Positions 1-64,000 of a stretch of DNA of 64,000 nt are shown here, piece after piece (position 1 is the first letter of the stretch; each line of letters begins with the position of its first letter). The position numbers and the translations under genes are program-made. This DNA is from an uncultured Phycisphaeraceae bacterium. Lineage in GTDB: Bacteria > Planctomycetota > Phycisphaerae > Phycisphaerales > UBA1924. The stretch covers positions 1 to 64,000 of the forward strand of contig CALCCF010000079.1 of assembly GCA_937899905.1 (NCBI GenBank), written 5' to 3'. The notes below the pieces were generated by a model. It was given only the letters and a program-made list of their open reading frames with translations, did not search any database and had not been told where the DNA came from.

Positions 1-86
1 CCCCCCCCTCCACCCCTCCGCCCAGTATTTCGATTTTTTTTTCTCTCCTTTTATCGTCTATCAATTCTTTTCTTCTCTTTTCTTCG

Positions 87-206
87 ATGAAGTACTCCCC
101 GAAGAAGGCCACTCGCAAGAAGGCAACCCGCAAGGCCGCACCCCGCAAGACGGCTCGCAAGAAGGCCACGCGGAAGAAGGCCACCCGTCGCACCGTCCGC
201 CGCTAA
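87..206 (+). CDS. Small Lys/Arg-rich histone-H1-like protein
   Basis: A 39-residue reading frame begins ATG AAG TAC TCC CCG and ends TAA. It consists almost wholly of Lys, Arg, Ala and Thr, with the unit KKATRK and variants (RKTARKKATRK) recurring about five times. This resembles the C-terminal tails of bacterial H1-like proteins (Hc1 or AlgP type), which bind and compact DNA without base specificity. There is no globular domain, so it would be a bare tail. The upstream 86 bases are a pyrimidine-rich tract with no clear Shine-Dalgarno sequence, and a strong terminator follows 34 bases after the stop, which supports a short independent transcript. DNA binding is inferred from composition only. 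It could instead be the 3' part of a longer gene if the true start lies outside the window. Confidence 0.6.
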   Translation: MKYSPKKATRKKATRKAAPRKTARKKATRKKATRRTVRR

Positions 207-239
207 GGGCTGACACAAGCGACAGCAATCGGCATTCTC

Positions 240-273
240 GCGGCGACTGGGCGAATGCCCGGTCGCCGCTTTT
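240..273 (+). terminator. Rho-independent terminator after the basic small gene
   Basis: Arms GCGGCGAC (240-247) and GTCGCCGC (262-269) pair perfectly. They continue through a T-G wobble into GGGC/GCCC around a GAAT loop, and TTTT follows. It lies 34 bases after the stop of the small basic gene. It also argues against any upstream start (such as an ATG at 255) for the next gene. Confidence 0.85.
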
Positions 274-338
274 GCTTGCGCACGGGCCGGTTCACGCGTC
301 GCTCCACCGGAGCGGTGCGATGGGCAACAATCCGATCT

Positions 339-974
339 ATGCCGGAATCCGACCCACTCGAGACGGTAAACGCGCGCCGACGGCTGCTGGCGAATCTCGC
401 GGGCTTCGTTGTGTGCGAGGATGGCGCCGAGCCGGCGCGGGTCGTGCTCGCGGACGCGGGCGGCGAAATCATCGTGCCGATGCACCACGATCTTCGCGAG
501 GCGGGCCAGTGGTCGTTCGCGGCGCCCAACGAACTCGACCCAGCCATCGAACTCTCTTTGGAGCACACGCAGGCCGACGAACCAGCGGAGCCGAGCGAAG
601 CCGAGGCCGATCGCTGGATGGCGTACCACGGCTCGACCCCGCCCGGCTGTCGGTTGGTGTCGCTTTCAGCAACCTTCGCCCGGTTCTGTGAGGACGACGG
701 CGGGACTTGCGTGGCCGAGGGCGTATTGAAGGCCAACCCGCTCCGTTCGCACATGCCGGGCTTGTGCAAGACGCTGAACGCCGACCGTGAGCGGCTCGCC
801 GATGCGTGCGCCCGACTGATCGGCGTGCGGCCGGAGTCGCCGGTGGCGGTCGGCGTGGATGAATGGGGCGTGCACGTCCGGGCGGCGTTCGACGTGCTTC
901 GTCTGGAATTTGAGAGGCCGGCGATAGATGAGCAGTCGGCGAGGCGGGTGATTGGGGAGGTGTTGGATGGGTGA
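339..974 (+). CDS. DUF2470-like protein, function unknown
   Basis: Encodes 211 residues with no signal peptide or membrane segment, so it is probably cytoplasmic. The ATG at 339 is chosen because an upstream in-frame ATG at 255 lies inside the terminator hairpin. The C-terminal third (about residues 135-200: GLCKTLNADRERLADACARL, then VGVDEWGVHVRA and a closing hydrophobic strand) resembles the DUF2470 domain found at the C-terminus of HugZ-type haem utilisation proteins. The usual MNxDH signature is altered to LNADR, so haem binding cannot be assumed. The stop overlaps the next gene's start by 8 bases, so the two are probably translated together. Family assignment is moderate and the biochemical role is unknown. 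Confidence 0.6.
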   Translation: MPESDPLETVNARRRLLANLAGFVVCEDGAEPARVVLADAGGEIIVPMHHDLREAGQWSFAAPNELDPAIELSLEHTQADEPAEPSEAEADRWMAYHGSTPPGCRLVSLSATFARFCEDDGGTCVAEGVLKANPLRSHMPGLCKTLNADRERLADACARLIGVRPESPVAVGVDEWGVHVRAAFDVLRLEFERPAIDEQSARRVIGEVLDG

Positions 975-2319
975 GCGATCCAAGTGGCGGCCGGCGCGGT
1001 TGCGGGAGGCGCACGCGCACATTCACCCCCATGGACGCTCCAAGAGCATGGTGGATCTGTCCGATTGCAGATCCGCAGCCGAGATCCTGAATCGACTCGC
1101 GGAGGCCTACGCGGGATTGCCACCGGCTCCCTCATTCGGGAGCGAAGAAGAGCGACGCCGTTGGTTCAAGAGCGAGCCCTGGGTGCTGGCCCACGGCGCT
1201 CGGATCGAGTCATTCGAAGATCCAGAATGGCCACCACTCGAAGAACTCGACGCGATCGTACCGGATCGCGGCCTCGCGGCTTGGTCGTTCGATCACCACG
1301 AGTTGGTCACCAACTCGCTCTCGCTCTCGCATGCCCACCTCGCATCTGACACCTTGCGGGATCCGTGCATTGTGAGGGACGCCGACGGCAAGCCCACGGG
1401 GTTGTTGCAAGAACACGCGGCACACCAGCTCTGGAGCTCCCGCCCCGAATCCTCGCACGAGCGGGCGACCGCCGACACTCGGCTGGCGATCGAAGACCTC
1501 GCTCGACACGGATTTGTGGAAGTGCACGACTTAAAGAGTGATGTCGCTGATCTGCACGCTCTCGCGACGTGCGGTGAGGAGGGGTGGCTCCGGGAAACCG
1601 GCGTCTCGGTCAAGGCCTTCTACGCCCACGCCGACTGGGGCTCGCTCGACGAACTCGAAGACAATGCGTGGCAGATCAAGCTCAGCAAGGATCTGGGTGC
1701 ACCGGGCGTCCGAGTAGTCGGCGGGAAGATCTTTGTTGATGGCACGCTCAACGGCCGAACGGCGTGGATGCTCCATCCCTACGCGGACGGTCGCCCAGAA
1801 CATCCCGAGGGCATGCGACTGCTGTCGCAGGAGGAGATTGCCAACGCCATCGAGGCCTGTGTCGCGTCGGGGCTGCAACTCGCCGCGCACGCGATCGGCG
1901 ACGCGGCGGTGCGTGCCGTGCTCGATGCCGCAGAGCGGGCGCGGGCGCCGCGGGGCTCGGTGCGGATCGAGCACGCCGAGCTGATCGATGAGGCCGATGT
2001 GCCGCGGTTCGCCGAGCTTGGGGTCATCGCGAGCGTGCAACCGTGCCACTTGCTGTACGACATCGAGGCCCTGCGGCGGGCGTGCCCCGATCGGCTTGAC
2101 CGCGTGCTGCCCATCCGCGAACTGATCGACAGCGGGCTGAAGCCCGGCCGCGACATCCTCTTCGGCAGCGACACGCCCATCGTGCGGCCCGACCCCGAAG
2201 ACTCGATCCTCGCGGCGACGAACCGTGGGCGGAGCGACATGGCCCTGGCCGACGGCATCGCGCCAAGCCAGGCGATCAGCGAGGCGGAGGCGTGGGCGTG
2301 TTTTGATGCGGATGCGTGA
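967..2319 (+). CDS. Amidohydrolase family 3 (YtcJ-like) metal-dependent hydrolase
   Basis: Encodes 450 residues. GGGGAGG lies 7 bases before the ATG at 967, and the start overlaps the previous stop by 8 bases. The metal-binding HAHIHPHG is at about residue 16, HAIGD and IEHAELID are in the middle, and GSDTPIV is near the end, all typical of amidohydrolase 3 TIM-barrel hydrolases acting on C-N bonds. Usual YtcJ-type proteins are about 530-560 residues, with an N-terminal beta-sandwich before the first His motif and a C-terminal return to that sandwich. Here the protein begins almost at the first metal motif and stops soon after GSDTP, so it is essentially the barrel alone. Substrate is unknown. 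The upstream frame shows no sandwich, so a frameshifted longer gene is unlikely. Confidence 0.85.
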   Translation: MGERSKWRPARLREAHAHIHPHGRSKSMVDLSDCRSAAEILNRLAEAYAGLPPAPSFGSEEERRRWFKSEPWVLAHGARIESFEDPEWPPLEELDAIVPDRGLAAWSFDHHELVTNSLSLSHAHLASDTLRDPCIVRDADGKPTGLLQEHAAHQLWSSRPESSHERATADTRLAIEDLARHGFVEVHDLKSDVADLHALATCGEEGWLRETGVSVKAFYAHADWGSLDELEDNAWQIKLSKDLGAPGVRVVGGKIFVDGTLNGRTAWMLHPYADGRPEHPEGMRLLSQEEIANAIEACVASGLQLAAHAIGDAAVRAVLDAAERARAPRGSVRIEHAELIDEADVPRFAELGVIASVQPCHLLYDIEALRRACPDRLDRVLPIRELIDSGLKPGRDILFGSDTPIVRPDPEDSILAATNRGRSDMALADGIAPSQAISEAEAWACFDADA

Positions 2320-2339
2320 TGTCGTGTCGAGGAGCCCGG

Positions 2340-4781
2340 CTATGGGCAGCCGGCGTCGAAGGCGGTTTGGAAGGCGAGGAAGTCGAAGAGGGTGAGTTCG
2401 CCGTCACCGTCGAGGTCGGCTCTTGGGTCGCCAGCCGTGAGGCGTTGATCGAAGGCGAGGAAGTCGAGCACCGTGAGCTCGCCATCGCCGTCGACGTCGG
2501 CAACGCACCGGTCGCAGGCACCCAAGCCGAAGGTGATCGACATCCGTCGGATGTCACTGGAGATTCGCTCGTCTACCAGCAGATCTTCCACGCCGTCGGA
2601 GTCGAAGTCGGCCAGTTCAAAGGGGCCGGCGAGCCACCCCGAGACGACCTCTCGCGCCGGCGAGAGGCTGCCCATCCCATCGTTGATGAGCACGGCCAGC
2701 GTGCGGCGGCTGATGCCCAGCACCAGGTCTATGGCGCCATCGGCGTTGATGTCCTGCGCCCGGATCGAGTACGGCTGATCTTCGAGGGCAACAAATCTCG
2801 GCGGGCCGAAGCTCCCGTCACCCTGGCCGACGAGCACCGCCAAGTTGTCGGACCGGCTGTTTGCTGTCACGAGGTCGAGCACGCCATCGCCCGTAAGGTC
2901 GACGGCGATGATGCCGAAAGGGGACTCGCCGCTTGGCGCTAGCGAGGCGATTGTGCGTGCCGGATCGAACCCGGCCGCGCCGCGTCCGAGCAGCACGGCG
3001 ACGTCATCGAATCGCTGGCCACACGTGGCCGCATCGAGGAATCCATCGCCGTTGAAGTCACCGACCGCCAATCCGGTGATGCTCTCGCTGGCCTCGATCG
3101 CCTGGATTTGCTCGAAGACCCCCGACGAGAGGTTGCGGTGCACCAAGACCTCGTCGCGGAAGCTCGACATCAGGTCGAGATCACCGTCGTTATCCACGTC
3201 GGCTACGGCGAATACGGAGCCCTGATGGCTGAGGACTGGCCCCAAGCGGCTGGAGAACATGCCCGAGCCATCGTTCCACAGGAGTACCAGTTCGCTCTCC
3301 TGCGTATCGACTGCGATGAGATCCGGATCGCCGTCCATGTCCAGATCGGCGGACTGGAGCAAGGCGAGTTCGCGCATGAACGGCGTGACATCCTGCTCGA
3401 ACATCCGGCCACCACCGGCGTTGCGGAGCAGCAACAACTCGACCTCGCCCGAGCCGCGAACGTACTCCTGCACAGCGACGATGTCTTGATCACCATCGCC
3501 GTCGAAGTCGGCCGACAGGCTGCCCGCGAGCCTCTGGGGCTCGGCGATGATCAGCCGCTTCCCGAGCGTTCCATCGGGACTGCCGAGTAGCACGGGCACA
3601 CCGGGTGCCTCCGTGTCCGCGACCGCGATGTCGGCGATGCCATCGAGATCGAAGTCCGCGATTGCGAGCGCGCCGACCCCGGTGGTGACGATGGAGCGGA
3701 TCGGACGCCCAAAGCCGCCACTGGCCAGCCCGGGCAGGACGACCACCTCGCTTCCGCCCCACTCCGGCGAGACGAGGTCGATCAGGCCATCGCCGTCCAT
3801 GTCAATCGGTCGCCAGGACGAGGCCTCGGAATGGGCGTCGCCAGGCCGCCTGGCGTCGTATTCGGTAGCGTCAGCGAACGTCAGACCGCCCTGGGCGGGG
3901 TACACCAATGCCGCTCCATCAACACCGACGATGAGATCGACGAGGCCATCTCCGTTGAGGTCGTCTGCCCTGACATCGCGCGGGATTCCGTCGATTGGCA
4001 GCACGGTCCGCCGCTCGAAGCGGCCTGCCGAGTTCTCCGACACCCAGACCTCATTGCGACCGCGCATCGCCAGATCGGGATCGCCGTCGTTGTCGAAGTC
4101 GGCCAAGGCGATCGGCCCGAGATTGCGGATCGTGTCGACGACGACTCGCTGTTCGAAGCTCGCATCACCGCGATTCGTCAGCAACGAGACCTGATCATCG
4201 GCGAAACTCGACACCATCAGATCGGTGTCACCGTCGCCGTCTACATCACCGGAGACGATAGCGATCGGCCCGTCTCCCACCGCAACGGTCTGCCCAACGG
4301 TGAGCCTACCCGAAGGACTCCCTAGGAGCACGGTGACGCTGTCCCCCTGTTGGTTGACAACCGCCACATCGGGATCACCGTCGGAATCGAGGTCCTCGCT
4401 CACGAACCCGAATGGCAGGGCGCCAATGCCGATGGTCAGTGGCTGCGCAAACTCGAATCCTCCCTTGCCATCGCCCATCCACACTTGCACCAGGTCTGGG
4501 CGTACGGCGTCTGGGAAGTGGTGCCACAACCGATCCCCCACGAGCAGATCGGGCGCACCATCCATGTTCAGGTCAGCCGTACCGATGGCCCAGGGCTCGC
4601 CGAGTGTGGGCAATAGGAGGTCCTCGGCGAACCAGCCGCGTGGCGTGCCGGGACCGCAATCCTGTGCCAATGCCGGCGTAGCCGACAACGCGAGAGGGGC
4701 GGCGATGCCGCAGCGAACGCACCAGGATGCCTGGCGAGCGGAGTCAGTGCCTGGTCTTCGGGGTCTGGTGCACTTGTGCAT
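2340..4781 (-). CDS. Exported FG-GAP/VCBS repeat protein with C-terminal paired EF-hand (GC-type dockerin) tail
   Basis: Encodes 813 residues. The start is the ATG at 4781, with GGAGGTT about 8 bases upstream. A signal peptide ends near ATPALAQ. The body is a run of about 10-12 repeats containing the calcium loop DxDxDGxxDL (for example DLDSDGDPDVAV, DFDNDGDPDLAM, DVDGDGDTDLMV), the pattern of an integrin-like beta-propeller. The last 55 residues hold two EF-hand-like loops, DVDGDGELTVLDFLAF and DLDGDGELTLFDFLAF, ending AGCP. This is the short dockerin-like tail common on exported proteins of Phycisphaerales, thought to act in surface anchoring or sorting. It is divergent from uvrB and presumably acts in the envelope or outside the cell. 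Ligand is unknown. Confidence 0.88.
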   Translation of the reverse strand: MHKCTRPRRPGTDSARQASWCVRCGIAAPLALSATPALAQDCGPGTPRGWFAEDLLLPTLGEPWAIGTADLNMDGAPDLLVGDRLWHHFPDAVRPDLVQVWMGDGKGGFEFAQPLTIGIGALPFGFVSEDLDSDGDPDVAVVNQQGDSVTVLLGSPSGRLTVGQTVAVGDGPIAIVSGDVDGDGDTDLMVSSFADDQVSLLTNRGDASFEQRVVVDTIRNLGPIALADFDNDGDPDLAMRGRNEVWVSENSAGRFERRTVLPIDGIPRDVRADDLNGDGLVDLIVGVDGAALVYPAQGGLTFADATEYDARRPGDAHSEASSWRPIDMDGDGLIDLVSPEWGGSEVVVLPGLASGGFGRPIRSIVTTGVGALAIADFDLDGIADIAVADTEAPGVPVLLGSPDGTLGKRLIIAEPQRLAGSLSADFDGDGDQDIVAVQEYVRGSGEVELLLLRNAGGGRMFEQDVTPFMRELALLQSADLDMDGDPDLIAVDTQESELVLLWNDGSGMFSSRLGPVLSHQGSVFAVADVDNDGDLDLMSSFRDEVLVHRNLSSGVFEQIQAIEASESITGLAVGDFNGDGFLDAATCGQRFDDVAVLLGRGAAGFDPARTIASLAPSGESPFGIIAVDLTGDGVLDLVTANSRSDNLAVLVGQGDGSFGPPRFVALEDQPYSIRAQDINADGAIDLVLGISRRTLAVLINDGMGSLSPAREVVSGWLAGPFELADFDSDGVEDLLVDERISSDIRRMSITFGLGACDRCVADVDGDGELTVLDFLAFDQRLTAGDPRADLDGDGELTLFDFLAFQTAFDAGCP

Positions 4782-4970
4782 GAGGGCAACCTCCGCTGGC
4801 GAGTGTGTTCGGCGACCGCGAAGCCGTGGAACGCGGCGCAACCTGGATATCGGCCCTCACCCTGCCAACGCGTGATCGGGCATTGGATCGCCAATCGCAT
4901 CATGCCTCTGGCGATGAACGGTTGCCCTTCACGGCGTTCAAGCGTTCGAGCGTTGCACCTACCATCCGGC

Positions 4971-7187
4971 GTGCCCCCCCGCCACTTCGAGATCGTCAGC
5001 GCCTTCAAGCCCATGGGCGACCAGCCCGCGGCCATCGATGCGCTGACGAGCCGGCTTGAGGGTGGCGCGGACTCGGCCGTGCTGCTGGGGGCGACCGGGA
5101 CGGGCAAGACGTTTACGATGGCCAACGTCGTGCAGCGGCTGGGCAAGCCCACGCTGATCATCAGCCACAACAAGACGCTGGCGGCCCAGCTGTACGAGGA
5201 GCTCCGCGAGTTCCTGCCCCACAACAGCGTCAACTACTTCGTCAGCTATTACGACTACTACCAGCCCGAGGCGTACATCCCCCAGCGGGACATCTACATC
5301 GAGAAGGACGCGAGCCGCAACGAGGACCTCGACCAGCTCCGGCTGGCGGCGACGAGCAACATCCTGAGCCGGCGCGACTCGGTGGTGGTCGCCAGCGTGT
5401 CGTGCATCTTTGGTCTAGGTTCTCCTGAGGCCTACGGCGATAAGGTGATGACCTTTTCCAAGGGGGGCCGGGTGGACCGGCGGCAGCTCTTCGCCAGCCT
5501 GACGGCGATGCAGTACGCCCGCAGCGATTACGAGTTCAGCCGCGGACGCTTCCGGGCGAGGGGCGACGTGATCGAGGTATGGCCGGCGTCGGAGAAGTTC
5601 GGCGTGCGGCTCGATCTGTTCGGCGACGAGCTGGAACGCATCGAGCTGATCAATCCGACGTCCGGGGAAGTGCTGGCCGAAGAGGACACGTTCCATTTAT
5701 TCCCGGCCGTGCACTACGTGCTGCCCGAGGAGCAGCTGGAGAGCATCTGCGACGACATCAGCCGGGAACTGGATTCGCGCGTGCTCGAGCTGCGGAGCGA
5801 GGGCAAGCTGCTCGAGGCCCAGCGGCTTCTGGCGCGCACGAAGTATGACCTGGATCTGCTTCGCGAGACGGGGACGTGCCCGGGCGTAGAGAACTACAGC
5901 CGGTTCTTCGATGGGCGCATGCCAGGCGAGCGGCCGTTCACGCTGCTCGACTACTTCGACTATGCGCCGCGCGAAACCGAGAACGAGGCGAGCATGCGGC
6001 CGAGGTCGGCGAGCGAGAACCAGCTCGTGCAGCGCGATGATAATCGGCGGGCGAGCCGGCCGAACATCGACGACTGGCTGATCATCATCGACGAGAGCCA
6101 CGTGACGCTGCCGCAGGTGCGGGCGATGTTCAACGGCGACCGGATGCGCAAGGAGACGCTGGTCGACCACGGGTTCCGGCTCAGCAGCGCACTGGACAAC
6201 CGGCCGATGCGGTTCGAGGAGTTCGAGCGGATGGCCCCGCAGTTGCTGTTTGTCAGCGCGACGCCTGGGCCCTACGAGCTTGAGCGCACGGGCGGGGAGA
6301 TCGCCGAGCAGGTGATCCGGCCGACAGGGCTGCTCGATCCCCAGGTGGAGGTGAAGCCCGCGGACGGGCAGGTGCCCGACCTGCTCGAGGAGTGCAAGTC
6401 CGTCGTCGCACGTGGCGAGCGTGTGCTGGTGACGGCGTTGACCAAGCGGCTTTGTGAGGACCTCGCCGCCTATCTCGATCAGAACGGGCTGAAGACCCGC
6501 TACCTGCACAGCGATATCGAGACGCTCGAGCGGCTGGAGATCATCACCGACCTGCGCGAGGGCGCGTTCGACATCCTCGTGGGCGTGAACCTGCTGCGTG
6601 AGGGGCTCGACCTACCCGAGGTCTCGCTGGTGGCGATCTTGGACGCCGACAAGGAGGGCTTCTTGCGGAGCCCGACGAGCCTGATCCAGCTCATGGGGCG
6701 GGCGGCCCGCAACGTCAACGGCCGGGTCGTGATGTACGCCGACGATATGACGCCGGCGATGAAGAACGCCATCGACGAGACCGAGCGCCGCCGCGAGAAG
6801 CAGAGCGCGTACAACGAGAAGATGGGCATCACGCCCGAGACCGTGCGCAAGGAGATCCGCCGGGGCATCGAGATGCAGCTGCGTGCCCGCAAGACGGCGC
6901 GCGAGGCGGCGGGTACCGCGGAGGAAGCGTTCGACATCGGCGAGCTGCTCCGCGAGATCGAGGCGGAGATGCTCGAGGCGGCGCAGAAGCTGGAGTTCGA
7001 GAAGGCCGCCCGGCTGCGCGACCAAGCCCGCAAGCTCAAGGAACGCATCGCCCAGGGCGATACGTCGAAGGTCCGGCGGAGCGAGCTGGATGAGGGCAAG
7101 CAGAAGAAGCGACAAAGACGCGGGAAGGCCGGCAAGCCGGGTACTCCTGGCAGCAAGCCCACGCGGCGCAAGAAGCGGACAGGCTAA
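4971..7187 (+). CDS. uvrB: Excinuclease ABC subunit B
   Basis: UvrB is the damage-verifying helicase-like subunit of nucleotide excision repair; it takes damaged DNA from UvrA and recruits UvrC. With the GTG at 4971 the protein has 738 residues and begins MPPRHFEIVSAFKPMGDQP, matching the family N-terminus. ATGs at 4776 and 4902 would add a non-conserved leader. Visible are Walker A GATGTGKT (40-47), the damage-probing beta-hairpin YYDYYQPEAYIP (93-104), IIIDESH near 372, the helicase motif QLMGRAARN near 572 and a UVR domain near 655-690 for UvrC contact. The family is usually about 670 residues; the excess is a Lys/Arg-rich C-terminal tail. The 189 bases between this start and the divergent FG-GAP gene must hold both promoters; no clear -35/-10 pair or SOS box was seen there. 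Confidence 0.97.
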   Translation: MPPRHFEIVSAFKPMGDQPAAIDALTSRLEGGADSAVLLGATGTGKTFTMANVVQRLGKPTLIISHNKTLAAQLYEELREFLPHNSVNYFVSYYDYYQPEAYIPQRDIYIEKDASRNEDLDQLRLAATSNILSRRDSVVVASVSCIFGLGSPEAYGDKVMTFSKGGRVDRRQLFASLTAMQYARSDYEFSRGRFRARGDVIEVWPASEKFGVRLDLFGDELERIELINPTSGEVLAEEDTFHLFPAVHYVLPEEQLESICDDISRELDSRVLELRSEGKLLEAQRLLARTKYDLDLLRETGTCPGVENYSRFFDGRMPGERPFTLLDYFDYAPRETENEASMRPRSASENQLVQRDDNRRASRPNIDDWLIIIDESHVTLPQVRAMFNGDRMRKETLVDHGFRLSSALDNRPMRFEEFERMAPQLLFVSATPGPYELERTGGEIAEQVIRPTGLLDPQVEVKPADGQVPDLLEECKSVVARGERVLVTALTKRLCEDLAAYLDQNGLKTRYLHSDIETLERLEIITDLREGAFDILVGVNLLREGLDLPEVSLVAILDADKEGFLRSPTSLIQLMGRAARNVNGRVVMYADDMTPAMKNAIDETERRREKQSAYNEKMGITPETVRKEIRRGIEMQLRARKTAREAAGTAEEAFDIGELLREIEAEMLEAAQKLEFEKAARLRDQARKLKERIAQGDTSKVRRSELDEGKQKKRQRRGKAGKPGTPGSKPTRRKKRTG

Positions 7188-7214
7188 GCTGGTACGGATT
7201 GGAAGACGCTGGGA

Positions 7215-7394
7215 ATGAAGACTCGAGAGAAGCTCAAAACGTACTTCATCGGCTTCGGGATCGGACTGATCCTCGTGGGCCTGATGCTGTACGCGCGCGG
7301 CATGTTTGGTCCGAGGCAGCCGCAGGGCCAGCAACTGCAACAGCAGCCTTTAGAGCAGCAGCAGCAGCCGGCGCCTAACCCCTCAACGCAGTAA
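7215..7394 (+). CDS. Small single-pass membrane protein with Gln-rich tail
   Basis: Encodes 59 residues: a basic N-terminus MKTREKLK, one hydrophobic segment (about residues 10-27, YFIGFGIGLILVGLMLYA), then a Gln/Pro-rich tail ending NPSTQ. The basic side before the helix predicts N-in, with the Gln-rich tail outside the membrane. It starts 27 bases after the uvrB stop and is likely cotranscribed with uvrB. Its last 20 bases overlap the 3' end of the convergent nnrD gene. No function can be assigned. The coding call rests on the coherent membrane segment and in-frame stop. Confidence 0.65.
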   Translation: MKTREKLKTYFIGFGIGLILVGLMLYARGMFGPRQPQGQQLQQQPLEQQQQPAPNPSTQ

Positions 7395-8337
7395 TGGCCT
7401 CGGGGAGGTGGTCGGCCAGCGCCATCGGCGTGAGGCCGGCGCTCGCGTGGTTCTGCTCGCGCCACAGCCTCGCCGCCTGCGCATGGGCGACAACAGCACA
7501 ACGGGCGACCTCGAACAGGGTGAGGTGGCCGTCGTCGGGCAGATGCCTGGCTCGCTCGCCCAGCTTGGAGCGGGCGAGCTCGTGGGTGATCGGCCGGGCG
7601 TGCTGGGCGATCAGCCCGCCGATGAGACCGGCCAGAACATCGCCCGTGCCACCGGTCGCCAGAGCAGAGTCGGCCGTGTCGTCGACCCAGGTCTGGAGGC
7701 CATCGCTGACCACGGTGCGGGCGCCCTTCAGCACAACGATGCAGCCCAGCCGCTGGGCGAGTTGCTCGGCTGCCGTTGGCCGTGCCGTGTCGCTGGTCGC
7801 GTCGGCGTCCATGCCCAGGGCGCTCGCCAGCCGCGAAAACTCGCCGGGGTGTGGCGTGATGACAGCGGGCGCGTGGAAGTCGAGGGCCAGTTGCGGCGTA
7901 TCGGATAGTTCGTTAAGCGCGTCGGCATCGACCACGACGGGCATGAGCTTCTGCTGCATCGCACGCAGCGAGAGCGCCGACTGGCCGGCACCTCGGCCGA
8001 AGCCCGGACCGATGACGACGACGTCGGTCTCTTCGATGATCGTGTCGAGGATCGCGACCGAATCGCTCACGAGCAGGGCACCGCTTGTGTCGGTGGGCAG
8101 ACCGCGGCCTGTGGCCTGAGGCGCGATGCCGAGCGCCTCGTTCAGCACGCCCTCGGGGCACACGAGTTGCACAAGCCCCGCACCCGATCGGGTGGCGGCG
8201 AGACCGGCGAGGGCCGGTGCGCCGATCATTCGCGAATTCGCAAGGGCGCATCCACCGACGATGGCCACGCGCCCGAAGTCGCCCTTGTGGCCCGTAGAGT
8301 CGCGTTTGGGTAGCTTGGGCGCGGGGAGGTTGGCCAT
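7375..8337 (-). CDS. nnrD: ADP-dependent (S)-NAD(P)H-hydrate dehydratase
   Basis: Encodes 320 residues of the YjeF C-terminal, ribokinase-like family, which repairs hydrated NAD(P)H using ADP in the cytoplasm. Visible motifs are the N-terminal HKGDFGRVAIVGG (17-29), TPHPGEFSRL (161-170), VVLKGARTVV (201-210) and the nucleotide/catalytic loop GGTGDVLAG (229-237). The epimerase half (NnrE), fused in many bacteria, is absent and must be elsewhere if present. The open frame extends upstream to 8655 but that part is the antisense-like shadow of the next gene. The ATG at 8337 overlaps the preceding gene's stop by one base (TGATG), so translation is probably coupled. Its 3' end overlaps the convergent 59-residue gene by 20 bases. 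Confidence 0.92.
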   Translation of the reverse strand: MANLPAPKLPKRDSTGHKGDFGRVAIVGGCALANSRMIGAPALAGLAATRSGAGLVQLVCPEGVLNEALGIAPQATGRGLPTDTSGALLVSDSVAILDTIIEETDVVVIGPGFGRGAGQSALSLRAMQQKLMPVVVDADALNELSDTPQLALDFHAPAVITPHPGEFSRLASALGMDADATSDTARPTAAEQLAQRLGCIVVLKGARTVVSDGLQTWVDDTADSALATGGTGDVLAGLIGGLIAQHARPITHELARSKLGERARHLPDDGHLTLFEVARCAVVAHAQAARLWREQNHASAGLTPMALADHLPEAITALRG

Positions 8338-9779
8338 CAGCGGGTCGCCTCCACATCGATGCTGATCGTTCCGAGCGTGGACGCGAGGCCGGCCCATAGG
8401 TCGTTGGCACTCGAGCCATCGGAGACCGAGAGCACGATCTGGGCGGCGTGGCGGGCGCGGCGGCGCTGCGTTGCATCGAGATCGATCCAGCGCAACCCGC
8501 CATCGCTCTCTATCAGGGCCTGCGTCCAGACGTGGTAGATGAACGCGGGCTCGGTGCCGGGGCCGCCGGGCTCGTAGGTCAGGCCGGCGACCAGCCGCGA
8601 CGGGATGCCCCCGGCCCGCAGCATGGCGGCCAGGAGCGCGGCGTGCTCGGTGCAATCGCCCTCCCGGCTGCGCGCGGTCTCGGCGGCGGTGCCCAGGGCG
8701 ACATCAAGGGTCTTTCGGCTGATGAAGCGGTGCACGAAGCCACGCATGGCCTCGGCTCGGAGGCCATCGCTGGCACGAGCGGGAAGCGATCGCGTCGCCC
8801 GATCGGTTAGCTCGGCGACCATTGCGTCGTCGGACTCCAACAAATCCGTCGATGCGAGGAGTTCGGCAGTCTCGTCCGCGGTGAGTTCGACCACCGGCCC
8901 GGGACGGTCCAGATCGATCACGAAGCGCACGGCTTGCGCGTCCGCACGCTCGGCGACTTGCGGACCCGTGGAGACTACCGGGATCTCGTCGTTGCCGCGG
9001 ATCACGAAGAAGGCGGTCCGGATGCGCTCGTGCCCCCTGATGGCTCTCGATGACTCCACGCGTGTTGCATCGATGAGATCGGGCGGCCGCGACAACGCTC
9101 GGCGCGCGTTGGTCTCGTCGCTCAGGACGATCTCTTGCGTCACGGCACCGATCGCCGTCACCGCACGCACGAGATTGCCCTCGGCGTCGAGCCACTCTTG
9201 GACGACACGGTCTTCGTCGCCGCGGCGGGTCTCGAAGCGGACCACCTCGATCGGCTTTCCGATGATCTCGATGCTCGATGTGCCGACGCGCGTACGGCGG
9301 GTTGGCACGGGGTCGAGCCCGCTCAAGGGATCGACAACCTGCGTGTCGATGGTCTCGTCGCCGGCTGCCATGCGCTCAGAGAGGTGCCGCCGCTCGGCGT
9401 CGGGGCCGATCGCGATGCCGTCGGGCGCGGGCTCGATCGTTTGGCCACCCTGGCGCTCGACCGTTACGCTCCGGCCGTTGAATCGCCAGCTCGTCTCCTC
9501 ATCGCGATCGCCCTCGATGCGGCGGCGCATGCTGTGCGGGGCGCCGTGGTCGAACTCGACGACCTCGCTCTCGAATGCCGTCACGACGATGGATCCCTGC
9601 CGCCCCACCGCCACGCGCATGGTCGTGATCGTGGTGATGAAGCCGCCGGCTTCTCGACGCTCGATGCTCATCCAGCCGGCTGGCTGGTCCTGGAGTTTGA
9701 CGACATACCAGCGCGTGTCCGCGGTTGCGACGGTCGCGAACGCCAGAACGAGGCCCACCATGGCCAGAACGCGTTGCAT
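8337..9779 (-). CDS. Exported transglutaminase-like protein
   Basis: Encodes 480 residues with an N-terminal signal peptide (MQRVLAMVGLVLAFATVATA). A GTG one codon upstream (9782) is an equally possible start. The C-terminal third carries a transglutaminase-like (papain-fold) core: Cys near 376 in REGDCTEHAALLAAMLRAGG, His near 416 in FIYHVWTQ and Asp near 431 in WIDLDAT, giving a complete Cys-His-Asp triad. The long N-terminal part is beta-rich and not recognised. Such proteins in planctomycetes act outside the cytoplasm as cysteine proteases or amidases; the substrate is not evident. It is the first gene of a two-gene unit with nnrD, and its start is only 14 bases from that of divergent tatD. 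Confidence 0.82.
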   Translation of the reverse strand: MQRVLAMVGLVLAFATVATADTRWYVVKLQDQPAGWMSIERREAGGFITTITTMRVAVGRQGSIVVTAFESEVVEFDHGAPHSMRRRIEGDRDEETSWRFNGRSVTVERQGGQTIEPAPDGIAIGPDAERRHLSERMAAGDETIDTQVVDPLSGLDPVPTRRTRVGTSSIEIIGKPIEVVRFETRRGDEDRVVQEWLDAEGNLVRAVTAIGAVTQEIVLSDETNARRALSRPPDLIDATRVESSRAIRGHERIRTAFFVIRGNDEIPVVSTGPQVAERADAQAVRFVIDLDRPGPVVELTADETAELLASTDLLESDDAMVAELTDRATRSLPARASDGLRAEAMRGFVHRFISRKTLDVALGTAAETARSREGDCTEHAALLAAMLRAGGIPSRLVAGLTYEPGGPGTEPAFIYHVWTQALIESDGGLRWIDLDATQRRRARHAAQIVLSVSDGSSANDLWAGLASTLGTISIDVEATR

Positions 9780-9793
9780 CACTCATCGTAGTG

Positions 9794-10654
9794 ATGTTCG
9801 CCGGGGGCCGGCGGGGTGTACGGTTGCCCGTGATCGACACCCACTGCCACCTGACGTTCCCGCAGTTCGAGGGCCGCGTGGCCGAGGAGCTGGCCGAGGC
9901 CGGCCGCCACGGCGTGCGAGGCTGCATCACGATCAGCACGACGCCCATGAACGCGCTCGAATGCCTGCGTCTGGCGACGAGCTTCCCGAACGTGTGGAGC
10001 AGTGCTGGCGTGCATCCTCTGTATGCCGACCAGGGGCCGTTCGATCTGACGCCAGTCCGCACGGCGATCGCGCACGAGCGCTGCGTGGCCTGGGGAGAGA
10101 TGGGCCTGGACAACCACTACGCCGAGCCGCCGCGCGCGATGCAGGAGCCGGTGCTGATGCAGCAGCTTGCGCTGATCCGCGAGATCGACGCGCCGAAGAA
10201 GGGTAAGGCCCAGCCCGGCGCGAACAAGCCGATCGTGATCCACTGTCGTGAAGCGTTTGACGACCTCATCCCGATCCTGCGCGAAGCTGGCATCGCCGGC
10301 GAACGTTTCGTGTTCCATTGCTTCACGGCCGGGCCAGTCGAAGCGAAGCAGGTGCTGGACTTCGGTGCGATGATCAGCTTTACCGGCGTCGCGACATACA
10401 AGAACGCGAAAGAGGTCATGGAAGCCGCGGTTCTGACGCCGGCCGATCGGCTGATGGTCGAGACCGATGCGCCCTACCTGAGCCCGCAGCCGGTGCGTGG
10501 GCAGCGGCCGTGCCGGCCGTGGATGGTCTCGCTCACGGCGAAGCTCATCGCCGATGCGCGGGGCCAATCGATCGAAGACTTCGAACGCACGACCGATGCG
10601 AACGCCGCGCGCTTCTTCGGGATCGATCCAAGCATCGATCCGGGCCTCTCTTGA
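9794..10654 (+). CDS. tatD: TatD family metal-dependent DNase
   Basis: Encodes 286 residues from the ATG at 9794; TTG 9824 and GTG 9830 are alternative starts nearer the conserved region. Metal ligands of the TatD barrel are visible: DTHCHL (H17 and H19), GEMGLD, VIHCRE, FHCFTAG and ETDAPYLSPQP. TatD proteins are 3'-5' exonucleases or DNases of the amidohydrolase superfamily acting in the cytoplasm. A short Lys/Gly/Ala-rich insertion (PKKGKAQPGANK) interrupts the middle and is not a usual family feature. Divergent from the transglutaminase gene; the 216 bases after its stop show no obvious gene or terminator. Confidence 0.92.
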   Translation: MFAGGRRGVRLPVIDTHCHLTFPQFEGRVAEELAEAGRHGVRGCITISTTPMNALECLRLATSFPNVWSSAGVHPLYADQGPFDLTPVRTAIAHERCVAWGEMGLDNHYAEPPRAMQEPVLMQQLALIREIDAPKKGKAQPGANKPIVIHCREAFDDLIPILREAGIAGERFVFHCFTAGPVEAKQVLDFGAMISFTGVATYKNAKEVMEAAVLTPADRLMVETDAPYLSPQPVRGQRPCRPWMVSLTAKLIADARGQSIEDFERTTDANAARFFGIDPSIDPGLS

Positions 10655-10870
10655 GGTCGCGGTTGACGCGGGCCCCAGCCGATCCCAACGCACAAGGTCC
10701 CGAAGTCCGCGCAAATCGCAACTCGTCACGGGGACTCACAGCCCATGCCTTGAGAAGACGATCTCGCAGACGTACGAGCAAGATTGGAGCCCCAGGGCTT
10801 TCCCTCGGCGCACGCGCCCGCAGCGAAGCAGGGATAGGGAGTACTACCGAATCATTGTGAATGGCGGACT

Positions 10871-13800
10871 ATGCGTGCCTTGACACCCCTGCCGCTCACG
10901 GCTAGGTATTTTGATTCCGTCGTGGGCCTGCCGTTGACCGATCCCGCCGACACATCTCGTCCGACCCGTTCCTCTGATGCCACAACTGGCACCGAAGCCG
11001 GCGCATGGTCCAATGGAGAGGCCGGGAGCGACAACCAAGACCACGGCTTGCCCGAAGGCTCCATCGAGCCGGCGCCCACGAGCGATCCCAGCCCGACGCG
11101 CACGCCGACGCACGCGCCAACGCCGGGTAATCGGGGTGTGAGTGGCACGAGCGAACACGCGCTCGCGAGCCCATCCCAGTCGCTCGGCCGCGTGCCTTGC
11201 GTCGTTGGCATCGGGGCCTCGGCCGGTGGGTTGGCACCGCTGGAAGACTTTTTTGCAAGCCTGCCCGAACGCTCCGGCGTGGCCTTTGTCGTCGTCCAGC
11301 ACCTGAGCCCGGACTTCAAGAGCCTCATGAAGGAGTTGCTCAGCCGGCACACGAACATGGCCGTGCATCGGGTCGAGGGTGACACTCCGGTCTCTCCAGA
11401 CACGGTGTACCTCATCCCGCCCGGGCAGAACATGCGCATCGAGGGCGGGGTGCTCAAGCTCGAGGCGCAGGACCGCTCACCGGGCCATCATCCGCTGCTG
11501 CCCATCGACCGGTTCTTCGAGGCCCTGGCGAACGACCTGGGCGATCGAGCCGTGGCAATCGTGCTCTCGGGCACCGGCAGCGACGGCACGCAGGGCATCC
11601 GTCGCATCGGCGAGACCGGGGGCCTTGTGCTGGTACAGGACCCCGAAACGGCCGAATTCGACGGCATGCCGCGCTCGGCCATCGCCACCGAGCAGGCCCA
11701 CTTCGTGCAGCCGCCCGACCAGTTGGCCCGCACGATCTATGAGTACGCCCTGCGGCTGGATGTCGCTGGGCAGGGCACCATCGCCGACGGGCCGCTGGCC
11801 GGCGAGCACGCGCCCAACCAGTTGGCCGGGCAGATCGAACAGGTCATCGGGCTTTTGCGCACTCCGGGGGGGATGGACTTCGCGTGCTACAAGTCCGGTA
11901 CGTTGGCCCGCCGCATCCAGCGGCGGATGCTGATCGCCGGTCACGAGGACTTTGACCAGTACGTCCGCGTGCTTGCGGAAGACTCCGGCGAACGCACGGC
12001 CCTGCGCAACGACCTGCTCATTGGCGTCACGGCCTTCTTCCGTGACCCACACGCGTGGGCCGCGCTCGAGCGGCACGCGCTGCCGCGGTTGGTTGCCGAG
12101 GCACACGGCCCGCTGCGCGTCTGGGTTACCGCGTGCTCAACGGGCGAAGAGGTCTACACCCTGGCCATGCTGCTGACCGAGGAGATGGAGCGCCAGGGCA
12201 AGCGACCACAGTTCAAGATCTTCGCAACCGATGTGGACGCGCGTGCCATCGAGCGGGCGTCCGCGGGCGTGTACCCTGCGCCGATTGCAGCGGACGTGGG
12301 CGAGGAGCGTCTCGCTCGGTACTTTGTTCCAGCGGCCGGGGGCTTTCGAGTGAATCGCGAGCTGCGCGGGCACGCGATCTTTTCGACGCACAACCTGACC
12401 ACGGACGCGCCGTTTACCCGGCTCGATCTGGTCACCTGCCGCAACGTACTGATCTACATGCAGCACGAGCTGCAGATGAGGCTGCTCGCCTCGTTGCACT
12501 TCGGGCTCCGCCATCGCGGCGTGCTGCTCCTGGGGTCGGCCGAGAGTACCGGCGATCTCGAGAACGAGTTCGAGGTGGTTGATGGGCGTTGGAAGATCTA
12601 CGCGAAGAAGCACGACGTGGTGCTGCCCGTCCGCCGACGCCAGCCCGCCGGCGATCCGATGGACTCGCTGCGTCGGCGCGTTGGCCTCGGTGATACGACG
12701 ACGCAGCGACGCAACACCATGGTGCTTAGCGAGGCCCACAGGCTCCTTCTCAAGCACATGGGCGGCATGTGTCTGACGCTGGGCGATGGCTTGGAGTTGA
12801 TGCACGCGTTCGGCCAGACCACGACCTACCTGCGCGTGCCCGAGGGTGGCGTGCAGACCGACGTTTCGACCATGCTCCTGAAAGACCTGGTGCTGCCGCT
12901 ACGAACGGCGACGCACCGGGCCGAGTCGACTGGGGAACCGATCGCGATTTCGGCCCTGTCGGTCGACACCGGCACCGCGGAACAGCCCGAACGAACCTTG
13001 ATAGACCTGACGGTCGAGCGTGTCTCGGCGACCAACCTGCACCCGGCGTTCTACCTGGCGCTCATCACCCCACACCGCGCGCAGATCGCCGTACCCGACG
13101 AGGACGGCGGGTTCGACGTGGACAAGGCCATGGCCGACCGCATCTCGGGCTTGGAAACCGAGTTGCAGCGGTCTCGCGAGAACCTGCAAGCGACCATCGA
13201 AGAGTTGGAGACGACAAACGAGGAGCAGCAGGCCTCGAACGAAGAGCTTGTGGCCGCCAACGAGGAACTGCAGTCCACGAACGAGGAGTTGCATTCGGTC
13301 AATGAGGAGTTGTATACGGTCAACGCCGAGTATCAGGCCAAGAACCTGGAACTGGCCGAGGTGTACGCCGACCTCGAGAACCTGCTGCGCTCGACCGACG
13401 TTGGCGTGCTCTTCCTCGACCAAGAACTTGTGGTCCGCTCATTCACGCCCAGGTTCGCCCGGTATCTGCCGATCCGCGAAGCGGACGTGGGCCGGCCCAT
13501 TAGCGAGTTGGCCGTGCGGATCGGAGACATAGATCTGGCCGAGTTGGCGCGGGCTGCCGCGAGTGACGGCGTGGATCAGGCCGACGGCGGTGAACGCGTG
13601 GCCATCGGCGAGGACGGCACGCGCTTGCAGGTGAAGGTGTTGCCCTACCTGCGCCGCAGCGGAACCGATCAGGGGCTGGTAGTCACACTGGTTGACGTCA
13701 CCGAGCTCTCGCGCGCCACCGAGGACGCGAACCAGGCGCGGCAACTGGTCGAGCGCATCTATCGGCACTCGCCGGCGATGCTCCAATCGATCGATGCCGA

Positions 13801-15235
13801 AGGCCGACTCATCCGCGTCAGTAAGGCTTGGTGCGAGACGCTGGGCTACACCGAAGAAGATGTGATTGGTAGGCCGAGCGTCGACTTCCTGACGCCCGCG
13901 TCTCGCGAGTACGCGCTACGCGAGGTGCTGCCCAGGTTCCAGGAAACCGGCCACTGCGAGAACGTCCGCTACCAGATGGTCAAGAAGGACGGCGGCATCA
14001 TTGATGTCCTGCTCACCGCCAACGTCGAGATCGATGACCACGGCGAGTTGCATGAGACCGCGGCGATGTTGGTGGATGTGACCGAGGCCGAGCGGATCGA
14101 GCGCGAATCGGTGCGTATCCGCCGCGGGATGGAGCAGGCGATGCCGGCCTACGCCCGTGTCGGTGCTGACGGCCTATACGAGGACGTGAACGACGCCCAC
14201 TGTGCGCTGATCGGTCACCCAAGGGATGCGCTCATCGGTACGTCCTGGTTGGACATCATCGACGAGGACGACCACGACCGGATGGCCGAAGCCCTGGCCC
14301 TGCTGGAGCAGCAAGATACGGCAGATATCGACGTGTACGTCCGCCGTCCCGACGGCTCGACGATCTGCAAGCGCGAAGTTCTGGTTGCCATCCGCGATGC
14401 ATCGGGAGCGTGCGTCGGGCACCACCGCTTCGCGCGAGACATCACCGAGCAGAAGCGCCTCGAGCAGGATCTGACGCGGGCGAACCGAGAGCTCGAACGC
14501 AAGAATCGTGAGATGGAAGAGTTCGTGTACACCATCAGCCACGACCTCAAGTCACCACTGGTCACGATTTCGGGGCTGGTGGGCTTCATCCGCAAGTTGC
14601 TGGCGAACGGCGAGCACAATCGGGTGCCCGATCTTGCCCTGAGCGTCGAGGAGACGACGCTTCGGATGCGTGAGAAGATCGAGGACCTGCTCGAGTTGAG
14701 CCGTCTTGGCCGCAGCGAAGCCCAGCAGGAACGTGTGGATTTGCGGGAGGTCGTGCTCAGCGTGCTGCACGAGCACCGCAACTCTCTCGAACGGATGGGC
14801 GCCGACATCTCGGTGGACGAACTGCCAACCGTCGTGGGCGATCCACGAAAGCTCGCCCGTGTCTTCGACAACTTGGTTATCAATGCCATGAAGCACGCGC
14901 AGCCGGCGGGGACGCTGCAACTCACCATCGAGCCCATCGGGCGGCCCGCGTGCGATGCGGGCGAAGTCGGCGTGCGCGTGCGCGACAACGGCGTTGGCGT
15001 GGATTCCAGCCACCAAGAACGGATCTTCGAGCTCTTTTCTCGGGGCAAGACCAACGCCGAGGGAGCTGGCATCGGTCTTGCGTTGGTCCGGCGGGTCATG
15101 GATCTGCACGGCGGGCGAGTTTGGACCGAACCTGCCGATGTAAATGGTGGCGACCGTGCACATGCGCCGGGGGCGTCGTTCTGCGTCGCCTTCCCGTGCC
15201 CGCCGCCCAGCGACTCGCACCGGGTGAATCCGTAG
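10871..15235 (+). CDS. CheB-CheR-PAS-histidine kinase hybrid sensor
   Basis: Encodes 1454 residues. Order: a low-complexity Pro/Thr/Ser N-terminus (1-105); a CheB methylesterase domain (about 108-290) with the catalytic triad S117 (GIGASAGG), H144 (VVQHLSPDF) and D238 ([11 protein letters not shown]); a CheR methyltransferase domain (about 320-590) with [16 protein letters not shown] and TCRNVLIYM; a Glu/Asn-rich coiled coil (about 756-830); three PAS-like regions (about 835-945, 960-1075, 1080-1195); a HisKA domain with phospho-acceptor H1224 in [10 protein letters not shown]; and HATPase ([35 protein letters not shown]). It probably senses a cue through PAS domains and drives the two receiver proteins encoded directly downstream. 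No membrane segment is seen, so it is cytoplasmic. The N-terminus start is uncertain because the first 105 residues are unconserved. Confidence 0.93.
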
Positions 15236-15304
15236 ATACCGGCCGGCTTGTTCGCCATGCACAGCGATTCGATACCACCATGATTCCACACGCAGAGAGA
15301 CTCA

Positions 15305-15802
15305 ATGCCAGAGCGTCAACAGCCCATCGGAGCGTCTGTCTCGGTACAGGGAGATTCCCAGGAAGTCGCGTCTGGAACGCACCGAGCCCACCGGGAGAGC
15401 GCGCCGGTACGCGTTCTCCTCGTTGAGGACAACGATGCTCACGCGTTGCTCATCGAAGCTGCGATCGGCCAGAGTGACGACTGCATCATCGATCGCTTTG
15501 TTACCGCAGAGGCAGCCGCAAACGCGGTGCAGGGTTTCGATGCCTACGACCTCATGATCCTGGATGTCGCGCTGCCCGGCGACAAGGGCATCGAATTTGC
15601 TCGCAGGATCCGCGAGAATGCCGCTTGGTCAGGGATTCCCATTGTAATCTTCAGTTCGTCCGAGAGTGCGGCGGATCACCGGTCGGCTCTCGATGCGGGC
15701 GCCAACAGCTACGTCGTGAAGCCGTTGGGATACGAGGCCTTTGAATCGACCGTGAAAGATATCGTTGCATATTGGACGCGGCTTCAGTATACTCCGCGTT
15801 AG
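15305..15802 (+). CDS. Stand-alone response regulator receiver
   Basis: Encodes 165 residues: about 33 unstructured N-terminal residues, then a single receiver domain. Acidic pocket E41-D42, phospho-acceptor D87 in LMILDVALPGDKG, the switch Ser cluster at 117-119 and K139 in YVVKPLG are all present. There is no output domain, so it resembles Rcp1/CheY-type shuttles used by bacteriophytochrome and CheB-CheR hybrid kinases. It begins 69 bases after the kinase and is followed one base later by the ANTAR regulator, so the three genes are probably one operon. A partner role for the adjacent kinase is inferred from position. Confidence 0.88.
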   Translation: MPERQQPIGASVSVQGDSQEVASGTHRAHRESAPVRVLLVEDNDAHALLIEAAIGQSDDCIIDRFVTAEAAANAVQGFDAYDLMILDVALPGDKGIEFARRIRENAAWSGIPIVIFSSSESAADHRSALDAGANSYVVKPLGYEAFESTVKDIVAYWTRLQYTPR

Positions 15803-15803
15803 C

Positions 15804-16505
15804 GTGATTGAAGATCGCTCAGATCGTGTCCAAAATGGCTTCGCTTCTCCTGCGGGTCCTGACGTAACTGCCGACGCCGCCGCTGATGGCTCGGGATTCT
15901 CGAAACTCAAGGTCGCGATCGCCGACGACCGTAGCAGCGACCTTGATCGCGCAACCGCGGCAGTCGAGGCCGCGGGGTACGAGGTCGTGGTGCGGTGTTC
16001 CAGCGGCGACGCGTTCTCATTCGCCTGTCAAGAAGCCGAGGTCGACGTCGCGCTGCTCGACATCTGCATGCCCGACGTGGACGGCATCCGACTGTCCGTC
16101 GAACTCATTGAAGAACAACGCGTCCCGTCGGTTATTATGTCGGCGCAGTTCGACCCGGTGTACCTTGAGCACGCGCAGGAAGCGGGCGTGTTCGGCTACC
16201 TCACCAAGCCGGTGCAGGCTTCGCAGGTGCAGGTGTCGCTGTATCTCGCGCACCGTCACTTCCAACTCTGGAAGCCGGGCGAGGACATCCAGGGCTCGGT
16301 CGACGCGCGCCGACGCGCGCGACGCATCATCCGGGACGCCGTGCGCTTGATCTCCGACAGCGAGAAGTGCGGCATTGAAGAGGCACACGAGCGGCTCGAG
16401 CACTATGCGCGAGAGAGCTGCGACACCAAGCGCGAAGCCGCCGAGTATGTCGCGGGCTATTTGGACAAGGCGGCGGCCAGGGCTCGAAGCGCCGGCGACG
16501 CGTAG
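15804..16505 (+). CDS. Receiver-ANTAR response regulator (putative transcription antiterminator)
   Basis: Encodes 233 residues from the GTG at 15804, one base after the previous stop; an upstream TTG at 15765 would overlap that gene. The receiver domain (about 35-150) has D41-D42, phospho-acceptor D86 in ALLDICMPDVDG, S113 and K135 in GYLTKPV. The C-terminal three-helix region (about 155-225, RARRIIRDAVRLIS ... GIEEAHERLEHYAR ... TKREAAEYVAGYL) fits an ANTAR RNA-binding domain, which in other bacteria dimerises on phosphorylation and binds paired hexaloop hairpins to prevent termination. The ANTAR match is by pattern and less certain than the receiver. Confidence 0.82.
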   Translation: MIEDRSDRVQNGFASPAGPDVTADAAADGSGFSKLKVAIADDRSSDLDRATAAVEAAGYEVVVRCSSGDAFSFACQEAEVDVALLDICMPDVDGIRLSVELIEEQRVPSVIMSAQFDPVYLEHAQEAGVFGYLTKPVQASQVQVSLYLAHRHFQLWKPGEDIQGSVDARRRARRIIRDAVRLISDSEKCGIEEAHERLEHYARESCDTKREAAEYVAGYLDKAAARARSAGDA

Positions 16506-16705
16506 CGGCGAGCGGTCCGGCCAGAATCGCGACGCGATCGGCGGACCACCCTTGCAACTTCGCAGGCCCGATTGCACGATCCGCGCTCGGCTAGTTCGGG
16601 CACCTCGTCCAAGCAGTCCAGCCACCAGAAGTTCACCCCGCGAACACAGTCCTCGGGGGTCACGCCGGGCCGCATCCCGTACACCGTGAACCGTCGCCGG
16701 AGCAT
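16457..16705 (-). CDS. Possible small or decayed gene, unrecognised
   Basis: An 82-codon frame starts at an ATG and overlaps the 3' end of the ANTAR gene by 49 bases. Its first 40-45 codons have a natural composition (TVYGMRPGVTPEDCVRGVNF, then WWLDCLDEVPELAERGSC) and third positions that are nearly all G or C, as in neighbouring genes. After that, the sequence turns into Arg/Ala-rich residues typical of a non-coding frame. This looks like either a very small gene or a truncated or frameshifted remnant. No family is recognised. Confidence 0.3.
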   Translation of the reverse strand: MLRRRFTVYGMRPGVTPEDCVRGVNFWWLDCLDEVPELAERGSCNRACEVARVVRRSRRDSGRTARRYASPALRALAAALSK

Positions 16706-16772
16706 CGCCCGCCTTCGGTGACGCCGGTGATCCCCCTTGCCACGCCGCCACAGCCGATCCGCGGCCGCGAAG

Positions 16773-16821
16773 GTCCGGATACGGGTTGAATTTGGGGTTA
16801 GCGGGCGACCGGTATCCGGAC
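16773..16821. repeat. Inverted repeat between convergent genes
   Basis: GTCCGGATAC (16773-16782) and GTATCCGGAC (16812-16821) are perfect 10-base arms around a 29-base loop. It lies 15 bases beyond the stop of the minus-strand membrane protein gene. The remaining part of the 331-base gap 16506-16836 shows only the small frame noted at 16457-16705. It may act as a terminator, but there is no long T run on either strand. Confidence 0.45.
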
Positions 16822-16836
16822 TTTGGACTGTCAGGA

Positions 16837-17862
16837 CTACGGGCTCGGAACCGCCGGCAGCTCGTACACGTCGGCGTCCCCACCACTCACCACACCATCA
16901 ACCTCGACCCACGTGTCCGGCCGCGCGAAGCTGGCGCGCCATTGGAGGGCGTTGTCGAGGCGCTGCACGAGGGTGTCGCGGGTGTCGGCGTCGAACAGGA
17001 CAATGCCCGACGGCGTGCGCGCGGTCTCTTCCGGCGCAGCCAACTCCCTCGCCAGCCGCTCGAGCAGGGCCTGGGCGCCGGCGCTCTTGAGCGGGGCCGC
17101 GCGGTCGATGGCGTAGCGCACGGCCTCGTCGTCGCCCGCAGCCAGCCCGGCGTCGGCGATGGCCTCGAGCACGTCCATGGGCGGGGGCACGAAGCCCTGC
17201 CGCATCTCGGGCGTGCCGGTGTCCAGGAACTGGAGCTCGCTGATCGCCCATGTGGCGGTCCGCAAGCCCGGAGTGGGACCCGTCGACGGGTTGACCGATC
17301 GATCGTGCGTCATGCCGGCGTGGCGCATGATGCGTTCGAACTCGGCGTCGTCCACCTCGGTCCGCTCGCGCAGGCGCGCCTCCATCCGCGAGCTGGGCCA
17401 TGAATCGACCCAGCGCGTGCCACCAGCGCGCTTGGTGAGCTCCTGCATCTGGCGTGCGTGCTGCACCAGGGTGAGCAGCCGCTCGGGCGGCGTCGCCAGC
17501 ACGCGCTCGTACCACGCGCGGGCGGCGTGGCCGTATTGGTGGTGCCACAGCAGCCGCTCCCAGCGATCGTCGCTGTACATGTAGTCGGGGTTGGGCACGG
17601 GCCCGGTCTGCAGGTGCGCCGCGGGCCCACCGAAGCGCAGCTGGTCGGGGTACGGCTCTGCCTGTTCGAGCAGGAACGCCAGCACCGGACGCGGCGTCAT
17701 CTCCGTCCAGTGGTCGGCCAGCAGCGAGCGGATGGCCAGGCCCGCCCCGGCCACGAACACGACGACGGCCAGGATGCGGGCGGGCCGGCGACTGGTCAGC
17801 GGGTTGACGCAGATCGCGGCGCCGGCCAGCAGCACGCCCGTGATGACACCGGTGAGGACCAT
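16837..17862 (-). CDS. Two-helix membrane protein of unknown function
   Basis: Encodes 341 residues from the ATG at 17862; upstream in-frame codons (ATG at 17940 and earlier) are Arg/Pro-rich and look non-coding. Two hydrophobic segments at the start (VLTGVITGVLLAGAAICV, ILAVVVFVAGAGLAI) are followed by about 290 soluble residues with Trp/Tyr-rich stretches such as WERLLWHHQYGHAARAWYE and a helical region resembling irregular TPR-like helices. No catalytic motif is recognised. The soluble part may be periplasmic. It is divergent from the lipoprotein gene at 18043. Confidence 0.75.
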   Translation of the reverse strand: MVLTGVITGVLLAGAAICVNPLTSRRPARILAVVVFVAGAGLAIRSLLADHWTEMTPRPVLAFLLEQAEPYPDQLRFGGPAAHLQTGPVPNPDYMYSDDRWERLLWHHQYGHAARAWYERVLATPPERLLTLVQHARQMQELTKRAGGTRWVDSWPSSRMEARLRERTEVDDAEFERIMRHAGMTHDRSVNPSTGPTPGLRTATWAISELQFLDTGTPEMRQGFVPPPMDVLEAIADAGLAAGDDEAVRYAIDRAAPLKSAGAQALLERLARELAAPEETARTPSGIVLFDADTRDTLVQRLDNALQWRASFARPDTWVEVDGVVSGGDADVYELPAVPSP

Positions 17863-18042
17863 ACAGAATCGTTGGCGCGCGGACCGAGGATCTCCGCAGG
17901 CGTTTACGCCGACCAAACGAGTACCCCCCGGTTGTATCATGGGATGGATCGAACGCGCGGAACCGCCAGGCTCAGGCCAACCTGAGAAGCGGTAGAACCG
18001 CAGACTGGGCCGGGAATCCCAGGGGACGAGGGAGGAGCGCAG

Positions 18043-19197
18043 ATGGCGATCACGGCGGGACGCACGCGGCACTCCAGGTCGTGGCCAAGAGGCATGGTCG
18101 CCGGGACCGCGCTGGCCTTCGCCGCCAGTCTCGTGGGGGCGTGCTCGCATCGGCCACCGCCGGCGTTCGAGGGTGTCGTGGCCGCGCCCACAACGTACGC
18201 GCTCTACTCAGACACGCTCGAGCGACGCGAGCAGATCCTGCCGCTGGGCACCACGGTGGACGAACTCGACCAGCTCGACGCGCGGCCCCTGCGCGAGTGG
18301 CTGCGCGCCACGGTGGGAACGGTGACGAACACGCCCGATGCCGGCATCCTCCGGGTCCGGGTACTGTATTCGGATGTGGCCACCCCAGACGGGCGCGCCC
18401 GCCTGGGCCTGGCGCGGTCTGTCGATGGACGGGTGGTGGTCCGCATGTTCGAGGACGCGGTCGAGCTCGACGCGCTCGGTGGCGGGTACTACTTCGTGTG
18501 GTACAGCCGGTACCTCAGCGCGGTCTGGGACGCCGTGGCGCAGTCCTTTCTGCCAACCCAGCCGCCGCGCTCGCCGGGCGGCGTAGCGGTGCTTGAGGGC
18601 GGCATCTTGGTTGCCATGGACAACGAGGATCGCCATCTCAGGCTGTGGGACCGTGACGGCACGCCGCTACCAGTGCCGGAATCGATGGCATCCTGGGGCA
18701 TCGGGAGCATCACCGGCCTTCACCACGGCCAGATCGTCATGCTCACCACGCCCAAGATCCCGAATCCCGAACGTCGAGTGATGGACGCGACGTGGGCATG
18801 GAGGCCCGGCAGCGACCCCGTGCAGCTCTGGCCTGGCTCCTCGGTTATGTCCATCTCAGGCAGCAACCAGCAGTTCGTGTCGACGCGGTCCAGGGTCCGA
18901 CGGATCGATCTTGAGAGCGATGGCACGGTCCGGACGACGACCATGCGTGGCGTCACATCGATGAACATCTCGCCGGACGATCGCGCCATTGTCGAGCGGA
19001 TCGACGTCTACGACCGCGGATGGAAGTGGGCCAAGCTGCTTGACACGTACTGGAACGTCCGCGAGATCTCGGGCAACCGGGCGCGTCCGCTGGCGGAGGG
19101 TTTGCGGTTTGTGGGCGACGGTTCGGTGTGGCTGGAGCCGGGACGGTTCGCCGGGGCGGTCGAGGTTGTGGTCGTTCCCAGACCGCCAGCCCCCTAA
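18043..19197 (+). CDS. Putative lipoprotein of unknown function
   Basis: Encodes 384 residues. GGAGGAG lies about 6 bases before the ATG. A long basic n-region and hydrophobic core end in the lipobox LVGAC, with the lipidated Cys at residue 34. The mature part is beta-rich with WD/propeller-like spacing (GGVAVLEGGILVAMDNEDRH, RLWDRDGTPLPVP, ISPDDRAIVERIDVYDRG) but no definite family. It is probably anchored in the cytoplasmic or outer membrane, facing the periplasm. No operon partners are visible. Confidence 0.75.
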   Translation: MAITAGRTRHSRSWPRGMVAGTALAFAASLVGACSHRPPPAFEGVVAAPTTYALYSDTLERREQILPLGTTVDELDQLDARPLREWLRATVGTVTNTPDAGILRVRVLYSDVATPDGRARLGLARSVDGRVVVRMFEDAVELDALGGGYYFVWYSRYLSAVWDAVAQSFLPTQPPRSPGGVAVLEGGILVAMDNEDRHLRLWDRDGTPLPVPESMASWGIGSITGLHHGQIVMLTTPKIPNPERRVMDATWAWRPGSDPVQLWPGSSVMSISGSNQQFVSTRSRVRRIDLESDGTVRTTTMRGVTSMNISPDDRAIVERIDVYDRGWKWAKLLDTYWNVREISGNRARPLAEGLRFVGDGSVWLEPGRFAGAVEVVVVPRPPAP

Positions 19198-19211
19198 CAC
19201 GCGAGTCAGGT

Positions 19212-19271
19212 CTACCGCCGCCCAAACATGCGCTCCAGATCACGCATGATCAGACGCACCGAGGTCGGGCG
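19212..19271 (-). pseudogene. Relict of the mutL 3' end (direct repeat with 26032-26091)
   Basis: Read on the minus strand this segment encodes RPTSVRLIMRDLERMFGRR followed by a stop. The intact mutL at 26032-27897 ends RPTSIRLTMRDLERMFGRR and stop. The DNA is identical at 48 of 60 positions, with most changes at third codon positions. Upstream of this stretch the frame loses all MutL similarity: the CPHG that precedes RPTS in the intact gene is replaced by Arg-rich sequence. Both copies point the same way, 6.8 kb apart. The copy could be an attachment-site remnant, a remnant of a displaced mutL allele, or the end of a partial duplication. Confidence 0.75.
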
Positions 19272-19278
19272 ACGGCGG

Positions 19279-19304
19279 CGTGTTGCTGGCGTAGCCGCAA
19301 CACG
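19279..19304. repeat. Inverted repeat beside the mutL relict
   Basis: CGTGTTGC (19279-19286) and GCAACACG (19297-19304) are perfect 8-base arms around a 10-base loop. It starts 8 bases inside the mutL relict boundary and 90 bases before the start of the nine-HTH gene. It could be an operator for that gene or part of a recombination site. The 8-mer GCAACACG also occurs at 56866-56873 upstream of the giant gene, which may be chance. Confidence 0.5.
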
Positions 19305-19393
19305 CTCGCAGAGGCCACGCGCAAGAACTGCCTGGGCCGCCTCGACGACCGTGCCGGCCAAAGCCGGGCGTGCGAAGGACCGATACCCACGGC

Positions 19394-22018
19394 ATGACCC
19401 GGACCCAAGCCGATCGCATCGCCGACGAGACCCAGCACGCGCCGCCCCCCGCCGCCGACGCCACCACTGCGCCGGCGACGCACGTCGGGGCCACGTACAC
19501 CCTGAAGGAAGCCTGCGCGCTGGTCGGCCTCACGCGCGATGCGTGGACGAGCTGGCAGAAGCGTGGGCTGCTGCCCGAGGGCAGGATCGGCACCGGCCGC
19601 GAGCACGACCGCCGGGTGCTGGTCTTCACGCAGGCCGAGGTCGAACAAGCGCGCGCGGCGGTGGAGCGCAGCGGGCTGGCGACGCCCGAGCACACGGTCA
19701 CGTACGACCAGGTCGTCGAGATGCTGGGCATCTCCAAGTCGCGCATGTACGAGATGATCAAGAGCGGACGCTTCCCCCCCGGCCGCTGGGCCGCGCCGAC
19801 CGAGGGCAACGGCCGGGGCAACCGCCGCAAGATGTTCACGCCCGCCGAGGTCGAGCAGGCCCGCACGGCGCTTGCCGAGTTCATGAACAAGGGACCCGAG
19901 ATCGACGGCAAGCCGGCCGTCACCCTGCAGGATGCTGCGGCGATGATCGGTCTGACGCGGGCGCAGTGGCGCGCCTGGCAGGACAAGGGCTGGGCACCCA
20001 AGGGCAAGACGGCCAAGCAGCACGGCACCGTCGGCGGGAACGCCCAGCTCTACACCAGGGCGCAGATCGAAGAGCTGAAGTCCTCGCTCGAGCGCGGCGA
20101 GCACCCAGGCGCCGAGTACATCGCCACGCCGCGGCACAGCATCACGAATGAAGAGGCCGCGCGGCTCGCCGGCGTCTGCGGCCACGCGTGGCACGAGCTG
20201 AGCCAACGCGGGCAGCTGCCCGAGGGCCGCTGGGCGCCCAATCCCAAAGGCACCGGCAAGGGCGGGCTGCGCAAGCTATACACGCCCGAGGACGTCGAGG
20301 CGCTGAAGGCCGCCATGGCGCAGCTGGAAGCCGAGCGGCAGCCGACGATCGATGGAAGGCCCGCGCTGACCGTGCTCGAGGCCGCCGCGATCATCAACAT
20401 CTCGCGCCCGCTGTGGTACGAGTGGGACCGCAAGGGCTGGCTGCCGCAGGCCCACAAGGTCCCGCTCAAGGGCGGCGGCAACATCAACGGCAGGATGATG
20501 AACCTGTACACGCCCGAGCAGATCGAGGAACTGAAGGCCGCCATCGACGCCGGCGAGCACCCCGGCGCGCAGGGGCGCGGCACGGCCGAGCACACCATCA
20601 CCCGCGCCAAGGCTGCGAAGATGCTGGGCATCACCGTGTCGATGTGGTCGACGTGGGAGAAGGAGGGAATCGTGCCCAAGGGCAAGCTGCCGCCGCTCTC
20701 GCCGAATCTGGGTTTGGACGGCGGCCGGAAGCTGTGGACGCCCGCGCAGGTCGAGGCGGTGCGCGCGAAGGCCACCGAGATGGGCATCCTTGAGCCCGCG
20801 GCTACGCCCGAGCACGTCCTCACGCGCAAGCAAGCCGCGGAGCTCGTAGGCATCCCGACGGGCATGTGGACGTACTGGTGCCGGCGGGGCGTGATCCCCA
20901 CCGGCCGCTGGCGCACCAACCCCAGCGGCTCGGGGCACGGCGGCTTGCGCCGCATGCACTCGCTCGAAGAGGTGCGCGAGGCCCGCGCCGCGCTCGACGA
21001 AATCGGCTTTGGTCGGTCGGCCAACGCGACCGAGGCCCACACGCTGACGCAACGCGAGGCCGCTCGGCTGCTGGGCGTCGAGGCGACCGCGCTACAGGGC
21101 TGGGAGAAGCGCGGCCTGATGCCCATGGGCGCGTGGGCCCGCGCCACGAAGGGCCCGGCGCTGCGCAAGATGTACACGCCCGCGCAGGTCGAAGAGGCCC
21201 GAGAGGCGCTCCAGAGCCACGGCATCCGCTGCTTCGACCGCGCGACCGACGAGCACACCTACTCCCGCCAGCAGGCGGCGCGCTTCATCGGCGTGCCGTT
21301 CTCGACGTGGTCGCACTGGGAGCACCAGGGCCGCACGCCGGTGGGCGCCTGGGGGCGCCAGGCCACGGGCAAAGGCCGATGCAAGATGTTCACCCACGCC
21401 GAGCTCGCGGCGTTCGCCGAGGAACTCGAGAAGCTGCACAAGCCCTACGCCGACCCGGATCGCCCGGGCGTGCACCGCGTACCGATCCGTACCGGCAAGG
21501 GACGTATGGAAGCGCTCATCGACTCCAGCGACCTGCACCTGGTCGAGTGCAAGCACTGGAACTATTCGGAACGAACCGACGACTATGGCACCCACGGCGT
21601 AGTCGTGCTTTCGACCGTCAAGGGGCGGATGAAGCCGCTGAAGCAGTTCATCACGGGCGTGAGCGGGCACCGCTGGCGCATCCGCCACGCCAACGGCGAC
21701 TTCCTCGACTGCCGGCGTGAGAACCTGGTCGTGCTGGACATCGCCCAGCAGAGCTACGGCAACAAGAAGATCAAGATGCGAGCCGGCTACAAACCGACGT
21801 CGAAGTACAAGGGCGTCTGCTGGGACGAACCACGAGGCAAGTGGTTGGCTCAGATCAATAAGGACGGGAAGCACCACCACCTTGGACGCTTCAACGACGA
21901 GATCGACGCCGCCGACGCCTACGACAACGCCGCGCGGGAGCTGTTCGGCGAGCACGCGTACCTGAACTTCGACGGCGTGGCCGATCGCTCCGAAGCGGAG
22001 CCAAGGTCGGCTGCGTAG
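19394..22018 (+). CDS. Nine tandem HTH repeats fused to HNH-like and AP2 domains
   Basis: Encodes 874 residues from the ATG at 19394; a GTG at 19370 would add 8. Nine repeats of about 60 residues each occur at about 34-93, 102-163, 176-234, 249-311, 325-385, 401-463, 475-538, 550-609 and 621-681. Each has the pattern hTxxEAAxhhGhxxxxWxxWxxxGhhPxG, then a basic loop and hYTPxxhExhxxAh, matching an excisionase/MerR-like winged HTH. Residues 692-792 resemble the degenerate HNH module of phage and cyanobacterial HNH-AP2 proteins (VPIRTGKG, RHANGDFLDCRRENL). Residues 803-860 form an AP2 DNA-binding domain (YKGVCWDEPRGKWLAQI, LGRFNDEIDAADAYDNAARE). It is cytoplasmic and presumably reads an extended DNA site; nuclease activity is uncertain because the HNH core is altered. 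Neighbours are a mutL relict upstream and a sulfatase module downstream. Confidence 0.9.
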   Translation: MTRTQADRIADETQHAPPPAADATTAPATHVGATYTLKEACALVGLTRDAWTSWQKRGLLPEGRIGTGREHDRRVLVFTQAEVEQARAAVERSGLATPEHTVTYDQVVEMLGISKSRMYEMIKSGRFPPGRWAAPTEGNGRGNRRKMFTPAEVEQARTALAEFMNKGPEIDGKPAVTLQDAAAMIGLTRAQWRAWQDKGWAPKGKTAKQHGTVGGNAQLYTRAQIEELKSSLERGEHPGAEYIATPRHSITNEEAARLAGVCGHAWHELSQRGQLPEGRWAPNPKGTGKGGLRKLYTPEDVEALKAAMAQLEAERQPTIDGRPALTVLEAAAIINISRPLWYEWDRKGWLPQAHKVPLKGGGNINGRMMNLYTPEQIEELKAAIDAGEHPGAQGRGTAEHTITRAKAAKMLGITVSMWSTWEKEGIVPKGKLPPLSPNLGLDGGRKLWTPAQVEAVRAKATEMGILEPAATPEHVLTRKQAAELVGIPTGMWTYWCRRGVIPTGRWRTNPSGSGHGGLRRMHSLEEVREARAALDEIGFGRSANATEAHTLTQREAARLLGVEATALQGWEKRGLMPMGAWARATKGPALRKMYTPAQVEEAREALQSHGIRCFDRATDEHTYSRQQAARFIGVPFSTWSHWEHQGRTPVGAWGRQATGKGRCKMFTHAELAAFAEELEKLHKPYADPDRPGVHRVPIRTGKGRMEALIDSSDLHLVECKHWNYSERTDDYGTHGVVVLSTVKGRMKPLKQFITGVSGHRWRIRHANGDFLDCRRENLVVLDIAQQSYGNKKIKMRAGYKPTSKYKGVCWDEPRGKWLAQINKDGKHHHLGRFNDEIDAADAYDNAARELFGEHAYLNFDGVADRSEAEPRSAA

Positions 22019-22077
22019 CAGACACACTCCAGGCGCGAAGACACGGAACCTGGCCTCCCTCGCAACTCAGAACTTTG

Positions 22078-23211
22078 TTACGAGTCCTCGGACCCTTCGG
22101 CCGGTGGCGGCGCATCGCTGACGCACCGGAAACCCAGGTGGCTCATCGCGGTGTCGGACGGCGCCGCCATGCGGGCGCTGGGGCGGTAGCTTGCGCAGTA
22201 GCTGTCGTTGCAGAGGAACGAGCCCCCGCGGTGGACGTAGCTCCTGGTGGCCAGTGGGTTGCGCGGGTCGACGGCGCGCTCGGGCCCGCGTGGGTTCACG
22301 AACAGCGGTTCGTCGTCGCCGTCGCGCATCGGGGCCGAGACGCGGCGGACGTACTCGTCGTGGCGGTATAGGTCACTCGTCCACTCCCACACGTTGCCGG
22401 CCACGTCGTAGAGGCCGTAACCGTTGGGCGGGAAGCTGCGCACCGGCGCGGTGCGCATGTGCCCGTCCTGGAGCGTGTTGTTGTGCGGGAAGCGACCGTC
22501 CCAGATGTTCGCGTGCGTCGGCCCGACGGGCTCGTTGCCCCAGGCGTTGACCGCACCGTCCAGCCCGCCGCGCGCGGCAAACTCCCACTCGGCCTCGGTC
22601 GGCAGCCGCCTGCCGGCCCATTGGGCGTACGCCACGGCGTCGTCCCAGGCGATGTGCACCACCGGGTGGTCCATGCGGTTGCCGATGCCCGAGCCCGAGC
22701 CCTCGGGGTGCTTCCAGCTGGCGCCCTTCGTCCACGTCCACCACAGGCCGAAGTTGCGCAGGTCGACGGCCGACTCGGGCGGCGTGAACACCAGCGAGCC
22801 GGGCTCGAGCGCCTCGTCGGGCGGCCTGGGCGTGCCCTCTGGCAGCTGCTTTTTCAGCTCTTCCCAGTCGACCGGGCGCTCGGCGACCGTGACGTAACCG
22901 GTCGCGTCGACGAAGGCCTTGAACTGGGCGTTGGTGACCTCGGTGGCGTCGATCCAGAAGCCGTCGACTCGCACACGGTGCACGGGCGCTTCGTCGAGGC
23001 GCGCGAGCGGGTCGGTCGAGCCCATCGCGAACTCGCCGCCGGGGATGTAGACCATACCGTCGGTGGATTGCGCCGCTTCGGGGTGTTCCTGCTGCGCGAA
23101 CACGGCCAGACGCATGGCGGCCGGGTTCGCCGGCTGGCAGCACGCGGGCAGGTCATCGGCGGTTGCCGACTGCATCGCGAGGACCATGATGGCAAGGGCG
23201 TTGATCGGCAC
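22078..23211 (-). CDS. Formylglycine-generating enzyme (sulfatase-modifying factor)
   Basis: Encodes 377 residues from a GTG at 23211; an ATG at 23187 is an alternative. FGE oxidises the sulfatase active-site Cys to formylglycine, using copper and oxygen. The FGE-sulfatase fold is clear: MVYIPGGEFAMGS (53-65), RRLPTEAEWEFAARGG (201-216), GLYDVAGNVWEWTSD (266-280), and the catalytic pair C334 and C339 in RGGSFLCNDSYCASYR, with GFRC at the end. Both catalytic Cys are present, so this is a true FGE rather than a catalytically silent relative. A short hydrophobic N-terminus ending near TADD suggests export. It lies 9 bases after the HAD gene and is last in the sulfatase operon, so its likely substrate is the sulfatase encoded at 24265-25893. 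Confidence 0.92.
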   Translation of the reverse strand: MPINALAIMVLAMQSATADDLPACCQPANPAAMRLAVFAQQEHPEAAQSTDGMVYIPGGEFAMGSTDPLARLDEAPVHRVRVDGFWIDATEVTNAQFKAFVDATGYVTVAERPVDWEELKKQLPEGTPRPPDEALEPGSLVFTPPESAVDLRNFGLWWTWTKGASWKHPEGSGSGIGNRMDHPVVHIAWDDAVAYAQWAGRRLPTEAEWEFAARGGLDGAVNAWGNEPVGPTHANIWDGRFPHNNTLQDGHMRTAPVRSFPPNGYGLYDVAGNVWEWTSDLYRHDEYVRRVSAPMRDGDDEPLFVNPRGPERAVDPRNPLATRSYVHRGGSFLCNDSYCASYRPSARMAAPSDTAMSHLGFRCVSDAPPPAEGSEDS

Positions 23212-23220
23212 GGATGAAAC

Positions 23221-24195
23221 TCAGGGGAAGATGGTCGCCCAGTCCCGGGCCATGTCGACGACGACCCAGCCGCGCTGCTCGGCCTCGTCGAGCCCGCGGA
23301 CGAGCCGGCCGACGTGCGAGTCTCGGTCGTAGGCCCACTCGCGCTCGGCGTCGGTGTGGTGCACGAGCAGCCCGAAGCGCGGGCCGTCGCCCGCAGTCAC
23401 GTACTCGAGCATCTGGAAGTCGCCGTCGGAGTTGCCCGCCGCGAAGAAGGGCCGCCGGCCGATGTGCTGGTGGATGCCCACCGGCTTGCCCTCCTTGTCG
23501 TCGATGAAGTTCAGCTCGGCCAGCTTCACCAGGGTGGGCACGCCGTTGCGTACCTCGTAGCCGGTCTTCATGCCGCTGCCGACGACCTGGTGCGACGGGA
23601 TGCCGTAGACCTCCTCGGCGAACACACGCAGGAAGTCGATGCCGCCGCCCGAGACGATAAACGTCTGGAAGCCGTTCTTGCGAAGGTACTCAAGCAGTTC
23701 GAGCATGGGCTTGTAGACCATGTCGGTGTACCGGCGGCCGGTCGTCGGGTGGCGGGCGGTCTCGAGCCACTCGCGGACGGTGTCGTCGAACTGCTCGGTC
23801 GACATGCCCGCGTGCGTGCGGGCGATGATCTCGCCGATGGCCTTGTGGCCCTGCTTCGCGAGCGACTCCATGTCGCCCGCGAGCACACTCTTGTAGGGCT
23901 CGGTAGTCATCCAGCCGGGGTTGTCGGGCGCCATCGCCCTGATTCGATCGACCGCGAAGAGCAGCTGGAAGTACACCGGCTGCTCGGCCCACAGGCAGCC
24001 ATCGTTGTCGAACGTGGCGATGCGGTCGCCGGGCTCGACGTAGTCGGCCGAGCCCTCGGTGGTGACGCGCTCGACTAATGTCACGATGGCCTGCTTCGAC
24101 GCGCCGTCGTTCCACGAAGGCAGGGCGTCCTGCGCTCTTGCGATCGCGGAAACGCACAACAGAGCAAGGAGCACGGGGAGCGTTGTCCTGGCCAT
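23221..24195 (-). CDS. Exported HAD-superfamily phosphatase-like hydrolase
   Basis: Encodes 324 residues with GGAGGAT 4 bases before the ATG and a signal peptide ending ARAQ. HAD motif I is D63-N-D65 (TFDNDGCLW), motif II is VSGGGID near 187 and motif IV is GNSDGD near 255, the pattern of SerB-like class I HAD phosphatases with an alpha-helical cap between motifs I and II. It would act in the periplasm, where it might dephosphorylate organic phosphates released during polysaccharide breakdown. It sits between a sulfatase and its activating enzyme, with 69 and 9 base gaps, so all three are likely cotranscribed. The substrate is unknown. Confidence 0.88.
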   Translation of the reverse strand: MARTTLPVLLALLCVSAIARAQDALPSWNDGASKQAIVTLVERVTTEGSADYVEPGDRIATFDNDGCLWAEQPVYFQLLFAVDRIRAMAPDNPGWMTTEPYKSVLAGDMESLAKQGHKAIGEIIARTHAGMSTEQFDDTVREWLETARHPTTGRRYTDMVYKPMLELLEYLRKNGFQTFIVSGGGIDFLRVFAEEVYGIPSHQVVGSGMKTGYEVRNGVPTLVKLAELNFIDDKEGKPVGIHQHIGRRPFFAAGNSDGDFQMLEYVTAGDGPRFGLLVHHTDAEREWAYDRDSHVGRLVRGLDEAEQRGWVVVDMARDWATIFP

Positions 24196-24264
24196 CGGGA
24201 TCCTCCGTTGGGAAAAGCAACCAGCCGCCGTCAGGCGATCGATTGCGATGGATTCAGGATGCGA

Positions 24265-25893
24265 TCAGCGGCCGCGGGCGGCGTCTTCGATCTGCTCCTG
24301 CACCTTCTCCAGGTTGAACGAGCCTGGCGTCTGGCTCGGCGGGTACTCCTGCAGCGTCTGGAAGAACTGCCCGGCGACCTGCTGCATGGGCACGATCACG
24401 TAGGGGCGGTCGAGGAACCAGTCGTGGTAGGTGTTCGCGTCGATCTGCGCCTTCTCGAACGGATCGCGACGCAGGTGGAACAGCAGGGGAACGCGCAGCT
24501 CGGTGAACGGCTCACGCCAGATCTGGAACGCGTCGGCACGGTTTTCAAGGAACACGCCCTTCCAGTCGCCGAGGCGCATCGCCACAACCTGGGCGTCATC
24601 GTTGACGTAGATGAACTCCTTGCGAGGCGAGGCGGTGATGTTGTCGTGGAACGTCTCGAACGTGTCAGCCGCGGCGAAGTACTCGTTCATGTCGTAGCCG
24701 TCCAGGTGCTGGCGATACTCGCGGCCGATCGCGCTGTAGCCGTCCAGCATGTCCGCCTTGAGGTCGGCCTTGCCGGCGGCGGTCGCGAAGGTCACCATCC
24801 AGTCCTCGTGGGCGACGATCCCGTTGAGCGTGTGGCCGGCGGGCCACTGCCCGGGCCAGCGGGCGAACGCGGGCACGCGGTAGGCACCCTCCCAGTTGCT
24901 GTTCTTCTCCTTGCGGAAGGGCGTGTAGCCGGCGTCCGGCCACGTGTTGAAGTGCGGACCGTTGTCGGTCGAGTACATGACGATCGTGTTGTCGGTGATG
25001 CCCAACTCGTCGAGCAGGTCGAGCAACTGGCCGACGTGGCCGTCGTGCTCGATCATGCCGTCGTGGTACTCGTCGCCATGGGGCGCCGAGAGGCCGATCG
25101 TCTCTTCCTTCAGGTGCGTGCGGAAGTGCATACGCGTGCCGTTCCACCAGCAGAAGAAGGGCTCGCCGGATTCCACGGTGGTCTTGATGAACTCGATGGC
25201 CTCGGCGACGGTCTCATCGTCGATGACCCTCATCCGCTCGATGGTCAACTGGCCGGTATCTTCGACCCGGTGCTGGCCGTCCTGCATCGAGGAACGGATC
25301 ACGCCGCGCGGGCCGTAGGTCTCAAAGAAGGTCTTCCCGCTCGGCAGCACCATGTCACCGGGGTAGTCGCGGTTCTCGGGTTCTTCCGAGGCGTTGAGGT
25401 GGTAGAGCGGGCCGAAGAACCGATCGAAACCATGGTTGGTGGGCAGATGCTCGTCGCGGTCGCCAAAGTGGTTCTTGCCGAACTGGCCCGTCGCGTAGCC
25501 CTGCTCTTTCAGCACGGCGGCGATGGTGATGTCCTGCTCCTGCCAGCCCTCGGCCGCGCCCGGCAGGCCCACCTTGGTCATGCCCGTGCGGACGGGCACG
25601 GTCCCGCCCAGGAACGCCGCCCGGCCAGCAGTGCAGCTCTGCTGGGCGTAATAATCGGTGAAGCTCAGGCCCTCGCGGGCGATGCGATCGATGTTGGGCG
25701 TGCGGTAGCCCATCATGCCGCGGTTGTTGTGGCTGATGTTCCAGGTGCCGATGTCATCGCCCCAGATAACGAGGATGTTCGGCTTCCCGCCCTGGTTGTT
25801 CTGGTTGTTGCGCTGGTTCGAGCCACGCTGGGCGAAGGCCGTCGAGGCCATCGCCAACGCCGCAACCAGCACGATCGTGCTGCGCCAATGCAT
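24265..25893 (-). CDS. Exported arylsulfatase-family sulfatase (Cys type)
   Basis: Encodes 542 residues. The ATG at 25893 is preferred because AGGAG lies 7 bases before it; an in-frame ATG at 25899 is too close. The signal peptide ends TAFAQ. Metal residues D46 and D47 (IWGDD), the formylglycine site C87-T-A-G-R91 and the second metal motif STDNGPHFNTWPD are present, so it is a Cys-type sulfatase that needs FGE. It cleaves sulfate esters, probably of a sulfated polysaccharide or lipid, in the periplasm or outside the cell. It is the first gene of the sulfatase-HAD-FGE set. A Gln/Asn-rich linker follows the signal peptide. Confidence 0.93.
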   Translation of the reverse strand: MHWRSTIVLVAALAMASTAFAQRGSNQRNNQNNQGGKPNILVIWGDDIGTWNISHNNRGMMGYRTPNIDRIAREGLSFTDYYAQQSCTAGRAAFLGGTVPVRTGMTKVGLPGAAEGWQEQDITIAAVLKEQGYATGQFGKNHFGDRDEHLPTNHGFDRFFGPLYHLNASEEPENRDYPGDMVLPSGKTFFETYGPRGVIRSSMQDGQHRVEDTGQLTIERMRVIDDETVAEAIEFIKTTVESGEPFFCWWNGTRMHFRTHLKEETIGLSAPHGDEYHDGMIEHDGHVGQLLDLLDELGITDNTIVMYSTDNGPHFNTWPDAGYTPFRKEKNSNWEGAYRVPAFARWPGQWPAGHTLNGIVAHEDWMVTFATAAGKADLKADMLDGYSAIGREYRQHLDGYDMNEYFAAADTFETFHDNITASPRKEFIYVNDDAQVVAMRLGDWKGVFLENRADAFQIWREPFTELRVPLLFHLRRDPFEKAQIDANTYHDWFLDRPYVIVPMQQVAGQFFQTLQEYPPSQTPGSFNLEKVQEQIEDAARGR

Positions 25894-26031
25894 CTGCATT
25901 CTCCTGTGTGGATCTCTGCCGTGGGTCCCCTGCGAGGCGGGCACTCACCACGGCACGGTCCCCCTTACCTTGACCGATTGAACCGGCCGGCGAGGACGGA
26001 GCCGCCTCAGGACTATCCCGCGAACTCGTGG

Positions 26032-27897
26032 CTATCGACGCCCGAACATGCGTTCGAGGTCGCGCATCGTCAGGCGAATCGAGGTCGGGCGGCCATGGGG
26101 GCAACTGGCGCTGCGCTCGACCTTTTCACGGAGTTCTAGCAATGCGCTCAGTTCCTGATCGCTCAGGGCATCGCCGGCCTTGACGGCGGCCTTGCAGGCC
26201 ATCATGTCCAGGACCTCGCGCAGCGCGTCCTCCTGGTCTTTGGGCAGGTCGTCGGCCTCGAGCAACTCGGCCATGAACTCGGCCGGATCGACGCCGCGGC
26301 TGAAGAGCAGGCTTGGGAAGGCGTGCACGGCGACGCGCGTGGGGCCGGCGGCGGTGGCGTCAATGCCAAGCGTGTACAGGATTGGTGCGAGCGCTTCGAG
26401 CTTCTCGGGCGCATCGGCCACGCCGACCATCGCGGGGGTGAGCAGTCTCTGACTCTCCAAATCGCCGTGGCTGGCGATGCGGCTGCGCAGGGCCTCGAAC
26501 ATGACGCGCTCGTGCAACGCGTGCTGGTCGATGATGACCACGCCATCGCCCGAGCCGTCGGGAGCGACGAGGTACGAATCTCGAATCTGCATCGCACGAC
26601 GCATCCAGGGGCCGTCGGGGGCGCGGTCGATGGGTGCAGGTTCGATGGACGAGTCCGTACTCGGGTCCTTCGGTTCGACCAGCGCCTGCGGTTGCGGCTC
26701 CGTTCGACTCAGCACGGCGTGCACTTCGGCGTCGGTCAGCCGGTCGGCGAGTTCGCGGGCCTCGTTGGTCAGATCCGCGGCCCGCGTTCCTGTGAAGATT
26801 GCGCCGTCGGCAGGAACGAAGGGCTGCCATGGGCGCGCGGCGCTCGGATTGACCTCGGTGAAGGACGCGGTCAGGTCCTCGCCGGCCAGCGCTTCGCGCA
26901 CCGAGCCGTGGACGGCGGCGTGGATCGCCGAGGAATCTCGGAAGCGGACCTCGGCCTTGGCAGGGTGCACGTTGACGTCGACCATCGACGGGTCGATATC
27001 GATCAGCAGCACGGCCACGGGATGCTTGCCGGGCTCGATCAAGCCGCGGTAGGCCTCGCGAAGAGCATGAGCAATCGTCGCGTCGCGCACCACGCGGCCG
27101 TTGAGGACGATCCACTGGCCCTTCGCGTTGCCGCGCGCGGCGTGCGGGCGGCCAACCAAACCCCAGAGGTTCACGTTGTATGTCTCAGCCGCAACGCCGG
27201 TAGCCTCGATCATCGCCTCGGCGAGGTCTTGCCCCAGGATCGAACGCACGCGGTCCGGCGCGCTTTGGTTCGCGGGCAGGTCGAGCGTGGTGTGGCCGTC
27301 ACAGGTGAGCTTGAAGCCGATAGCGGGCCGAGCGAGCGCGAGCCCCTTGACGGCCTCGACGCACCGCTGCTTCTCGGTCTGGGCGGTGCGCAGGAACTTG
27401 CGACGCGCCGGCGTGTTGAAGAAGAGGTTGCGTACCTCGATGACCGTGCCCAGCGCGCCGCTCGCGGGCAGCGGACCCTCGACCACGTCACCCTCGACAC
27501 GCAGCTCTGATGCTTCGCTCGCGCCGGCGGGGCGGGACCGGATCCGCAGCCGGCTCACGCTGGCGATGCTCGCCAGGGCCTCGCCGCGGAAGCCCATGGT
27601 CGCCACGGCGTCCAGGTCATTGGGGCTGGTGATCTTGCTGGTCGCGTGGGGCGCCACGGCCATGGGCAGCTGCTCGGGCATCATGCCGCAGCCGTCGTCG
27701 GCGACGCGGACCAGTTCGATGCCGCCGGCTTCGAGCTCGACGGTGATCTGCGTTCCGCCCGCGTCCAACGCATTCTCGACGAGTTCCTTGACCACCGAGG
27801 CGGGCCGCTCGACGACCTCGCCCGCGGCGATCTGGTTGATGACCAGGGGGTCGAGGGCTCGGATCGTTGGAAGGGTCTCGGGCGTCGAAACAGCCAT
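26032..27897 (-). CDS. mutL: DNA mismatch repair endonuclease MutL
   Basis: Encodes 621 residues from the ATG at 27897. The N-terminal GHKL ATPase has NQIAAGEVVERPASVVKELV (21-40), ENALDAG and the DDGCGM and GFRGEAL motifs. The C-terminal domain carries DQHALHERVMFE, fitting the DQHA(x)2E(x)4E endonuclease motif, and CPHGRP near the end. It should therefore nick DNA itself, as in species without MutH. The last 60 bases, encoding SIRLTMRDLERMFGRR, are matched 48 of 60 by a remote copy at 19212-19271. It is divergent from the HAL2-type gene with 40 bases between starts. Confidence 0.97.
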   Translation of the reverse strand: MAVSTPETLPTIRALDPLVINQIAAGEVVERPASVVKELVENALDAGGTQITVELEAGGIELVRVADDGCGMMPEQLPMAVAPHATSKITSPNDLDAVATMGFRGEALASIASVSRLRIRSRPAGASEASELRVEGDVVEGPLPASGALGTVIEVRNLFFNTPARRKFLRTAQTEKQRCVEAVKGLALARPAIGFKLTCDGHTTLDLPANQSAPDRVRSILGQDLAEAMIEATGVAAETYNVNLWGLVGRPHAARGNAKGQWIVLNGRVVRDATIAHALREAYRGLIEPGKHPVAVLLIDIDPSMVDVNVHPAKAEVRFRDSSAIHAAVHGSVREALAGEDLTASFTEVNPSAARPWQPFVPADGAIFTGTRAADLTNEARELADRLTDAEVHAVLSRTEPQPQALVEPKDPSTDSSIEPAPIDRAPDGPWMRRAMQIRDSYLVAPDGSGDGVVIIDQHALHERVMFEALRSRIASHGDLESQRLLTPAMVGVADAPEKLEALAPILYTLGIDATAAGPTRVAVHAFPSLLFSRGVDPAEFMAELLEADDLPKDQEDALREVLDMMACKAAVKAGDALSDQELSALLELREKVERSASCPHGRPTSIRLTMRDLERMFGRR

Positions 27898-27937
27898 ATA
27901 AACGCATCGTAGGAACCGGCCCGCGCTACGCTTCGTT

Positions 27938-28987
27938 ATGGCATCAGATCCCTCAACGACACCAACCGACAGCACCACTAGTCACGCCGAGTTCGCCCGA
28001 GTGGCGCGCGAGGCGGTCGGACAGGCGGCGATCGTCTGCCGGGCCGTGCAAGCCAGGCTCGACGAGATGCGGGCGATCACCAAGGACGACAAGAGCCCGG
28101 TGACCATCGCCGACTTCGCCAGCCAGGCGGTGGTGGCAAACGTGCTCGCGACGCGCCTGGGCAACAACGTCGTGCTCGTTGGCGAAGAGGGCAGCGCCTA
28201 CCTCCGCGAGCCCGAGCACGAGCCGCACCTGAAGGCCGCGCTCGAAGCCGCACAGCTCGCGTGGCCCGAGGCGACCGAGGAGGACCTCCTGGCGGCCATC
28301 GATCTTGGCGACGCCGAGCCGACCGGCGACAACACCTACTGGACGCTCGACCCCATCGACGGCACGAAGGGCTTCCTGCGAGGGCAGCAGTACGCCATCG
28401 CGCTGGCCTGGCTCGACCATGGCGTGCCGAGCGTGGGCGCGATGGCCTGCCCCAACCTGCCGATCTCCCACGACGCGCCGCTGGACGCGATCGACGCGCA
28501 CGGCAGCATCTACCTCAGCGTTGCCGGCGAGGGCACGCTGGAAGCACCTTTGGCTGATGCTTCGGCGGATGCGACTCGGATCATCCGTGGTGACGTTGCC
28601 GAGGGCGAGCCCGTGAGCGCGTGCATGTCCGTCGAGAAGGCGCACAGCAGCACCGACGACACCACCCGCGTCATGGAACGCGTTGGGCCGTCGCGTGAAC
28701 CGGCGCGGCTCGACAGCCAGTGCAAGTATGCCGTCGTCGCGCGTGGACAGGCCGACGTCTATCTGCGCTTGCCGACACGCAAGGGCTACGTCGAACGCAT
28801 CTGGGACCACGCCGCCGGCTCGCTCGTCGCTACCGAGGCGGGGTGTGTGGTCAGCGACGTGTCGGGCATGCCGCTGGACTTCACCCATGGCAAGGGACTG
28901 GAGCGCAACCGCGGCATCGTGTGCGCCCCGCCCGGCGTGCACGAACGTGTGATCAAGGCGATCAAGGACCTCGGCCTGTTCGGCTAG
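27938..28987 (+). CDS. 3'(2'),5'-bisphosphate nucleotidase-like phosphatase (HAL2 type)
   Basis: Encodes 349 residues of the inositol monophosphatase superfamily. Signature motifs are KSPVTIADF, LVGEEGS, LDPIDGTKGFLRGQQYAIAL and the C-terminal IWDHAAGSLVATEAGG-like segment (IWDHAAGSLVATEAG). The long DPIDGTKGF form and length of about 350 residues match HAL2/SAL1 enzymes, which hydrolyse 3'-phosphoadenosine 5'-phosphate, a by-product of sulfate activation. It is magnesium-dependent and inhibited by lithium and sodium in the family. It is cytoplasmic. It ends convergently with the SpoIIE phosphatase, with overlapping stops at 28984-28987. Confidence 0.88.
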   Translation: MASDPSTTPTDSTTSHAEFARVAREAVGQAAIVCRAVQARLDEMRAITKDDKSPVTIADFASQAVVANVLATRLGNNVVLVGEEGSAYLREPEHEPHLKAALEAAQLAWPEATEEDLLAAIDLGDAEPTGDNTYWTLDPIDGTKGFLRGQQYAIALAWLDHGVPSVGAMACPNLPISHDAPLDAIDAHGSIYLSVAGEGTLEAPLADASADATRIIRGDVAEGEPVSACMSVEKAHSSTDDTTRVMERVGPSREPARLDSQCKYAVVARGQADVYLRLPTRKGYVERIWDHAAGSLVATEAGCVVSDVSGMPLDFTHGKGLERNRGIVCAPPGVHERVIKAIKDLGLFG

Positions 28988-30282
28988 GGCTCACGCATCA
29001 CCACGAGCACGCACCGGTCGTCCACGATCTGCTCCTCGCTGAACGCCCCCACCGCCACGCGGATGGACTCGGCGATGGCGTCGGGATCGGGGTCGGCCTG
29101 GGCGATGGCCTCGTCGAGTCGGTCGACGCCGAAGAGGTTGTGCTGTGAGTCGAAGGCCTCGATGATGCCGTCAGTGTAGAGCACCATGCACTCCCCTGGC
29201 TGGAGCTGGCCGCTGGCGCCCACGGTCTCCAGGTGCTCGAGGATGCCCAGCGGCGGGCTGGCGTTGCCGGCGATCGGCTCGACGCGGCCGTCACGCCGAC
29301 GCACGCGGGGTACGTGGTGGCCGGCGTTGGCGTAGACAAACCGGCCGTTCTTGGGATAAAACGCGACAAAGATAGCCGTCACGAAGCGCTCGCCGTTGAG
29401 GCTCTCGTACAGCACGGTGTTGACGTCGGTGACGACCGTGCTTGCCGGCCTATTGAACGCGCGGTAGGCCATGAGCACGCTACGCAGCATGCCCATCGCC
29501 ACCGAGGCGGGCGGACCGTGGCCCGAGACGTCGGCGACGACCGCGCCGAACTGTCCGCGGCCGAAGTCCCGGAAGTCGTAGTAGTCCCCGCCGACCTCTT
29601 CGCTGGGCTCGTACCACACGGCGAAACGCAGACCGTCGATGCTGGGCGGCTGCGGCGGGATGATCGATCGCTGCGCATCGAGGATGGACTCGAGTGACGA
29701 ACTCAGGCGCTCGTTGAGCCCCGAAACACGCTCGACCAACTCCTCACGCTCGCCGGCGAGGCCCATCATGTTGGCCAGCTGCGTGAGCACGAGCACATCG
29801 TCTTCGCCCAAGTCCCACGGCGTGCTACGGAAGAAAACGCACCACTCGTCTGCGCGGCCACCCCGGAACGTCGGAAGCACCACGGCATAAGGCGGGAACG
29901 TATGACCACACAGCTCCTGCAATTCTGCGTCGGCTGGGTGGCGTGGCTCGAGCATCGCCGGCCTTTGATGGCTCGCGAGTTCTTCGAGCAGCGCGGACCC
30001 CTCGATGATCGGTCGCGGCAGCATGCCCCACCGACCATCGCTGAAGACCACGTCCGGGTCAAGCTCGCCCTCGGGTAATTCGACAACGCTCAAGATGTGG
30101 TAGGCGTGGGGTTGTTCCTCCACCGCGGCGAAGTTGGCGAAGCACTCGGCACCAAAGAGCTCTCGCATCCGCCTGAGCAGCCGATACCCGTACTCAGCAA
30201 GCGATCCCGCCTCGCTGGCTTCGCGAAGCAGCTCGATGTAATCCATCGAGTGGGTCGGATTCTGCGAGACGCTCTTGGCCAC
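28984..30282 (-). CDS. GAF-like plus SpoIIE/PP2C serine phosphatase
   Basis: Encodes 432 residues. A GAF-like sensory domain (about 20-170) is followed by a short coiled coil (about 178-205) and a PP2C-type phosphatase of the SpoIIE/RsbU family (about 215-432). Metal-binding motifs are GGDYYDFRDFG, VADVSGHGPPAS, YTDGIIEAFD and VDDRCVLVV. Such phosphatases dephosphorylate anti-sigma-factor antagonists to switch stress or developmental sigma factors; no anti-sigma partner is encoded nearby, so its target is unknown. Cytoplasmic. It lies 82 bases downstream of flagellin, with a hairpin between them. Confidence 0.9.
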   Translation of the reverse strand: MAKSVSQNPTHSMDYIELLREASEAGSLAEYGYRLLRRMRELFGAECFANFAAVEEQPHAYHILSVVELPEGELDPDVVFSDGRWGMLPRPIIEGSALLEELASHQRPAMLEPRHPADAELQELCGHTFPPYAVVLPTFRGGRADEWCVFFRSTPWDLGEDDVLVLTQLANMMGLAGEREELVERVSGLNERLSSSLESILDAQRSIIPPQPPSIDGLRFAVWYEPSEEVGGDYYDFRDFGRGQFGAVVADVSGHGPPASVAMGMLRSVLMAYRAFNRPASTVVTDVNTVLYESLNGERFVTAIFVAFYPKNGRFVYANAGHHVPRVRRRDGRVEPIAGNASPPLGILEHLETVGASGQLQPGECMVLYTDGIIEAFDSQHNLFGVDRLDEAIAQADPDPDAIAESIRVAVGAFSEEQIVDDRCVLVVMREP

Positions 30283-30293
30283 GCCAAAGGATA

Positions 30294-30323
30294 CCCGAGG
30301 CCTCGCAGTGCTGAGGCCTTGGG
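30294..30323 (-). terminator. GC-rich hairpin after the flagellin gene
   Basis: AGGCCTC (30298-30304) and GAGGCCT (30313-30319) pair perfectly around an 8-base loop. The stem extends outward by a G-T wobble and three G-C pairs to 30294 and 30323. It lies between the flagellin stop and the phosphatase start. It lacks a T run, so it could be a weak terminator or an mRNA-stability hairpin. Confidence 0.5.
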
Positions 30324-30364
30324 GATGTACTCAGTGTGCATAGAGCCGCGGGCGTAGCCTGCTT

Positions 30365-31255
30365 TCAGCCTAGCAGGTCGAGCACCCGCCCCTGGTTGTT
30401 CAGGCCGGCCGAGAGGGCCGCCAGCGAGGCGTCGGTCTTGATGTTGGCGCGGATCAGCCGGGCGGCTTCCTCGGCAAAGTCCGCGTCGCGGATCAACGAC
30501 CGAGATGCCGTGAGGTTCTCGATCTGCGTGGAGATACCAGCCAGCCTGGGGGCGATCGTGTTCTTGCCGATTGCACCCAGTGCACCGAGCTGTGTGGTCA
30601 CATCCTCACGGGCTTGCGTCAGAATGCGCTGCGCCAGCTCGGGATTGTCCAGCAGCGAACCAACGCCGCCCGAGAACACGTCGGACAGGTTCACGCGCAC
30701 GGCGTCCGGATCGACGATGATGTCGCCGTCCTCGGTCTCCTCGGGCGCGATGTCCCACACCTCGCCCAGGCTGCTGGGGTCGAGCTTCTCGACGTACTCG
30801 GAGCCGCCGTCGCCGAGTGGCACGCTGAACCCACCGGTCAGCAGCTTCTGGCCGTTGAACTCGGTTCCGGTCGCGATGCGGTCGATGGTTTGCAAGATCG
30901 AGTCCATCTCGAGTTGCATCGCCTCGCGCTCGGCCTCGGATGTGCCCGCCGTGTTTGCTGCAGCTACGGCCAATCCCTCCGCCTCGATGAGCAGGCCGGA
31001 GATCTGCGCGATGGCGCCCTCGGCGGTGTTTACTACCGCCTGGCTGCGCTCCAGTGCGCGGCCCTCGGCTTCGAGCGAGGCGAGCGCAGCGCTGAGCGCT
31101 TCGCTGGAGATCAACCCGGCCGGATCATCGCTCGCGCGGTTGATCCGCAGCCCCGTGGACAGCCGCTCAAGGGCGGTGTCGCGTTCGGCCATGTTCTGGC
31201 CCAAGATGCGCAAGCCGGTGTTGATGGGTCCCGAGCCAAGTCCGATCGGCTTCAT
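30365..31255 (-). CDS. Flagellin domain protein
   Basis: Encodes 296 residues; a strong AGGAGG lies 5 bases before the ATG at 31255. The N-terminal D0/D1 helices (INTGLRILGQNMAERDTALE, LSTGLRINRASDDPAGLISS) and the C-terminal pair (SRSLIRDADFAEEAARL and NNQGRVLDLLG) are those of flagellin. The central 70 residues form a short acidic insert in place of the long variable D2/D3 domains. It would be exported by the flagellar type III system and polymerise into the filament. Short flagellins of about 300 residues are within the family range. No other flagellar gene occurs in the window. Confidence 0.88.
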   Translation of the reverse strand: MKPIGLGSGPINTGLRILGQNMAERDTALERLSTGLRINRASDDPAGLISSEALSAALASLEAEGRALERSQAVVNTAEGAIAQISGLLIEAEGLAVAAANTAGTSEAEREAMQLEMDSILQTIDRIATGTEFNGQKLLTGGFSVPLGDGGSEYVEKLDPSSLGEVWDIAPEETEDGDIIVDPDAVRVNLSDVFSGGVGSLLDNPELAQRILTQAREDVTTQLGALGAIGKNTIAPRLAGISTQIENLTASRSLIRDADFAEEAARLIRANIKTDASLAALSAGLNNQGRVLDLLG

Positions 31256-31328
31256 GGCGCCCTCCTTTGGCGATTCCGCAGCAACAAGCGCACCCCACGC
31301 ACGCTGTTGCACCCCCAAGCCTCGATTT

Positions 31329-31346
31329 TGGGCCAACCGTGGCCCA
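31329..31346. repeat. Hairpin in the flagellin leader
   Basis: TGGGCCA (31329-31335) and TGGCCCA (31340-31346) pair perfectly around a 4-base loop, about 75 bases upstream of the flagellin start and downstream of the ftsY stop. A T-rich side lies on the wrong strand for a minus-strand terminator. It may be an mRNA leader structure. No convincing sigma-28 or sigma-54 promoter was found in 31256-31454. Confidence 0.4.
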
Positions 31347-31454
31347 CCGGGACTCCCGGGCGTTGGCAAACCCGCTCCATCACGCCGGGCGCACCTGGCG
31401 CAATCGGCACGATCGGGCTCTCCATTGCACTATCGGAAGTTGGGCAGTGCGAGT

Positions 31455-32387
31455 TCAGCCCGAGTCGGCCGCGGACCCGAAGAGGCCTTCGACGAACGCC
31501 TCGGGGTCAAACGGCTGCAGGTCGTCGGCGGTCTCGCCCACGCCGATGAACTTCACCGGGACGCCGCAGGCTTCTCGGACCGCGATGACCACGCCGCCCT
31601 TGGCGGTGCCATCGAGCTTGGTGATGACCAAGCCCGAGAGCGGGACGGCCTTGGCGAAGTGCTCGGCCTGCGCGACGGCGTTCTGGCCGCTGGTGGCGTC
31701 GAGCACAAGCAGCGACTCGTGCGGTGCGCCATCGATGCGCTTGCCGGCGACCTTGGCAATCTTCTCGAGCTGGCGCATGAGCGCGTCTTGCGTCTGCAAT
31801 CGACCAGCGGTGTCGAGGATCACGACGTCGACGCCACGGCTGGCGCCTGCAGCGCACGCGTCGAAGGCAACGGCAGCCGGATCTCCGCCCTGCTGGCCCT
31901 TGACGACATCGACGCCCAGACGCTCGGCCCAGACCTCGAGCTGACGCACCGCACCGGCTCGGAACGTGTCGCACGCGCCGAGCAGCACGGTCTTTCCATC
32001 GTCGCGCAGCGCGTTGCACAGCTTGGCGATCGTCGTGGTCTTACCCACGCCGTTGACCCCGGTCACCAGGAGCACGGTCGGTCCGGCTTCGGTGTACTTC
32101 AGGCTGAGATCTTCGGGCGGCCACATCTCAGCGACCGACCGCTTGAGGTAGCCGATGGCGTCCTCGCCCTTCTCGAGCTTGCCGGCCTTCACGTCGGCAC
32201 GCAGGCCCTCGATCAGTCGGCGTGTGGCCTGCACGCCCACGTCGGCGCGCAACAGGACGGCCTCGATCTCCTTGATCAGCGCGTCGTCGAGCCGACGGCC
32301 CGTGACCAGATCGCGCAGCGGATCGATGAGGACCGACCTCGTGCGCTTCAGCGAGTCCTTGATCTTGCGGCCAAGCGACTTCAGCAC
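31455..32387 (-). CDS. ftsY: Signal recognition particle receptor FtsY
   Basis: Encodes 310 residues from a GTG at 32387 that overlaps the nusB stop by 7 bases. The SRP-type GTPase NG domain is complete: Walker A GVNGVGKTTT (110-119), ACDTFRAGA, LDTAGRLQTQ, TKLDGTAKGG and GVGETADDLQPF. FtsY docks ribosome-SRP complexes at the membrane by forming a GTPase heterodimer with Ffh. It has almost no acidic A domain, just about 20 basic N-terminal residues, as in short FtsY forms of several phyla. The overlap with nusB and ribH indicates one operon with translational coupling. Confidence 0.97.
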   Translation of the reverse strand: MLKSLGRKIKDSLKRTRSVLIDPLRDLVTGRRLDDALIKEIEAVLLRADVGVQATRRLIEGLRADVKAGKLEKGEDAIGYLKRSVAEMWPPEDLSLKYTEAGPTVLLVTGVNGVGKTTTIAKLCNALRDDGKTVLLGACDTFRAGAVRQLEVWAERLGVDVVKGQQGGDPAAVAFDACAAGASRGVDVVILDTAGRLQTQDALMRQLEKIAKVAGKRIDGAPHESLLVLDATSGQNAVAQAEHFAKAVPLSGLVITKLDGTAKGGVVIAVREACGVPVKFIGVGETADDLQPFDPEAFVEGLFGSAADSG

Positions 32388-32842
32388 GCGTTTGGCTCCA
32401 CGGACTCAACGGCGGCGCCATCGAGCTTGCGCATCGCGGCGTCGAGCAGGGCGTTGACAAACCCGGGGCTCTTCTCGGTGCTGAATCGGCGGGCAAGCTC
32501 GACGGCCTCGTCGATAGCGACCTTCTTGGGAGCCGAGCCACTGGCCATCTCGTGGTAGCCCAGGCGGAGGATCGCTCGATCAACCGCGGGCTGACGGCTG
32601 ACCGGCCAGGCGGGGCTCAGCGTCTCGAAGAGCGTGTCGGCTTCGGCGCGGCCGGCGTAGGCCGCGATCGCCTTCTTCTCGGCCTGGCGCAGCTCACGCG
32701 GCGCGAGGTCCTCGCTCTCTTCGAGCACCGAGGTACGCAAAGTCTCCAGCAACTCTTCGGACGGTTGCTCGGGCGCGGCGTTGGCATCGAGGCCATAGAG
32801 GATCTGGAACGCCGCCACGCGGACACGCTGCGCCGCGATCAT
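32381..32842 (-). CDS. nusB: Transcription antitermination factor NusB
   Basis: Encodes 153 residues with the NusB helical fold: RVRVAAFQILYGLD at the start, VDRAILRLGYHEM in the middle, and the conserved PKKVAIDEAVELARRFSTEKSPGFVN split by SGSA. NusB binds boxA RNA with NusE (S10) in ribosomal RNA antitermination. It starts within the ribH stop (ATGA overlap) and ends within the ftsY start, so ribH-nusB-ftsY is a tightly coupled operon. The ribH-nusB pairing is common across bacteria. Confidence 0.95.
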   Translation of the reverse strand: MIAAQRVRVAAFQILYGLDANAAPEQPSEELLETLRTSVLEESEDLAPRELRQAEKKAIAAYAGRAEADTLFETLSPAWPVSRQPAVDRAILRLGYHEMASGSAPKKVAIDEAVELARRFSTEKSPGFVNALLDAAMRKLDGAAVESVEPNAC

Positions 32843-33423
32843 GCCGACCCCTTGTCATGAAGGCCATGAGCGCCATTGGAGCCGGCCATCTGTGCGGACT
32901 TGGTCTTGTCGGCCGAGCCTGCGAGCGGTGGCATCGACGCGGGAGCGAGCATCTCGGGCCGGTTCTGCATGGCGGCCGTACGTAAGCGGCGCAGCTCGTC
33001 GATGGTCTCGAGCGCGGCCTGCATGGTCTCGGCACCCTTGTTGCCCTTCGAGCCACCGGCGCGGTCTCGAGCCTGCTGGTCGTTTCCTGCGGTGATGACA
33101 CCGAAGCACACGGGCACGCCCGTCTCGGCGGCCAGCGACGCCAGCCCACCGGCAACTGCGTCGTTGATGTGCTGGTCGTGGCTCGTCTCGCCCTTGATCA
33201 CGCAGCCGAGCGCAACCACGGCTTCGAAGGCGCCGGTTCGCAGGGCGGCCGAACTCATGGCCACCAGTTCGAACGCCCCGGGAGCCCGGAGGACCGCGGG
33301 GGTCGCGCCGGGCCAGCGGTGCTGCAGCGCATCGATGGCGCCGAGCAGCATCGGGCCGGTGATCGAGTCGTTGTAGCGGCTGACCACGATGGCGATCGCC
33401 GGGGGTTGGGAGGGGCTCTGCAT
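32839..33423 (-). CDS. ribH: 6,7-dimethyl-8-ribityllumazine synthase
   Basis: Encodes 194 residues from the ATG at 33423; the longer open frame upstream lies in the divergent UbiA-type gene and is not coding. The lumazine synthase fold is clear: IVVSRYNDSITGPML, RAPGAFELVAMSSAAL, VALGCVIKGETSHDQHIND and GVITAGNDQQARDRAG. It condenses the pyrimidine product of GTP cyclohydrolase II with dihydroxybutanone phosphate in riboflavin synthesis. After residue 150 a Met/Pro/Ala-rich tail of about 40 residues extends beyond the usual length of about 155. The stop overlaps nusB by four bases. Confidence 0.95.
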   Translation of the reverse strand: MQSPSQPPAIAIVVSRYNDSITGPMLLGAIDALQHRWPGATPAVLRAPGAFELVAMSSAALRTGAFEAVVALGCVIKGETSHDQHINDAVAGGLASLAAETGVPVCFGVITAGNDQQARDRAGGSKGNKGAETMQAALETIDELRRLRTAAMQNRPEMLAPASMPPLAGSADKTKSAQMAGSNGAHGLHDKGSA

Positions 33424-33516
33424 CCGCAGATCGTAGGGACGAACCGCCCCGGCCGCCCTACCGCCGCCAATCACTGGTGGCAGCCCGCAGGTGTCTGGGG
33501 GCTGTACGATCGTCCC

Positions 33517-34509
33517 GTGCGTACCCGACTGGCCAGGCTGACCGATGTCCTCCAGCTCACACGGTTCGCGACCGCGTTCGCGGCCGTTGGAAACGTCTGG
33601 TTGGTCATCCTGTGGACCCGGGGCACACCCGAAGAGTTGGCCAGCATGGCCACCGACGCGCCCATCCGCAGCACGCCACTGGTCGTCCTGCTGCTTGGTG
33701 GCGCGGTCGCGGCGATCGGCCTGTATGCGTTCACGCTGGGACTCAACGACATCGTCGACCGCCGGCGAGATCGGGCGTTGGGTGAGGACCGCCCGCTGCC
33801 CACCGGCCGGATCGGGCTCGATCTCGCGACGATCGTCGTGGCCGGATCGGTGTTCGCCGCGGTGCTCGGCGCGTCGTTCTTCGGGACCGCCGCCGTCCGC
33901 CTGACCGTCGTCGTTGCGGCCGCGGCCTTGGCGTTCAATGTGCTCGGCAAGTTCGTGCCCGGGGCGGGGCCGCTGCTTTTGGGCCTGATCTTCGCGGGCC
34001 ACATGGTAATCCCAAACATCCAGCTGCAGTTCGTCTGGCCGGTTGTCGTGGTCATGACGCACGCGCTGGCGATCGAGTGGGCGGCGTGGATCATCGGCCG
34101 CCGAAGCCCGGCGATGAGCCGGCGCGCCGTCGCGGCGATCACGCTCGGCTGGCTGTTCTGGGCCGCGGTCATCCTGCTCATCGGGTCGTACAACGCGAGC
34201 GGGCTAGAGGACTGGCCCGCGTGGCCGAGCCCCATCGCAGCGCTGCTGATCGCGGCGCTCGCCGTCTTGTTTGTGATCTACATGACCCACAAGGTGCGCA
34301 CGACCGGACCCGGCCCGCGTGCGGCCGAGAAGCTACGACGCTACGGCGCGATTTGGCTGTCGCTCTACGCGGTCGTGTGGGTGCTCAGCGAGGGCATGTG
34401 GATGGCGACCGGCATCCTCGCGGTGCTGGGGCTCGTCGGTCTGGTTGTGATGACGATCGCGCGTGAGGCGTATCACCTCGCGCACCAGCCGATGGGGTAC
34501 CGCCGCTAG
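33517..34509 (+). CDS. UbiA-family prenyltransferase-like membrane protein
   Basis: Encodes 330 residues from the GTG at 33517. The first aspartate-rich motif is NDIVDRRRDRALGEDRPLPTG, the UbiA signature NDxxDxxxD followed by RPLPxG. There are about eight hydrophobic segments. UbiA enzymes attach prenyl chains to aromatic acceptors or lipids at the membrane. The second motif (DxxxD in the family) is not evident: the equivalent region reads WIIGRRSPAMSRRAV, so activity may differ or be lost. No quinone or carotenoid genes flank it. The reported start is close to the ribH start (93 bases apart, divergent). Confidence 0.82.
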   Translation: MRTRLARLTDVLQLTRFATAFAAVGNVWLVILWTRGTPEELASMATDAPIRSTPLVVLLLGGAVAAIGLYAFTLGLNDIVDRRRDRALGEDRPLPTGRIGLDLATIVVAGSVFAAVLGASFFGTAAVRLTVVVAAAALAFNVLGKFVPGAGPLLLGLIFAGHMVIPNIQLQFVWPVVVVMTHALAIEWAAWIIGRRSPAMSRRAVAAITLGWLFWAAVILLIGSYNASGLEDWPAWPSPIAALLIAALAVLFVIYMTHKVRTTGPGPRAAEKLRRYGAIWLSLYAVVWVLSEGMWMATGILAVLGLVGLVVMTIAREAYHLAHQPMGYRR

Positions 34510-34533
34510 TTACTGAGGCCATGTCGCCGCCCC

Positions 34534-35355
34534 TTATACGGGTAGAGGTTCAAGCGGGTCTCGCGGGCCCTGCTCGGGCTCCTCGTCCCAAGCCTCGCCG
34601 TCTTCGGGTGGCAGCGGATTGATCAGCACGTACATCACGCCGAATACGCACGCGAAGAGCGGCATGGCGTAAAACAAGAACGGCAGGATCAGGAGCAGCA
34701 CGCACGCGATGGCGATGAGGGCCAGGATGACGCTGGTAATCCAGAGCTTGAAGACGTAGCCGCTGGTCAGGTACCACGACAGCTTGATCGCGTCGACCGG
34801 GCCGGGGTGCGATCCTCGCGGGTCCACGCACAAGAGCGTGGCGAACCACAGACGAATCGAGACATAGACGAGTAGGACGATCAAGCAAATGCCGAGGACG
34901 ACCCCAACTCCGATCGCCGCTGGTATCGAGACGGCAGCGAAGAGCGCTGCGCCAAAGCCGACGAATGCTCCGCCGACGATCAAGATGACCCAGGTGAGCA
35001 TCGAAACCAGCAGCGACACGCCGACGACCGGCCAGTACCGCCTGAACCCGATCAAGATGTCGTCGAATGAGCCCGCGCCATCGCGGTACCGGAGCACGGC
35101 GATCGCGCCGACGCCCACCCCGAGCGGCGCCTGCACAAACACCTGGGACGCCATCGAAACCGGGCTGACCCACGCGTTGGGACCGACGAGCATCTCGTCG
35201 ATGATGCCCGTGATGACGGCGAGCGCCCCGTACATCAGCAGCAACGCAATCGACGCCCCGAGCATGAGCCCGTAGTTGGAGGTGAGCAGGCGATTGCCCT
35301 CGGACAGGGCCGTCCCCACGCTCATCCCGAATCCGCCATTGCGCGGCTCGTCCAT
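34534..35355 (-). CDS. Multi-pass membrane protein of unknown function
   Basis: Encodes 273 residues from the ATG at 35355; GAGGGGGGG lies a few bases upstream. About six transmembrane segments are visible, including YGLMLGASIALLLMYGALAV, VVGVSLLVSMLTWVILIVGG, GVVLGICLIVLLVYVSI and ILALIAIACVLLLILPF. The layout, with a soluble stretch AIKLSWYLTSGYVFKLW between helices, resembles DUF975-like integral membrane proteins. The last 25 residues are acidic and Pro-rich. It begins 44 bases after the transketolase stop on the same strand and may be cotranscribed with it. Confidence 0.72.
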   Translation of the reverse strand: MDEPRNGGFGMSVGTALSEGNRLLTSNYGLMLGASIALLLMYGALAVITGIIDEMLVGPNAWVSPVSMASQVFVQAPLGVGVGAIAVLRYRDGAGSFDDILIGFRRYWPVVGVSLLVSMLTWVILIVGGAFVGFGAALFAAVSIPAAIGVGVVLGICLIVLLVYVSIRLWFATLLCVDPRGSHPGPVDAIKLSWYLTSGYVFKLWITSVILALIAIACVLLLILPFLFYAMPLFACVFGVMYVLINPLPPEDGEAWDEEPEQGPRDPLEPLPV

Positions 35356-35399
35356 TGCCCCCCCTCGATCCAATCGTAAGAGCCAGGTTCGGCGTGGGT

Positions 35400-37370
35400 T
35401 CACACCACCTGCAGCACTTCCTTCACCGAGTTCACCAGATCCTCCGCGGTCAGGCCGCATTGGACGATGAGTTCTTCAGCGGTGCGGGCGCTGCTGGGGA
35501 TGTGGCGGACGTGCATCTGCTTGAGCGTGAACCCGTCGCCGCTGTCGGCGATGGCCTCGGCGATCGCGCTGCCGAGCGCGCCGCCGTAGTTGTCCTCCAG
35601 CGAGATCACGAAGCCGCCGTTGGCGCTGATCAGGTCGAGCAGCTTGTCGGTATCGAACGGCAGGCTGTACATGTCGACGAGCGTGGCCTGGATGGCGGCC
35701 TTGTCGAGCAGCTCAACGGCCTTGTTTGCCTCGTGCACCATGTAGCCCGAGGCGCAGATCACGATATCGCGTCCCTCGTTGAGCACCTCGAACCCGCCGA
35801 GGTTGAACACGTCGTCGCTGGAGTACAGGAACTCGACGTCCGGACGCTGCGTCCGCATGTAGCAGCAGCCCTCGTACTCGGCCATGACCTGCGTGAGCGC
35901 GTACGCGCTGTACGCGTCGCTGGGCTGGAGCACGTAGCAACCAGGGTTGCCGCGGTGGTCCTTCATCGTCGTGAAGCTGCGGAACCAGCTGACATCGGGC
36001 AGGCCCATCTGGCTGGGGCCGTCGGCGGCGAGCGTGACGCCGCTATGGCTGCCGACGATCTTCAGGTTCGCACCGCTGTTGATCGCCATCTCGATCTGGT
36101 CGTACGCCCGCGTCAGGAACTTCGCGAAGCTGCTGGAGAAGGGGATCTTGCCCGCAGCGCTCAGGCCGACGGCCATCGAGAGCATGTGCTGCTCGGCGAT
36201 CTTGCACTCGAAGAAACGCGAGGCGAAGTTCGGGTCCTTGGCAAACGTCTCGGCAAAGGTCGAGTTGCTCACGTCGGCGTCGAGCACGACGACCTCGGGC
36301 ATGGGCGCGCCCATCGCCCGCAGCGCCAGGCCGTACGCCTTGCGCGTCGCCAGGCTGGCGGTCTGGCGCAGGCTGTCCATGTCCAGTTGCTTCATCGCCT
36401 GGTCCATGCTGGGGACCTCGCCCTGGCCGGCCGGCAGCGGCTGCGGCTCGGGCGGCGGCTGGATGGCGAAGCTGTCGGCGCTGCTGAGCGCGCTGGTCAG
36501 CTCGCCGCGACGCTCGTCCAGCTCGGCCTTGGCGCGCTCGAGCGCCTGGTTGCTGGCGGGCTTGCCGTGCCAGCCGTTGCCTTGCATCGAAGGCGCACCC
36601 CAGCCCTTGACCGTCTTGGCGATGATCGCCATGGGGGCGGCGCCCTGCGAGCCGGCAACCTCGCGGGACTTCTCGAACGCGGCCTGGATCGCGCTGGGGT
36701 CGTGCCCGTCGATCACCATGCCCTCGAGCCAGAAGACGCGCAGCTTGGCCTCCAGACGCTCGGGCGACTGCTGGTCGCTGACGCGGCCGGCCTGGCCGTA
36801 GCCGTTGCAGTTGAAGATCGGCAGCACGCTCGTCAGGCGACGCTCGACCATGTAATCGAGCGCTTCGGCGACCTGGCCCTCGCGGCTCTCGCCGTCGCCG
36901 ATGATGCAGTAGATCATGCGATCGCGGCCGTCGAGGGCGTCCGCCTCGGCCAAGCCGCACGCGACGCTCAGGCCCTGGCCCAGCGAGCCGGTCGCCGCGT
37001 CGAAGAATGGGAAGCCTTCCATCGGGTTGGGGTGGCCGTCGAGCTCGCTGTCCTGATCGCGCAGGGTCATCGCGTCATCGAGCGTGAGCGGGCGACGGTT
37101 CTCGGGGTCCCGCCCGACCATAACACCCAGCTTGCACGCCGCCGCGTAGACCACGGGTACGGCGTGACCGGCCGAGAGCACCAGGCGATCGCTCGTGGGG
37201 TAGTCGGGGTACTCGGGGCTCCACCGCATGGTGTGGAAGAGCAGCACCGTCGTGATGTGCGAGAGGCTCATCGCCGTCGTCGGATGCCCGCTGCCCGAGG
37301 CGGCGGTCATCTCGAGGGACATCTTGCAGAGGTCGATGGCTTGGGCGTGAACAGCAGCTTCGAAGGACAT
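35400..37370 (-). CDS. tkt: Transketolase
   Basis: Encodes 656 residues, close to the usual 660. Transketolase moves two-carbon units between sugar phosphates in the pentose phosphate pathway using thiamine diphosphate. The N-terminal SGSGHPTTAMSLSH, the TPP motif IGDGESREGQVAEALDYM with NCNGYGQ, and central segments such as FFECKIAEQHMLSMAVGLSA and AADGPSQMGLPDVSWFR are visible. It is a single chain with both halves fused. A promoter-like element lies 214 bases upstream (37584-37612). The first genes downstream encode an unrelated membrane protein. Confidence 0.96.
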   Translation of the reverse strand: MSFEAAVHAQAIDLCKMSLEMTAASGSGHPTTAMSLSHITTVLLFHTMRWSPEYPDYPTSDRLVLSAGHAVPVVYAAACKLGVMVGRDPENRRPLTLDDAMTLRDQDSELDGHPNPMEGFPFFDAATGSLGQGLSVACGLAEADALDGRDRMIYCIIGDGESREGQVAEALDYMVERRLTSVLPIFNCNGYGQAGRVSDQQSPERLEAKLRVFWLEGMVIDGHDPSAIQAAFEKSREVAGSQGAAPMAIIAKTVKGWGAPSMQGNGWHGKPASNQALERAKAELDERRGELTSALSSADSFAIQPPPEPQPLPAGQGEVPSMDQAMKQLDMDSLRQTASLATRKAYGLALRAMGAPMPEVVVLDADVSNSTFAETFAKDPNFASRFFECKIAEQHMLSMAVGLSAAGKIPFSSSFAKFLTRAYDQIEMAINSGANLKIVGSHSGVTLAADGPSQMGLPDVSWFRSFTTMKDHRGNPGCYVLQPSDAYSAYALTQVMAEYEGCCYMRTQRPDVEFLYSSDDVFNLGGFEVLNEGRDIVICASGYMVHEANKAVELLDKAAIQATLVDMYSLPFDTDKLLDLISANGGFVISLEDNYGGALGSAIAEAIADSGDGFTLKQMHVRHIPSSARTAEELIVQCGLTAEDLVNSVKEVLQVV

Positions 37371-37583
37371 GGCGCTTCCCTTTCGGTGCGGGCGGCTCGC
37401 GATCCCAAGGTCGGCGGCGGTCGCCGCGACCGTGGGACGAGGGATCCGGGCACGGAAGGCCTCGAACCGCTGCGTTCACCCTGAGGAGCGCCGGACCGCC
37501 CTGGGGGCGGGTGCCGATGGTCTCTTGTCGTCCCGGAACGGCTTGGAAGCGGAACCGCTCGCCACCCGAACCGAAGACGCCAG

Positions 37584-37612
37584 AGTATCTACAGGCACGC
37601 GCGAAATAGCAA
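37584..37612 (-). promoter_or_regulatory. Candidate sigma-70 promoter for transketolase
   Basis: On the minus strand TTGCTA (37612-37607) and GATACT (37589-37584) are separated by exactly 17 bases. Each matches four of six positions of the -35 and -10 consensus. It would give a leader of about 205 bases before the transketolase ATG. The leader shows no recognised riboswitch. Confidence 0.4.
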
Positions 37613-37625
37613 CCCGGCGGAAGCC

Positions 37626-38195
37626 CTAAAGCAGCCCGAGCCCGAAGTGCGGCCCGTTCTCGCGAGCAGCCTCGCCCTGATCAGGCGGACTCTCGGCGGG
37701 CAGCGCACCCGGCTCTGCCTCGGGCTGCAGGATGGCCTCCATCGCCGCCCGCCGGGCCGCACGGATGGTGTCGCCATCGACATACCAGCGGATGTGGTCG
37801 GCGATGAGCTCGGCCGCCGGCCTGTTGCCACCGATCCCGACGTCGAGCGTCAGGTCGGTCATGGTCGGCGAGAGCCGCCGGAGCCTCAGGATGGCCAGAT
37901 CCCCACGCTCGCTGCGCACTTGGTACACACGCAGGCGGACGACGCCGTCGCTCTTGTGCTCGCTGGTGAGCTCGACTTCGAGGTCCAGGCCCACCAACGC
38001 CCGCTCGGCGGCCAGCGTCACGGGGTCAAAACCGGCGTCTTCCACAAACCTCAGGCGCGAGCCGACCCACGCGGCGTAGCCGAAATTGGCGACCGACGCG
38101 ATCGGGGCCAGCCCTATGGCGGCGCATCCGGAGCCGACAGAGCACGCGAGCAGCGCAATCGCAAGGGTCTTCGAATTGAGCCGCGCCCTCGCCAT
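37626..38195 (-). CDS. Small putative lipoprotein
   Basis: Encodes 189 residues. The signal has a basic start and hydrophobic core with lipobox SVGSGC, lipidated Cys at residue 24. The rest has a mixed alpha/beta composition (EVELTSEHKSDGVVRLRVYQ, LRRLSPTMTDLTLDVGIGG), recalling DUF3568-type small lipoproteins. It starts 13 bases after the Fur-family gene stop, so both may be cotranscribed. Role unknown. Confidence 0.7.
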   Translation of the reverse strand: MARARLNSKTLAIALLACSVGSGCAAIGLAPIASVANFGYAAWVGSRLRFVEDAGFDPVTLAAERALVGLDLEVELTSEHKSDGVVRLRVYQVRSERGDLAILRLRRLSPTMTDLTLDVGIGGNRPAAELIADHIRWYVDGDTIRAARRAAMEAILQPEAEPGALPAESPPDQGEAARENGPHFGLGLL

Positions 38196-38208
38196 GCGAG
38201 CAGGCTAC

Positions 38209-38604
38209 TCAGTTGGAGCGGTGCTGGCAGTTCTCGCGGTTGCACGTACCGTAGAGCACGAGCTCGTGCCGATTCACACTGAACTCGGGTGGGGTGAGGC
38301 TGTCAGGGTCGGCCACGCCGCAGCCCTGGATCTCAAACACCCGGCCGCAGTCTTCGCACTTGAAGAAGTGGTGGTGATGCTGGGCGCGTGATGCGGGCTC
38401 GTATCGGGAAGGCTCTCCCGGGAGCTCAACGGCGCTGAGCTCCTGGTCTTCCAACATCAGCTTGATCGTTCTATAGACCGTTGCCAACCCGATTCCGGGG
38501 ACATCGTGCTGAGCGAGATCGAGGACTTCTTGCGGGCCTAGGGGGCCGTCGGCATCAGCGAACACCGAACGGATGGCCCGCCGTTGGCGGGTGTCTCTGG
38601 TCAT
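38209..38604 (-). CDS. Fur-family metal-dependent regulator
   Basis: Encodes 131 residues. The winged HTH (about 20-65, with LATVYRTI at 40-47) is followed by a dimerisation domain with HHHHFFKCEDC (76-86): His residues for the regulatory metal and C83-C86, plus C121 and C126, for a structural zinc. Whether it senses iron, zinc or peroxide cannot be decided from sequence. It is divergent from a cysteine desulfurase-like gene, and an AT-rich 172-base region between them contains a short palindrome (38668-38679). A likely role is regulation of metal uptake or Fe-S assembly. Confidence 0.9.
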   Translation of the reverse strand: MTRDTRQRRAIRSVFADADGPLGPQEVLDLAQHDVPGIGLATVYRTIKLMLEDQELSAVELPGEPSRYEPASRAQHHHHFFKCEDCGRVFEIQGCGVADPDSLTPPEFSVNRHELVLYGTCNRENCQHRSN

Positions 38605-38641
38605 TCGGAAAGTTTATGCTCGTCGCAACCTCATGAATCCA

Positions 38642-38679
38642 GCGCGGTAACGCGCATTTTTTTATCAAGAAATGTTTCT
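38642..38679. promoter_or_regulatory. Hairpin plus palindrome in the fur-desulfurase divergent region
   Basis: GCGCG (38642-38646) and CGCGC (38651-38655) form a small stem followed by A and seven T (38657-38663), terminator-like on the plus strand although no plus-strand gene lies upstream. Nearby AGAAATGTTTCT (38668-38679) has 5-base arms AGAAA/TTTCT and is a candidate operator. The region is AT-rich, unlike the rest of the window. Either could control the adjacent genes. Confidence 0.4.
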
Positions 38680-38776
38680 CGAATATTAAGATGCGGTTAA
38701 GCCTCCCCTGCTAAACCAGTCTGAACGCCCATGAGTCGCTCTGATCGGCCGAAACTGGCAATACACTCCGTCAGAA

Positions 38777-39991
38777 ATGAGCGAATCCTCCCCCCACCGC
38801 CTGTACTGCGACAATGCCGCAACCAGCTTCCCAAAAGCCCCTGGCGTGTACGAGGCGATGGTTCGGTACGGACAGGATATTGGGGCTTCCCCTGGCCGGG
38901 GCAGCTACGCGGAGGCCCGCGAGGGGGCTGCCGTGCTCGGCGAGTGCCGCAGGCTCATAGCCCGGCTGGTCAATGCCGAGCACCCTGACGGAGTGGTGTT
39001 CACGCTGAACACCAGCGATGCGCTGAATCTGGCCATCAAGGGCCTGGTCTTCAACCGCCTCCGCCAAGACCCCGACGCCCGGCTCCATGTCGTGACGACG
39101 GCGATGGACCACAACTCGGTCCTTCGCCCGCTCAATGCCCTCGCCGACATGCTGCCCGGGCGGTTCCGCTGGACATGCGTGCCGGTGGACGCGCAGGGAT
39201 TGGCCGACTCACATGATGTTGACGCCGCGATCACGCCGGACACGCTGCTCGTGGCGCTCGTGCATGCCAGCAACGCGACCGGGGTGATCCAACCCGTGCG
39301 CGAGATCGGGCGGGTGTGCAAGTCCAAGCGCGTGCCGCTGCTCGTCGACGCCGCCCAGAGCGTGGGACACCTGCCGGTCGACATGAGGTGCGACGGCATC
39401 GACCTTCTGGCGTGGCCGGGGCACAAGGGCCTTCTCGGGCCCTTGGGAACTGGCGGCTTGGTGATCTCGCCGGACCTGATTGATCAACTCGACCCGCTGC
39501 GCGAGGGCGGTACGGGTTCTCGCAGCGAGTTGGATACCCAGCCGACAGACCTGCCCGACAAGTACGAGCCGGGCTCGCACAACACCGTGGGAATCGCGGG
39601 CCTGATCCCAGGCGTGCGATACGTCCTCGATCGCGGGATCGAAGCGATCCGGGCGCACGAGTTGGGACTGATCGATCTGTTCGTGTCGGGCATCGAGCAC
39701 GTACGCGGGGTACGGCTCATCGGGCCGACCGAGCGAAGCCAACGCGTGGCTGTCTTCAGCCTCGTGTTTGACGGGCTCGCGCCCAACGAGGCGGCGGATC
39801 GCCTGGAACGCGAGCATGGCGTGCTGGCACGAGCGGGCCTGCATTGCGCGCCTCGGGCCCACGAGGCGATGGGCACAACCCCGCTCGGCGGAACGGTGCG
39901 GCTGAGCTTCGGCCCGTTCACGACGGATGACGATGTCGATCGAGCGCTCGCCGCGGTGGAGAGCACCGCGCTCGCGCCGGCCGGAAGCTGA
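38777..39991 (+). CDS. Cysteine desulfurase-like class V aminotransferase
   Basis: Encodes 404 residues. The PLP-binding Lys is K217 in WPGHKGLLGPLGTGGL. C357 in GLHCAPRAHEAMG is in the position of the persulfide-forming Cys of the NifS/SufS/CsdA type. N-terminal YCDNAATSFPKAP and the HASNATGV segment agree. It would release sulfur from cysteine for Fe-S or other sulfur products. No SufBCD or IscU genes flank it, so the acceptor is unknown. Being divergent from a Fur-family regulator suggests metal-dependent control. Confidence 0.88.
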   Translation: MSESSPHRLYCDNAATSFPKAPGVYEAMVRYGQDIGASPGRGSYAEAREGAAVLGECRRLIARLVNAEHPDGVVFTLNTSDALNLAIKGLVFNRLRQDPDARLHVVTTAMDHNSVLRPLNALADMLPGRFRWTCVPVDAQGLADSHDVDAAITPDTLLVALVHASNATGVIQPVREIGRVCKSKRVPLLVDAAQSVGHLPVDMRCDGIDLLAWPGHKGLLGPLGTGGLVISPDLIDQLDPLREGGTGSRSELDTQPTDLPDKYEPGSHNTVGIAGLIPGVRYVLDRGIEAIRAHELGLIDLFVSGIEHVRGVRLIGPTERSQRVAVFSLVFDGLAPNEAADRLEREHGVLARAGLHCAPRAHEAMGTTPLGGTVRLSFGPFTTDDDVDRALAAVESTALAPAGS

Positions 39992-40013
39992 TACCGCTTG
40001 AATCTCGGTGTGC

Positions 40014-41411
40014 TCAGGCTGGGATGGACGGCCGCCGGCGCAAGAGCCACACGGATGCGATCCACCGCACGCTCCAGCCGAGGCGATGGAGCCTGAGTTG
40101 GACATCCAGGCGGCGGAGCGAGGCGTCTTCGGGATCGACAGAGATGCCCTGCTTCAGCCAGTAGCGGGCCCGCGACCACTGTCCCTCACGAAGCAGGGCC
40201 AGCGCGATATTGTGCATTGCAGGCACGAACCGGGGATCCAGCCTGACGGCCTCCCGCGTGGCTTCGATGCCCGAGGACCTGTCGCCGGCATGGAAGTGGG
40301 CCAAGCCGAGCCAGTGCCACAGCCGGGCCTCACTGGGACGCATGCGTACGGCTCGGTTTAGCACGCGGATGGCTTGGGTCTGCGCGCCGGCGTCGATGAG
40401 CAACTCGCCGAGTTCGGCTAGGGCGGCCGGATCGATCACGAACTCCTCGGAGCCCTCGCGCTCGGCGGCGCGGTAGAGCCGCTCGACCTCGGCCTCGAGC
40501 AGCTCGATCGTGCGCTGGCGGTCCTCGGCCTTTGAGGAACTCAGCAAGAGCCGTGCGAGCCGACGGGTCACCTCGCCGTTTTCGGGCTGGAGGCGTCGCG
40601 CAACGTCGAGGTGGACGACCGCCTTACCGGCATCGGAGCGCTTCTCGTGCAGAAAGCCGAGCTCGGCGTGGGCCTCGGCGTGGTCGGGTTCGAGTTCCAG
40701 AACTCGGCCGAACTTCTCACGGGCTTCGTCGAGCCGGCGCATCTCGACCAGCAGACGGCCGAGGTTCATGAGCACACCGACGTCGCCGGGATCTTCACGA
40801 AGCTCGATCAGGAACAGCTGGCGGGCGCGCTCGTGACGACCGGTCTGCCAATATGCCTCAGCGAGGCGAGCCTGGACGCCGGGCAGTTCGGGATCGAGCC
40901 GGGCGGCCTCGCGGAGGCACCAGACGGCTCGGTCGTGCAGGCCTCGCGCGAGCAGGCTGGCGGCGATGGCCGAGTATGCCTCGCCGCACTCGGGCTTGCG
41001 CTGCTGGAGCATGTAGAACGCCAGCTCGGCCTCGTCGTGCTCGCCGAGCTGGGTGTGGGCCTCGATGCGGGCGATCGCGGGATAGACCTCGCCGGGCTCG
41101 GCCGACTCGGCGCGATCGAACCAGGCGAGGGCCTCGCGCGTCTTGCCGGCGCGGACGAGGTTCACGCCCGACGCCATGGCGGCGTTGAAGTCCGGGGTGC
41201 GGAGGCGGTAGCTCTCGCCGAAGGCCGAGGCGGCCTCCTCGAATCGGCCGTCGGCCTCGAGCGCGACGCCGAGGTTGAACAGCCAATCGGGCTGGTATGG
41301 ATTCAGGGCGATCGCCTCGCGGAGCGCAGCGGCGGCCTCGGCCCATCGGCCGGCCTCATACAGATCGTGCGCCCGCTCGACGTGGGCCTCGGCATCGATC
41401 CAATCGCTCAT
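40014..41411 (-). CDS. TPR repeat protein
   Basis: Encodes 465 residues from the ATG at 41411; upstream in-frame sequence is Pro/Arg-rich and looks non-coding. About 10-11 tetratricopeptide repeats of 34 residues run from residue 5 to about 440, recognisable by the pattern W-LG-x-G-Y-A-P, for example AAALREAIALNPYQPDWLFN, EKFGRVLELEPDHAEAHAEL and LWHWLGLAHFHAGDRSSGIE. A basic C-terminal tail rich in Arg/Trp follows. TPR arrays form protein-binding scaffolds; no signal peptide is seen, so it is probably cytoplasmic. Partner unknown. Confidence 0.87.
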   Translation of the reverse strand: MSDWIDAEAHVERAHDLYEAGRWAEAAAALREAIALNPYQPDWLFNLGVALEADGRFEEAASAFGESYRLRTPDFNAAMASGVNLVRAGKTREALAWFDRAESAEPGEVYPAIARIEAHTQLGEHDEAELAFYMLQQRKPECGEAYSAIAASLLARGLHDRAVWCLREAARLDPELPGVQARLAEAYWQTGRHERARQLFLIELREDPGDVGVLMNLGRLLVEMRRLDEAREKFGRVLELEPDHAEAHAELGFLHEKRSDAGKAVVHLDVARRLQPENGEVTRRLARLLLSSSKAEDRQRTIELLEAEVERLYRAAEREGSEEFVIDPAALAELGELLIDAGAQTQAIRVLNRAVRMRPSEARLWHWLGLAHFHAGDRSSGIEATREAVRLDPRFVPAMHNIALALLREGQWSRARYWLKQGISVDPEDASLRRLDVQLRLHRLGWSVRWIASVWLLRRRPSIPA

Positions 41412-41662
41412 GGTCGCTCTGGCATCCTTTGCGGAGGGCGGCCTACCACCCGCGCCTCTCAGTGTATCGTCGGCCGATCGGGTTTGTCTCCGCAAACCAC
41501 CCGAAAGCGCGGCCGACGGAGCGTTTTCGGTCCAAGGCCGAGCAACCGACGGCAACCGACAGGCCCTTCGCCACTGTTCCGAATCGGGCCCTTCGTGTTA
41601 CGCCCGAGGTCGAGTGGCGTTCGAAAGGGAGATCGACAAAGGCGTGGCCTGGGAGGAGGCAC

Positions 41663-41686
41663 AAAAAAAGGCCGCGAGAACGCGGC
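41663..41686 (-). terminator. Rho-independent terminator of tRNA-Glu
   Basis: On the minus strand GCCGCG (41686-41681) and CGCGGC (41676-41671) form a stem with loop TTCT, followed by C and seven T (41669-41663). It lies 8 bases beyond the tRNA 3' end. Confidence 0.85.
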
Positions 41687-41694
41687 AGGCGAAA

Positions 41695-41767
41695 TGACCC
41701 CAACGGGATTCGAACCCGTGTTGCCGCCGTGAAAGGGCGGAGTCCTAAACCACTAGACGATAGGGCC
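41695..41767 (-). tRNA. tRNA-Glu (UUC anticodon)
   Basis: Read on the minus strand the 73 bases form a complete cloverleaf: a 7-pair acceptor stem GGCCCTA/TGGGGTC with wobble pairs, anticodon arm CCGCC-CTTTCAC-GGCGG giving anticodon TTC, and T arm with TTCGAAT. It decodes GAA/GAG. CCA is not encoded, so it must be added afterwards. A promoter-like element lies 11 bases upstream and a terminator follows. Confidence 0.96.
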
Positions 41768-41778
41768 AGCCAAGGAAA

Positions 41779-41807
41779 ACGATAGGTCGTCCATCTCGAT
41801 CCGCCAA
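41779..41807 (-). promoter_or_regulatory. Candidate sigma-70 promoter for tRNA-Glu
   Basis: On the minus strand TTGGCG (41807-41802) and TATCGT (41784-41779) are 17 bases apart, each matching four of six consensus positions. The -10 box ends 11 bases before the tRNA 5' end, an expected distance for a tRNA transcript. It lies in the 84-base gap to the divergent astB start. Confidence 0.55.
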
Positions 41808-41851
41808 GTTGAATCGCCGCCCATACCCACCGTCTCGACCAAGAATACACG

Positions 41852-43240
41852 ATGGAAACTCACCCCCCCGGCACCCCCACCGAGGCGAACTTCGACAGCC
41901 TCGTCGGCCCGACCCACAACTACGCCGGCCTGGCCCAGGGCAATCTGCTGAGCACCGAGCACGCCGGCCTTGTGGCCTATCCGCGGCAGGCGGCTCTCCA
42001 GGGCTTGCGGAAGATGGACCGGCTGCGTTCGATGGGCCTCGTCCAGGGCGTCCTGCCGCCCCAAGTCAGGCCCGATGTTGACTTCCTGAGGGCGACTGGT
42101 GTCACGGGGCCTGATGACGCCTCGATCATCGCCAAGGCCGCGCGCGAGGCGCCGAGGCTACTCGCAACGGCGTGCAGCTCGAGCAGCATGTGGGCGGCCA
42201 ACGCGGCCACCGTCTCGCCCGCCGCCGATACCGCCGATGGCCGCGTGCACCTCACCGTCGCCAATCTGGTGACCAACGCCCACCGGTCCATCGAGCATGG
42301 CCAGACCGCACGCGCGCTCCGGGCGGTCTTCCGTGATGGGGCGCGGTTTGCGGTCCACGACGCGCTGCCTTCGACCCCCGACTTCGCCGACGAGGGCGCC
42401 GCAAACCACACACGCCTGGCCAGGACCCACGGCGAGCGCGGCGCCGAGTTGTTCGTGTACGGCCGCCTCGGCCCGGGCGAGGGCTCGCTCCGCTTGCCGC
42501 GCAAGTTCCCCGCCCGCCAGACCCTCGAAGCCAGCAGAGCGATCGCGAGGCTGCACCAGCTCGATGCCTCCACGGTCGTGTACGCACAGCAGAATCCCGA
42601 TGCGATCGATGCTGGCGTGTTCCACAACGACGTGATCGCTGTTGGCAACGGACCAGTGCTGTTGGCCCATGAGCTTGCGTTTACCGACCGGGAGGGCACA
42701 CTGCGAGATCTGGGCCAGGCGTGCACCAAGCTCGGGTTCGATCTCATTCCCGTTGAGGTCACCGAGCAGCAGGTGCCCCTCGAGCTCGCGGTGAAGCGGT
42801 ATCTCTTCAACAGCCAGCTGGTGACGCTGCCGGATGGCTCGATGGCGCTCGTCTCGCCAACCGACTGCGAGGAGGAGCCGGCGATCGCTTCGGCCATCGA
42901 CTCGATCGTGGCCGACGCTGAGAATCCGATCTCCCAGGCGATCTACGCCGACGTGCGCCAGAGCATGCAGAACGGCGGAGGTCCGGCGTGCCTCCGGTTG
43001 CGTGTTGTGCTGGGCCCGGATGACCTCGCCGGCGTCGCTCCGAAGACGCTGCTGAGCGATGCGCTCGTGGCCCAGCTCGAAGGCTGGATCGAGCGGCACT
43101 ATCGCGAGACGTTGGCCCCAGCCGACCTGGCCGATCCGAAGCTGCTCGACGAGACCCGTACTGCCCTGGATGAGCTCACCGGCATCCTCGGCTTGGGCTC
43201 GATATACCCCTTCCAGCACGATGCGGTCACCGTCTGGTAG
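41852..43240 (+). CDS. astB: N-succinylarginine dihydrolase
   Basis: Encodes 462 residues, close to the family length of about 445. AstB hydrolyses N2-succinylarginine to succinylornithine, CO2 and ammonia in the arginine succinyltransferase pathway. Motifs are NFDSLVGPTHNYAGLAQGN at the N-terminus, WAANAATVSPAADTADG, HNDVIAVGNG and the C-terminal GGGPACLRLRVVL containing the catalytic Cys. No astA, astC, astD or astE gene is in the window, so the pathway is either encoded elsewhere or this enzyme acts on a related substrate. It is divergent from tRNA-Glu. Confidence 0.93.
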   Translation: METHPPGTPTEANFDSLVGPTHNYAGLAQGNLLSTEHAGLVAYPRQAALQGLRKMDRLRSMGLVQGVLPPQVRPDVDFLRATGVTGPDDASIIAKAAREAPRLLATACSSSSMWAANAATVSPAADTADGRVHLTVANLVTNAHRSIEHGQTARALRAVFRDGARFAVHDALPSTPDFADEGAANHTRLARTHGERGAELFVYGRLGPGEGSLRLPRKFPARQTLEASRAIARLHQLDASTVVYAQQNPDAIDAGVFHNDVIAVGNGPVLLAHELAFTDREGTLRDLGQACTKLGFDLIPVEVTEQQVPLELAVKRYLFNSQLVTLPDGSMALVSPTDCEEEPAIASAIDSIVADAENPISQAIYADVRQSMQNGGGPACLRLRVVLGPDDLAGVAPKTLLSDALVAQLEGWIERHYRETLAPADLADPKLLDETRTALDELTGILGLGSIYPFQHDAVTVW

Positions 43241-43417
43241 CGAGCCGCCATCTCAAAAAAATTTCGTTTGGCCCGTGTGTGCCGCGTGCGGTTCTCGCTC
43301 TGAGTGGCGGAGGGAGCACACGGCGGCGCTCTGCGCACCAGTCGCGCGGTGCTGATCGTCGATCCCGTGGCCAGAGGAGGGCCACCACTCGGATACGAGG
43401 GAGAGCGGGACGGCCGA

Positions 43418-43433
43418 CCGATGTGCGCATCGG
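43418..43433. repeat. Short inverted repeat downstream of astB
   Basis: CCGATG (43418-43423) and CATCGG (43428-43433) form a 6-base hairpin with loop TGCG in the 241-base gap between astB and the pilin gene. The outer flanks GACC/GGTC extend it imperfectly. A possible terminator for either convergent gene, but without a T run. Nothing else is recognisable in 43241-43481. Confidence 0.35.
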
Positions 43434-43481
43434 ACGGTCGCTCCCGTGCGCGCAGACGGAATCCACTGGCGTGCGGCAGGT

Positions 43482-43961
43482 TTAGAACTCGACGATGTAG
43501 TAGAAGCGGTCTCCCGAGAATTGCTGGAAGCCGCCGGTGGTCAGGTCGCCATCGTCAAGGATCGCATCGATGACGGCCATGTAGTCCTCGTCCTTCTGCT
43601 CGTCGGCGGCCTGAAAGTGGACGCCGATACCGAGCGTGATGTCGTAGTCGGGACGCGACTCGCTGTCCCACACGCCCTCGATGGGCGTGCCGTTCTCCCA
43701 CGCCTCGGCGTCGACGTAGTCCTCAAGACCATCCGGGAGCGTGCCCGAGCCGCTGTCGCCGATCCAGAATCCCTCGCGCGCCCGATGCATGGTCGCCACA
43801 TCGGCGAACTGCTTGACGTTGCGGGCGAAGGCGGTTTGCGCCGCGTTGCCCGCGGCGTTCGCGGCCTGCGGCACCACGATGGCCGCCAGCACCCCGAGGA
43901 TCACAACCACGATGAGGATCTCTACAAGCGTAAAGCCCGAACGACTCGCGAGCCGGCCCAT
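43482..43961 (-). CDS. Type IV pilin-like protein (pseudopilin)
   Basis: Encodes 159 residues from the ATG at 43961, with AAGGAGAT just upstream. A short leader MGRLASRSG precedes the prepilin peptidase site G/FTLVE and the hydrophobic helix ILIVVVILGVLAAIVVP, the signature of type IV pilins and type II secretion pseudopilins. The C-terminal globular part (about 90 residues) is acidic with no recognised ligand site. It is divergent from a second pseudopilin at 44237. The pair may act as minor pilins or pseudopilins, with the assembly machinery located elsewhere. Confidence 0.9.
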   Translation of the reverse strand: MGRLASRSGFTLVEILIVVVILGVLAAIVVPQAANAAGNAAQTAFARNVKQFADVATMHRAREGFWIGDSGSGTLPDGLEDYVDAEAWENGTPIEGVWDSESRPDYDITLGIGVHFQAADEQKDEDYMAVIDAILDDGDLTTGGFQQFSGDRFYYIVEF

Positions 43962-44212
43962 CGGCGATCTCCTTGCAGGCCGCCCCACCCCTGCCGGTGC
44001 GCAACCCACGTCTAAGTCATCGAATCTAGCAACCGCCCAGTCCACGCCCGGCGGCATGACGGCTGCGAGTGGGTGGACCTGACCGGCCTGTGACGGTGGG
44101 AACGCGTTATGGGCCATGAGCGAGCCTGCCTATCTCCACACAACGGCCGCATCGCCCTCGACCCTCGGACGGGCCCTCGCAGAATCGACACGGGATCGAC
44201 CACGCCTTCCGC

Positions 44213-44218
44213 TATAGT
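44213..44218 (+). promoter_or_regulatory. Candidate -10 box for the second pseudopilin
   Basis: TATAGT at 44213-44218 matches five of six positions of the -10 consensus, 18 bases before the ATG at 44237. A -35 at ideal spacing is not clear. It would give a leader of about 12 bases. The rest of the 275-base gap 43962-44236 shows nothing definite. Confidence 0.3.
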
Positions 44219-44236
44219 GGACTTCGGAGAACCCGC

Positions 44237-45064
44237 ATGACCAGCCGCCCGCGACGCACCCCGGCCTTCACGCTCATCGAGCTGTTGGTGGTCATCGCCA
44301 TCATCGCAATCCTGATCGGCGTGCTCGTGCCGAGCCTTGCCGGTGCTCGCGCCGCCGCTCAGACCACGATCTGCGCACAGAACCTGCGGCAGATCGGGAC
44401 GGCGGCGGTCGTGTACGCCACCGATTACAAGGAGCGGATCTGGCCGGCCGACGATTGGGCGTTCGGTCGCGAGGACTCCGGAGCGATCGATCGATCCAAG
44501 CCGGGCATCATCTTCGACTACGTCGACGACGCGCACGAGATCTGCGGTTGTCCGACCAACAAGCGACGATCGGCAGACGGCCGGCGTGCCGGCACGCTCT
44601 ACGGCGCGCTCACCGATCTGAACTTCGACTACACGATGTTCGACGAGATGCAGGGCTATCGGTTGGGCCAGGAAGTGCAGGTCGCTCGGCTGAGAAACGT
44701 TGCCGCGTCCAAGCCGATACGGATCCCCGTCCGGGCGACCGACACGTTGCTGTCCGTGATGCGCGGCGTGCCGCTCTACATCGAAGAGAGCGTGTGGTTC
44801 TACAACCAGACCTTCACAGAGGGCTTCTGGGGCAACCTCGACCAGATCACCGATCGGCACGACAAGGGCGGCCATATCTTGTACGCCGACGGCGTTGTTG
44901 AACTCGCCAAGTATGCGAAGGGGCCGCGCGGCGAGCGTGTCGAGGAGCGCGACGACTTCACCGCCGCGTGCGTGTTTGCCCGCGTGAACAACGGCGGAGC
45001 CGACTGGTGGAGGGTCACCGATCGGGGCCAGGACTACGGCTGGATCAACTCGCCGCGAGACTGA
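44237..45064 (+). CDS. Pseudopilin of the planctomycete H-x9-DG type
   Basis: Encodes 275 residues. The leader [10 protein letters not shown] is followed by [24 protein letters not shown], the prepilin cleavage site and helix. The C-terminal region has [16 protein letters not shown], the H-X9-DG-like segment typical of the large DUF1559-related pilin-like families in planctomycetes. Such proteins are processed by prepilin peptidase and thought to be part of pilus or secretion systems at the cell surface. It is divergent from the other pilin and followed 78 bases later by the ASPIC protein. Confidence 0.85.
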
Positions 45065-45142
45065 GTTCCAGTCGGGGTAACCGGTTCGGAACCGATGCCT
45101 TGAGTGCCCCCACGTTCGTCGAGCGGCGTCGTACCATCGGCC

Positions 45143-46930
45143 ATGCGCACCCCTCCGCCCAAGACCACACGACGCCTGATCCTCGCCGCCGGGCTCTTTG
45201 CGTGCACGCCGGCTGCAGCCCAGATTCGGTTTGCCGATGCGACCGCACGTGTAGGGCTGGAAGACGCCGACGGCCCGATCTCGGCGGCCCATATCTGCGC
45301 GGCCGATCTCGATGGCGACGGCTTCGATGATCTGGTCGTTGGCCGCTCGCGTGTGTTCCTCAATCGTGCGGGCGATAGCGGGCGTGTCTTCGCCGAGGTC
45401 GAGAGCACCGGCCTGCCCGAAACGCGTCGCGGCGACATCATCGTGTTCGGCGATGTCGATAACGATGGCCACGCCGACGCGGTGCTCGCGCGTTCACTCG
45501 ATGTAAACGCGGACGGCTATGAGCCTCCAGCCGATGGCGAACCGCAGGCACTGGCATGGCTCGCGGGCAACGGCGACGGCACATTTGGGCAGCCGCTTGG
45601 CGCATTCACGCCGATCAACACCGCGACCCCGGGCACAACGGCGGCGGTGTCACTGGGCGATCTCGATCTGGACGGACGCCTGGACATCGTGCTGGGCCAG
45701 TGGTACACCAGGTACGGCCAAAGCCTGGAGAGTTATGCCAACGACGTGGTGCTGCAGCAGGCCGACGGGACCTTCGAGCGAATGGCGCTGCCGGTCGATG
45801 GCGTTGAGTTCAACGACGAGGCCGATGCGGGCGGACGGCCGACCTACGGCGTTCTCGTTGCCCACGTGCTGTCGAGCGTCGTGCCCGGCCAGCACCCGCA
45901 GATACTGGAGTTAAACTACGGCCGCCGCTGGAACAGGCTGTGGATGCTCGGCGACGACGGCGAGTGGTTCGACACCGCTCCGGACGTCAAACTCGACGGC
46001 GACGCCATCCGCCACGGCAGGCATCCAGACTGGCTCAAGGAGCGGGCCAAGACCGACCCGCGGTTCGATCGCGACGACGAGAAGCCCTTCCGCGCGAACG
46101 GGAACTCGTTCGACGCGGCGGTCGGCGATGTCGATGGCGACGGTCGATTCGATGTGCTGCTCACCGAGATCACGCACGGATGGGCGGGCGAGAGCAGCGA
46201 TCCCAGCCGCGTGCTCGTGCGCGAAGACGGCTTTGCCGGGCCGCTCTTCATCGAGCGAGATGGCCTCTCGCTCGATCGGGCACCCCAAGATCCATCGGTC
46301 CGAAGCTGGAACCAAGGCGACATCTACGGCGGCCTGGGGGACTTCGATCTCGACGGCCGCATAGACGTGCTCGTGTGCTCGAGCGACTACCCGGACAACC
46401 AGCGGCTGCGCATTTGGCGTCAGCAGGCCGACGGCTCGCTCATCGATGTCGCCAGTTGGTCGGGCATCGACCACATCGGTGCCGGGCAGCTCGCGCTGCT
46501 CGACTTCGATAACGATGGCGATCTGGACATCGCCGCAGGCCAGAGCTTCACACGGCTCAATGCCGCACAGCGTGCGGGTCGCAAGCCGCGGATACGACTG
46601 TTCGAGAATCGGGCCGCCGGCACGGCTGATCGGCATTCGATCGTGCTGCGACTGGAGGGCGCCCCAGCGCTTGGGATGAATCGCGATGCGCTGGGCGCGA
46701 TGGTGCGCGTGACTACCACGATCGACGGCGAGCGGATCACACGCATCGCCCAGGTCATCGGGCCGGGCGGGCACCAAGGCAAGCAGGGCTCGCTCGCACT
46801 CGCGTTCGCGGTCGGGGCCGATGGCGCCGAGGAGGTCGAGGTATTCTGGCCCGATGCCAGGGGTACTACGACGCGGCTTGGCGATGTCGCCCCAGGATCG
46901 CACACCATCAGCCCCGACTCGGCGAGATGA
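45143..46930 (+). CDS. Exported FG-GAP protein with ASPIC/UnbV C-terminal domain
   Basis: Encodes 595 residues from the ATG at 45143. A signal peptide ends PAAAQ. FG-GAP repeats with DLDGDGFDDLVV, DVDNDGHADAVL, DLDLDGRLDIVL, DVDGDGRFDVLL and DFDNDGDLDIAA span about 35-480. The last 110 residues (RLEGAPALGMNRDALGAMVR, IGPGGHQGKQGSLALAFAVG, VEVFWPDARG) fit the ASPIC/UnbV domain, as in CRTAC1-like proteins. It would form a calcium-binding beta-propeller outside the cytoplasm. It is followed by a terminator that serves the convergent giant gene. Confidence 0.9.
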   Translation: MRTPPPKTTRRLILAAGLFACTPAAAQIRFADATARVGLEDADGPISAAHICAADLDGDGFDDLVVGRSRVFLNRAGDSGRVFAEVESTGLPETRRGDIIVFGDVDNDGHADAVLARSLDVNADGYEPPADGEPQALAWLAGNGDGTFGQPLGAFTPINTATPGTTAAVSLGDLDLDGRLDIVLGQWYTRYGQSLESYANDVVLQQADGTFERMALPVDGVEFNDEADAGGRPTYGVLVAHVLSSVVPGQHPQILELNYGRRWNRLWMLGDDGEWFDTAPDVKLDGDAIRHGRHPDWLKERAKTDPRFDRDDEKPFRANGNSFDAAVGDVDGDGRFDVLLTEITHGWAGESSDPSRVLVREDGFAGPLFIERDGLSLDRAPQDPSVRSWNQGDIYGGLGDFDLDGRIDVLVCSSDYPDNQRLRIWRQQADGSLIDVASWSGIDHIGAGQLALLDFDNDGDLDIAAGQSFTRLNAAQRAGRKPRIRLFENRAAGTADRHSIVLRLEGAPALGMNRDALGAMVRVTTTIDGERITRIAQVIGPGGHQGKQGSLALAFAVGADGAEEVEVFWPDARGTTTRLGDVAPGSHTISPDSAR

Positions 46931-46978
46931 TCGGAACGCGCTCGGGCGCGTGACTGTCGCAACAAGATCGTGTGTACC

Positions 46979-47021
46979 AAAAAGAAAACCGCCGAGCGGC
47001 CCAGAGGGCAGCGCTCGGCGG
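46979..47021 (-). terminator. Rho-independent terminator of the giant surface protein gene
   Basis: CCGCCGAGCG (46989-46998) and CGCTCGGCGG (47012-47021) are perfect 10-base arms with a 13-base loop. On the minus strand they are followed by TTTTCTTTTT (46988-46979). It lies 35 bases after the giant gene stop. Confidence 0.85.
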
Positions 47022-47055
47022 GGCGGGATGGGCTCTTGGCGGTCCGGCCTAGCGA

Positions 47056-50000
47056 CTAGAACAGTCGCGGCAGGATCGAGTCCAGCAAGGACGGGGAATT
47101 CGGGTTACCGACGCCGGCGGTGGTCTGCTGGCCCAGGAAGAACTGGGTGTCCACCAGCGGGTCGAACCGGCTGGACAGCGGGCGGGCGAACGTGGGCAGG
47201 AAGTAGTCTCCGGGCGGCACGTTGCTCGGGCTGTTCGACGAGAGCGCGTCGACGTTGAACGTCGCCGGGTTGAGCGCGGTTGTCCGCAAGCCGAGCAGCT
47301 CGCCGACGCGTCGGCCAACGGCGGCGGTGAGCGCGTCGGTAAGATCGCGCACCTCGGGCTCCGACGGGTTGAAGCCAAGGGCCGTCAACTGCGGCACGAA
47401 CACCACGCCCTCGTCGTTGCGATCCGCGTTGAACGGGTCGGAACGCTCGGAGTAGCCGAAGATCTCCTCGAAATCGAGGGAGAAGTCACCGATACCGAAG
47501 GTGAACGGGTTGAAGAAGAAGCTGATCGGATCGGCGGAGAACGTGAAGTTCACCGGATCGCTCGTATCGGTGATGAACACCGTCGAGAAGTCATCGCCCT
47601 GGAAGTCGCTCGGGTTACTCGAGAAGTTGATGTCGTAACCGGCACCCTGGAACAGGTCGTTCAGGTTGTCGACGAGCTCGCGCTGGATGAACGTATCCAC
47701 CGGGATGCCGTCGATGTTGCCGCTGAAGCCGAGCGCCCGGCTGCTGAACGGAAGGAGCTCGGTGGTCTGGTCTCCGACCTGCAGCCAGTCGAGCGAACCG
47801 CCGTTGAACTCGATGAACACGTTCTGCGAGTTCGTGATCAGCTGCGCGTCGATCGAGTCATCGCCGGTGCCAGCGATTTCGTCATCGCCGGTGTCAAGCG
47901 TGTACCGGAAGCGCCCCTCGTTGATCCGCAAGCGGTCATCGAAGGTGCCAAACTCGCCATCGGGGCCGGCGAACGCTTGCACGGTCGGAGCGGTGCTTGA
48001 TCGCTCGATCTCGACGATGTAGTCGCTGTTGAACACGCCCTGGATGAAGAACGCGTAGGTGCCCGTCCGCGGGGCCTGGGTCACGATGAAGAAGTCGCCG
48101 TTCTCATCGGTGCCGTAGCGGAGCGTGCCGTCCTCAGCGAACAGTTCGGCGCCGCTGCCCGAGATCGTGCCGAACTCGCTGGGCGAGAAGACCAGCTGGC
48201 CGTCGCTCACCGTCGTGGAGTTGGTCGTGTCGAACAGGCCGATCTGCACCGCACCGGAGAAGTCCTGGACGATGGCGTCGAGCGTGCCGACCGTCTGGCG
48301 GCCGCCCAGATCGGCTCCGGTCTCGGAGAGCTTGACCGTGAAGCGGAGCTCGTCGCCCGCCTGGATGTTCTGGCGGTTGTTGAGGTGGAAGATGTCGACA
48401 TCCGGCACGATGTTGCCCGGACGCCCACGGGCACCCTCTTCACCGATGGCCGAAGCCACCTCAGTCAGGCTGGTGCCGTCCGGGAAGCGGGTGGTCACTA
48501 CACCGCGATCATCGGTACCGGTGATCACTCCCGTTTCCTGGTTCCGCGTGAACGTGAATGCGCCGATGGTGACCTCGGCGCGATCATCGGCGGTCCCGAC
48601 CACACCATCGGGGCCCGAGAACGATGTCGCGAACGGCGCTTCGATGAGGTCGCGACCATCACCGGAGTTTGTCGCGGCGCTGAATCCCGAGTCGCCATCA
48701 TCGAACACCTCGACCGTGATCGAGTAGCTGCCGACGAGACCGGAGGCCGGCTCGATGTTCTCGAGGGCGTCAGGATCGAAGGCCAATCCGATAGCCGAGT
48801 TGCTGACCTCGATGAAGTACGTGCCGGTCTGGGTGATCAGGTAGTTCGTGCCGAAGGTGATGATGCCTTCCTGCAGCTGGCTGGCATCGGCCGGAAGCGT
48901 GGTGCTCTCGCCGGTGATACCCAGCTGGAACGACTGATCGGGGCCGTACAGCGAAACGAACGCGTTGAACGCCGAGCCCGTGTTCGCACCAAGCCGCAGG
49001 ATCTGCCCGGCCTGGAGCGTGATCGTGTAAAGATCGAGATCGCTGGCTAGCGAGAACGCCTGTGCGTCGGTGTCGGGGTGGTCACCGATGAAGCCACGGA
49101 GGGTGAACTCGGTGTTGATATCAGGGAGCGCATCGGGCTCGAACTTGCTATCGAGCGCCGTGTCCAGCGAACCGGGCCCGTAGAAGTCGACCGTGGCCGG
49201 CCCGAGGAAGCCGCGATCCACGATGAGGGTGTTCGGCGTGATTCGGTCGCCGACATCGCCGACGAACGCGTCGCCACCGAAGAAGCGGTCCGGGTCGGCG
49301 AATCCGTCGCCATCGGCATCGAGCCTGGCCGCCGCGTTCTGGCCGCGGACGATGGCAGGATCGAGCTCGAATCGGTACAGGCCGGGACCGGCCACGCCGG
49401 GAAGCTGCGGGAGATCGCGACGGGTCACGACATCCGAGAACGTGATGACCGCGGCGTTCTCCTCCTCGTCGTACTCGAAGAGGTAGTCCTGGCCCTCGTC
49501 GAGACGGATCTTCACAAGGCCGCCGTCGCGGACCTCGCTGATGATCAGCCCGTCCTTGAGCGTCTGTGCGTTCATCGGCTGATTGAAGAAGACGCGGCCG
49601 ATGTAAATGCCGCCATCGAAGGTCACCTCGATGTCCTCGACGCTCACCACGTCGGGAAGTGTGGCGAACGCGTTGACCACGAAGTTGTTCGATTCCGTGA
49701 CCGCAACGCCATCGACCGTGACATCGCCGACGGTACCGGTCGCAAATACACCGAAGGACTCCGAACCACGGTTCGAGCCAATCTGCGTGCCACCAATCGT
49801 CACGCTGCCGATGTTCGAACGGCCGCCCGAGATGATGTCGTCGGTGGTCCCCAGGAACCCGTCGACGCCGCGTAGGAGACCGGCGGAGACCGAACTCTGG
49901 ATGAAGTTGCCGCCGATGTTGACGGCGTCGATGTTGCCACCATTGGTCACGTCGGCGTCGACACCCTCGCCACCAAAGCTCGCATCTCGGCCGACGTCGG

Positions 50001-53000
50001 CTCCGGCGAGGATGGTGGTCGCGAAGGCGCTGCCCGTGGTCGTCACCGTGCCGATGTTGTTCGCGGCGACGATGAGCGTGCCGGACATATCGAACGACGT
50101 CACGCTCTGGATGTTGTGACCCGAGCGGATCTCGCTGTTGTTGATCGAGCCGTTGACAAACAGTGCGCCGCGGATGCCGTTGTCGACGCTGATGCTGGCA
50201 CGCATCGAGCCCTGGACGGTGATGCCCTCGGTGCCCAGGATGCGGATCGTGGGGGTCACGAACTCGCCGGGCAGCTGCGGTGTCTCACCACCGAGATCGC
50301 CATTCACGATCAACTGGCGGAGGAGGATCGCCTCGATAGAACCGCTCGTCAGGATGAAGCCCGACTGCAACAACTGGATGTCATTGCCGACGATGATGTC
50401 GCCCGTGCCCTGGAAGCCGGCCAGGACGATCTCGCGGGCGAAGCCATCGATGATGATGTCCGAGTCGCCGAACAGGACGGCCTGGATATCGAGGCGGCCG
50501 ATCGACGCGTCGTCGTTGCTGATGACGCTGAAGTCGGCGAGCGCTCCGGTATCGCTCGTCACGGTGACGTTGCTGTTGATGCTGGTGCCGACCAGCAGCA
50601 GGCGTCCGGTCGCCTCGTCCCAAATCGCCGTGCCCGGGCCCGAGAAGGAGATCGTGCCCTCGGCGGCACCGCGGGTGAAATCGATGGAGGAACCGTCCGG
50701 GATCGTGACGCCGCCCGCGGGCAGGATCATGTCGCCGGTCGTGCTATCGACCATCGGGCGGAACAGGATGTCGTTCACGACGGGCGTCTGCTGGCCCAGG
50801 GTCTCGATGCCCGGGCTGAGCGTCGGCAGGCCGGTGTCGACGAACGCGCTTACGTTCGTCGCGGTCCCGCCGACCGTCACGGACTCGATGATGGAGATGC
50901 CGAGCGCGTGCAGGTCGTCGGTCTCAAGGCCCTCGGCCGTCATGATCAGCGTGTTGTACTGGCCGTCTTCGCCGGCGACCATGCCCGCGGAGACCGCCAC
51001 GTTGGTGGCATCGCCGGCGATGGAAACGTTGCGAACGATGCCGGCCTTGTTCACGTCCTGAGCCGAGCCCACGCCACCGGCGCGGCCATCCGCACCCAGG
51101 GCGAACAGGCCACCGGCCACGAGCAGGTTCTCAGCCGAGCCGGAGATCGTGACGGTGCCGACAGAGTTGCCCGCCAGGATTTGCGTGCCGAAACCGGTCG
51201 TGCTGACGTCATTGGCGATGTTGCCCTCACCGAGCACATTGATCTGGCCTATGGCGTTGCGGGCGTGGAACAGGGCCTCGAAGATCGATCCGTTGGTCAC
51301 GTTGACCACGCCGATGTCGCGACCGGCGGTGATCCGCGGACCGTCGAAGTTCGCGCTGGCGCCAACACCCGGAGGCAACTGGTTGCGCAGATCCGTGGCC
51401 GCGGTGAAGCCGGACAGCGCCGGGTTCACACCGATGTCGCCGAACACGCCGTCCTCAGACGCGTTCACGGTGATGTTAAAGATCGTGCGATCGGCGTGGA
51501 TGCTGCCGAGCAGGTGGCCGGAGTTGATGACCACGCTCGCGATATCACCGTTGAAGGCCGCAATCGAGCCCTGCGGCAGCAGCGAGCCGTTGTTGATGGT
51601 GACGTTGCCGATGTCACCGCTGAAGCTCATGATGCTGCCGGCATAGTCGCCGTTGGCCACGACCGACTCGATCCGCCCGTAGGCCTCGATGGATCCGGTC
51701 GGGATCAGGTTGTTGGCGGGCAAGCCGGGCTGGGCGCCGATGACGATCGAACCGGTGATGGCCTGCGCCACACGAACATCCGAGTACAGGCCGCCATTGG
51801 CGATGTCGATCCCGGTCAGATCGCCGCGGATGAGCAAGACGCTGGGATCTTCAATGTCGCCCAGGTTCCGACCGACGCTGATGTTCTCCAGCGTGCCGCT
51901 GATGTCGGTGCTCAGCAGGATGTCGCGCGACGCGACCAGATTGGTCACGTTGCCTCGCGACGTCCGGGTCTCGAGCGAACCGCGGAGATCGCCGGCGGTG
52001 GCCTCGATGCGTGTGATCGGGCCGGTCGCCAGGATGCCACCATCGAAGAGGGTCTCGACGATCAGGCTGTCCAGGCGGCCATCGGGGCCGGTGATATTGA
52101 TGTTGCTCGCGGTGATCTCGCGGGCGGCGAGGTCGATCAACGGACCCGAGACGCTGATGTCCGACGCGCGGATGGCCTCGGTAATCGTCATCTCTGTGAT
52201 CTGGCCCGTGACAATCTGCGTGGCCCGGATGTCCGTAGCCATGAACGAGCGGATGGTGCCAAGCACACGGATGTCCGCACGCTGCACGAGGCGGGCCTCA
52301 ATGCTCTCGCGGACCTCGCCGTTCACCTCGATGAAGGTGTCGGCGAACACGCCGCCGGAGCCGTCCTCGCCGCTCTCGTCGCTCACGACCAGCGTGTCCA
52401 GATCGCCACCGATGCTGATGAACGCTCGGAACAACTCCCTGGGCGTGCCGCCCCCGGTGCTGTTCACGATGTTGCCAGCCCGAATCTCCTCGACGTCGTT
52501 GGCGAACGAGAGCTGCGAAGCGTCGATGTTGCCGCCGAACTGGATCTCATCGGCCGAGAGGCCCTCGGCGCGGACGAGGAACAGCCCGGAGTCTTCGTCA
52601 CCGATCCACGAGCGGATCTCGCCGGTCCGCAAGAGGCCCTCGCGGTAGTTGAAGTCGTCGAAGAAGTCGCTCAGCTGCGTGGCCCCGACGAAGGCGTCGA
52701 TGATCCGGCTGTTGGTGAGCTCGAAGGAATCGATGCCCGCGAATCCGTCGCCCACGACGTTGTTTGCGGCGACGACGCTGCCGAAGATCGTGGCGTCTTC
52801 GGCGATCAGGTTGATGATGTCATCGGCGGCAAAGATGCCGGTCGTGCTCAGCGCGTCAGGGGCGCGCTGGGCAACGCCCATGCCCACGTTGAGGTCCACG
52901 ATATCGCCGGCATAGATGGTGCCGAAGATGCCGTTGAAGGCGCCCGGCACGCGATCCGCCTCGTCACCGAGATCCTCGTTGACGATCGCATCGATGATCA

Positions 53001-56000
53001 CGCCGGTGGAACTCAGGATCACATCACCCACACCGCCACCAACACGCAGCAGCGTGAGGTTGCCCGTGCGCACGAAGAGGCCGTCGAGGTACGGATCCAC
53101 CGGCGAGCCGAGGTCGCTCAGGAAGCCGCCGCCGGCCGGATACACGTTGTCTCCGACGGGCCGATACACACCGCCGCCCCAGAACGGCGTGATGACGGTC
53201 GCCGGAACATCGAATCCATCCTCACGACCGATACCCTGGAACAGCTCGCCATTGATCCCAACGAACGGTGAGATCCGCCGTGGCCCAAACTCGGGCAACT
53301 GCGTCCGCCCAAGATCGCCGACGATGGACACCTCGTTGAGGCCAACCACGTCGATCGCGACGATGTCACCACGCGGCGTCTCGTTGCGGATGGCGTCAAA
53401 GGCGCCGCCACCGCTCTGGAAGATCTGCCAGACGTCGACCTGGACCTCGCCGGTGATCCGGATCTCCGACGCCGCGGTGGCGCCAGTGATGTCGATGCGG
53501 CCGATGCTGATCACGTCGTCGGCCGATCCGTCGAGCGTGTTGATGATCAGGTCGCGGCCACCGGTCAGGTCGGCCTCGATCGTGGCCAGCGCCACACCCT
53601 CCGCGCCATCGACACCGATAAAGCGCAAGAAGCCGACGATGGAGCCCACCGGGCCGACACCCGAAACCTCGACGGTGAACCGACCGCCGGCGTCATCGAT
53701 CAGTTCGACCGACTCGCCGATGATCAGGTTCAGGCCGGTATCAACGCCGAACGTGTTCGTCAGGCCGGGCGTGTCCACGAACCGGATGTCACTGCCAGGA
53801 CCCAGGTCGAAGTTCACGCCCTGCAGCGATGTTCGCGAGAACGAATCGATGCCAACGATGACGTCGCCGTCGGCAAACTCGACGTCCTGCGAGACGGCGA
53901 AACCACCGACCGTCGAGCCGGGGCTCGTGATGATGCTCACCGAATCGCTGGCAACGTGCGAACCGATCCTGATGAAGCCGATATCGCCGGGCCCGCCCGA
54001 GAGGCCCGTGCGGAACACGATCGAGTTGGTCGGGCTCGCGGGCGGTACCGCGGTGTCATCAACGTCGTAGTCCAGGCCGATCGCGCCCGACACATCGACG
54101 TATCCGATGCTGCCCTGCACGTTGAAGATGATCGGGCCACCCGCCGAGAAGATGTCGCCCTCGGTCGGTCCCGTGCCGATGATCTCGGACTGCCCGGTCA
54201 CGATGTACCCGAGGTCGCCACCGATCGTCATGATCAGCGGATCGAGGGGCGACTCGGCCTCGATGTCCGAACCGGCGTAGATCTCGTACAGATCGGCCGC
54301 GATCGTGAAGCTGCCGCCGGCAAGATCGGAGCGGCGATCCTGCGGATCGACGAACGCCGTGTCGTTGTCCTCGAAGTTGATGTTGTCGTCGGCCGAGATT
54401 GCCTGGCCGGCGCCATCGAGCAGGTCGGTGCCCGAGCGGATCGAACCCACCGATCCGGACAGCACGTTGATCGAAATGCTGAATCCGACGCCGGAAACGC
54501 CTGGCGCCAAAATATCCGCCGGGAAGCCCATGCCCGACGCCGTGCGGTACGAACCCAGTGTCACGGGCGCCATGCCCGACACGTTGAGCGCGTAGAACGA
54601 TCCGGTCTCCACGTCGTCATCGGCCTCGAAAGAGGCGATGAGGTAGAAGACGCCGGCGTACTCGGGCTGGTACTCAAGGAAGTACCGCCCGGTGTTGATG
54701 AACGACTCATCGCTCTCGGCGTGGGCGACCTGGCGACCACGCGCGTCGACCAATCGCACCACGAAGCTGGGATCATCGCCGATGCCCTCGACGACGAGCG
54801 GGCGGGTGCCATCCAGCGGGACGCCAAACACATCGACGGCGTCCTCACCAGTGTTCACCGGATCGCCAAAGCTCAGATCGCCCACCACCTGCACCTGCGT
54901 GCCGATGTTCCCGATGAACTCGGCGCTGCCGATCGAGTCGTTGCGCAGGTACTGCCCGCCGAACACCGGCGTCGTGCTGAAGAAGCGGAACGCGCTCAGC
55001 TCGTCGCTGGCGGCGAGCGCGGCCGCCTCCTGGGTGCCAATCAGCAGCTGGGCGCGGATGGTGTCGATCACCTCGTTGTCGTCGGTATCGATGCCGAAGG
55101 GCGCCTCAAGCTCGTAATACCGCGTGACCTCTCGGGGCTGGCGCAAGACCGACGAGCTCAGCTCGCCAACGACCGTGGTGTCCATGAGCGAGCGGCCCGC
55201 GATGTGCACCTGGCCCAGCGTGCGCTCGACCAGCAACTGGGCGCCGGTCTTGGTGATGACGTTGCTATCGTCGGGCGACCAAAGGCCGACATCTGAGGTC
55301 GACGTCAGCGCACCAAGGTCACCCTTGACCGTGATCGATCCGAGGATCGAACCGAATCCCAGCTGCCTGACGGCTCCGTTGAACACGGAGGACCCGAACA
55401 GCAAGCCGTGGATGTTGATGGAGCCAACGTTCTGGCTGCCGAGCGCGAAGATGCCCTGGTCGGGGTTGGTGAAGGAATTAAAGCTCGCCGTACCGATCGG
55501 GGAGTACGAAGCCGCCGTTGTGTTATCGCGATCGAAGGGCGAGCCGATGATGAGCGAACCCGCCGTCGGCGTGAGCCCATCGACCTCGCCATCACTATCC
55601 GGGACGATGCGGTAGCCGAAGCCGGCGCCCTCGAAGTCATCGGCGAGTGCGGTGAGATCGTCGATGACGGTCAGGTTGAAGCCAGGGAACTCAAAGAAGT
55701 CCGCGTCCACGTCTGGTTCTTCGTCCGCCTCGATCGTCGCGCCGAAGATCGTCAGCGTCGTTGTCTCGTCCGCGTTCGTGAACACGATGCGACCGATGCC
55801 GTCATTGAAGTCGGGAACGCCGTCGTCGTTCGGATCAACGATCGGGAATGTCGAGTTCTGGGGTGTGCCTAGCGCGATCGTCTGCACGATCGGCCGTCCG
55901 TAGAGATCGAAGAAGTTGACCGTCGTGCCAGGTAAGCCCGCCAGGCTCACGTATGCACCGAAGATGCGATCCTCGACGATGTCGGTAAAGTTGCCGGCCG

Positions 56001-56835
56001 GCACCAGCGCAGAGATGTTATCGAAGTGGAACGGGTCGCTCGGGCCCCCGATCGATTCGAAGCGTATGGCGTCGAACGTCGGCGGCAATTCTCCGGAAAC
56101 GACCGGCGTCCGCGAGAACTCGAACGTGCCCACGCCGTCGCCAGGGCCACCGCCGCCGGTGCGGAAGTTCGTCAGCGCATCGCGGCCCTCGAACGACTCC
56201 TGCACCTCACCACGCAGCAGGAGCGACACGCGAGTGTTCTCGAGATCCAGCCCCTGCGTCGAACCCGCTGCCACGAGGAAGTCGATGGAAAAGCTGCGCA
56301 CGCCGATAAAGAGGGTCGTGTCGTCGGGGTTGTTCAGGAACGAGAGCGTGAACTGCTCGCCCTGCTGCAGCACCACCCGCACCTCGCGCTGATCGTCATC
56401 CGGATCGACCACGCCCGCCGGCAGCGAAAGGCGGAAGTCGGAAGTCGGCGCCACGTTGTGCTGCACAAACAGCAGAGAGTCCTCGAAGATGGTCTGCGAG
56501 ATAATCGGCGTGCCCGGAGCGCCGAAGTCGTCGAAGATCTCATCCACCGGCTCGTCTTCGTCGAGCTCGAAGTCGTCGACATCGGGGGCCTGCAGGTACG
56601 GGATGGTGTACCCGAAGAACGCGATCGCCGAACCCACGCCGGTCGTCGGATCCACGCTCGATGGATCGATCGTCAGCGCAAAGAGCAGTTGCCTCGGCTC
56701 GAGCGCCTCCACATCCGGGCGCGACGCGCGACCAGCAAGGCCGGCCAGGCGTGATGCAGCGCCGTGAGCGCCATCCTGCGCGAGCGAACGGCGGCGGGCG
56801 TACGGACGGGTCTTTGCACGGCGGTTGGGCTTCAT
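47056..56835 (-). CDS. Giant LEPR-motif surface protein with beta-solenoid-like repeats
   Basis: Encodes 3259 residues from the ATG at 56835, with GAGGAAG 6 bases upstream. No classic signal peptide: the N-terminus is a long Arg-rich stretch then LEPRQLLF (45-52), a motif seen at the start of very large exported planctomycete proteins. Residues about 650-2350 are a long run of short strands such as VGTVTISG, GSIEAYG and ITRIEATAGD, an imperfect repeat like a beta-solenoid with names often annotated as adhesins or invasin-type. A calcium-loop segment (DADGDGFADPDR) lies near 2510 and a PPC-like domain (DLYTITLQAGQILRLGANTG) near 2600-2700. The C-terminal part looks like a matrixin-like metalloprotease whose HExxH motif has been lost (see finding). 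Probably a secreted or surface adhesin or S-layer-type protein; no transport genes are adjacent. Confidence 0.85.
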   Translation of the reverse strand: MKPNRRAKTRPYARRRSLAQDGAHGAASRLAGLAGRASRPDVEALEPRQLLFALTIDPSSVDPTTGVGSAIAFFGYTIPYLQAPDVDDFELDEDEPVDEIFDDFGAPGTPIISQTIFEDSLLFVQHNVAPTSDFRLSLPAGVVDPDDDQREVRVVLQQGEQFTLSFLNNPDDTTLFIGVRSFSIDFLVAAGSTQGLDLENTRVSLLLRGEVQESFEGRDALTNFRTGGGGPGDGVGTFEFSRTPVVSGELPPTFDAIRFESIGGPSDPFHFDNISALVPAGNFTDIVEDRIFGAYVSLAGLPGTTVNFFDLYGRPIVQTIALGTPQNSTFPIVDPNDDGVPDFNDGIGRIVFTNADETTTLTIFGATIEADEEPDVDADFFEFPGFNLTVIDDLTALADDFEGAGFGYRIVPDSDGEVDGLTPTAGSLIIGSPFDRDNTTAASYSPIGTASFNSFTNPDQGIFALGSQNVGSINIHGLLFGSSVFNGAVRQLGFGSILGSITVKGDLGALTSTSDVGLWSPDDSNVITKTGAQLLVERTLGQVHIAGRSLMDTTVVGELSSSVLRQPREVTRYYELEAPFGIDTDDNEVIDTIRAQLLIGTQEAAALAASDELSAFRFFSTTPVFGGQYLRNDSIGSAEFIGNIGTQVQVVGDLSFGDPVNTGEDAVDVFGVPLDGTRPLVVEGIGDDPSFVVRLVDARGRQVAHAESDESFINTGRYFLEYQPEYAGVFYLIASFEADDDVETGSFYALNVSGMAPVTLGSYRTASGMGFPADILAPGVSGVGFSISINVLSGSVGSIRSGTDLLDGAGQAISADDNINFEDNDTAFVDPQDRRSDLAGGSFTIAADLYEIYAGSDIEAESPLDPLIMTIGGDLGYIVTGQSEIIGTGPTEGDIFSAGGPIIFNVQGSIGYVDVSGAIGLDYDVDDTAVPPASPTNSIVFRTGLSGGPGDIGFIRIGSHVASDSVSIITSPGSTVGGFAVSQDVEFADGDVIVGIDSFSRTSLQGVNFDLGPGSDIRFVDTPGLTNTFGVDTGLNLIIGESVELIDDAGGRFTVEVSGVGPVGSIVGFLRFIGVDGAEGVALATIEADLTGGRDLIINTLDGSADDVISIGRIDITGATAASEIRITGEVQVDVWQIFQSGGGAFDAIRNETPRGDIVAIDVVGLNEVSIVGDLGRTQLPEFGPRRISPFVGINGELFQGIGREDGFDVPATVITPFWGGGVYRPVGDNVYPAGGGFLSDLGSPVDPYLDGLFVRTGNLTLLRVGGGVGDVILSSTGVIIDAIVNEDLGDEADRVPGAFNGIFGTIYAGDIVDLNVGMGVAQRAPDALSTTGIFAADDIINLIAEDATIFGSVVAANNVVGDGFAGIDSFELTNSRIIDAFVGATQLSDFFDDFNYREGLLRTGEIRSWIGDEDSGLFLVRAEGLSADEIQFGGNIDASQLSFANDVEEIRAGNIVNSTGGGTPRELFRAFISIGGDLDTLVVSDESGEDGSGGVFADTFIEVNGEVRESIEARLVQRADIRVLGTIRSFMATDIRATQIVTGQITEMTITEAIRASDISVSGPLIDLAAREITASNINITGPDGRLDSLIVETLFDGGILATGPITRIEATAGDLRGSLETRTSRGNVTNLVASRDILLSTDISGTLENISVGRNLGDIEDPSVLLIRGDLTGIDIANGGLYSDVRVAQAITGSIVIGAQPGLPANNLIPTGSIEAYGRIESVVANGDYAGSIMSFSGDIGNVTINNGSLLPQGSIAAFNGDIASVVINSGHLLGSIHADRTIFNITVNASEDGVFGDIGVNPALSGFTAATDLRNQLPPGVGASANFDGPRITAGRDIGVVNVTNGSIFEALFHARNAIGQINVLGEGNIANDVSTTGFGTQILAGNSVGTVTISGSAENLLVAGGLFALGADGRAGGVGSAQDVNKAGIVRNVSIAGDATNVAVSAGMVAGEDGQYNTLIMTAEGLETDDLHALGISIIESVTVGGTATNVSAFVDTGLPTLSPGIETLGQQTPVVNDILFRPMVDSTTGDMILPAGGVTIPDGSSIDFTRGAAEGTISFSGPGTAIWDEATGRLLLVGTSINSNVTVTSDTGALADFSVISNDDASIGRLDIQAVLFGDSDIIIDGFAREIVLAGFQGTGDIIVGNDIQLLQSGFILTSGSIEAILLRQLIVNGDLGGETPQLPGEFVTPTIRILGTEGITVQGSMRASISVDNGIRGALFVNGSINNSEIRSGHNIQSVTSFDMSGTLIVAANNIGTVTTTGSAFATTILAGADVGRDASFGGEGVDADVTNGGNIDAVNIGGNFIQSSVSAGLLRGVDGFLGTTDDIISGGRSNIGSVTIGGTQIGSNRGSESFGVFATGTVGDVTVDGVAVTESNNFVVNAFATLPDVVSVEDIEVTFDGGIYIGRVFFNQPMNAQTLKDGLIISEVRDGGLVKIRLDEGQDYLFEYDEEENAAVITFSDVVTRRDLPQLPGVAGPGLYRFELDPAIVRGQNAAARLDADGDGFADPDRFFGGDAFVGDVGDRITPNTLIVDRGFLGPATVDFYGPGSLDTALDSKFEPDALPDINTEFTLRGFIGDHPDTDAQAFSLASDLDLYTITLQAGQILRLGANTGSAFNAFVSLYGPDQSFQLGITGESTTLPADASQLQEGIITFGTNYLITQTGTYFIEVSNSAIGLAFDPDALENIEPASGLVGSYSITVEVFDDGDSGFSAATNSGDGRDLIEAPFATSFSGPDGVVGTADDRAEVTIGAFTFTRNQETGVITGTDDRGVVTTRFPDGTSLTEVASAIGEEGARGRPGNIVPDVDIFHLNNRQNIQAGDELRFTVKLSETGADLGGRQTVGTLDAIVQDFSGAVQIGLFDTTNSTTVSDGQLVFSPSEFGTISGSGAELFAEDGTLRYGTDENGDFFIVTQAPRTGTYAFFIQGVFNSDYIVEIERSSTAPTVQAFAGPDGEFGTFDDRLRINEGRFRYTLDTGDDEIAGTGDDSIDAQLITNSQNVFIEFNGGSLDWLQVGDQTTELLPFSSRALGFSGNIDGIPVDTFIQRELVDNLNDLFQGAGYDINFSSNPSDFQGDDFSTVFITDTSDPVNFTFSADPISFFFNPFTFGIGDFSLDFEEIFGYSERSDPFNADRNDEGVVFVPQLTALGFNPSEPEVRDLTDALTAAVGRRVGELLGLRTTALNPATFNVDALSSNSPSNVPPGDYFLPTFARPLSSRFDPLVDTQFFLGQQTTAGVGNPNSPSLLDSILPRLF

Positions 56836-57602
56836 GGCCGCTTCCTCGCTGGCTGTTGCAACACCGCAACACGCGGTGGATCTTCTGGGCTTCCTCGCCG
56901 GCCTGGGTGGGCTTGTGGCCGGCTTCTTTTCGAACGAACCGGGGCGGTTCGTCCGATGCCTACGAGCACGCTCGCGTGTCGAAGGCGTCCGCTCCCGTGG
57001 CCGGGAGGGTGCAGGCAAGGGGGGGCACCGCGCCCTCGTCTTGCCATAGTGGATGCTGTGGGCTCCATCCCATGCTCGAGCGCGGCGCATCCTCCCGCTG
57101 CCCGAAGCCGACAAGCATAGTCCCGCTCGCCACGGCCAGAATAGGCCGACGGATGGCCGTTGGGCCAGCATCTCCGGCCGGCCAATCCTCGCCGCTCCAA
57201 GGCTGTACGGAGGATGGACGCACGATCGCTGCTCCCAAGTGACGCGCAACCGACAGGCGGTCGGAGCGAACCAAATCAAAACCGAGCAAGCCCGAGGCCG
57301 CGCGGCCGACAAGCGGGGGTCGGCGGGCCTCCACGGCGGATCGGCGGGGTGCCGCCCCAGGGGCTGCAAAAGCTGTACGCCCCACACCCCGGCGAGGTTG
57401 CACGAGACCGAACCCGACCGATAGCTGGCAAGTTTTCGCGAATAACCCAGCCGATCGCGCCAGACCTGCGCGGCCGGCCGCCCAATCTCGCATACCCACG
57501 TGACGCGGGACCGGGGTACCCGATCCAAACTCTGGTGTTTCGCGTACCCTAGTTCAGGCCACAACCGGCCTTATAGGACGCAGTGCAGGAGGGTCCCAAC
57601 CC
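56836..57602. other. Long non-coding region between the giant gene and a divergent membrane gene
   Basis: The 767 bases have no supportable gene; open frames here are Arg/Pro-rich shadows. Two structures are visible: a hairpin ACGAACCG-GGG-CGGTTCGT (56934-56952), and the direct repeat GCAACAC (56858-56864 and 56866-56872) close to the giant gene start. The length suggests regulation of the giant gene or a long untranslated leader. No recognised riboswitch or promoter pair was found by eye. Confidence 0.4.
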
Positions 57603-58487
57603 GTGCTTTCCGGCCTCGGGCAATCCGAAGGGCTCGTGGAACGAGTGCTCGCACTCGCCGGGGGTTCCGACGCCGCATGGCTCGCCGGCATCGCCGTTGT
57701 CGTGGGCATGATGCTCTGGTCCGCCGGCGCACGGGCGGTGAGCCTCGCCTTCGCCGCAGCAGGCGGCACCGCCGGGCTCTACGGCGGGTTCATGCTCGCC
57801 CAGCACGTCCAAATCCCCGAGGTCGCGGGTCTGCCTGGCTCGCTCATCGCCGGTGCCGCCGGCGCGGGCATCGGCGTGGTCGTTGCCCTCCTGGCCATGC
57901 GCCTCGTGATCTCGGCCGCCGCAGGCGCCACCGCCGCTACAGCCGCAGCCGGGTTGGCCGTGCTCTTCGCGCCCCACCTGCCGCTCGATGGCGTGGCAGC
58001 CCCGCCGACACCCCAAGTCGCTCCGAGTTCGCCCACCGCCATCGTGACGCCCGAGTTCCAACCGGTCGCGTGGTCGACCCCGGCCAACCCGTGGACGACC
58101 GCAACCGAACCAACGTCCACCGACGCAGAAGCTGAGCCAACAACCCCGAGCACGATCACGACCGAGGCGATCGTCGCACAAGCCGAGCGAGCCTGGGCCC
58201 GCGTGCCAAGCAGGATCCAGGGTGAAGCGATGCTCGCGATCCTGGCCTGCGGCCTCTGCGGGGCGCTTCTCGGAGCGATCTGGCCGGCACGCATCGCCAG
58301 CGCCACCACCGCGTTCATGGGTGCGGCGATCTGGCCGCTGGGCGCGCTCCACATGCAATCGATCGCGGGCACACCCCTTCCGATCGATGACGTGCCCGCG
58401 CAGACGTGGATCGTCGCGTGGATAGCACTCGGTCTTGTCGGCCTGGGCATCCAGCGACTCGTCGTGCGACGGGTCGCCGAGAGCTGA
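57603..58487 (+). CDS. Multi-pass membrane protein with Pro/Thr-rich loop
   Basis: Encodes 294 residues from a GTG at 57603. Hydrophobic segments: WLAGIAVVVGMMLWSAG, VSLAFAAAGGTAGLYGG, AGAAGAGIGVVVALLAM, AAAGATAATAAAGLAVL, then a Pro/Thr/Ser-rich loop (about 130-190), then MLAILACGLCGALLGAIW and WIVAWIALGLVGLGI. No family is recognised. It ends convergently with nuoN, 28 bases apart. Function unknown. Confidence 0.68.
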   Translation: MLSGLGQSEGLVERVLALAGGSDAAWLAGIAVVVGMMLWSAGARAVSLAFAAAGGTAGLYGGFMLAQHVQIPEVAGLPGSLIAGAAGAGIGVVVALLAMRLVISAAAGATAATAAAGLAVLFAPHLPLDGVAAPPTPQVAPSSPTAIVTPEFQPVAWSTPANPWTTATEPTSTDAEAEPTTPSTITTEAIVAQAERAWARVPSRIQGEAMLAILACGLCGALLGAIWPARIASATTAFMGAAIWPLGALHMQSIAGTPLPIDDVPAQTWIVAWIALGLVGLGIQRLVVRRVAES

Positions 58488-58515
58488 CTCGGCCCCGGTC
58501 CTCTGCTGTTACGAC

Positions 58516-60165
58516 TCAAGAAGTGGGCAGCGAACTGGCGGTCTCGGTCCGAGCCTCGCCAGCGGCCTCTTGCTCCACCACCGCGAACACGCCTTCGGCG
58601 GCCTCACTCGCTCCGGCCACCGGAGGCACGTAACTGCCAGCGCTGGTCGTGTTGCCTGCGATCTGGCCCGCGAGCATGGAAAGCCCGATCACCCCCACCG
58701 CCGAGCACATGCCCGTGGCGAATCGGAGCTGATACGACGGATGGCGGCTGGCCGCATCGGCCGATCCAGCCTCCGCCTTGGGATCATCGATCATCGCGGC
58801 CTTCACGATGCGGAGGTAGTAGAACGCCGCGATCGCCGAGTTCAGGCCCAGGATGACCACGAGAGCAATCTCACCCGACGAGATGCCGGCCGTGAACAGG
58901 GGCAGCTTGGCCATGAAGCCCAGCAGCGGCGGGAAGCCGAGCAGGCTCAGCGTCACAATCGCGAGGACGACACCGAGCGCCGGCTCGCGCTTCCACAGGC
59001 CGCGCAGGTCGTCGAAGCTGTCAACCTCAAGCGGCTCGCCCCGATCGGCGGCCCGGCGTTCGAGCGATGCGATGACCGCGAACGCCCCCGTGTTCGTGAT
59101 GCCATACGCCGCGAGGTAGAACAGCACGGCGGACACACCACTCGATGGGAAGCTCCCATCTCCTGGACCGGCGAGCAGTCCTACGAGCATGTAGCCCGAG
59201 TGCGCGATCGAGGAGTACGCCAGGACGCGCTTCACCGAATTCTGCAGGATCGCCAGCACGTTGCCCACAGTCATCGTGACCGCGGCCATCACCCACAGCA
59301 TGACGCGGAGGGACTCGGGCAACGCGTCGCCGCTCTCGCCGAAGCGCCACCCCACCGTCGCGCACACCAGCAGGAGCGCGATGAACCCCGCAGTCTTGGG
59401 CACGAACGCAAGGAAGGCCGTCACCGGCGCGGCAGCCCCCTGGTACACATCGGCGGTATAGAAGTGCATCGGTACTGCCGCGATCTTGAACCCAAGCCCC
59501 GCGATGGTCAGCAGGAGGCCAATCAGGGTGATCGGGTTGATGCCCTCGGTCGCGATGATCTCGGCCATCGGCCCGAGCTTGAGCGTGCCCGTCCCGCCGT
59601 ACAACATGACGAAGCCGTACAGGAACGTTGCGGCCCCCAGCGCGCCAAGGTAGAAGTACTTGACAGCCGCCTCTTGCGCCCTGTCGCGCGAGCTGCTCAT
59701 AGCCACCATGACATACGTCGGCAGGCTTGTGAGCTCGAGCGCAAGGAAAAGCCAGATCAGGTCGCTCGCCGAAGCGCACAACATGAGCCCGGTGAGCGAG
59801 AACAGTACGAGGGAGAAGTACTCGGCCCGATTTGTTCGAAGCGGGTTAAACGGCCGCCCCGTGGAGACCAACGCCTCTTCACGCCGATCGATCAACCCGG
59901 CCTGAACGATGACCAGCAGCACGCCGACCACCGCAATCGTCACCTTCACGAAACCGGGCATCAGGGGCAACGCGGTGTCGGCCACGGGGCCACCTTCGCG
60001 CATGCCCCAGGCCGCGAGGATCCCAGCGATGACCAAACCGGCGACGGACGCCGGCAGGCAGAGCGAACGCCACTGCTTGTTGGGCGACAGCCCCAAGATC
60101 ATCACGACGCACGTCGTAATGAACAGGACGATCTCGGGCCAGATGGTCGCGATCTTCTCGGCCAT
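58516..60165 (-). CDS. nuoN: NADH-quinone oxidoreductase subunit N
   Basis: Encodes 549 residues, with about 14 transmembrane helices, of the antiporter-like family in respiratory complex I. Typical segments: FLALELTSLPTYVMVA, KYFYLGALGAATFLYGFVML, IAGLGFKIAAVPMHFYTADV, VKRVLAYSSIAHSGYMLVGL and ATGMCSAVGVIGLSM near the end. Proton-pathway Glu and Lys are in the expected helices. It follows nuoM by 6 bases and is the last gene of the operon visible. A C-terminal extension ends in Ala/Glu-rich sequence. Confidence 0.95.
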   Translation of the reverse strand: MAEKIATIWPEIVLFITTCVVMILGLSPNKQWRSLCLPASVAGLVIAGILAAWGMREGGPVADTALPLMPGFVKVTIAVVGVLLVIVQAGLIDRREEALVSTGRPFNPLRTNRAEYFSLVLFSLTGLMLCASASDLIWLFLALELTSLPTYVMVAMSSSRDRAQEAAVKYFYLGALGAATFLYGFVMLYGGTGTLKLGPMAEIIATEGINPITLIGLLLTIAGLGFKIAAVPMHFYTADVYQGAAAPVTAFLAFVPKTAGFIALLLVCATVGWRFGESGDALPESLRVMLWVMAAVTMTVGNVLAILQNSVKRVLAYSSIAHSGYMLVGLLAGPGDGSFPSSGVSAVLFYLAAYGITNTGAFAVIASLERRAADRGEPLEVDSFDDLRGLWKREPALGVVLAIVTLSLLGFPPLLGFMAKLPLFTAGISSGEIALVVILGLNSAIAAFYYLRIVKAAMIDDPKAEAGSADAASRHPSYQLRFATGMCSAVGVIGLSMLAGQIAGNTTSAGSYVPPVAGASEAAEGVFAVVEQEAAGEARTETASSLPTS

Positions 60166-60171
60166 AGCGCC

Positions 60172-61761
60172 TTAGCCCTCCCCTTCATCGAGTGAGAGGC
60201 GCTGGGCGCGCTCCTCGAGCAGGTCCTGGTACGGCGCCAGCGTGCGCTCGACCGACGGCTCGATGGCCTCGATCAGCGGCGTCGGGTACACGCCCAGGCC
60301 CAAGCAGCCGACCGCGAGGACGGACAAGAGGCCGATCTCGCGGCGGTTGAGGTCCTTGGGTAGCTCGGGGTGCTCGTGATAGTCGGCCGGCTGGCGAGCC
60401 GTACACCACACCACGCGGCCGGTCATGTACAAGAGGTACATCGCCGCGACGATCACGCCGCTGCCCGCCGCAAAGGCAAACCACGGACCGAGGGATCCGC
60501 CTGCGGCACCCGCCCGGCCCTCGAGAACCCACGCCGAGGAACTCTGGAACGTGCCGATGATGCACATGAATTCACTGACGAAGCCGTTGAGGCCCGGCAG
60601 TCCCACCGACGCCATGACGAAGAACACCATGAAGGACGACCAGATGGGCATCACGCCCGCAAGGCCGCCGAGCTCGTCCATCGAGCGGGTGTGGTACCGC
60701 TCGTAGATCATGCCGATGCACAAGAACAACGCGCCCGTCGAGAGGCCGTGGTTGATCATGTACAAGACGGACCCGGTCGCGCCCACGCTGTTGAGCGCAA
60801 CGAGCCCGAGCACGCAGAAGCCCAGGTGGCTCACCGACGAGTACGCGACGAGCTTCTTGACGTCCTTCTGCACCCAGCAGATCAAGCCGGCGTACACGAT
60901 GCCGATGATGCTGAGCACGGCGATCAGGGCCGCATACTCGATGACGGCCTCGGGCACAAAGCCCAACACGAAACGGTAGATGCCGTACGTGCCCAGCTTC
61001 AGCAGCACGCCGGCCAGGATGACCGAGCCCGCCGTTGGCGCCTCGGTGTGCGCCAACGGCAGCCACGTATGCACGGGGAATAGCGGCACCTTCACCGCGA
61101 ACCCCAGCATCAGCGCCAGCAAGACCAGAGACTGTGCCTGCAGGGGCATCTGGGCCGCCGTGGCCGCCAGCGTCGGTATGTCGAACGTCCACACGCCCTC
61201 AAGGCTGCGATGGTGGAACACGACGTAGACCAAGCCAGCAAGCGCGATGATCGAGCCGGTAAACGTATACAGGAAGAACTTGGTGGCCGCCCGCTTGCGG
61301 TTCTTCGAGCCGTAGAGGTTGATGAGCACGTACATCGGCAGGAGCGTGAACTCGAAGCAGATGTAGAAGCCCACGAGGTCGGTCGCCGCAAAAACGCCAA
61401 CCATCGCCGCCTGCAGGCCGGTGAGCCAGCCGTAGAACACCCGGACGTTCTCCGTGACGGCCGTGTAGCTGCAGATGACGCAGATCGGCCCGAGCAGCAC
61501 GGTCAGCGCAATCAGCAACAGCGAGACGCTGTCGACACCCACCCCGAGCCGCACGCCCATGTCGGCGATCCAGTCGTAGCTGGCTACAAACTGGAGCGAA
61601 CCGCCGTTGGACCAATCGAATCGGAACAGGGCCGCGAGCAGCGGGCCAAACGACACGAACGAGCCGATCGTCGCGATGCTGCGAGCCTGGCGCGCGGGCG
61701 CAAACGCGATCACCACCGCGAAGATGAGGGGAATCAGGATCAGCCAGTAGAGCAGGCTCAC
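60172..61761 (-). CDS. nuoM: NADH-quinone oxidoreductase subunit M
   Basis: Encodes 529 residues from a GTG at 61761, with AAGGGG upstream. About 14 transmembrane helices. Landmarks: ICFEFTLLPMYVLINLYGSK, VKVPLFPVHTWLPLAHTEAP, GGVLLKLGTYGIYRF-like (AGVLLKLGTYGIYRFVLG), KKLVAYSSVSHLGFCVLGLV and VGLPGLNGFVSEFM. These fit the antiporter-like NuoM subunit, which pumps protons in complex I. The spacing to nuoL is 15 bases and to nuoN 6. Confidence 0.96.
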   Translation of the reverse strand: MSLLYWLILIPLIFAVVIAFAPARQARSIATIGSFVSFGPLLAALFRFDWSNGGSLQFVASYDWIADMGVRLGVGVDSVSLLLIALTVLLGPICVICSYTAVTENVRVFYGWLTGLQAAMVGVFAATDLVGFYICFEFTLLPMYVLINLYGSKNRKRAATKFFLYTFTGSIIALAGLVYVVFHHRSLEGVWTFDIPTLAATAAQMPLQAQSLVLLALMLGFAVKVPLFPVHTWLPLAHTEAPTAGSVILAGVLLKLGTYGIYRFVLGFVPEAVIEYAALIAVLSIIGIVYAGLICWVQKDVKKLVAYSSVSHLGFCVLGLVALNSVGATGSVLYMINHGLSTGALFLCIGMIYERYHTRSMDELGGLAGVMPIWSSFMVFFVMASVGLPGLNGFVSEFMCIIGTFQSSSAWVLEGRAGAAGGSLGPWFAFAAGSGVIVAAMYLLYMTGRVVWCTARQPADYHEHPELPKDLNRREIGLLSVLAVGCLGLGVYPTPLIEAIEPSVERTLAPYQDLLEERAQRLSLDEGEG

Positions 61762-61776
61762 GTCAGTTCATCCCCT

Positions 61777-64000
61777 TCACAGCAACGCCACCAGAACGAT
61801 GAGCGCCACCAGCACCGCCGAGCCCGCCACCATGCCCGTGGCATAGCTGTGCAGCACACCGCTCTGGCTGGGCCGAAGCAGCGAGCCGAGCCAGCGGGGC
61901 AGCGAACCCAGCAGGTCGACGATGCCGTCGATAACCAGCTTGTCGATCGCGTGATAGATATGGCTCGAGACGAGGAGCACCTTCACGAACACGATGTGGT
62001 ACAACTCGTCGACGTACCACTTGTTCTCCGCCCATCTGGGGATCGGCCCGAAACGGGCGGCGACCGCGTCCATCCGCACCTTCGCGGGCTCCACGCGGTT
62101 GCCGATGCCGAGCCCGGCCAGGCCCTTGGGCCCATGGAACCACGCCGCGGCGATGATGCCGATGAGGCCGAGCACCGCCGACACGTAATACATGATCTTG
62201 AACGGGTCGTAGCCGAAGAGCGTGCCCGAAGCCTTGGCGGTCGCGTCCTCGTCGGCGACCACACCCTCGGCGACAAGCGAGACGGGCATCACGGCGCCGG
62301 CTTCGGCATCCGCGGGCAGCAAGCCAACCGCCTCGTCCTTCTTCTCGCCATCGCCCTTGTGGCCGAGGCCCGGCGACGCGTACGCGGCCGACGAGTACTT
62401 GACCATCGTGCCGGCCCAGCCGTGGTCTTCCTTCTTGTTCACGAAGTAGAGACTGGCGATCACGATCGTGCCGACCGCGAGCAGCACCATCGCGGTGTTC
62501 ATCGCCCAACCCGGCGCGTGCGGGTGGAAGCCCGTGTGCAGCGCATCGCCTGGCTCTTCCTTCGCGGCGTCGTGAGCATGGCTGTGATCGTCACCATGGT
62601 CATCGCCGTGGTCGTCCCCGTGATCATCGTCACCCGGCTCGAAGTACTTCGGCCCAACGAACACGCGGAAGAACACGCGGAACGTGTAGTACGCCGTCAT
62701 CGCCGCCGTCAGCAGCAACAACAGCCCGATGAAGTATGCCCCGCCAATCATGTCGCCCGGCGTCGCGAACGCCTGGGCCAGGATCATGTCCTTCGAGAAG
62801 TAGCCCGCAGTGAACGGCACGCCGCTCAGGCTCAGGCAGCCGATGAGCATGCACACGGCGGTGATGCCGAAGCCCTTCATCCACATCACGCCCGACAAAC
62901 GCCGCAGGCTGAGCTGGCCGCCGAAGCCGTGCATGACGGCACCGCAGCACAGGAACAGCGTGGCCTTGAAGAACGCGTGCGTGAACACGTGGAAGACCGC
63001 GCCCGTGGTGCCCAGCAGCCCCAGGCCGGCGAACATGAAGCCCAGCTGGCTGATGGTGCTGTAGCCCATGATGCGCTTGATGTCGTACTGGGCGAATTCG
63101 ATCGTCGCGGCCCAGAACGCCGTGATCGCACCCGCCCAGGCCACGACCGTCAACGCGATCATCGCGTCGTCGGCGGCATACAGCGGGAACATGCGGGCGA
63201 TGAGGTACACGCCCGCAGTCACCATCGTCGCGGCGTGGATCAGCGCCGACACCGGCGTGGGGCCCTCCATCGCGTCGGGCAACCACACGTAGAAGAACAG
63301 CTGGGCACTCTTGCCGAACGCGCCAGCCGTGAGCAGCAGCGGGATGACCACAACTGCCCAGGTGCCGCCGATCGCCTCACCGTTCGCATCGATGCCTGCG
63401 GCGATCATCTCGAACAGCGGCCGCAGCTCGACCGTGCCGAACACCACGAACGTCGCACCGATGGCCATCAGCAGGCCTAGGTCGCCGATGCGGTTGATGA
63501 TGAACGCCTTCTTCGCCGCCGCGACCGCCTCGGGCTTCTTGTAGTAGTACCCGATCAGCAGGTAACTACAAAGGCCCACGCCCTCCCAGCCCAGGAAGAG
63601 CAGCAGCAGATTGTCGGCCATCACCAGGCACGACATGCTGAACACGAACACGTTGAACGCGAAGAAGAACCGGCAGTAGCCCAGCCCCTTATCGCCCGAC
63701 ATGTACTCGCTCGAGTACAGGCCGATCACGGTGGCGAGCCCGGTCACGAACAGCATCCACAGCATGGACAAGCCGTCGAAGTAGAACGCGAAGTTGGAGA
63801 CGAGGCTCGTCCCCGAGTCCGCCCCGATCGATGCGTGGATCCACCGGAAGATGGTCGCCACGCCGTAGTTATCCGTGCCACCAAGGAAGGCTACAAGGGT
63901 GGTCACGAAGCTGCCCGCAAGGAGGCCGACGGTCAGATACCCCGGCGCCTTGTTCTTGACGTTCAGGCACGCGCAGATCAGGCACAGCACGGCGCCGAGC
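61777..64000 (-). CDS. nuoL: NADH-quinone oxidoreductase subunit L, 5' end beyond the window
   Basis: At least 740 codons are present and the frame runs off the window end with no start; the first visible residues read LGAVLCLICACLN. About 16 transmembrane helices, with SSEYMSGDKGLGYCRFF, FLGWEGVGLCSYLLIGYYY, AFIINRIGDLGLLMAIG, LPDAMEGPTPVSALIHAATM and MGYSTISQLGFM, are NuoL landmarks. A hydrophilic insert after the antiporter core contains a run of Asp/His (DDHGDDHGDDHGDDHSHAHD, near 62570-62635) and a second charged region (62220-62410), both absent from typical NuoL. The lateral helix and C-terminal helices are intact. Confidence 0.95.
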   Translation of the reverse strand, partial: LGAVLCLICACLNVKNKAPGYLTVGLLAGSFVTTLVAFLGGTDNYGVATIFRWIHASIGADSGTSLVSNFAFYFDGLSMLWMLFVTGLATVIGLYSSEYMSGDKGLGYCRFFFAFNVFVFSMSCLVMADNLLLLFLGWEGVGLCSYLLIGYYYKKPEAVAAAKKAFIINRIGDLGLLMAIGATFVVFGTVELRPLFEMIAAGIDANGEAIGGTWAVVVIPLLLTAGAFGKSAQLFFYVWLPDAMEGPTPVSALIHAATMVTAGVYLIARMFPLYAADDAMIALTVVAWAGAITAFWAATIEFAQYDIKRIMGYSTISQLGFMFAGLGLLGTTGAVFHVFTHAFFKATLFLCCGAVMHGFGGQLSLRRLSGVMWMKGFGITAVCMLIGCLSLSGVPFTAGYFSKDMILAQAFATPGDMIGGAYFIGLLLLLTAAMTAYYTFRVFFRVFVGPKYFEPGDDDHGDDHGDDHGDDHSHAHDAAKEEPGDALHTGFHPHAPGWAMNTAMVLLAVGTIVIASLYFVNKKEDHGWAGTMVKYSSAAYASPGLGHKGDGEKKDEAVGLLPADAEAGAVMPVSLVAEGVVADEDATAKASGTLFGYDPFKIMYYVSAVLGLIGIIAAAWFHGPKGLAGLGIGNRVEPAKVRMDAVAARFGPIPRWAENKWYVDELYHIVFVKVLLVSSHIYHAIDKLVIDGIVDLLGSLPRWLGSLLRPSQSGVLHSYATGMVAGSAVLVALIVLVALL

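Follow-up and report, generated by a model that had tools for sequence, protein, structure and literature searches.

The gene at positions 19394–22018 of the window, the whole 64,000-nucleotide stretch of uncultured Phycisphaeraceae DNA that was analysed here, encodes a single chain of 874 amino acids in which nine winged helix-turn-helix (wHTH) modules stand in front of a degenerate HNH domain and an AP2 domain. This nine-module protein is a real, selected and family-specific architecture, and it is new in the sources that we searched; its component parts are of known kinds. We lean towards a reading in which a former HNH-AP2 endonuclease has become a chromosomal protein, whose modules would lie head to tail on DNA and whose role, at a single site or a few, would be that of a repressor or local DNA organiser.

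Architecture of the nine-module protein

The open reading frame starts with an ATG at 19394 and its stop codon ends at 22018; an alternative start, a GTG, lies 24 bases upstream of this ATG. The features of the locus are laid out as follows, all on the forward strand.

19307–19393 (+): conserved upstream leader, with a small hairpin and CCGATA exactly 8 bases 5' of the ATG
19394–22018 (+): whole gene, 874 aa, nine wHTH modules, degenerate HNH and AP2 (ORF, Pfam, orthologs)
19493–19693 (+): module 1, aa 34–100 (repeat alignment, module profile, AlphaFold2 model)
19694–19915 (+): module 2, aa 101–174 (repeat alignment, module profile, AlphaFold2 model)
19916–20137 (+): module 3, aa 175–248, without Arg or Lys at wing columns 49–50
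20138–20362 (+): module 4, aa 249–323, the best conserved module among relatives (mean identity 0.88)
20363–20593 (+): module 5, aa 324–400, without Arg or Lys at wing columns 49–50
20594–20815 (+): module 6, aa 401–474, modelled without a wing strand of at least 3 residues
20816–21040 (+): module 7, aa 475–549 (repeat alignment, module profile, AlphaFold2 model)
21041–21256 (+): module 8, aa 550–621 (repeat alignment, ortholog comparison)
21257–21445 (+): module 9, aa 622–684 (repeat alignment, module profile, AlphaFold2 model)
21446–21796 (+): HNH-derived domain without metal ligands, aa 685–801 (block alignment, block model)
21797–22015 (+): AP2 domain and tail, aa 802–874, Pfam AP2 at 803–852 (Pfam, block model)

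The modules begin at residues 34, 101, 175, 249, 324, 401, 475, 550 and 622, with spacings of 67, 74, 74, 75, 77, 74, 75 and 72 residues; an earlier note on this DNA had put the spacing at about 70–75, and the measured range is 67–77. An alignment of the nine repeats and a structure prediction, both of which that note had proposed as checks, were carried out. In the alignment the modules are 16–44% identical pairwise. In Pfam the whole protein matches HTH_17 in four separate stretches (7e-28, 97 bits against a cut-off of 27) and MerR_1 in three (6e-23, 81.2 bits against 21.6); in PHROGs it matches phrog_66 in six stretches, and the wHTH model mad1 of PADLOC matches it in eight, at 1e-48. A profile built from the nine modules recovers all of them at 4e-22 to 4e-30, a result that is not independent. 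AlphaFold2, run with seven sequences, places three helices in every one of the nine modules and both wing strands, of at least three residues, in seven, with one strand in module 2 and none in module 6. The mean pLDDT is 71.7; the pTM is low, at 0.31, and the model therefore does not fix the placement of the modules relative to each other. Nine winged HTH copies in one chain, as the earlier note had read them from the letters, are thus confirmed by Pfam, PHROGs, the PADLOC stretches and AlphaFold2, and it is the Pfam profiles above cut-off, together with the modelled helices and wings, that place the modules in the MerR/HTH_17 class of winged helices. The closest PDB match of the module profile is the wHTH of CarH (3e-4), together with CarH relatives. 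Foldseek finds BldC (6ama, probability 0.98) and RdfS (8dgl, probability 0.95), both at an E value of about 0.3, and returned no match reaching 0.001 for the whole model.

Behind the repeats, the degenerate HNH and the AP2 domain that had been proposed there are both recovered by Pfam, phrog_99 and a model of the block. In Pfam, AP2 scores 34.2 bits, just above its cut-off of 33.3, and HNH_3 scores 16.4, well below its cut-off of 24.8. The HNH-AP2 block matches phage HNH endonucleases (phrog_99, 1e-26). Modelled alone, it has a mean pLDDT of 80.6 and fits I-HmuI (1u3e) with a modest score (Z 5.1, rmsd 3.0 over 70 residues, 11% identity) and the AP2 domains of WRI1 and TEM1 (both Z 10.2) and ATERF1 (Z 8.5). 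We assign the HNH fold from the fit to I-HmuI, backed by the sequence matches to phage HNH families, and the AP2/ERF domain from the Pfam profile and the fit to WRI1, TEM1 and ATERF1.

Loss of the nuclease centre

Is the HNH part still a nuclease? The catalytic residues named for I-HmuI are D74, H75 and N96 (PMC12724721). We aligned 122 HNH blocks, 17 from fused proteins and 105 others. The Asp equivalent to D74 is present in one fused block versus 102 of the others, the equivalent of His75 in 12 versus 103, that of Asn96 in none versus 99, and an upstream His in one versus 95. The full catalytic set is found in 0 of the 17 fused blocks and in 98 of the 105 others, and the source protein has Arg, His and Gln at the three columns. 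Asn87 is kept in all 17 fused blocks and in 104 of the others, a comparison that is unfair because the viral blocks were found by patterns partly covering the N87 region. The sole fused block with the Asp has Phe in place of the His; the first fused block of locus L061 has an Asn one residue off the N96 column and has lost both Asp and His. The degeneracy that had been seen in this copy alone is therefore confirmed and extended: the metal ligands are gone across the whole fused family, so that the protein no longer works as a homing endonuclease and is instead a chromosomal descendant of one.

The HNH-AP2 block is related by descent to phage HNH-AP2. In a tree of 72 sampled block rows, a branch (96/88) separates the 17 fused blocks, together with two of the four blocks of f106, another Phycisphaerae family with stand-alone blocks, from the rest of the sample. 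The tree does not show that the fused blocks arose once, since a long-branched f106 row falls among them; one change is seen in 6% of the bootstrap trees. The f106 blocks that we inspected by eye are likewise degenerate, which suggests that loss of the nuclease may have preceded the addition of the modules.

An HNH-AP2 block was found in 119 ORFs. wHTH modules are present in 12 of these; the other 107 comprise 97 in 80 viral loci (several of them near-duplicates), five in phage or plasmid records and five in genomes of the order Phycisphaerales. These 107 ORFs are mostly viral and short (mostly 150–350 aa), and the module profile finds no credible module in them, its matches having E values of 3 or worse and lying inside the block; some real modules of genome G016 score E 0.7–4 with the same profile, and divergent modules could therefore be missed. 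In class and phylum searches, the 26 loci (28 ORFs) that were read contain no credible module; fusions may exist among the further matches, some of which lie in ORFs longer than 1200 aa.

Orthologs and growth of the array

Full-length nine-module orthologs are present in three further genomes of the genus, with 81, 75 and 74% identity and the modules in the same order; one of them sits on contig JAUHYE010000062.1. The gene thus occurs in four of the seven genus genomes searched and was not found in the other three. For all 36 modules of the four orthologs the closest relative is the same-numbered module of another ortholog, and the nine-module order is therefore older than the split of the four genomes. 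Over the whole gene, pairwise dN is 0.11–0.21 versus a dS of 0.36–0.52; few parts are as constrained as AP2 (dN 0.05–0.10). With its order kept in four genomes and dN below dS overall, the design that the earlier note had called unusual is borne out. The same note had also put the gene forward as a candidate for an undescribed system, and this holds in part: the open-access literature yielded no paper on wHTH arrays fused to AP2, nor one joining an AP2 domain with Phycisphaerae, but homologues exist in the order.

How far does the family reach? The HNH-AP2 block profile matches 16 of 301 genomes of the order at 1e-10. Fused proteins number 12, in 11 of the 301, and a block without a detected module occurs in five, among them G029, whose frame has a stop. 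The module count within the family is 1, 2×1, 3, 6 or 9: nine modules in four genomes, six and three in two genes of G016, one in G081, and two units of module-HNH-AP2 in G035, G054, G103, G249 and G282. The counts for G016 combine weak profile matches (E 0.001–4 for six; 1e-5 to 0.2 for three), repeats seen by eye and the module tree. Three or more modules together with AP2 are thus found in the nine-module orthologs of four genomes and in the two G016 genes. A module-pair profile matches 4 of 392 phylum genomes at 1e-8, three of the genus and G054, which has two separated modules; this search took 10 candidates per genome for scoring and the class search 8, and G001 and G016 are absent from the pair-profile matches, presumably as they were not sampled.

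The tree of modules, which has 67 columns only and for which the program warns of long branches meeting, gives some indication of how the array grew. Modules 3 and 5 share 42% identity and form a group (95/93); the pairing of modules 2 and 4 is weak (88/65). As the linkers match as well, modules 2–3 and 4–5 look like a duplicated pair, and modules 2 and 3 are perhaps an older two-module unit. The six G016 modules form a separate group (98/92), apart from the nine, and the six-module array therefore appears to have grown separately, a conclusion that is supported but less firm.

Genomic place and neighbours

In the source genome, G005 and G003, that is, in three of the four nine-module genomes, the gene adjoins mutL between the same conserved blocks. 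In G001 it is absent from the interval by mutL and sits on a different contig; in G004 this interval holds other genes. The interval beside mutL in which the nine-module gene sits is of variable content. Absence from three of seven genus genomes and the different place in one relative indicate that the gene is dispensable and may move, which is a poor fit to a core regulator. One might then ask whether it is a selfish homing gene in decay, without a function for the host, whose spread continues, for instance through a partner nuclease or through recombination. Its descent from phage-type HNH endonucleases, its sporadic presence, its different place in G001 and the variable interval beside mutL would agree with this. 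We nevertheless consider it unlikely, as the metal ligands have been lost while the frame, the nine modules and the AP2 domain are under purifying selection, the place is the same in three of four genomes, and no nuclease partner is present among the ORFs scanned.

The immediate neighbours are an ORF without a Pfam family (18043–19197) and an FGE-sulfatase (22078–23211). The surroundings hold a CheB-CheR-PAS-kinase fusion, a response regulator, a sulfatase, an FGE-like gene and MutL, with UvrB farther off, and several neighbouring ORFs have no Pfam match. In agreement with the earlier note, which had seen no partner integrase adjacent, none was found among the 21 longer, non-overlapping ORFs scanned with Pfam between 2.3 and 40 kb; the cognate integrase that would be the immediate neighbour of an excisionase is likewise absent from this set. 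These results bear on whether the protein belongs to a defence system or mobile element, as a MADS Mad1-like regulator, an excisionase or a small terminase. The PADLOC mad1 match in eight stretches and the excisionase and terminase matches in PHROGs speak for such a role, which we judge highly improbable: NCBIfam MAD1 (NF047737) scores 12.7 bits against a cut-off of 80, from which we take the PADLOC score to be the sum of short wHTH matches, and the scanned neighbours are chromosomal (two-component, sulfatase and MutL genes) or without a Pfam match.

No gene was seen to accompany the nine-module protein in all its places, and no common partner emerged across the family neighbourhoods. The clusters that reach distant members comprise the fusion protein, its overlapping opposite-strand ORFs, a few genes of the two-unit members, genes of the G016 loci and one G001 ORF. 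A flagellar cluster was considered and rejected: although the window contains one flagellin-like gene, the conserved gene that comes next is MutL.

The leader contains CAAAG-N12-CCGATA, which we take to resemble the flagellar sigma-28 consensus. A sigma-28 promoter is unsupported, however, as AAAG-N14-16-CCGATA occurs 4 times in the genome versus 7 in the reversed control. The motif precedes none of the four flagellin-like genes in the stretch examined; a looser AA-CCGATA stands directly before one of them, the one in the window. A riboswitch was also discarded, with no Rfam family near threshold. In the fold of the four leader sequences, three pairs show changes in both partners and other pairs are disrupted, which is too little evidence for an RNA to be claimed.

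Recognition faces

Do the modules each read bases of their own? In helix 2, the share of ortholog pairs that differ is 41% at columns 15, 16, 19 and 20 versus 27% for exposed columns, and 2.8% of random exposed sets change as fast, the columns having been picked after seeing the data. A sliding control puts them second among 44 placements, with the outer face of helix 1 ahead, and when only the two columns that match BldC base contacts are taken, 18.5% of random sets are as fast, which is no unusual rate. Their dN/dS is 0.52–1.22, that of other exposed columns 0.29–0.47 and that of buried columns 0.10–0.23, in a comparison of 36 codons and four sequences with exposed and buried columns assigned by hand from the sequence pattern. 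The recognition faces that change most are those of modules 5, 8 and 9, and the recognition helix of module 8 differs as a block between the window and G005 on one side and G003 and G001 on the other. The face of module 6 differs only in G005; those of modules 2 and 4 are nearly fixed, with changes at a single position. Re-targeting of the faces between relatives is a hint at most. The earlier note had likened the array to TALE proteins, with each module contacting a few bases; for a base code of this kind the evidence is thin, and the modules share only 16–44% identity. We hold as possible but doubtful a new bacterial modular reader, derived from a nuclease-dead homing endonuclease, in which each winged-helix module would read its own few bases, the array would vary from one to nine modules by lineage and the faces would be re-targeted between close species, in the manner of zinc-finger arrays that evolve under genetic conflict.

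The same drift of the exposed recognition positions could point to a sequence-tolerant architectural protein, whose modules would wrap or compact DNA by indirect readout without a fixed target, as in RdfS, P2 Cox or BldC filaments. The net charge of the wing is positive in 34 of 36 modules, that of helix 2 only −1 to +3, and the modules have Cox, excisionase and BldC-like matches. RdfS is described as being without a consensus motif, and BldC binding at one promoter as not strictly sequence dependent (PMC11963761). Set against this are the strong constraint on AP2, the nearly fixed recognition faces of modules 2 and 4, and the sporadic occurrence of this one gene in the genus, which is not what one would expect of a general nucleoid protein. 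Such a role is conceivable but rather doubtful.

Some modules may make no contact with DNA. In all four orthologs, wing columns 49–50 are without Arg or Lys in modules 3 and 5 (in module 1 this holds for two of the four). These two modules may be spacers, although their wings keep a net charge that is positive or close to zero. If the missing basic pair is taken together with the outer face of helix 1, which changes faster than the recognition face, the modules could be thought to bind protein or RNA as a scaffold, rather than DNA. Against this, the modules match named families of DNA-binding regulators, excisionases and small terminases, and a Trp at column 21, present in seven of the nine modules, is invariant between orthologs; by alignment with the BldC sequence, this residue is the likely counterpart of BldC Trp31. 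In BldC, Trp31 is described as contacting phosphate and the next subunit (PMC5859096). Both points make a protein or RNA scaffold very unlikely in our view.

A model for the array

BldC protomers are reported to bind 9-bp direct repeats head to tail (PMC5859096), CarH to bind tandem 11-bp repeats (PMC9304148) and RdfS to form a superhelical filament (PMC11963761). In the reading that we prefer, a former endonuclease turned chromosomal protein, the nuclease centre of an HNH-AP2 homing endonuclease would have died and the AP2 domain would have been retained as a DNA clamp, while MerR/HTH_17-type winged-helix modules in front of the AP2 block would have been multiplied by tandem duplication to nine. 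The protein would lie along DNA head to tail, with one module per about 9–11 bp, like the subunits of BldC and CarH. Modelled linkers measure 10–18 residues between the last helix of one module and the first helix of the next. By arithmetic from the 9–11 bp spacings, the chain might span up to roughly 80–100 bp, plus the AP2 contact, and it would repress one or a few sites or organise the DNA around them. A search for operators between 10 and 27 kb found no tandem array of 9–11-base units above 2.7 copies.

What sets the protein apart from known systems? The phage HNH-AP2 homing endonucleases (Bacillus phages Stahl and 268TH002; phrog_99) share the HNH-AP2 order and homologous sequence, but unlike the source protein they are mostly short and catalytically complete, with no credible module found. 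BldC of Streptomyces and RdfS of Mesorhizobium share the MerR/HTH_17-type winged helix and the head-to-tail placement of several units; there, however, each short chain contributes one module as a separate subunit, whereas the source protein joins nine different modules and the HNH-AP2 block in one chain. CarH and CarA, the nearest PDB profile match of the module, carry a single wHTH in each chain together with a light-sensing B12 part, and have no array. TALE and C2H2 zinc-finger arrays also hold many DNA-binding modules per chain, in folds unrelated to the winged helix, and TALE repeats are near-identical, unlike the divergent modules described here. Plant AP2/ERF transcription factors share the AP2 domain, which is related to that of HNH-AP2 endonucleases, but have no wHTH array; they are not known to carry the HNH part, which the source protein retains in dead form. 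They are reportedly the published precedent, from Magnani in 2004 as cited in PMC6781369, for an HNH-AP2 endonuclease turned DNA-binding protein.

If it binds DNA as proposed, the nine-module protein would be a covalent, length-evolving version of the separate-subunit binding of BldC, RdfS and CarH, and a bacterial parallel to the origin of plant AP2/ERF factors from an HNH-AP2 endonuclease. With four relatives that carry the same nine modules and partly changed recognition helices, the specificity of each module can be tested directly, and an array of winged helices would offer a new scaffold for the recognition of long DNA sites.

Upstream leader and genomic setting

The nine-module gene is preceded by a leader that is kept in all four orthologs, including the one in genome G001, which sits at a different locus.

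19307-19393, plus strand: conserved leader

The leader is made up of an ACGCGCA block, a small hairpin with a CAAA loop and the motif CCGATA; no Rfam family came near threshold when it was searched. CCGATA lies exactly 8 bases upstream of the ATG in seven of the 12 genes that join wHTH modules to HNH-AP2, namely the four nine-module genes, both genes of genome G016 and that of G282.

Across the genus, the gene content of the interval 10620-26036, which has mutL at its end, is variable and its flanks are conserved. Beside the nine-module gene, the interval also holds a kinase fusion, followed by a response regulator.

10871-15235: CheB-CheR-PAS-histidine kinase fusion, 1454 aa

Elsewhere in the window, a very long reading frame gave zero Pfam matches at 1e-4.

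47056-57564, minus strand: ORF of 3502 aa

Related genes in other genomes

Five genomes encode two consecutive module-HNH-AP2 units in one protein (loci L025, L026, L059, L060 and L061). By eye, the C-terminal part resembles Fn3 in four of the five; Pfam at 0.01 returned no match for this part. Close to the three-module gene of G016 lies an AP2 fragment (L023), perhaps the leftover of a duplicate.

G016:C9:7499-7624: AP2 fragment, 50-residue frame

Genomes of f115 and f116, two families of the Phycisphaerae, carry numerous HNH-AP2 genes apiece, some of them within ORFs of more than 1200 aa. Eight candidates were scored per genome; in many genomes all eight matched, and candidates numbered up to 75 in a single genome. 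The motif appeared intact, by eye, in most of the printed examples.
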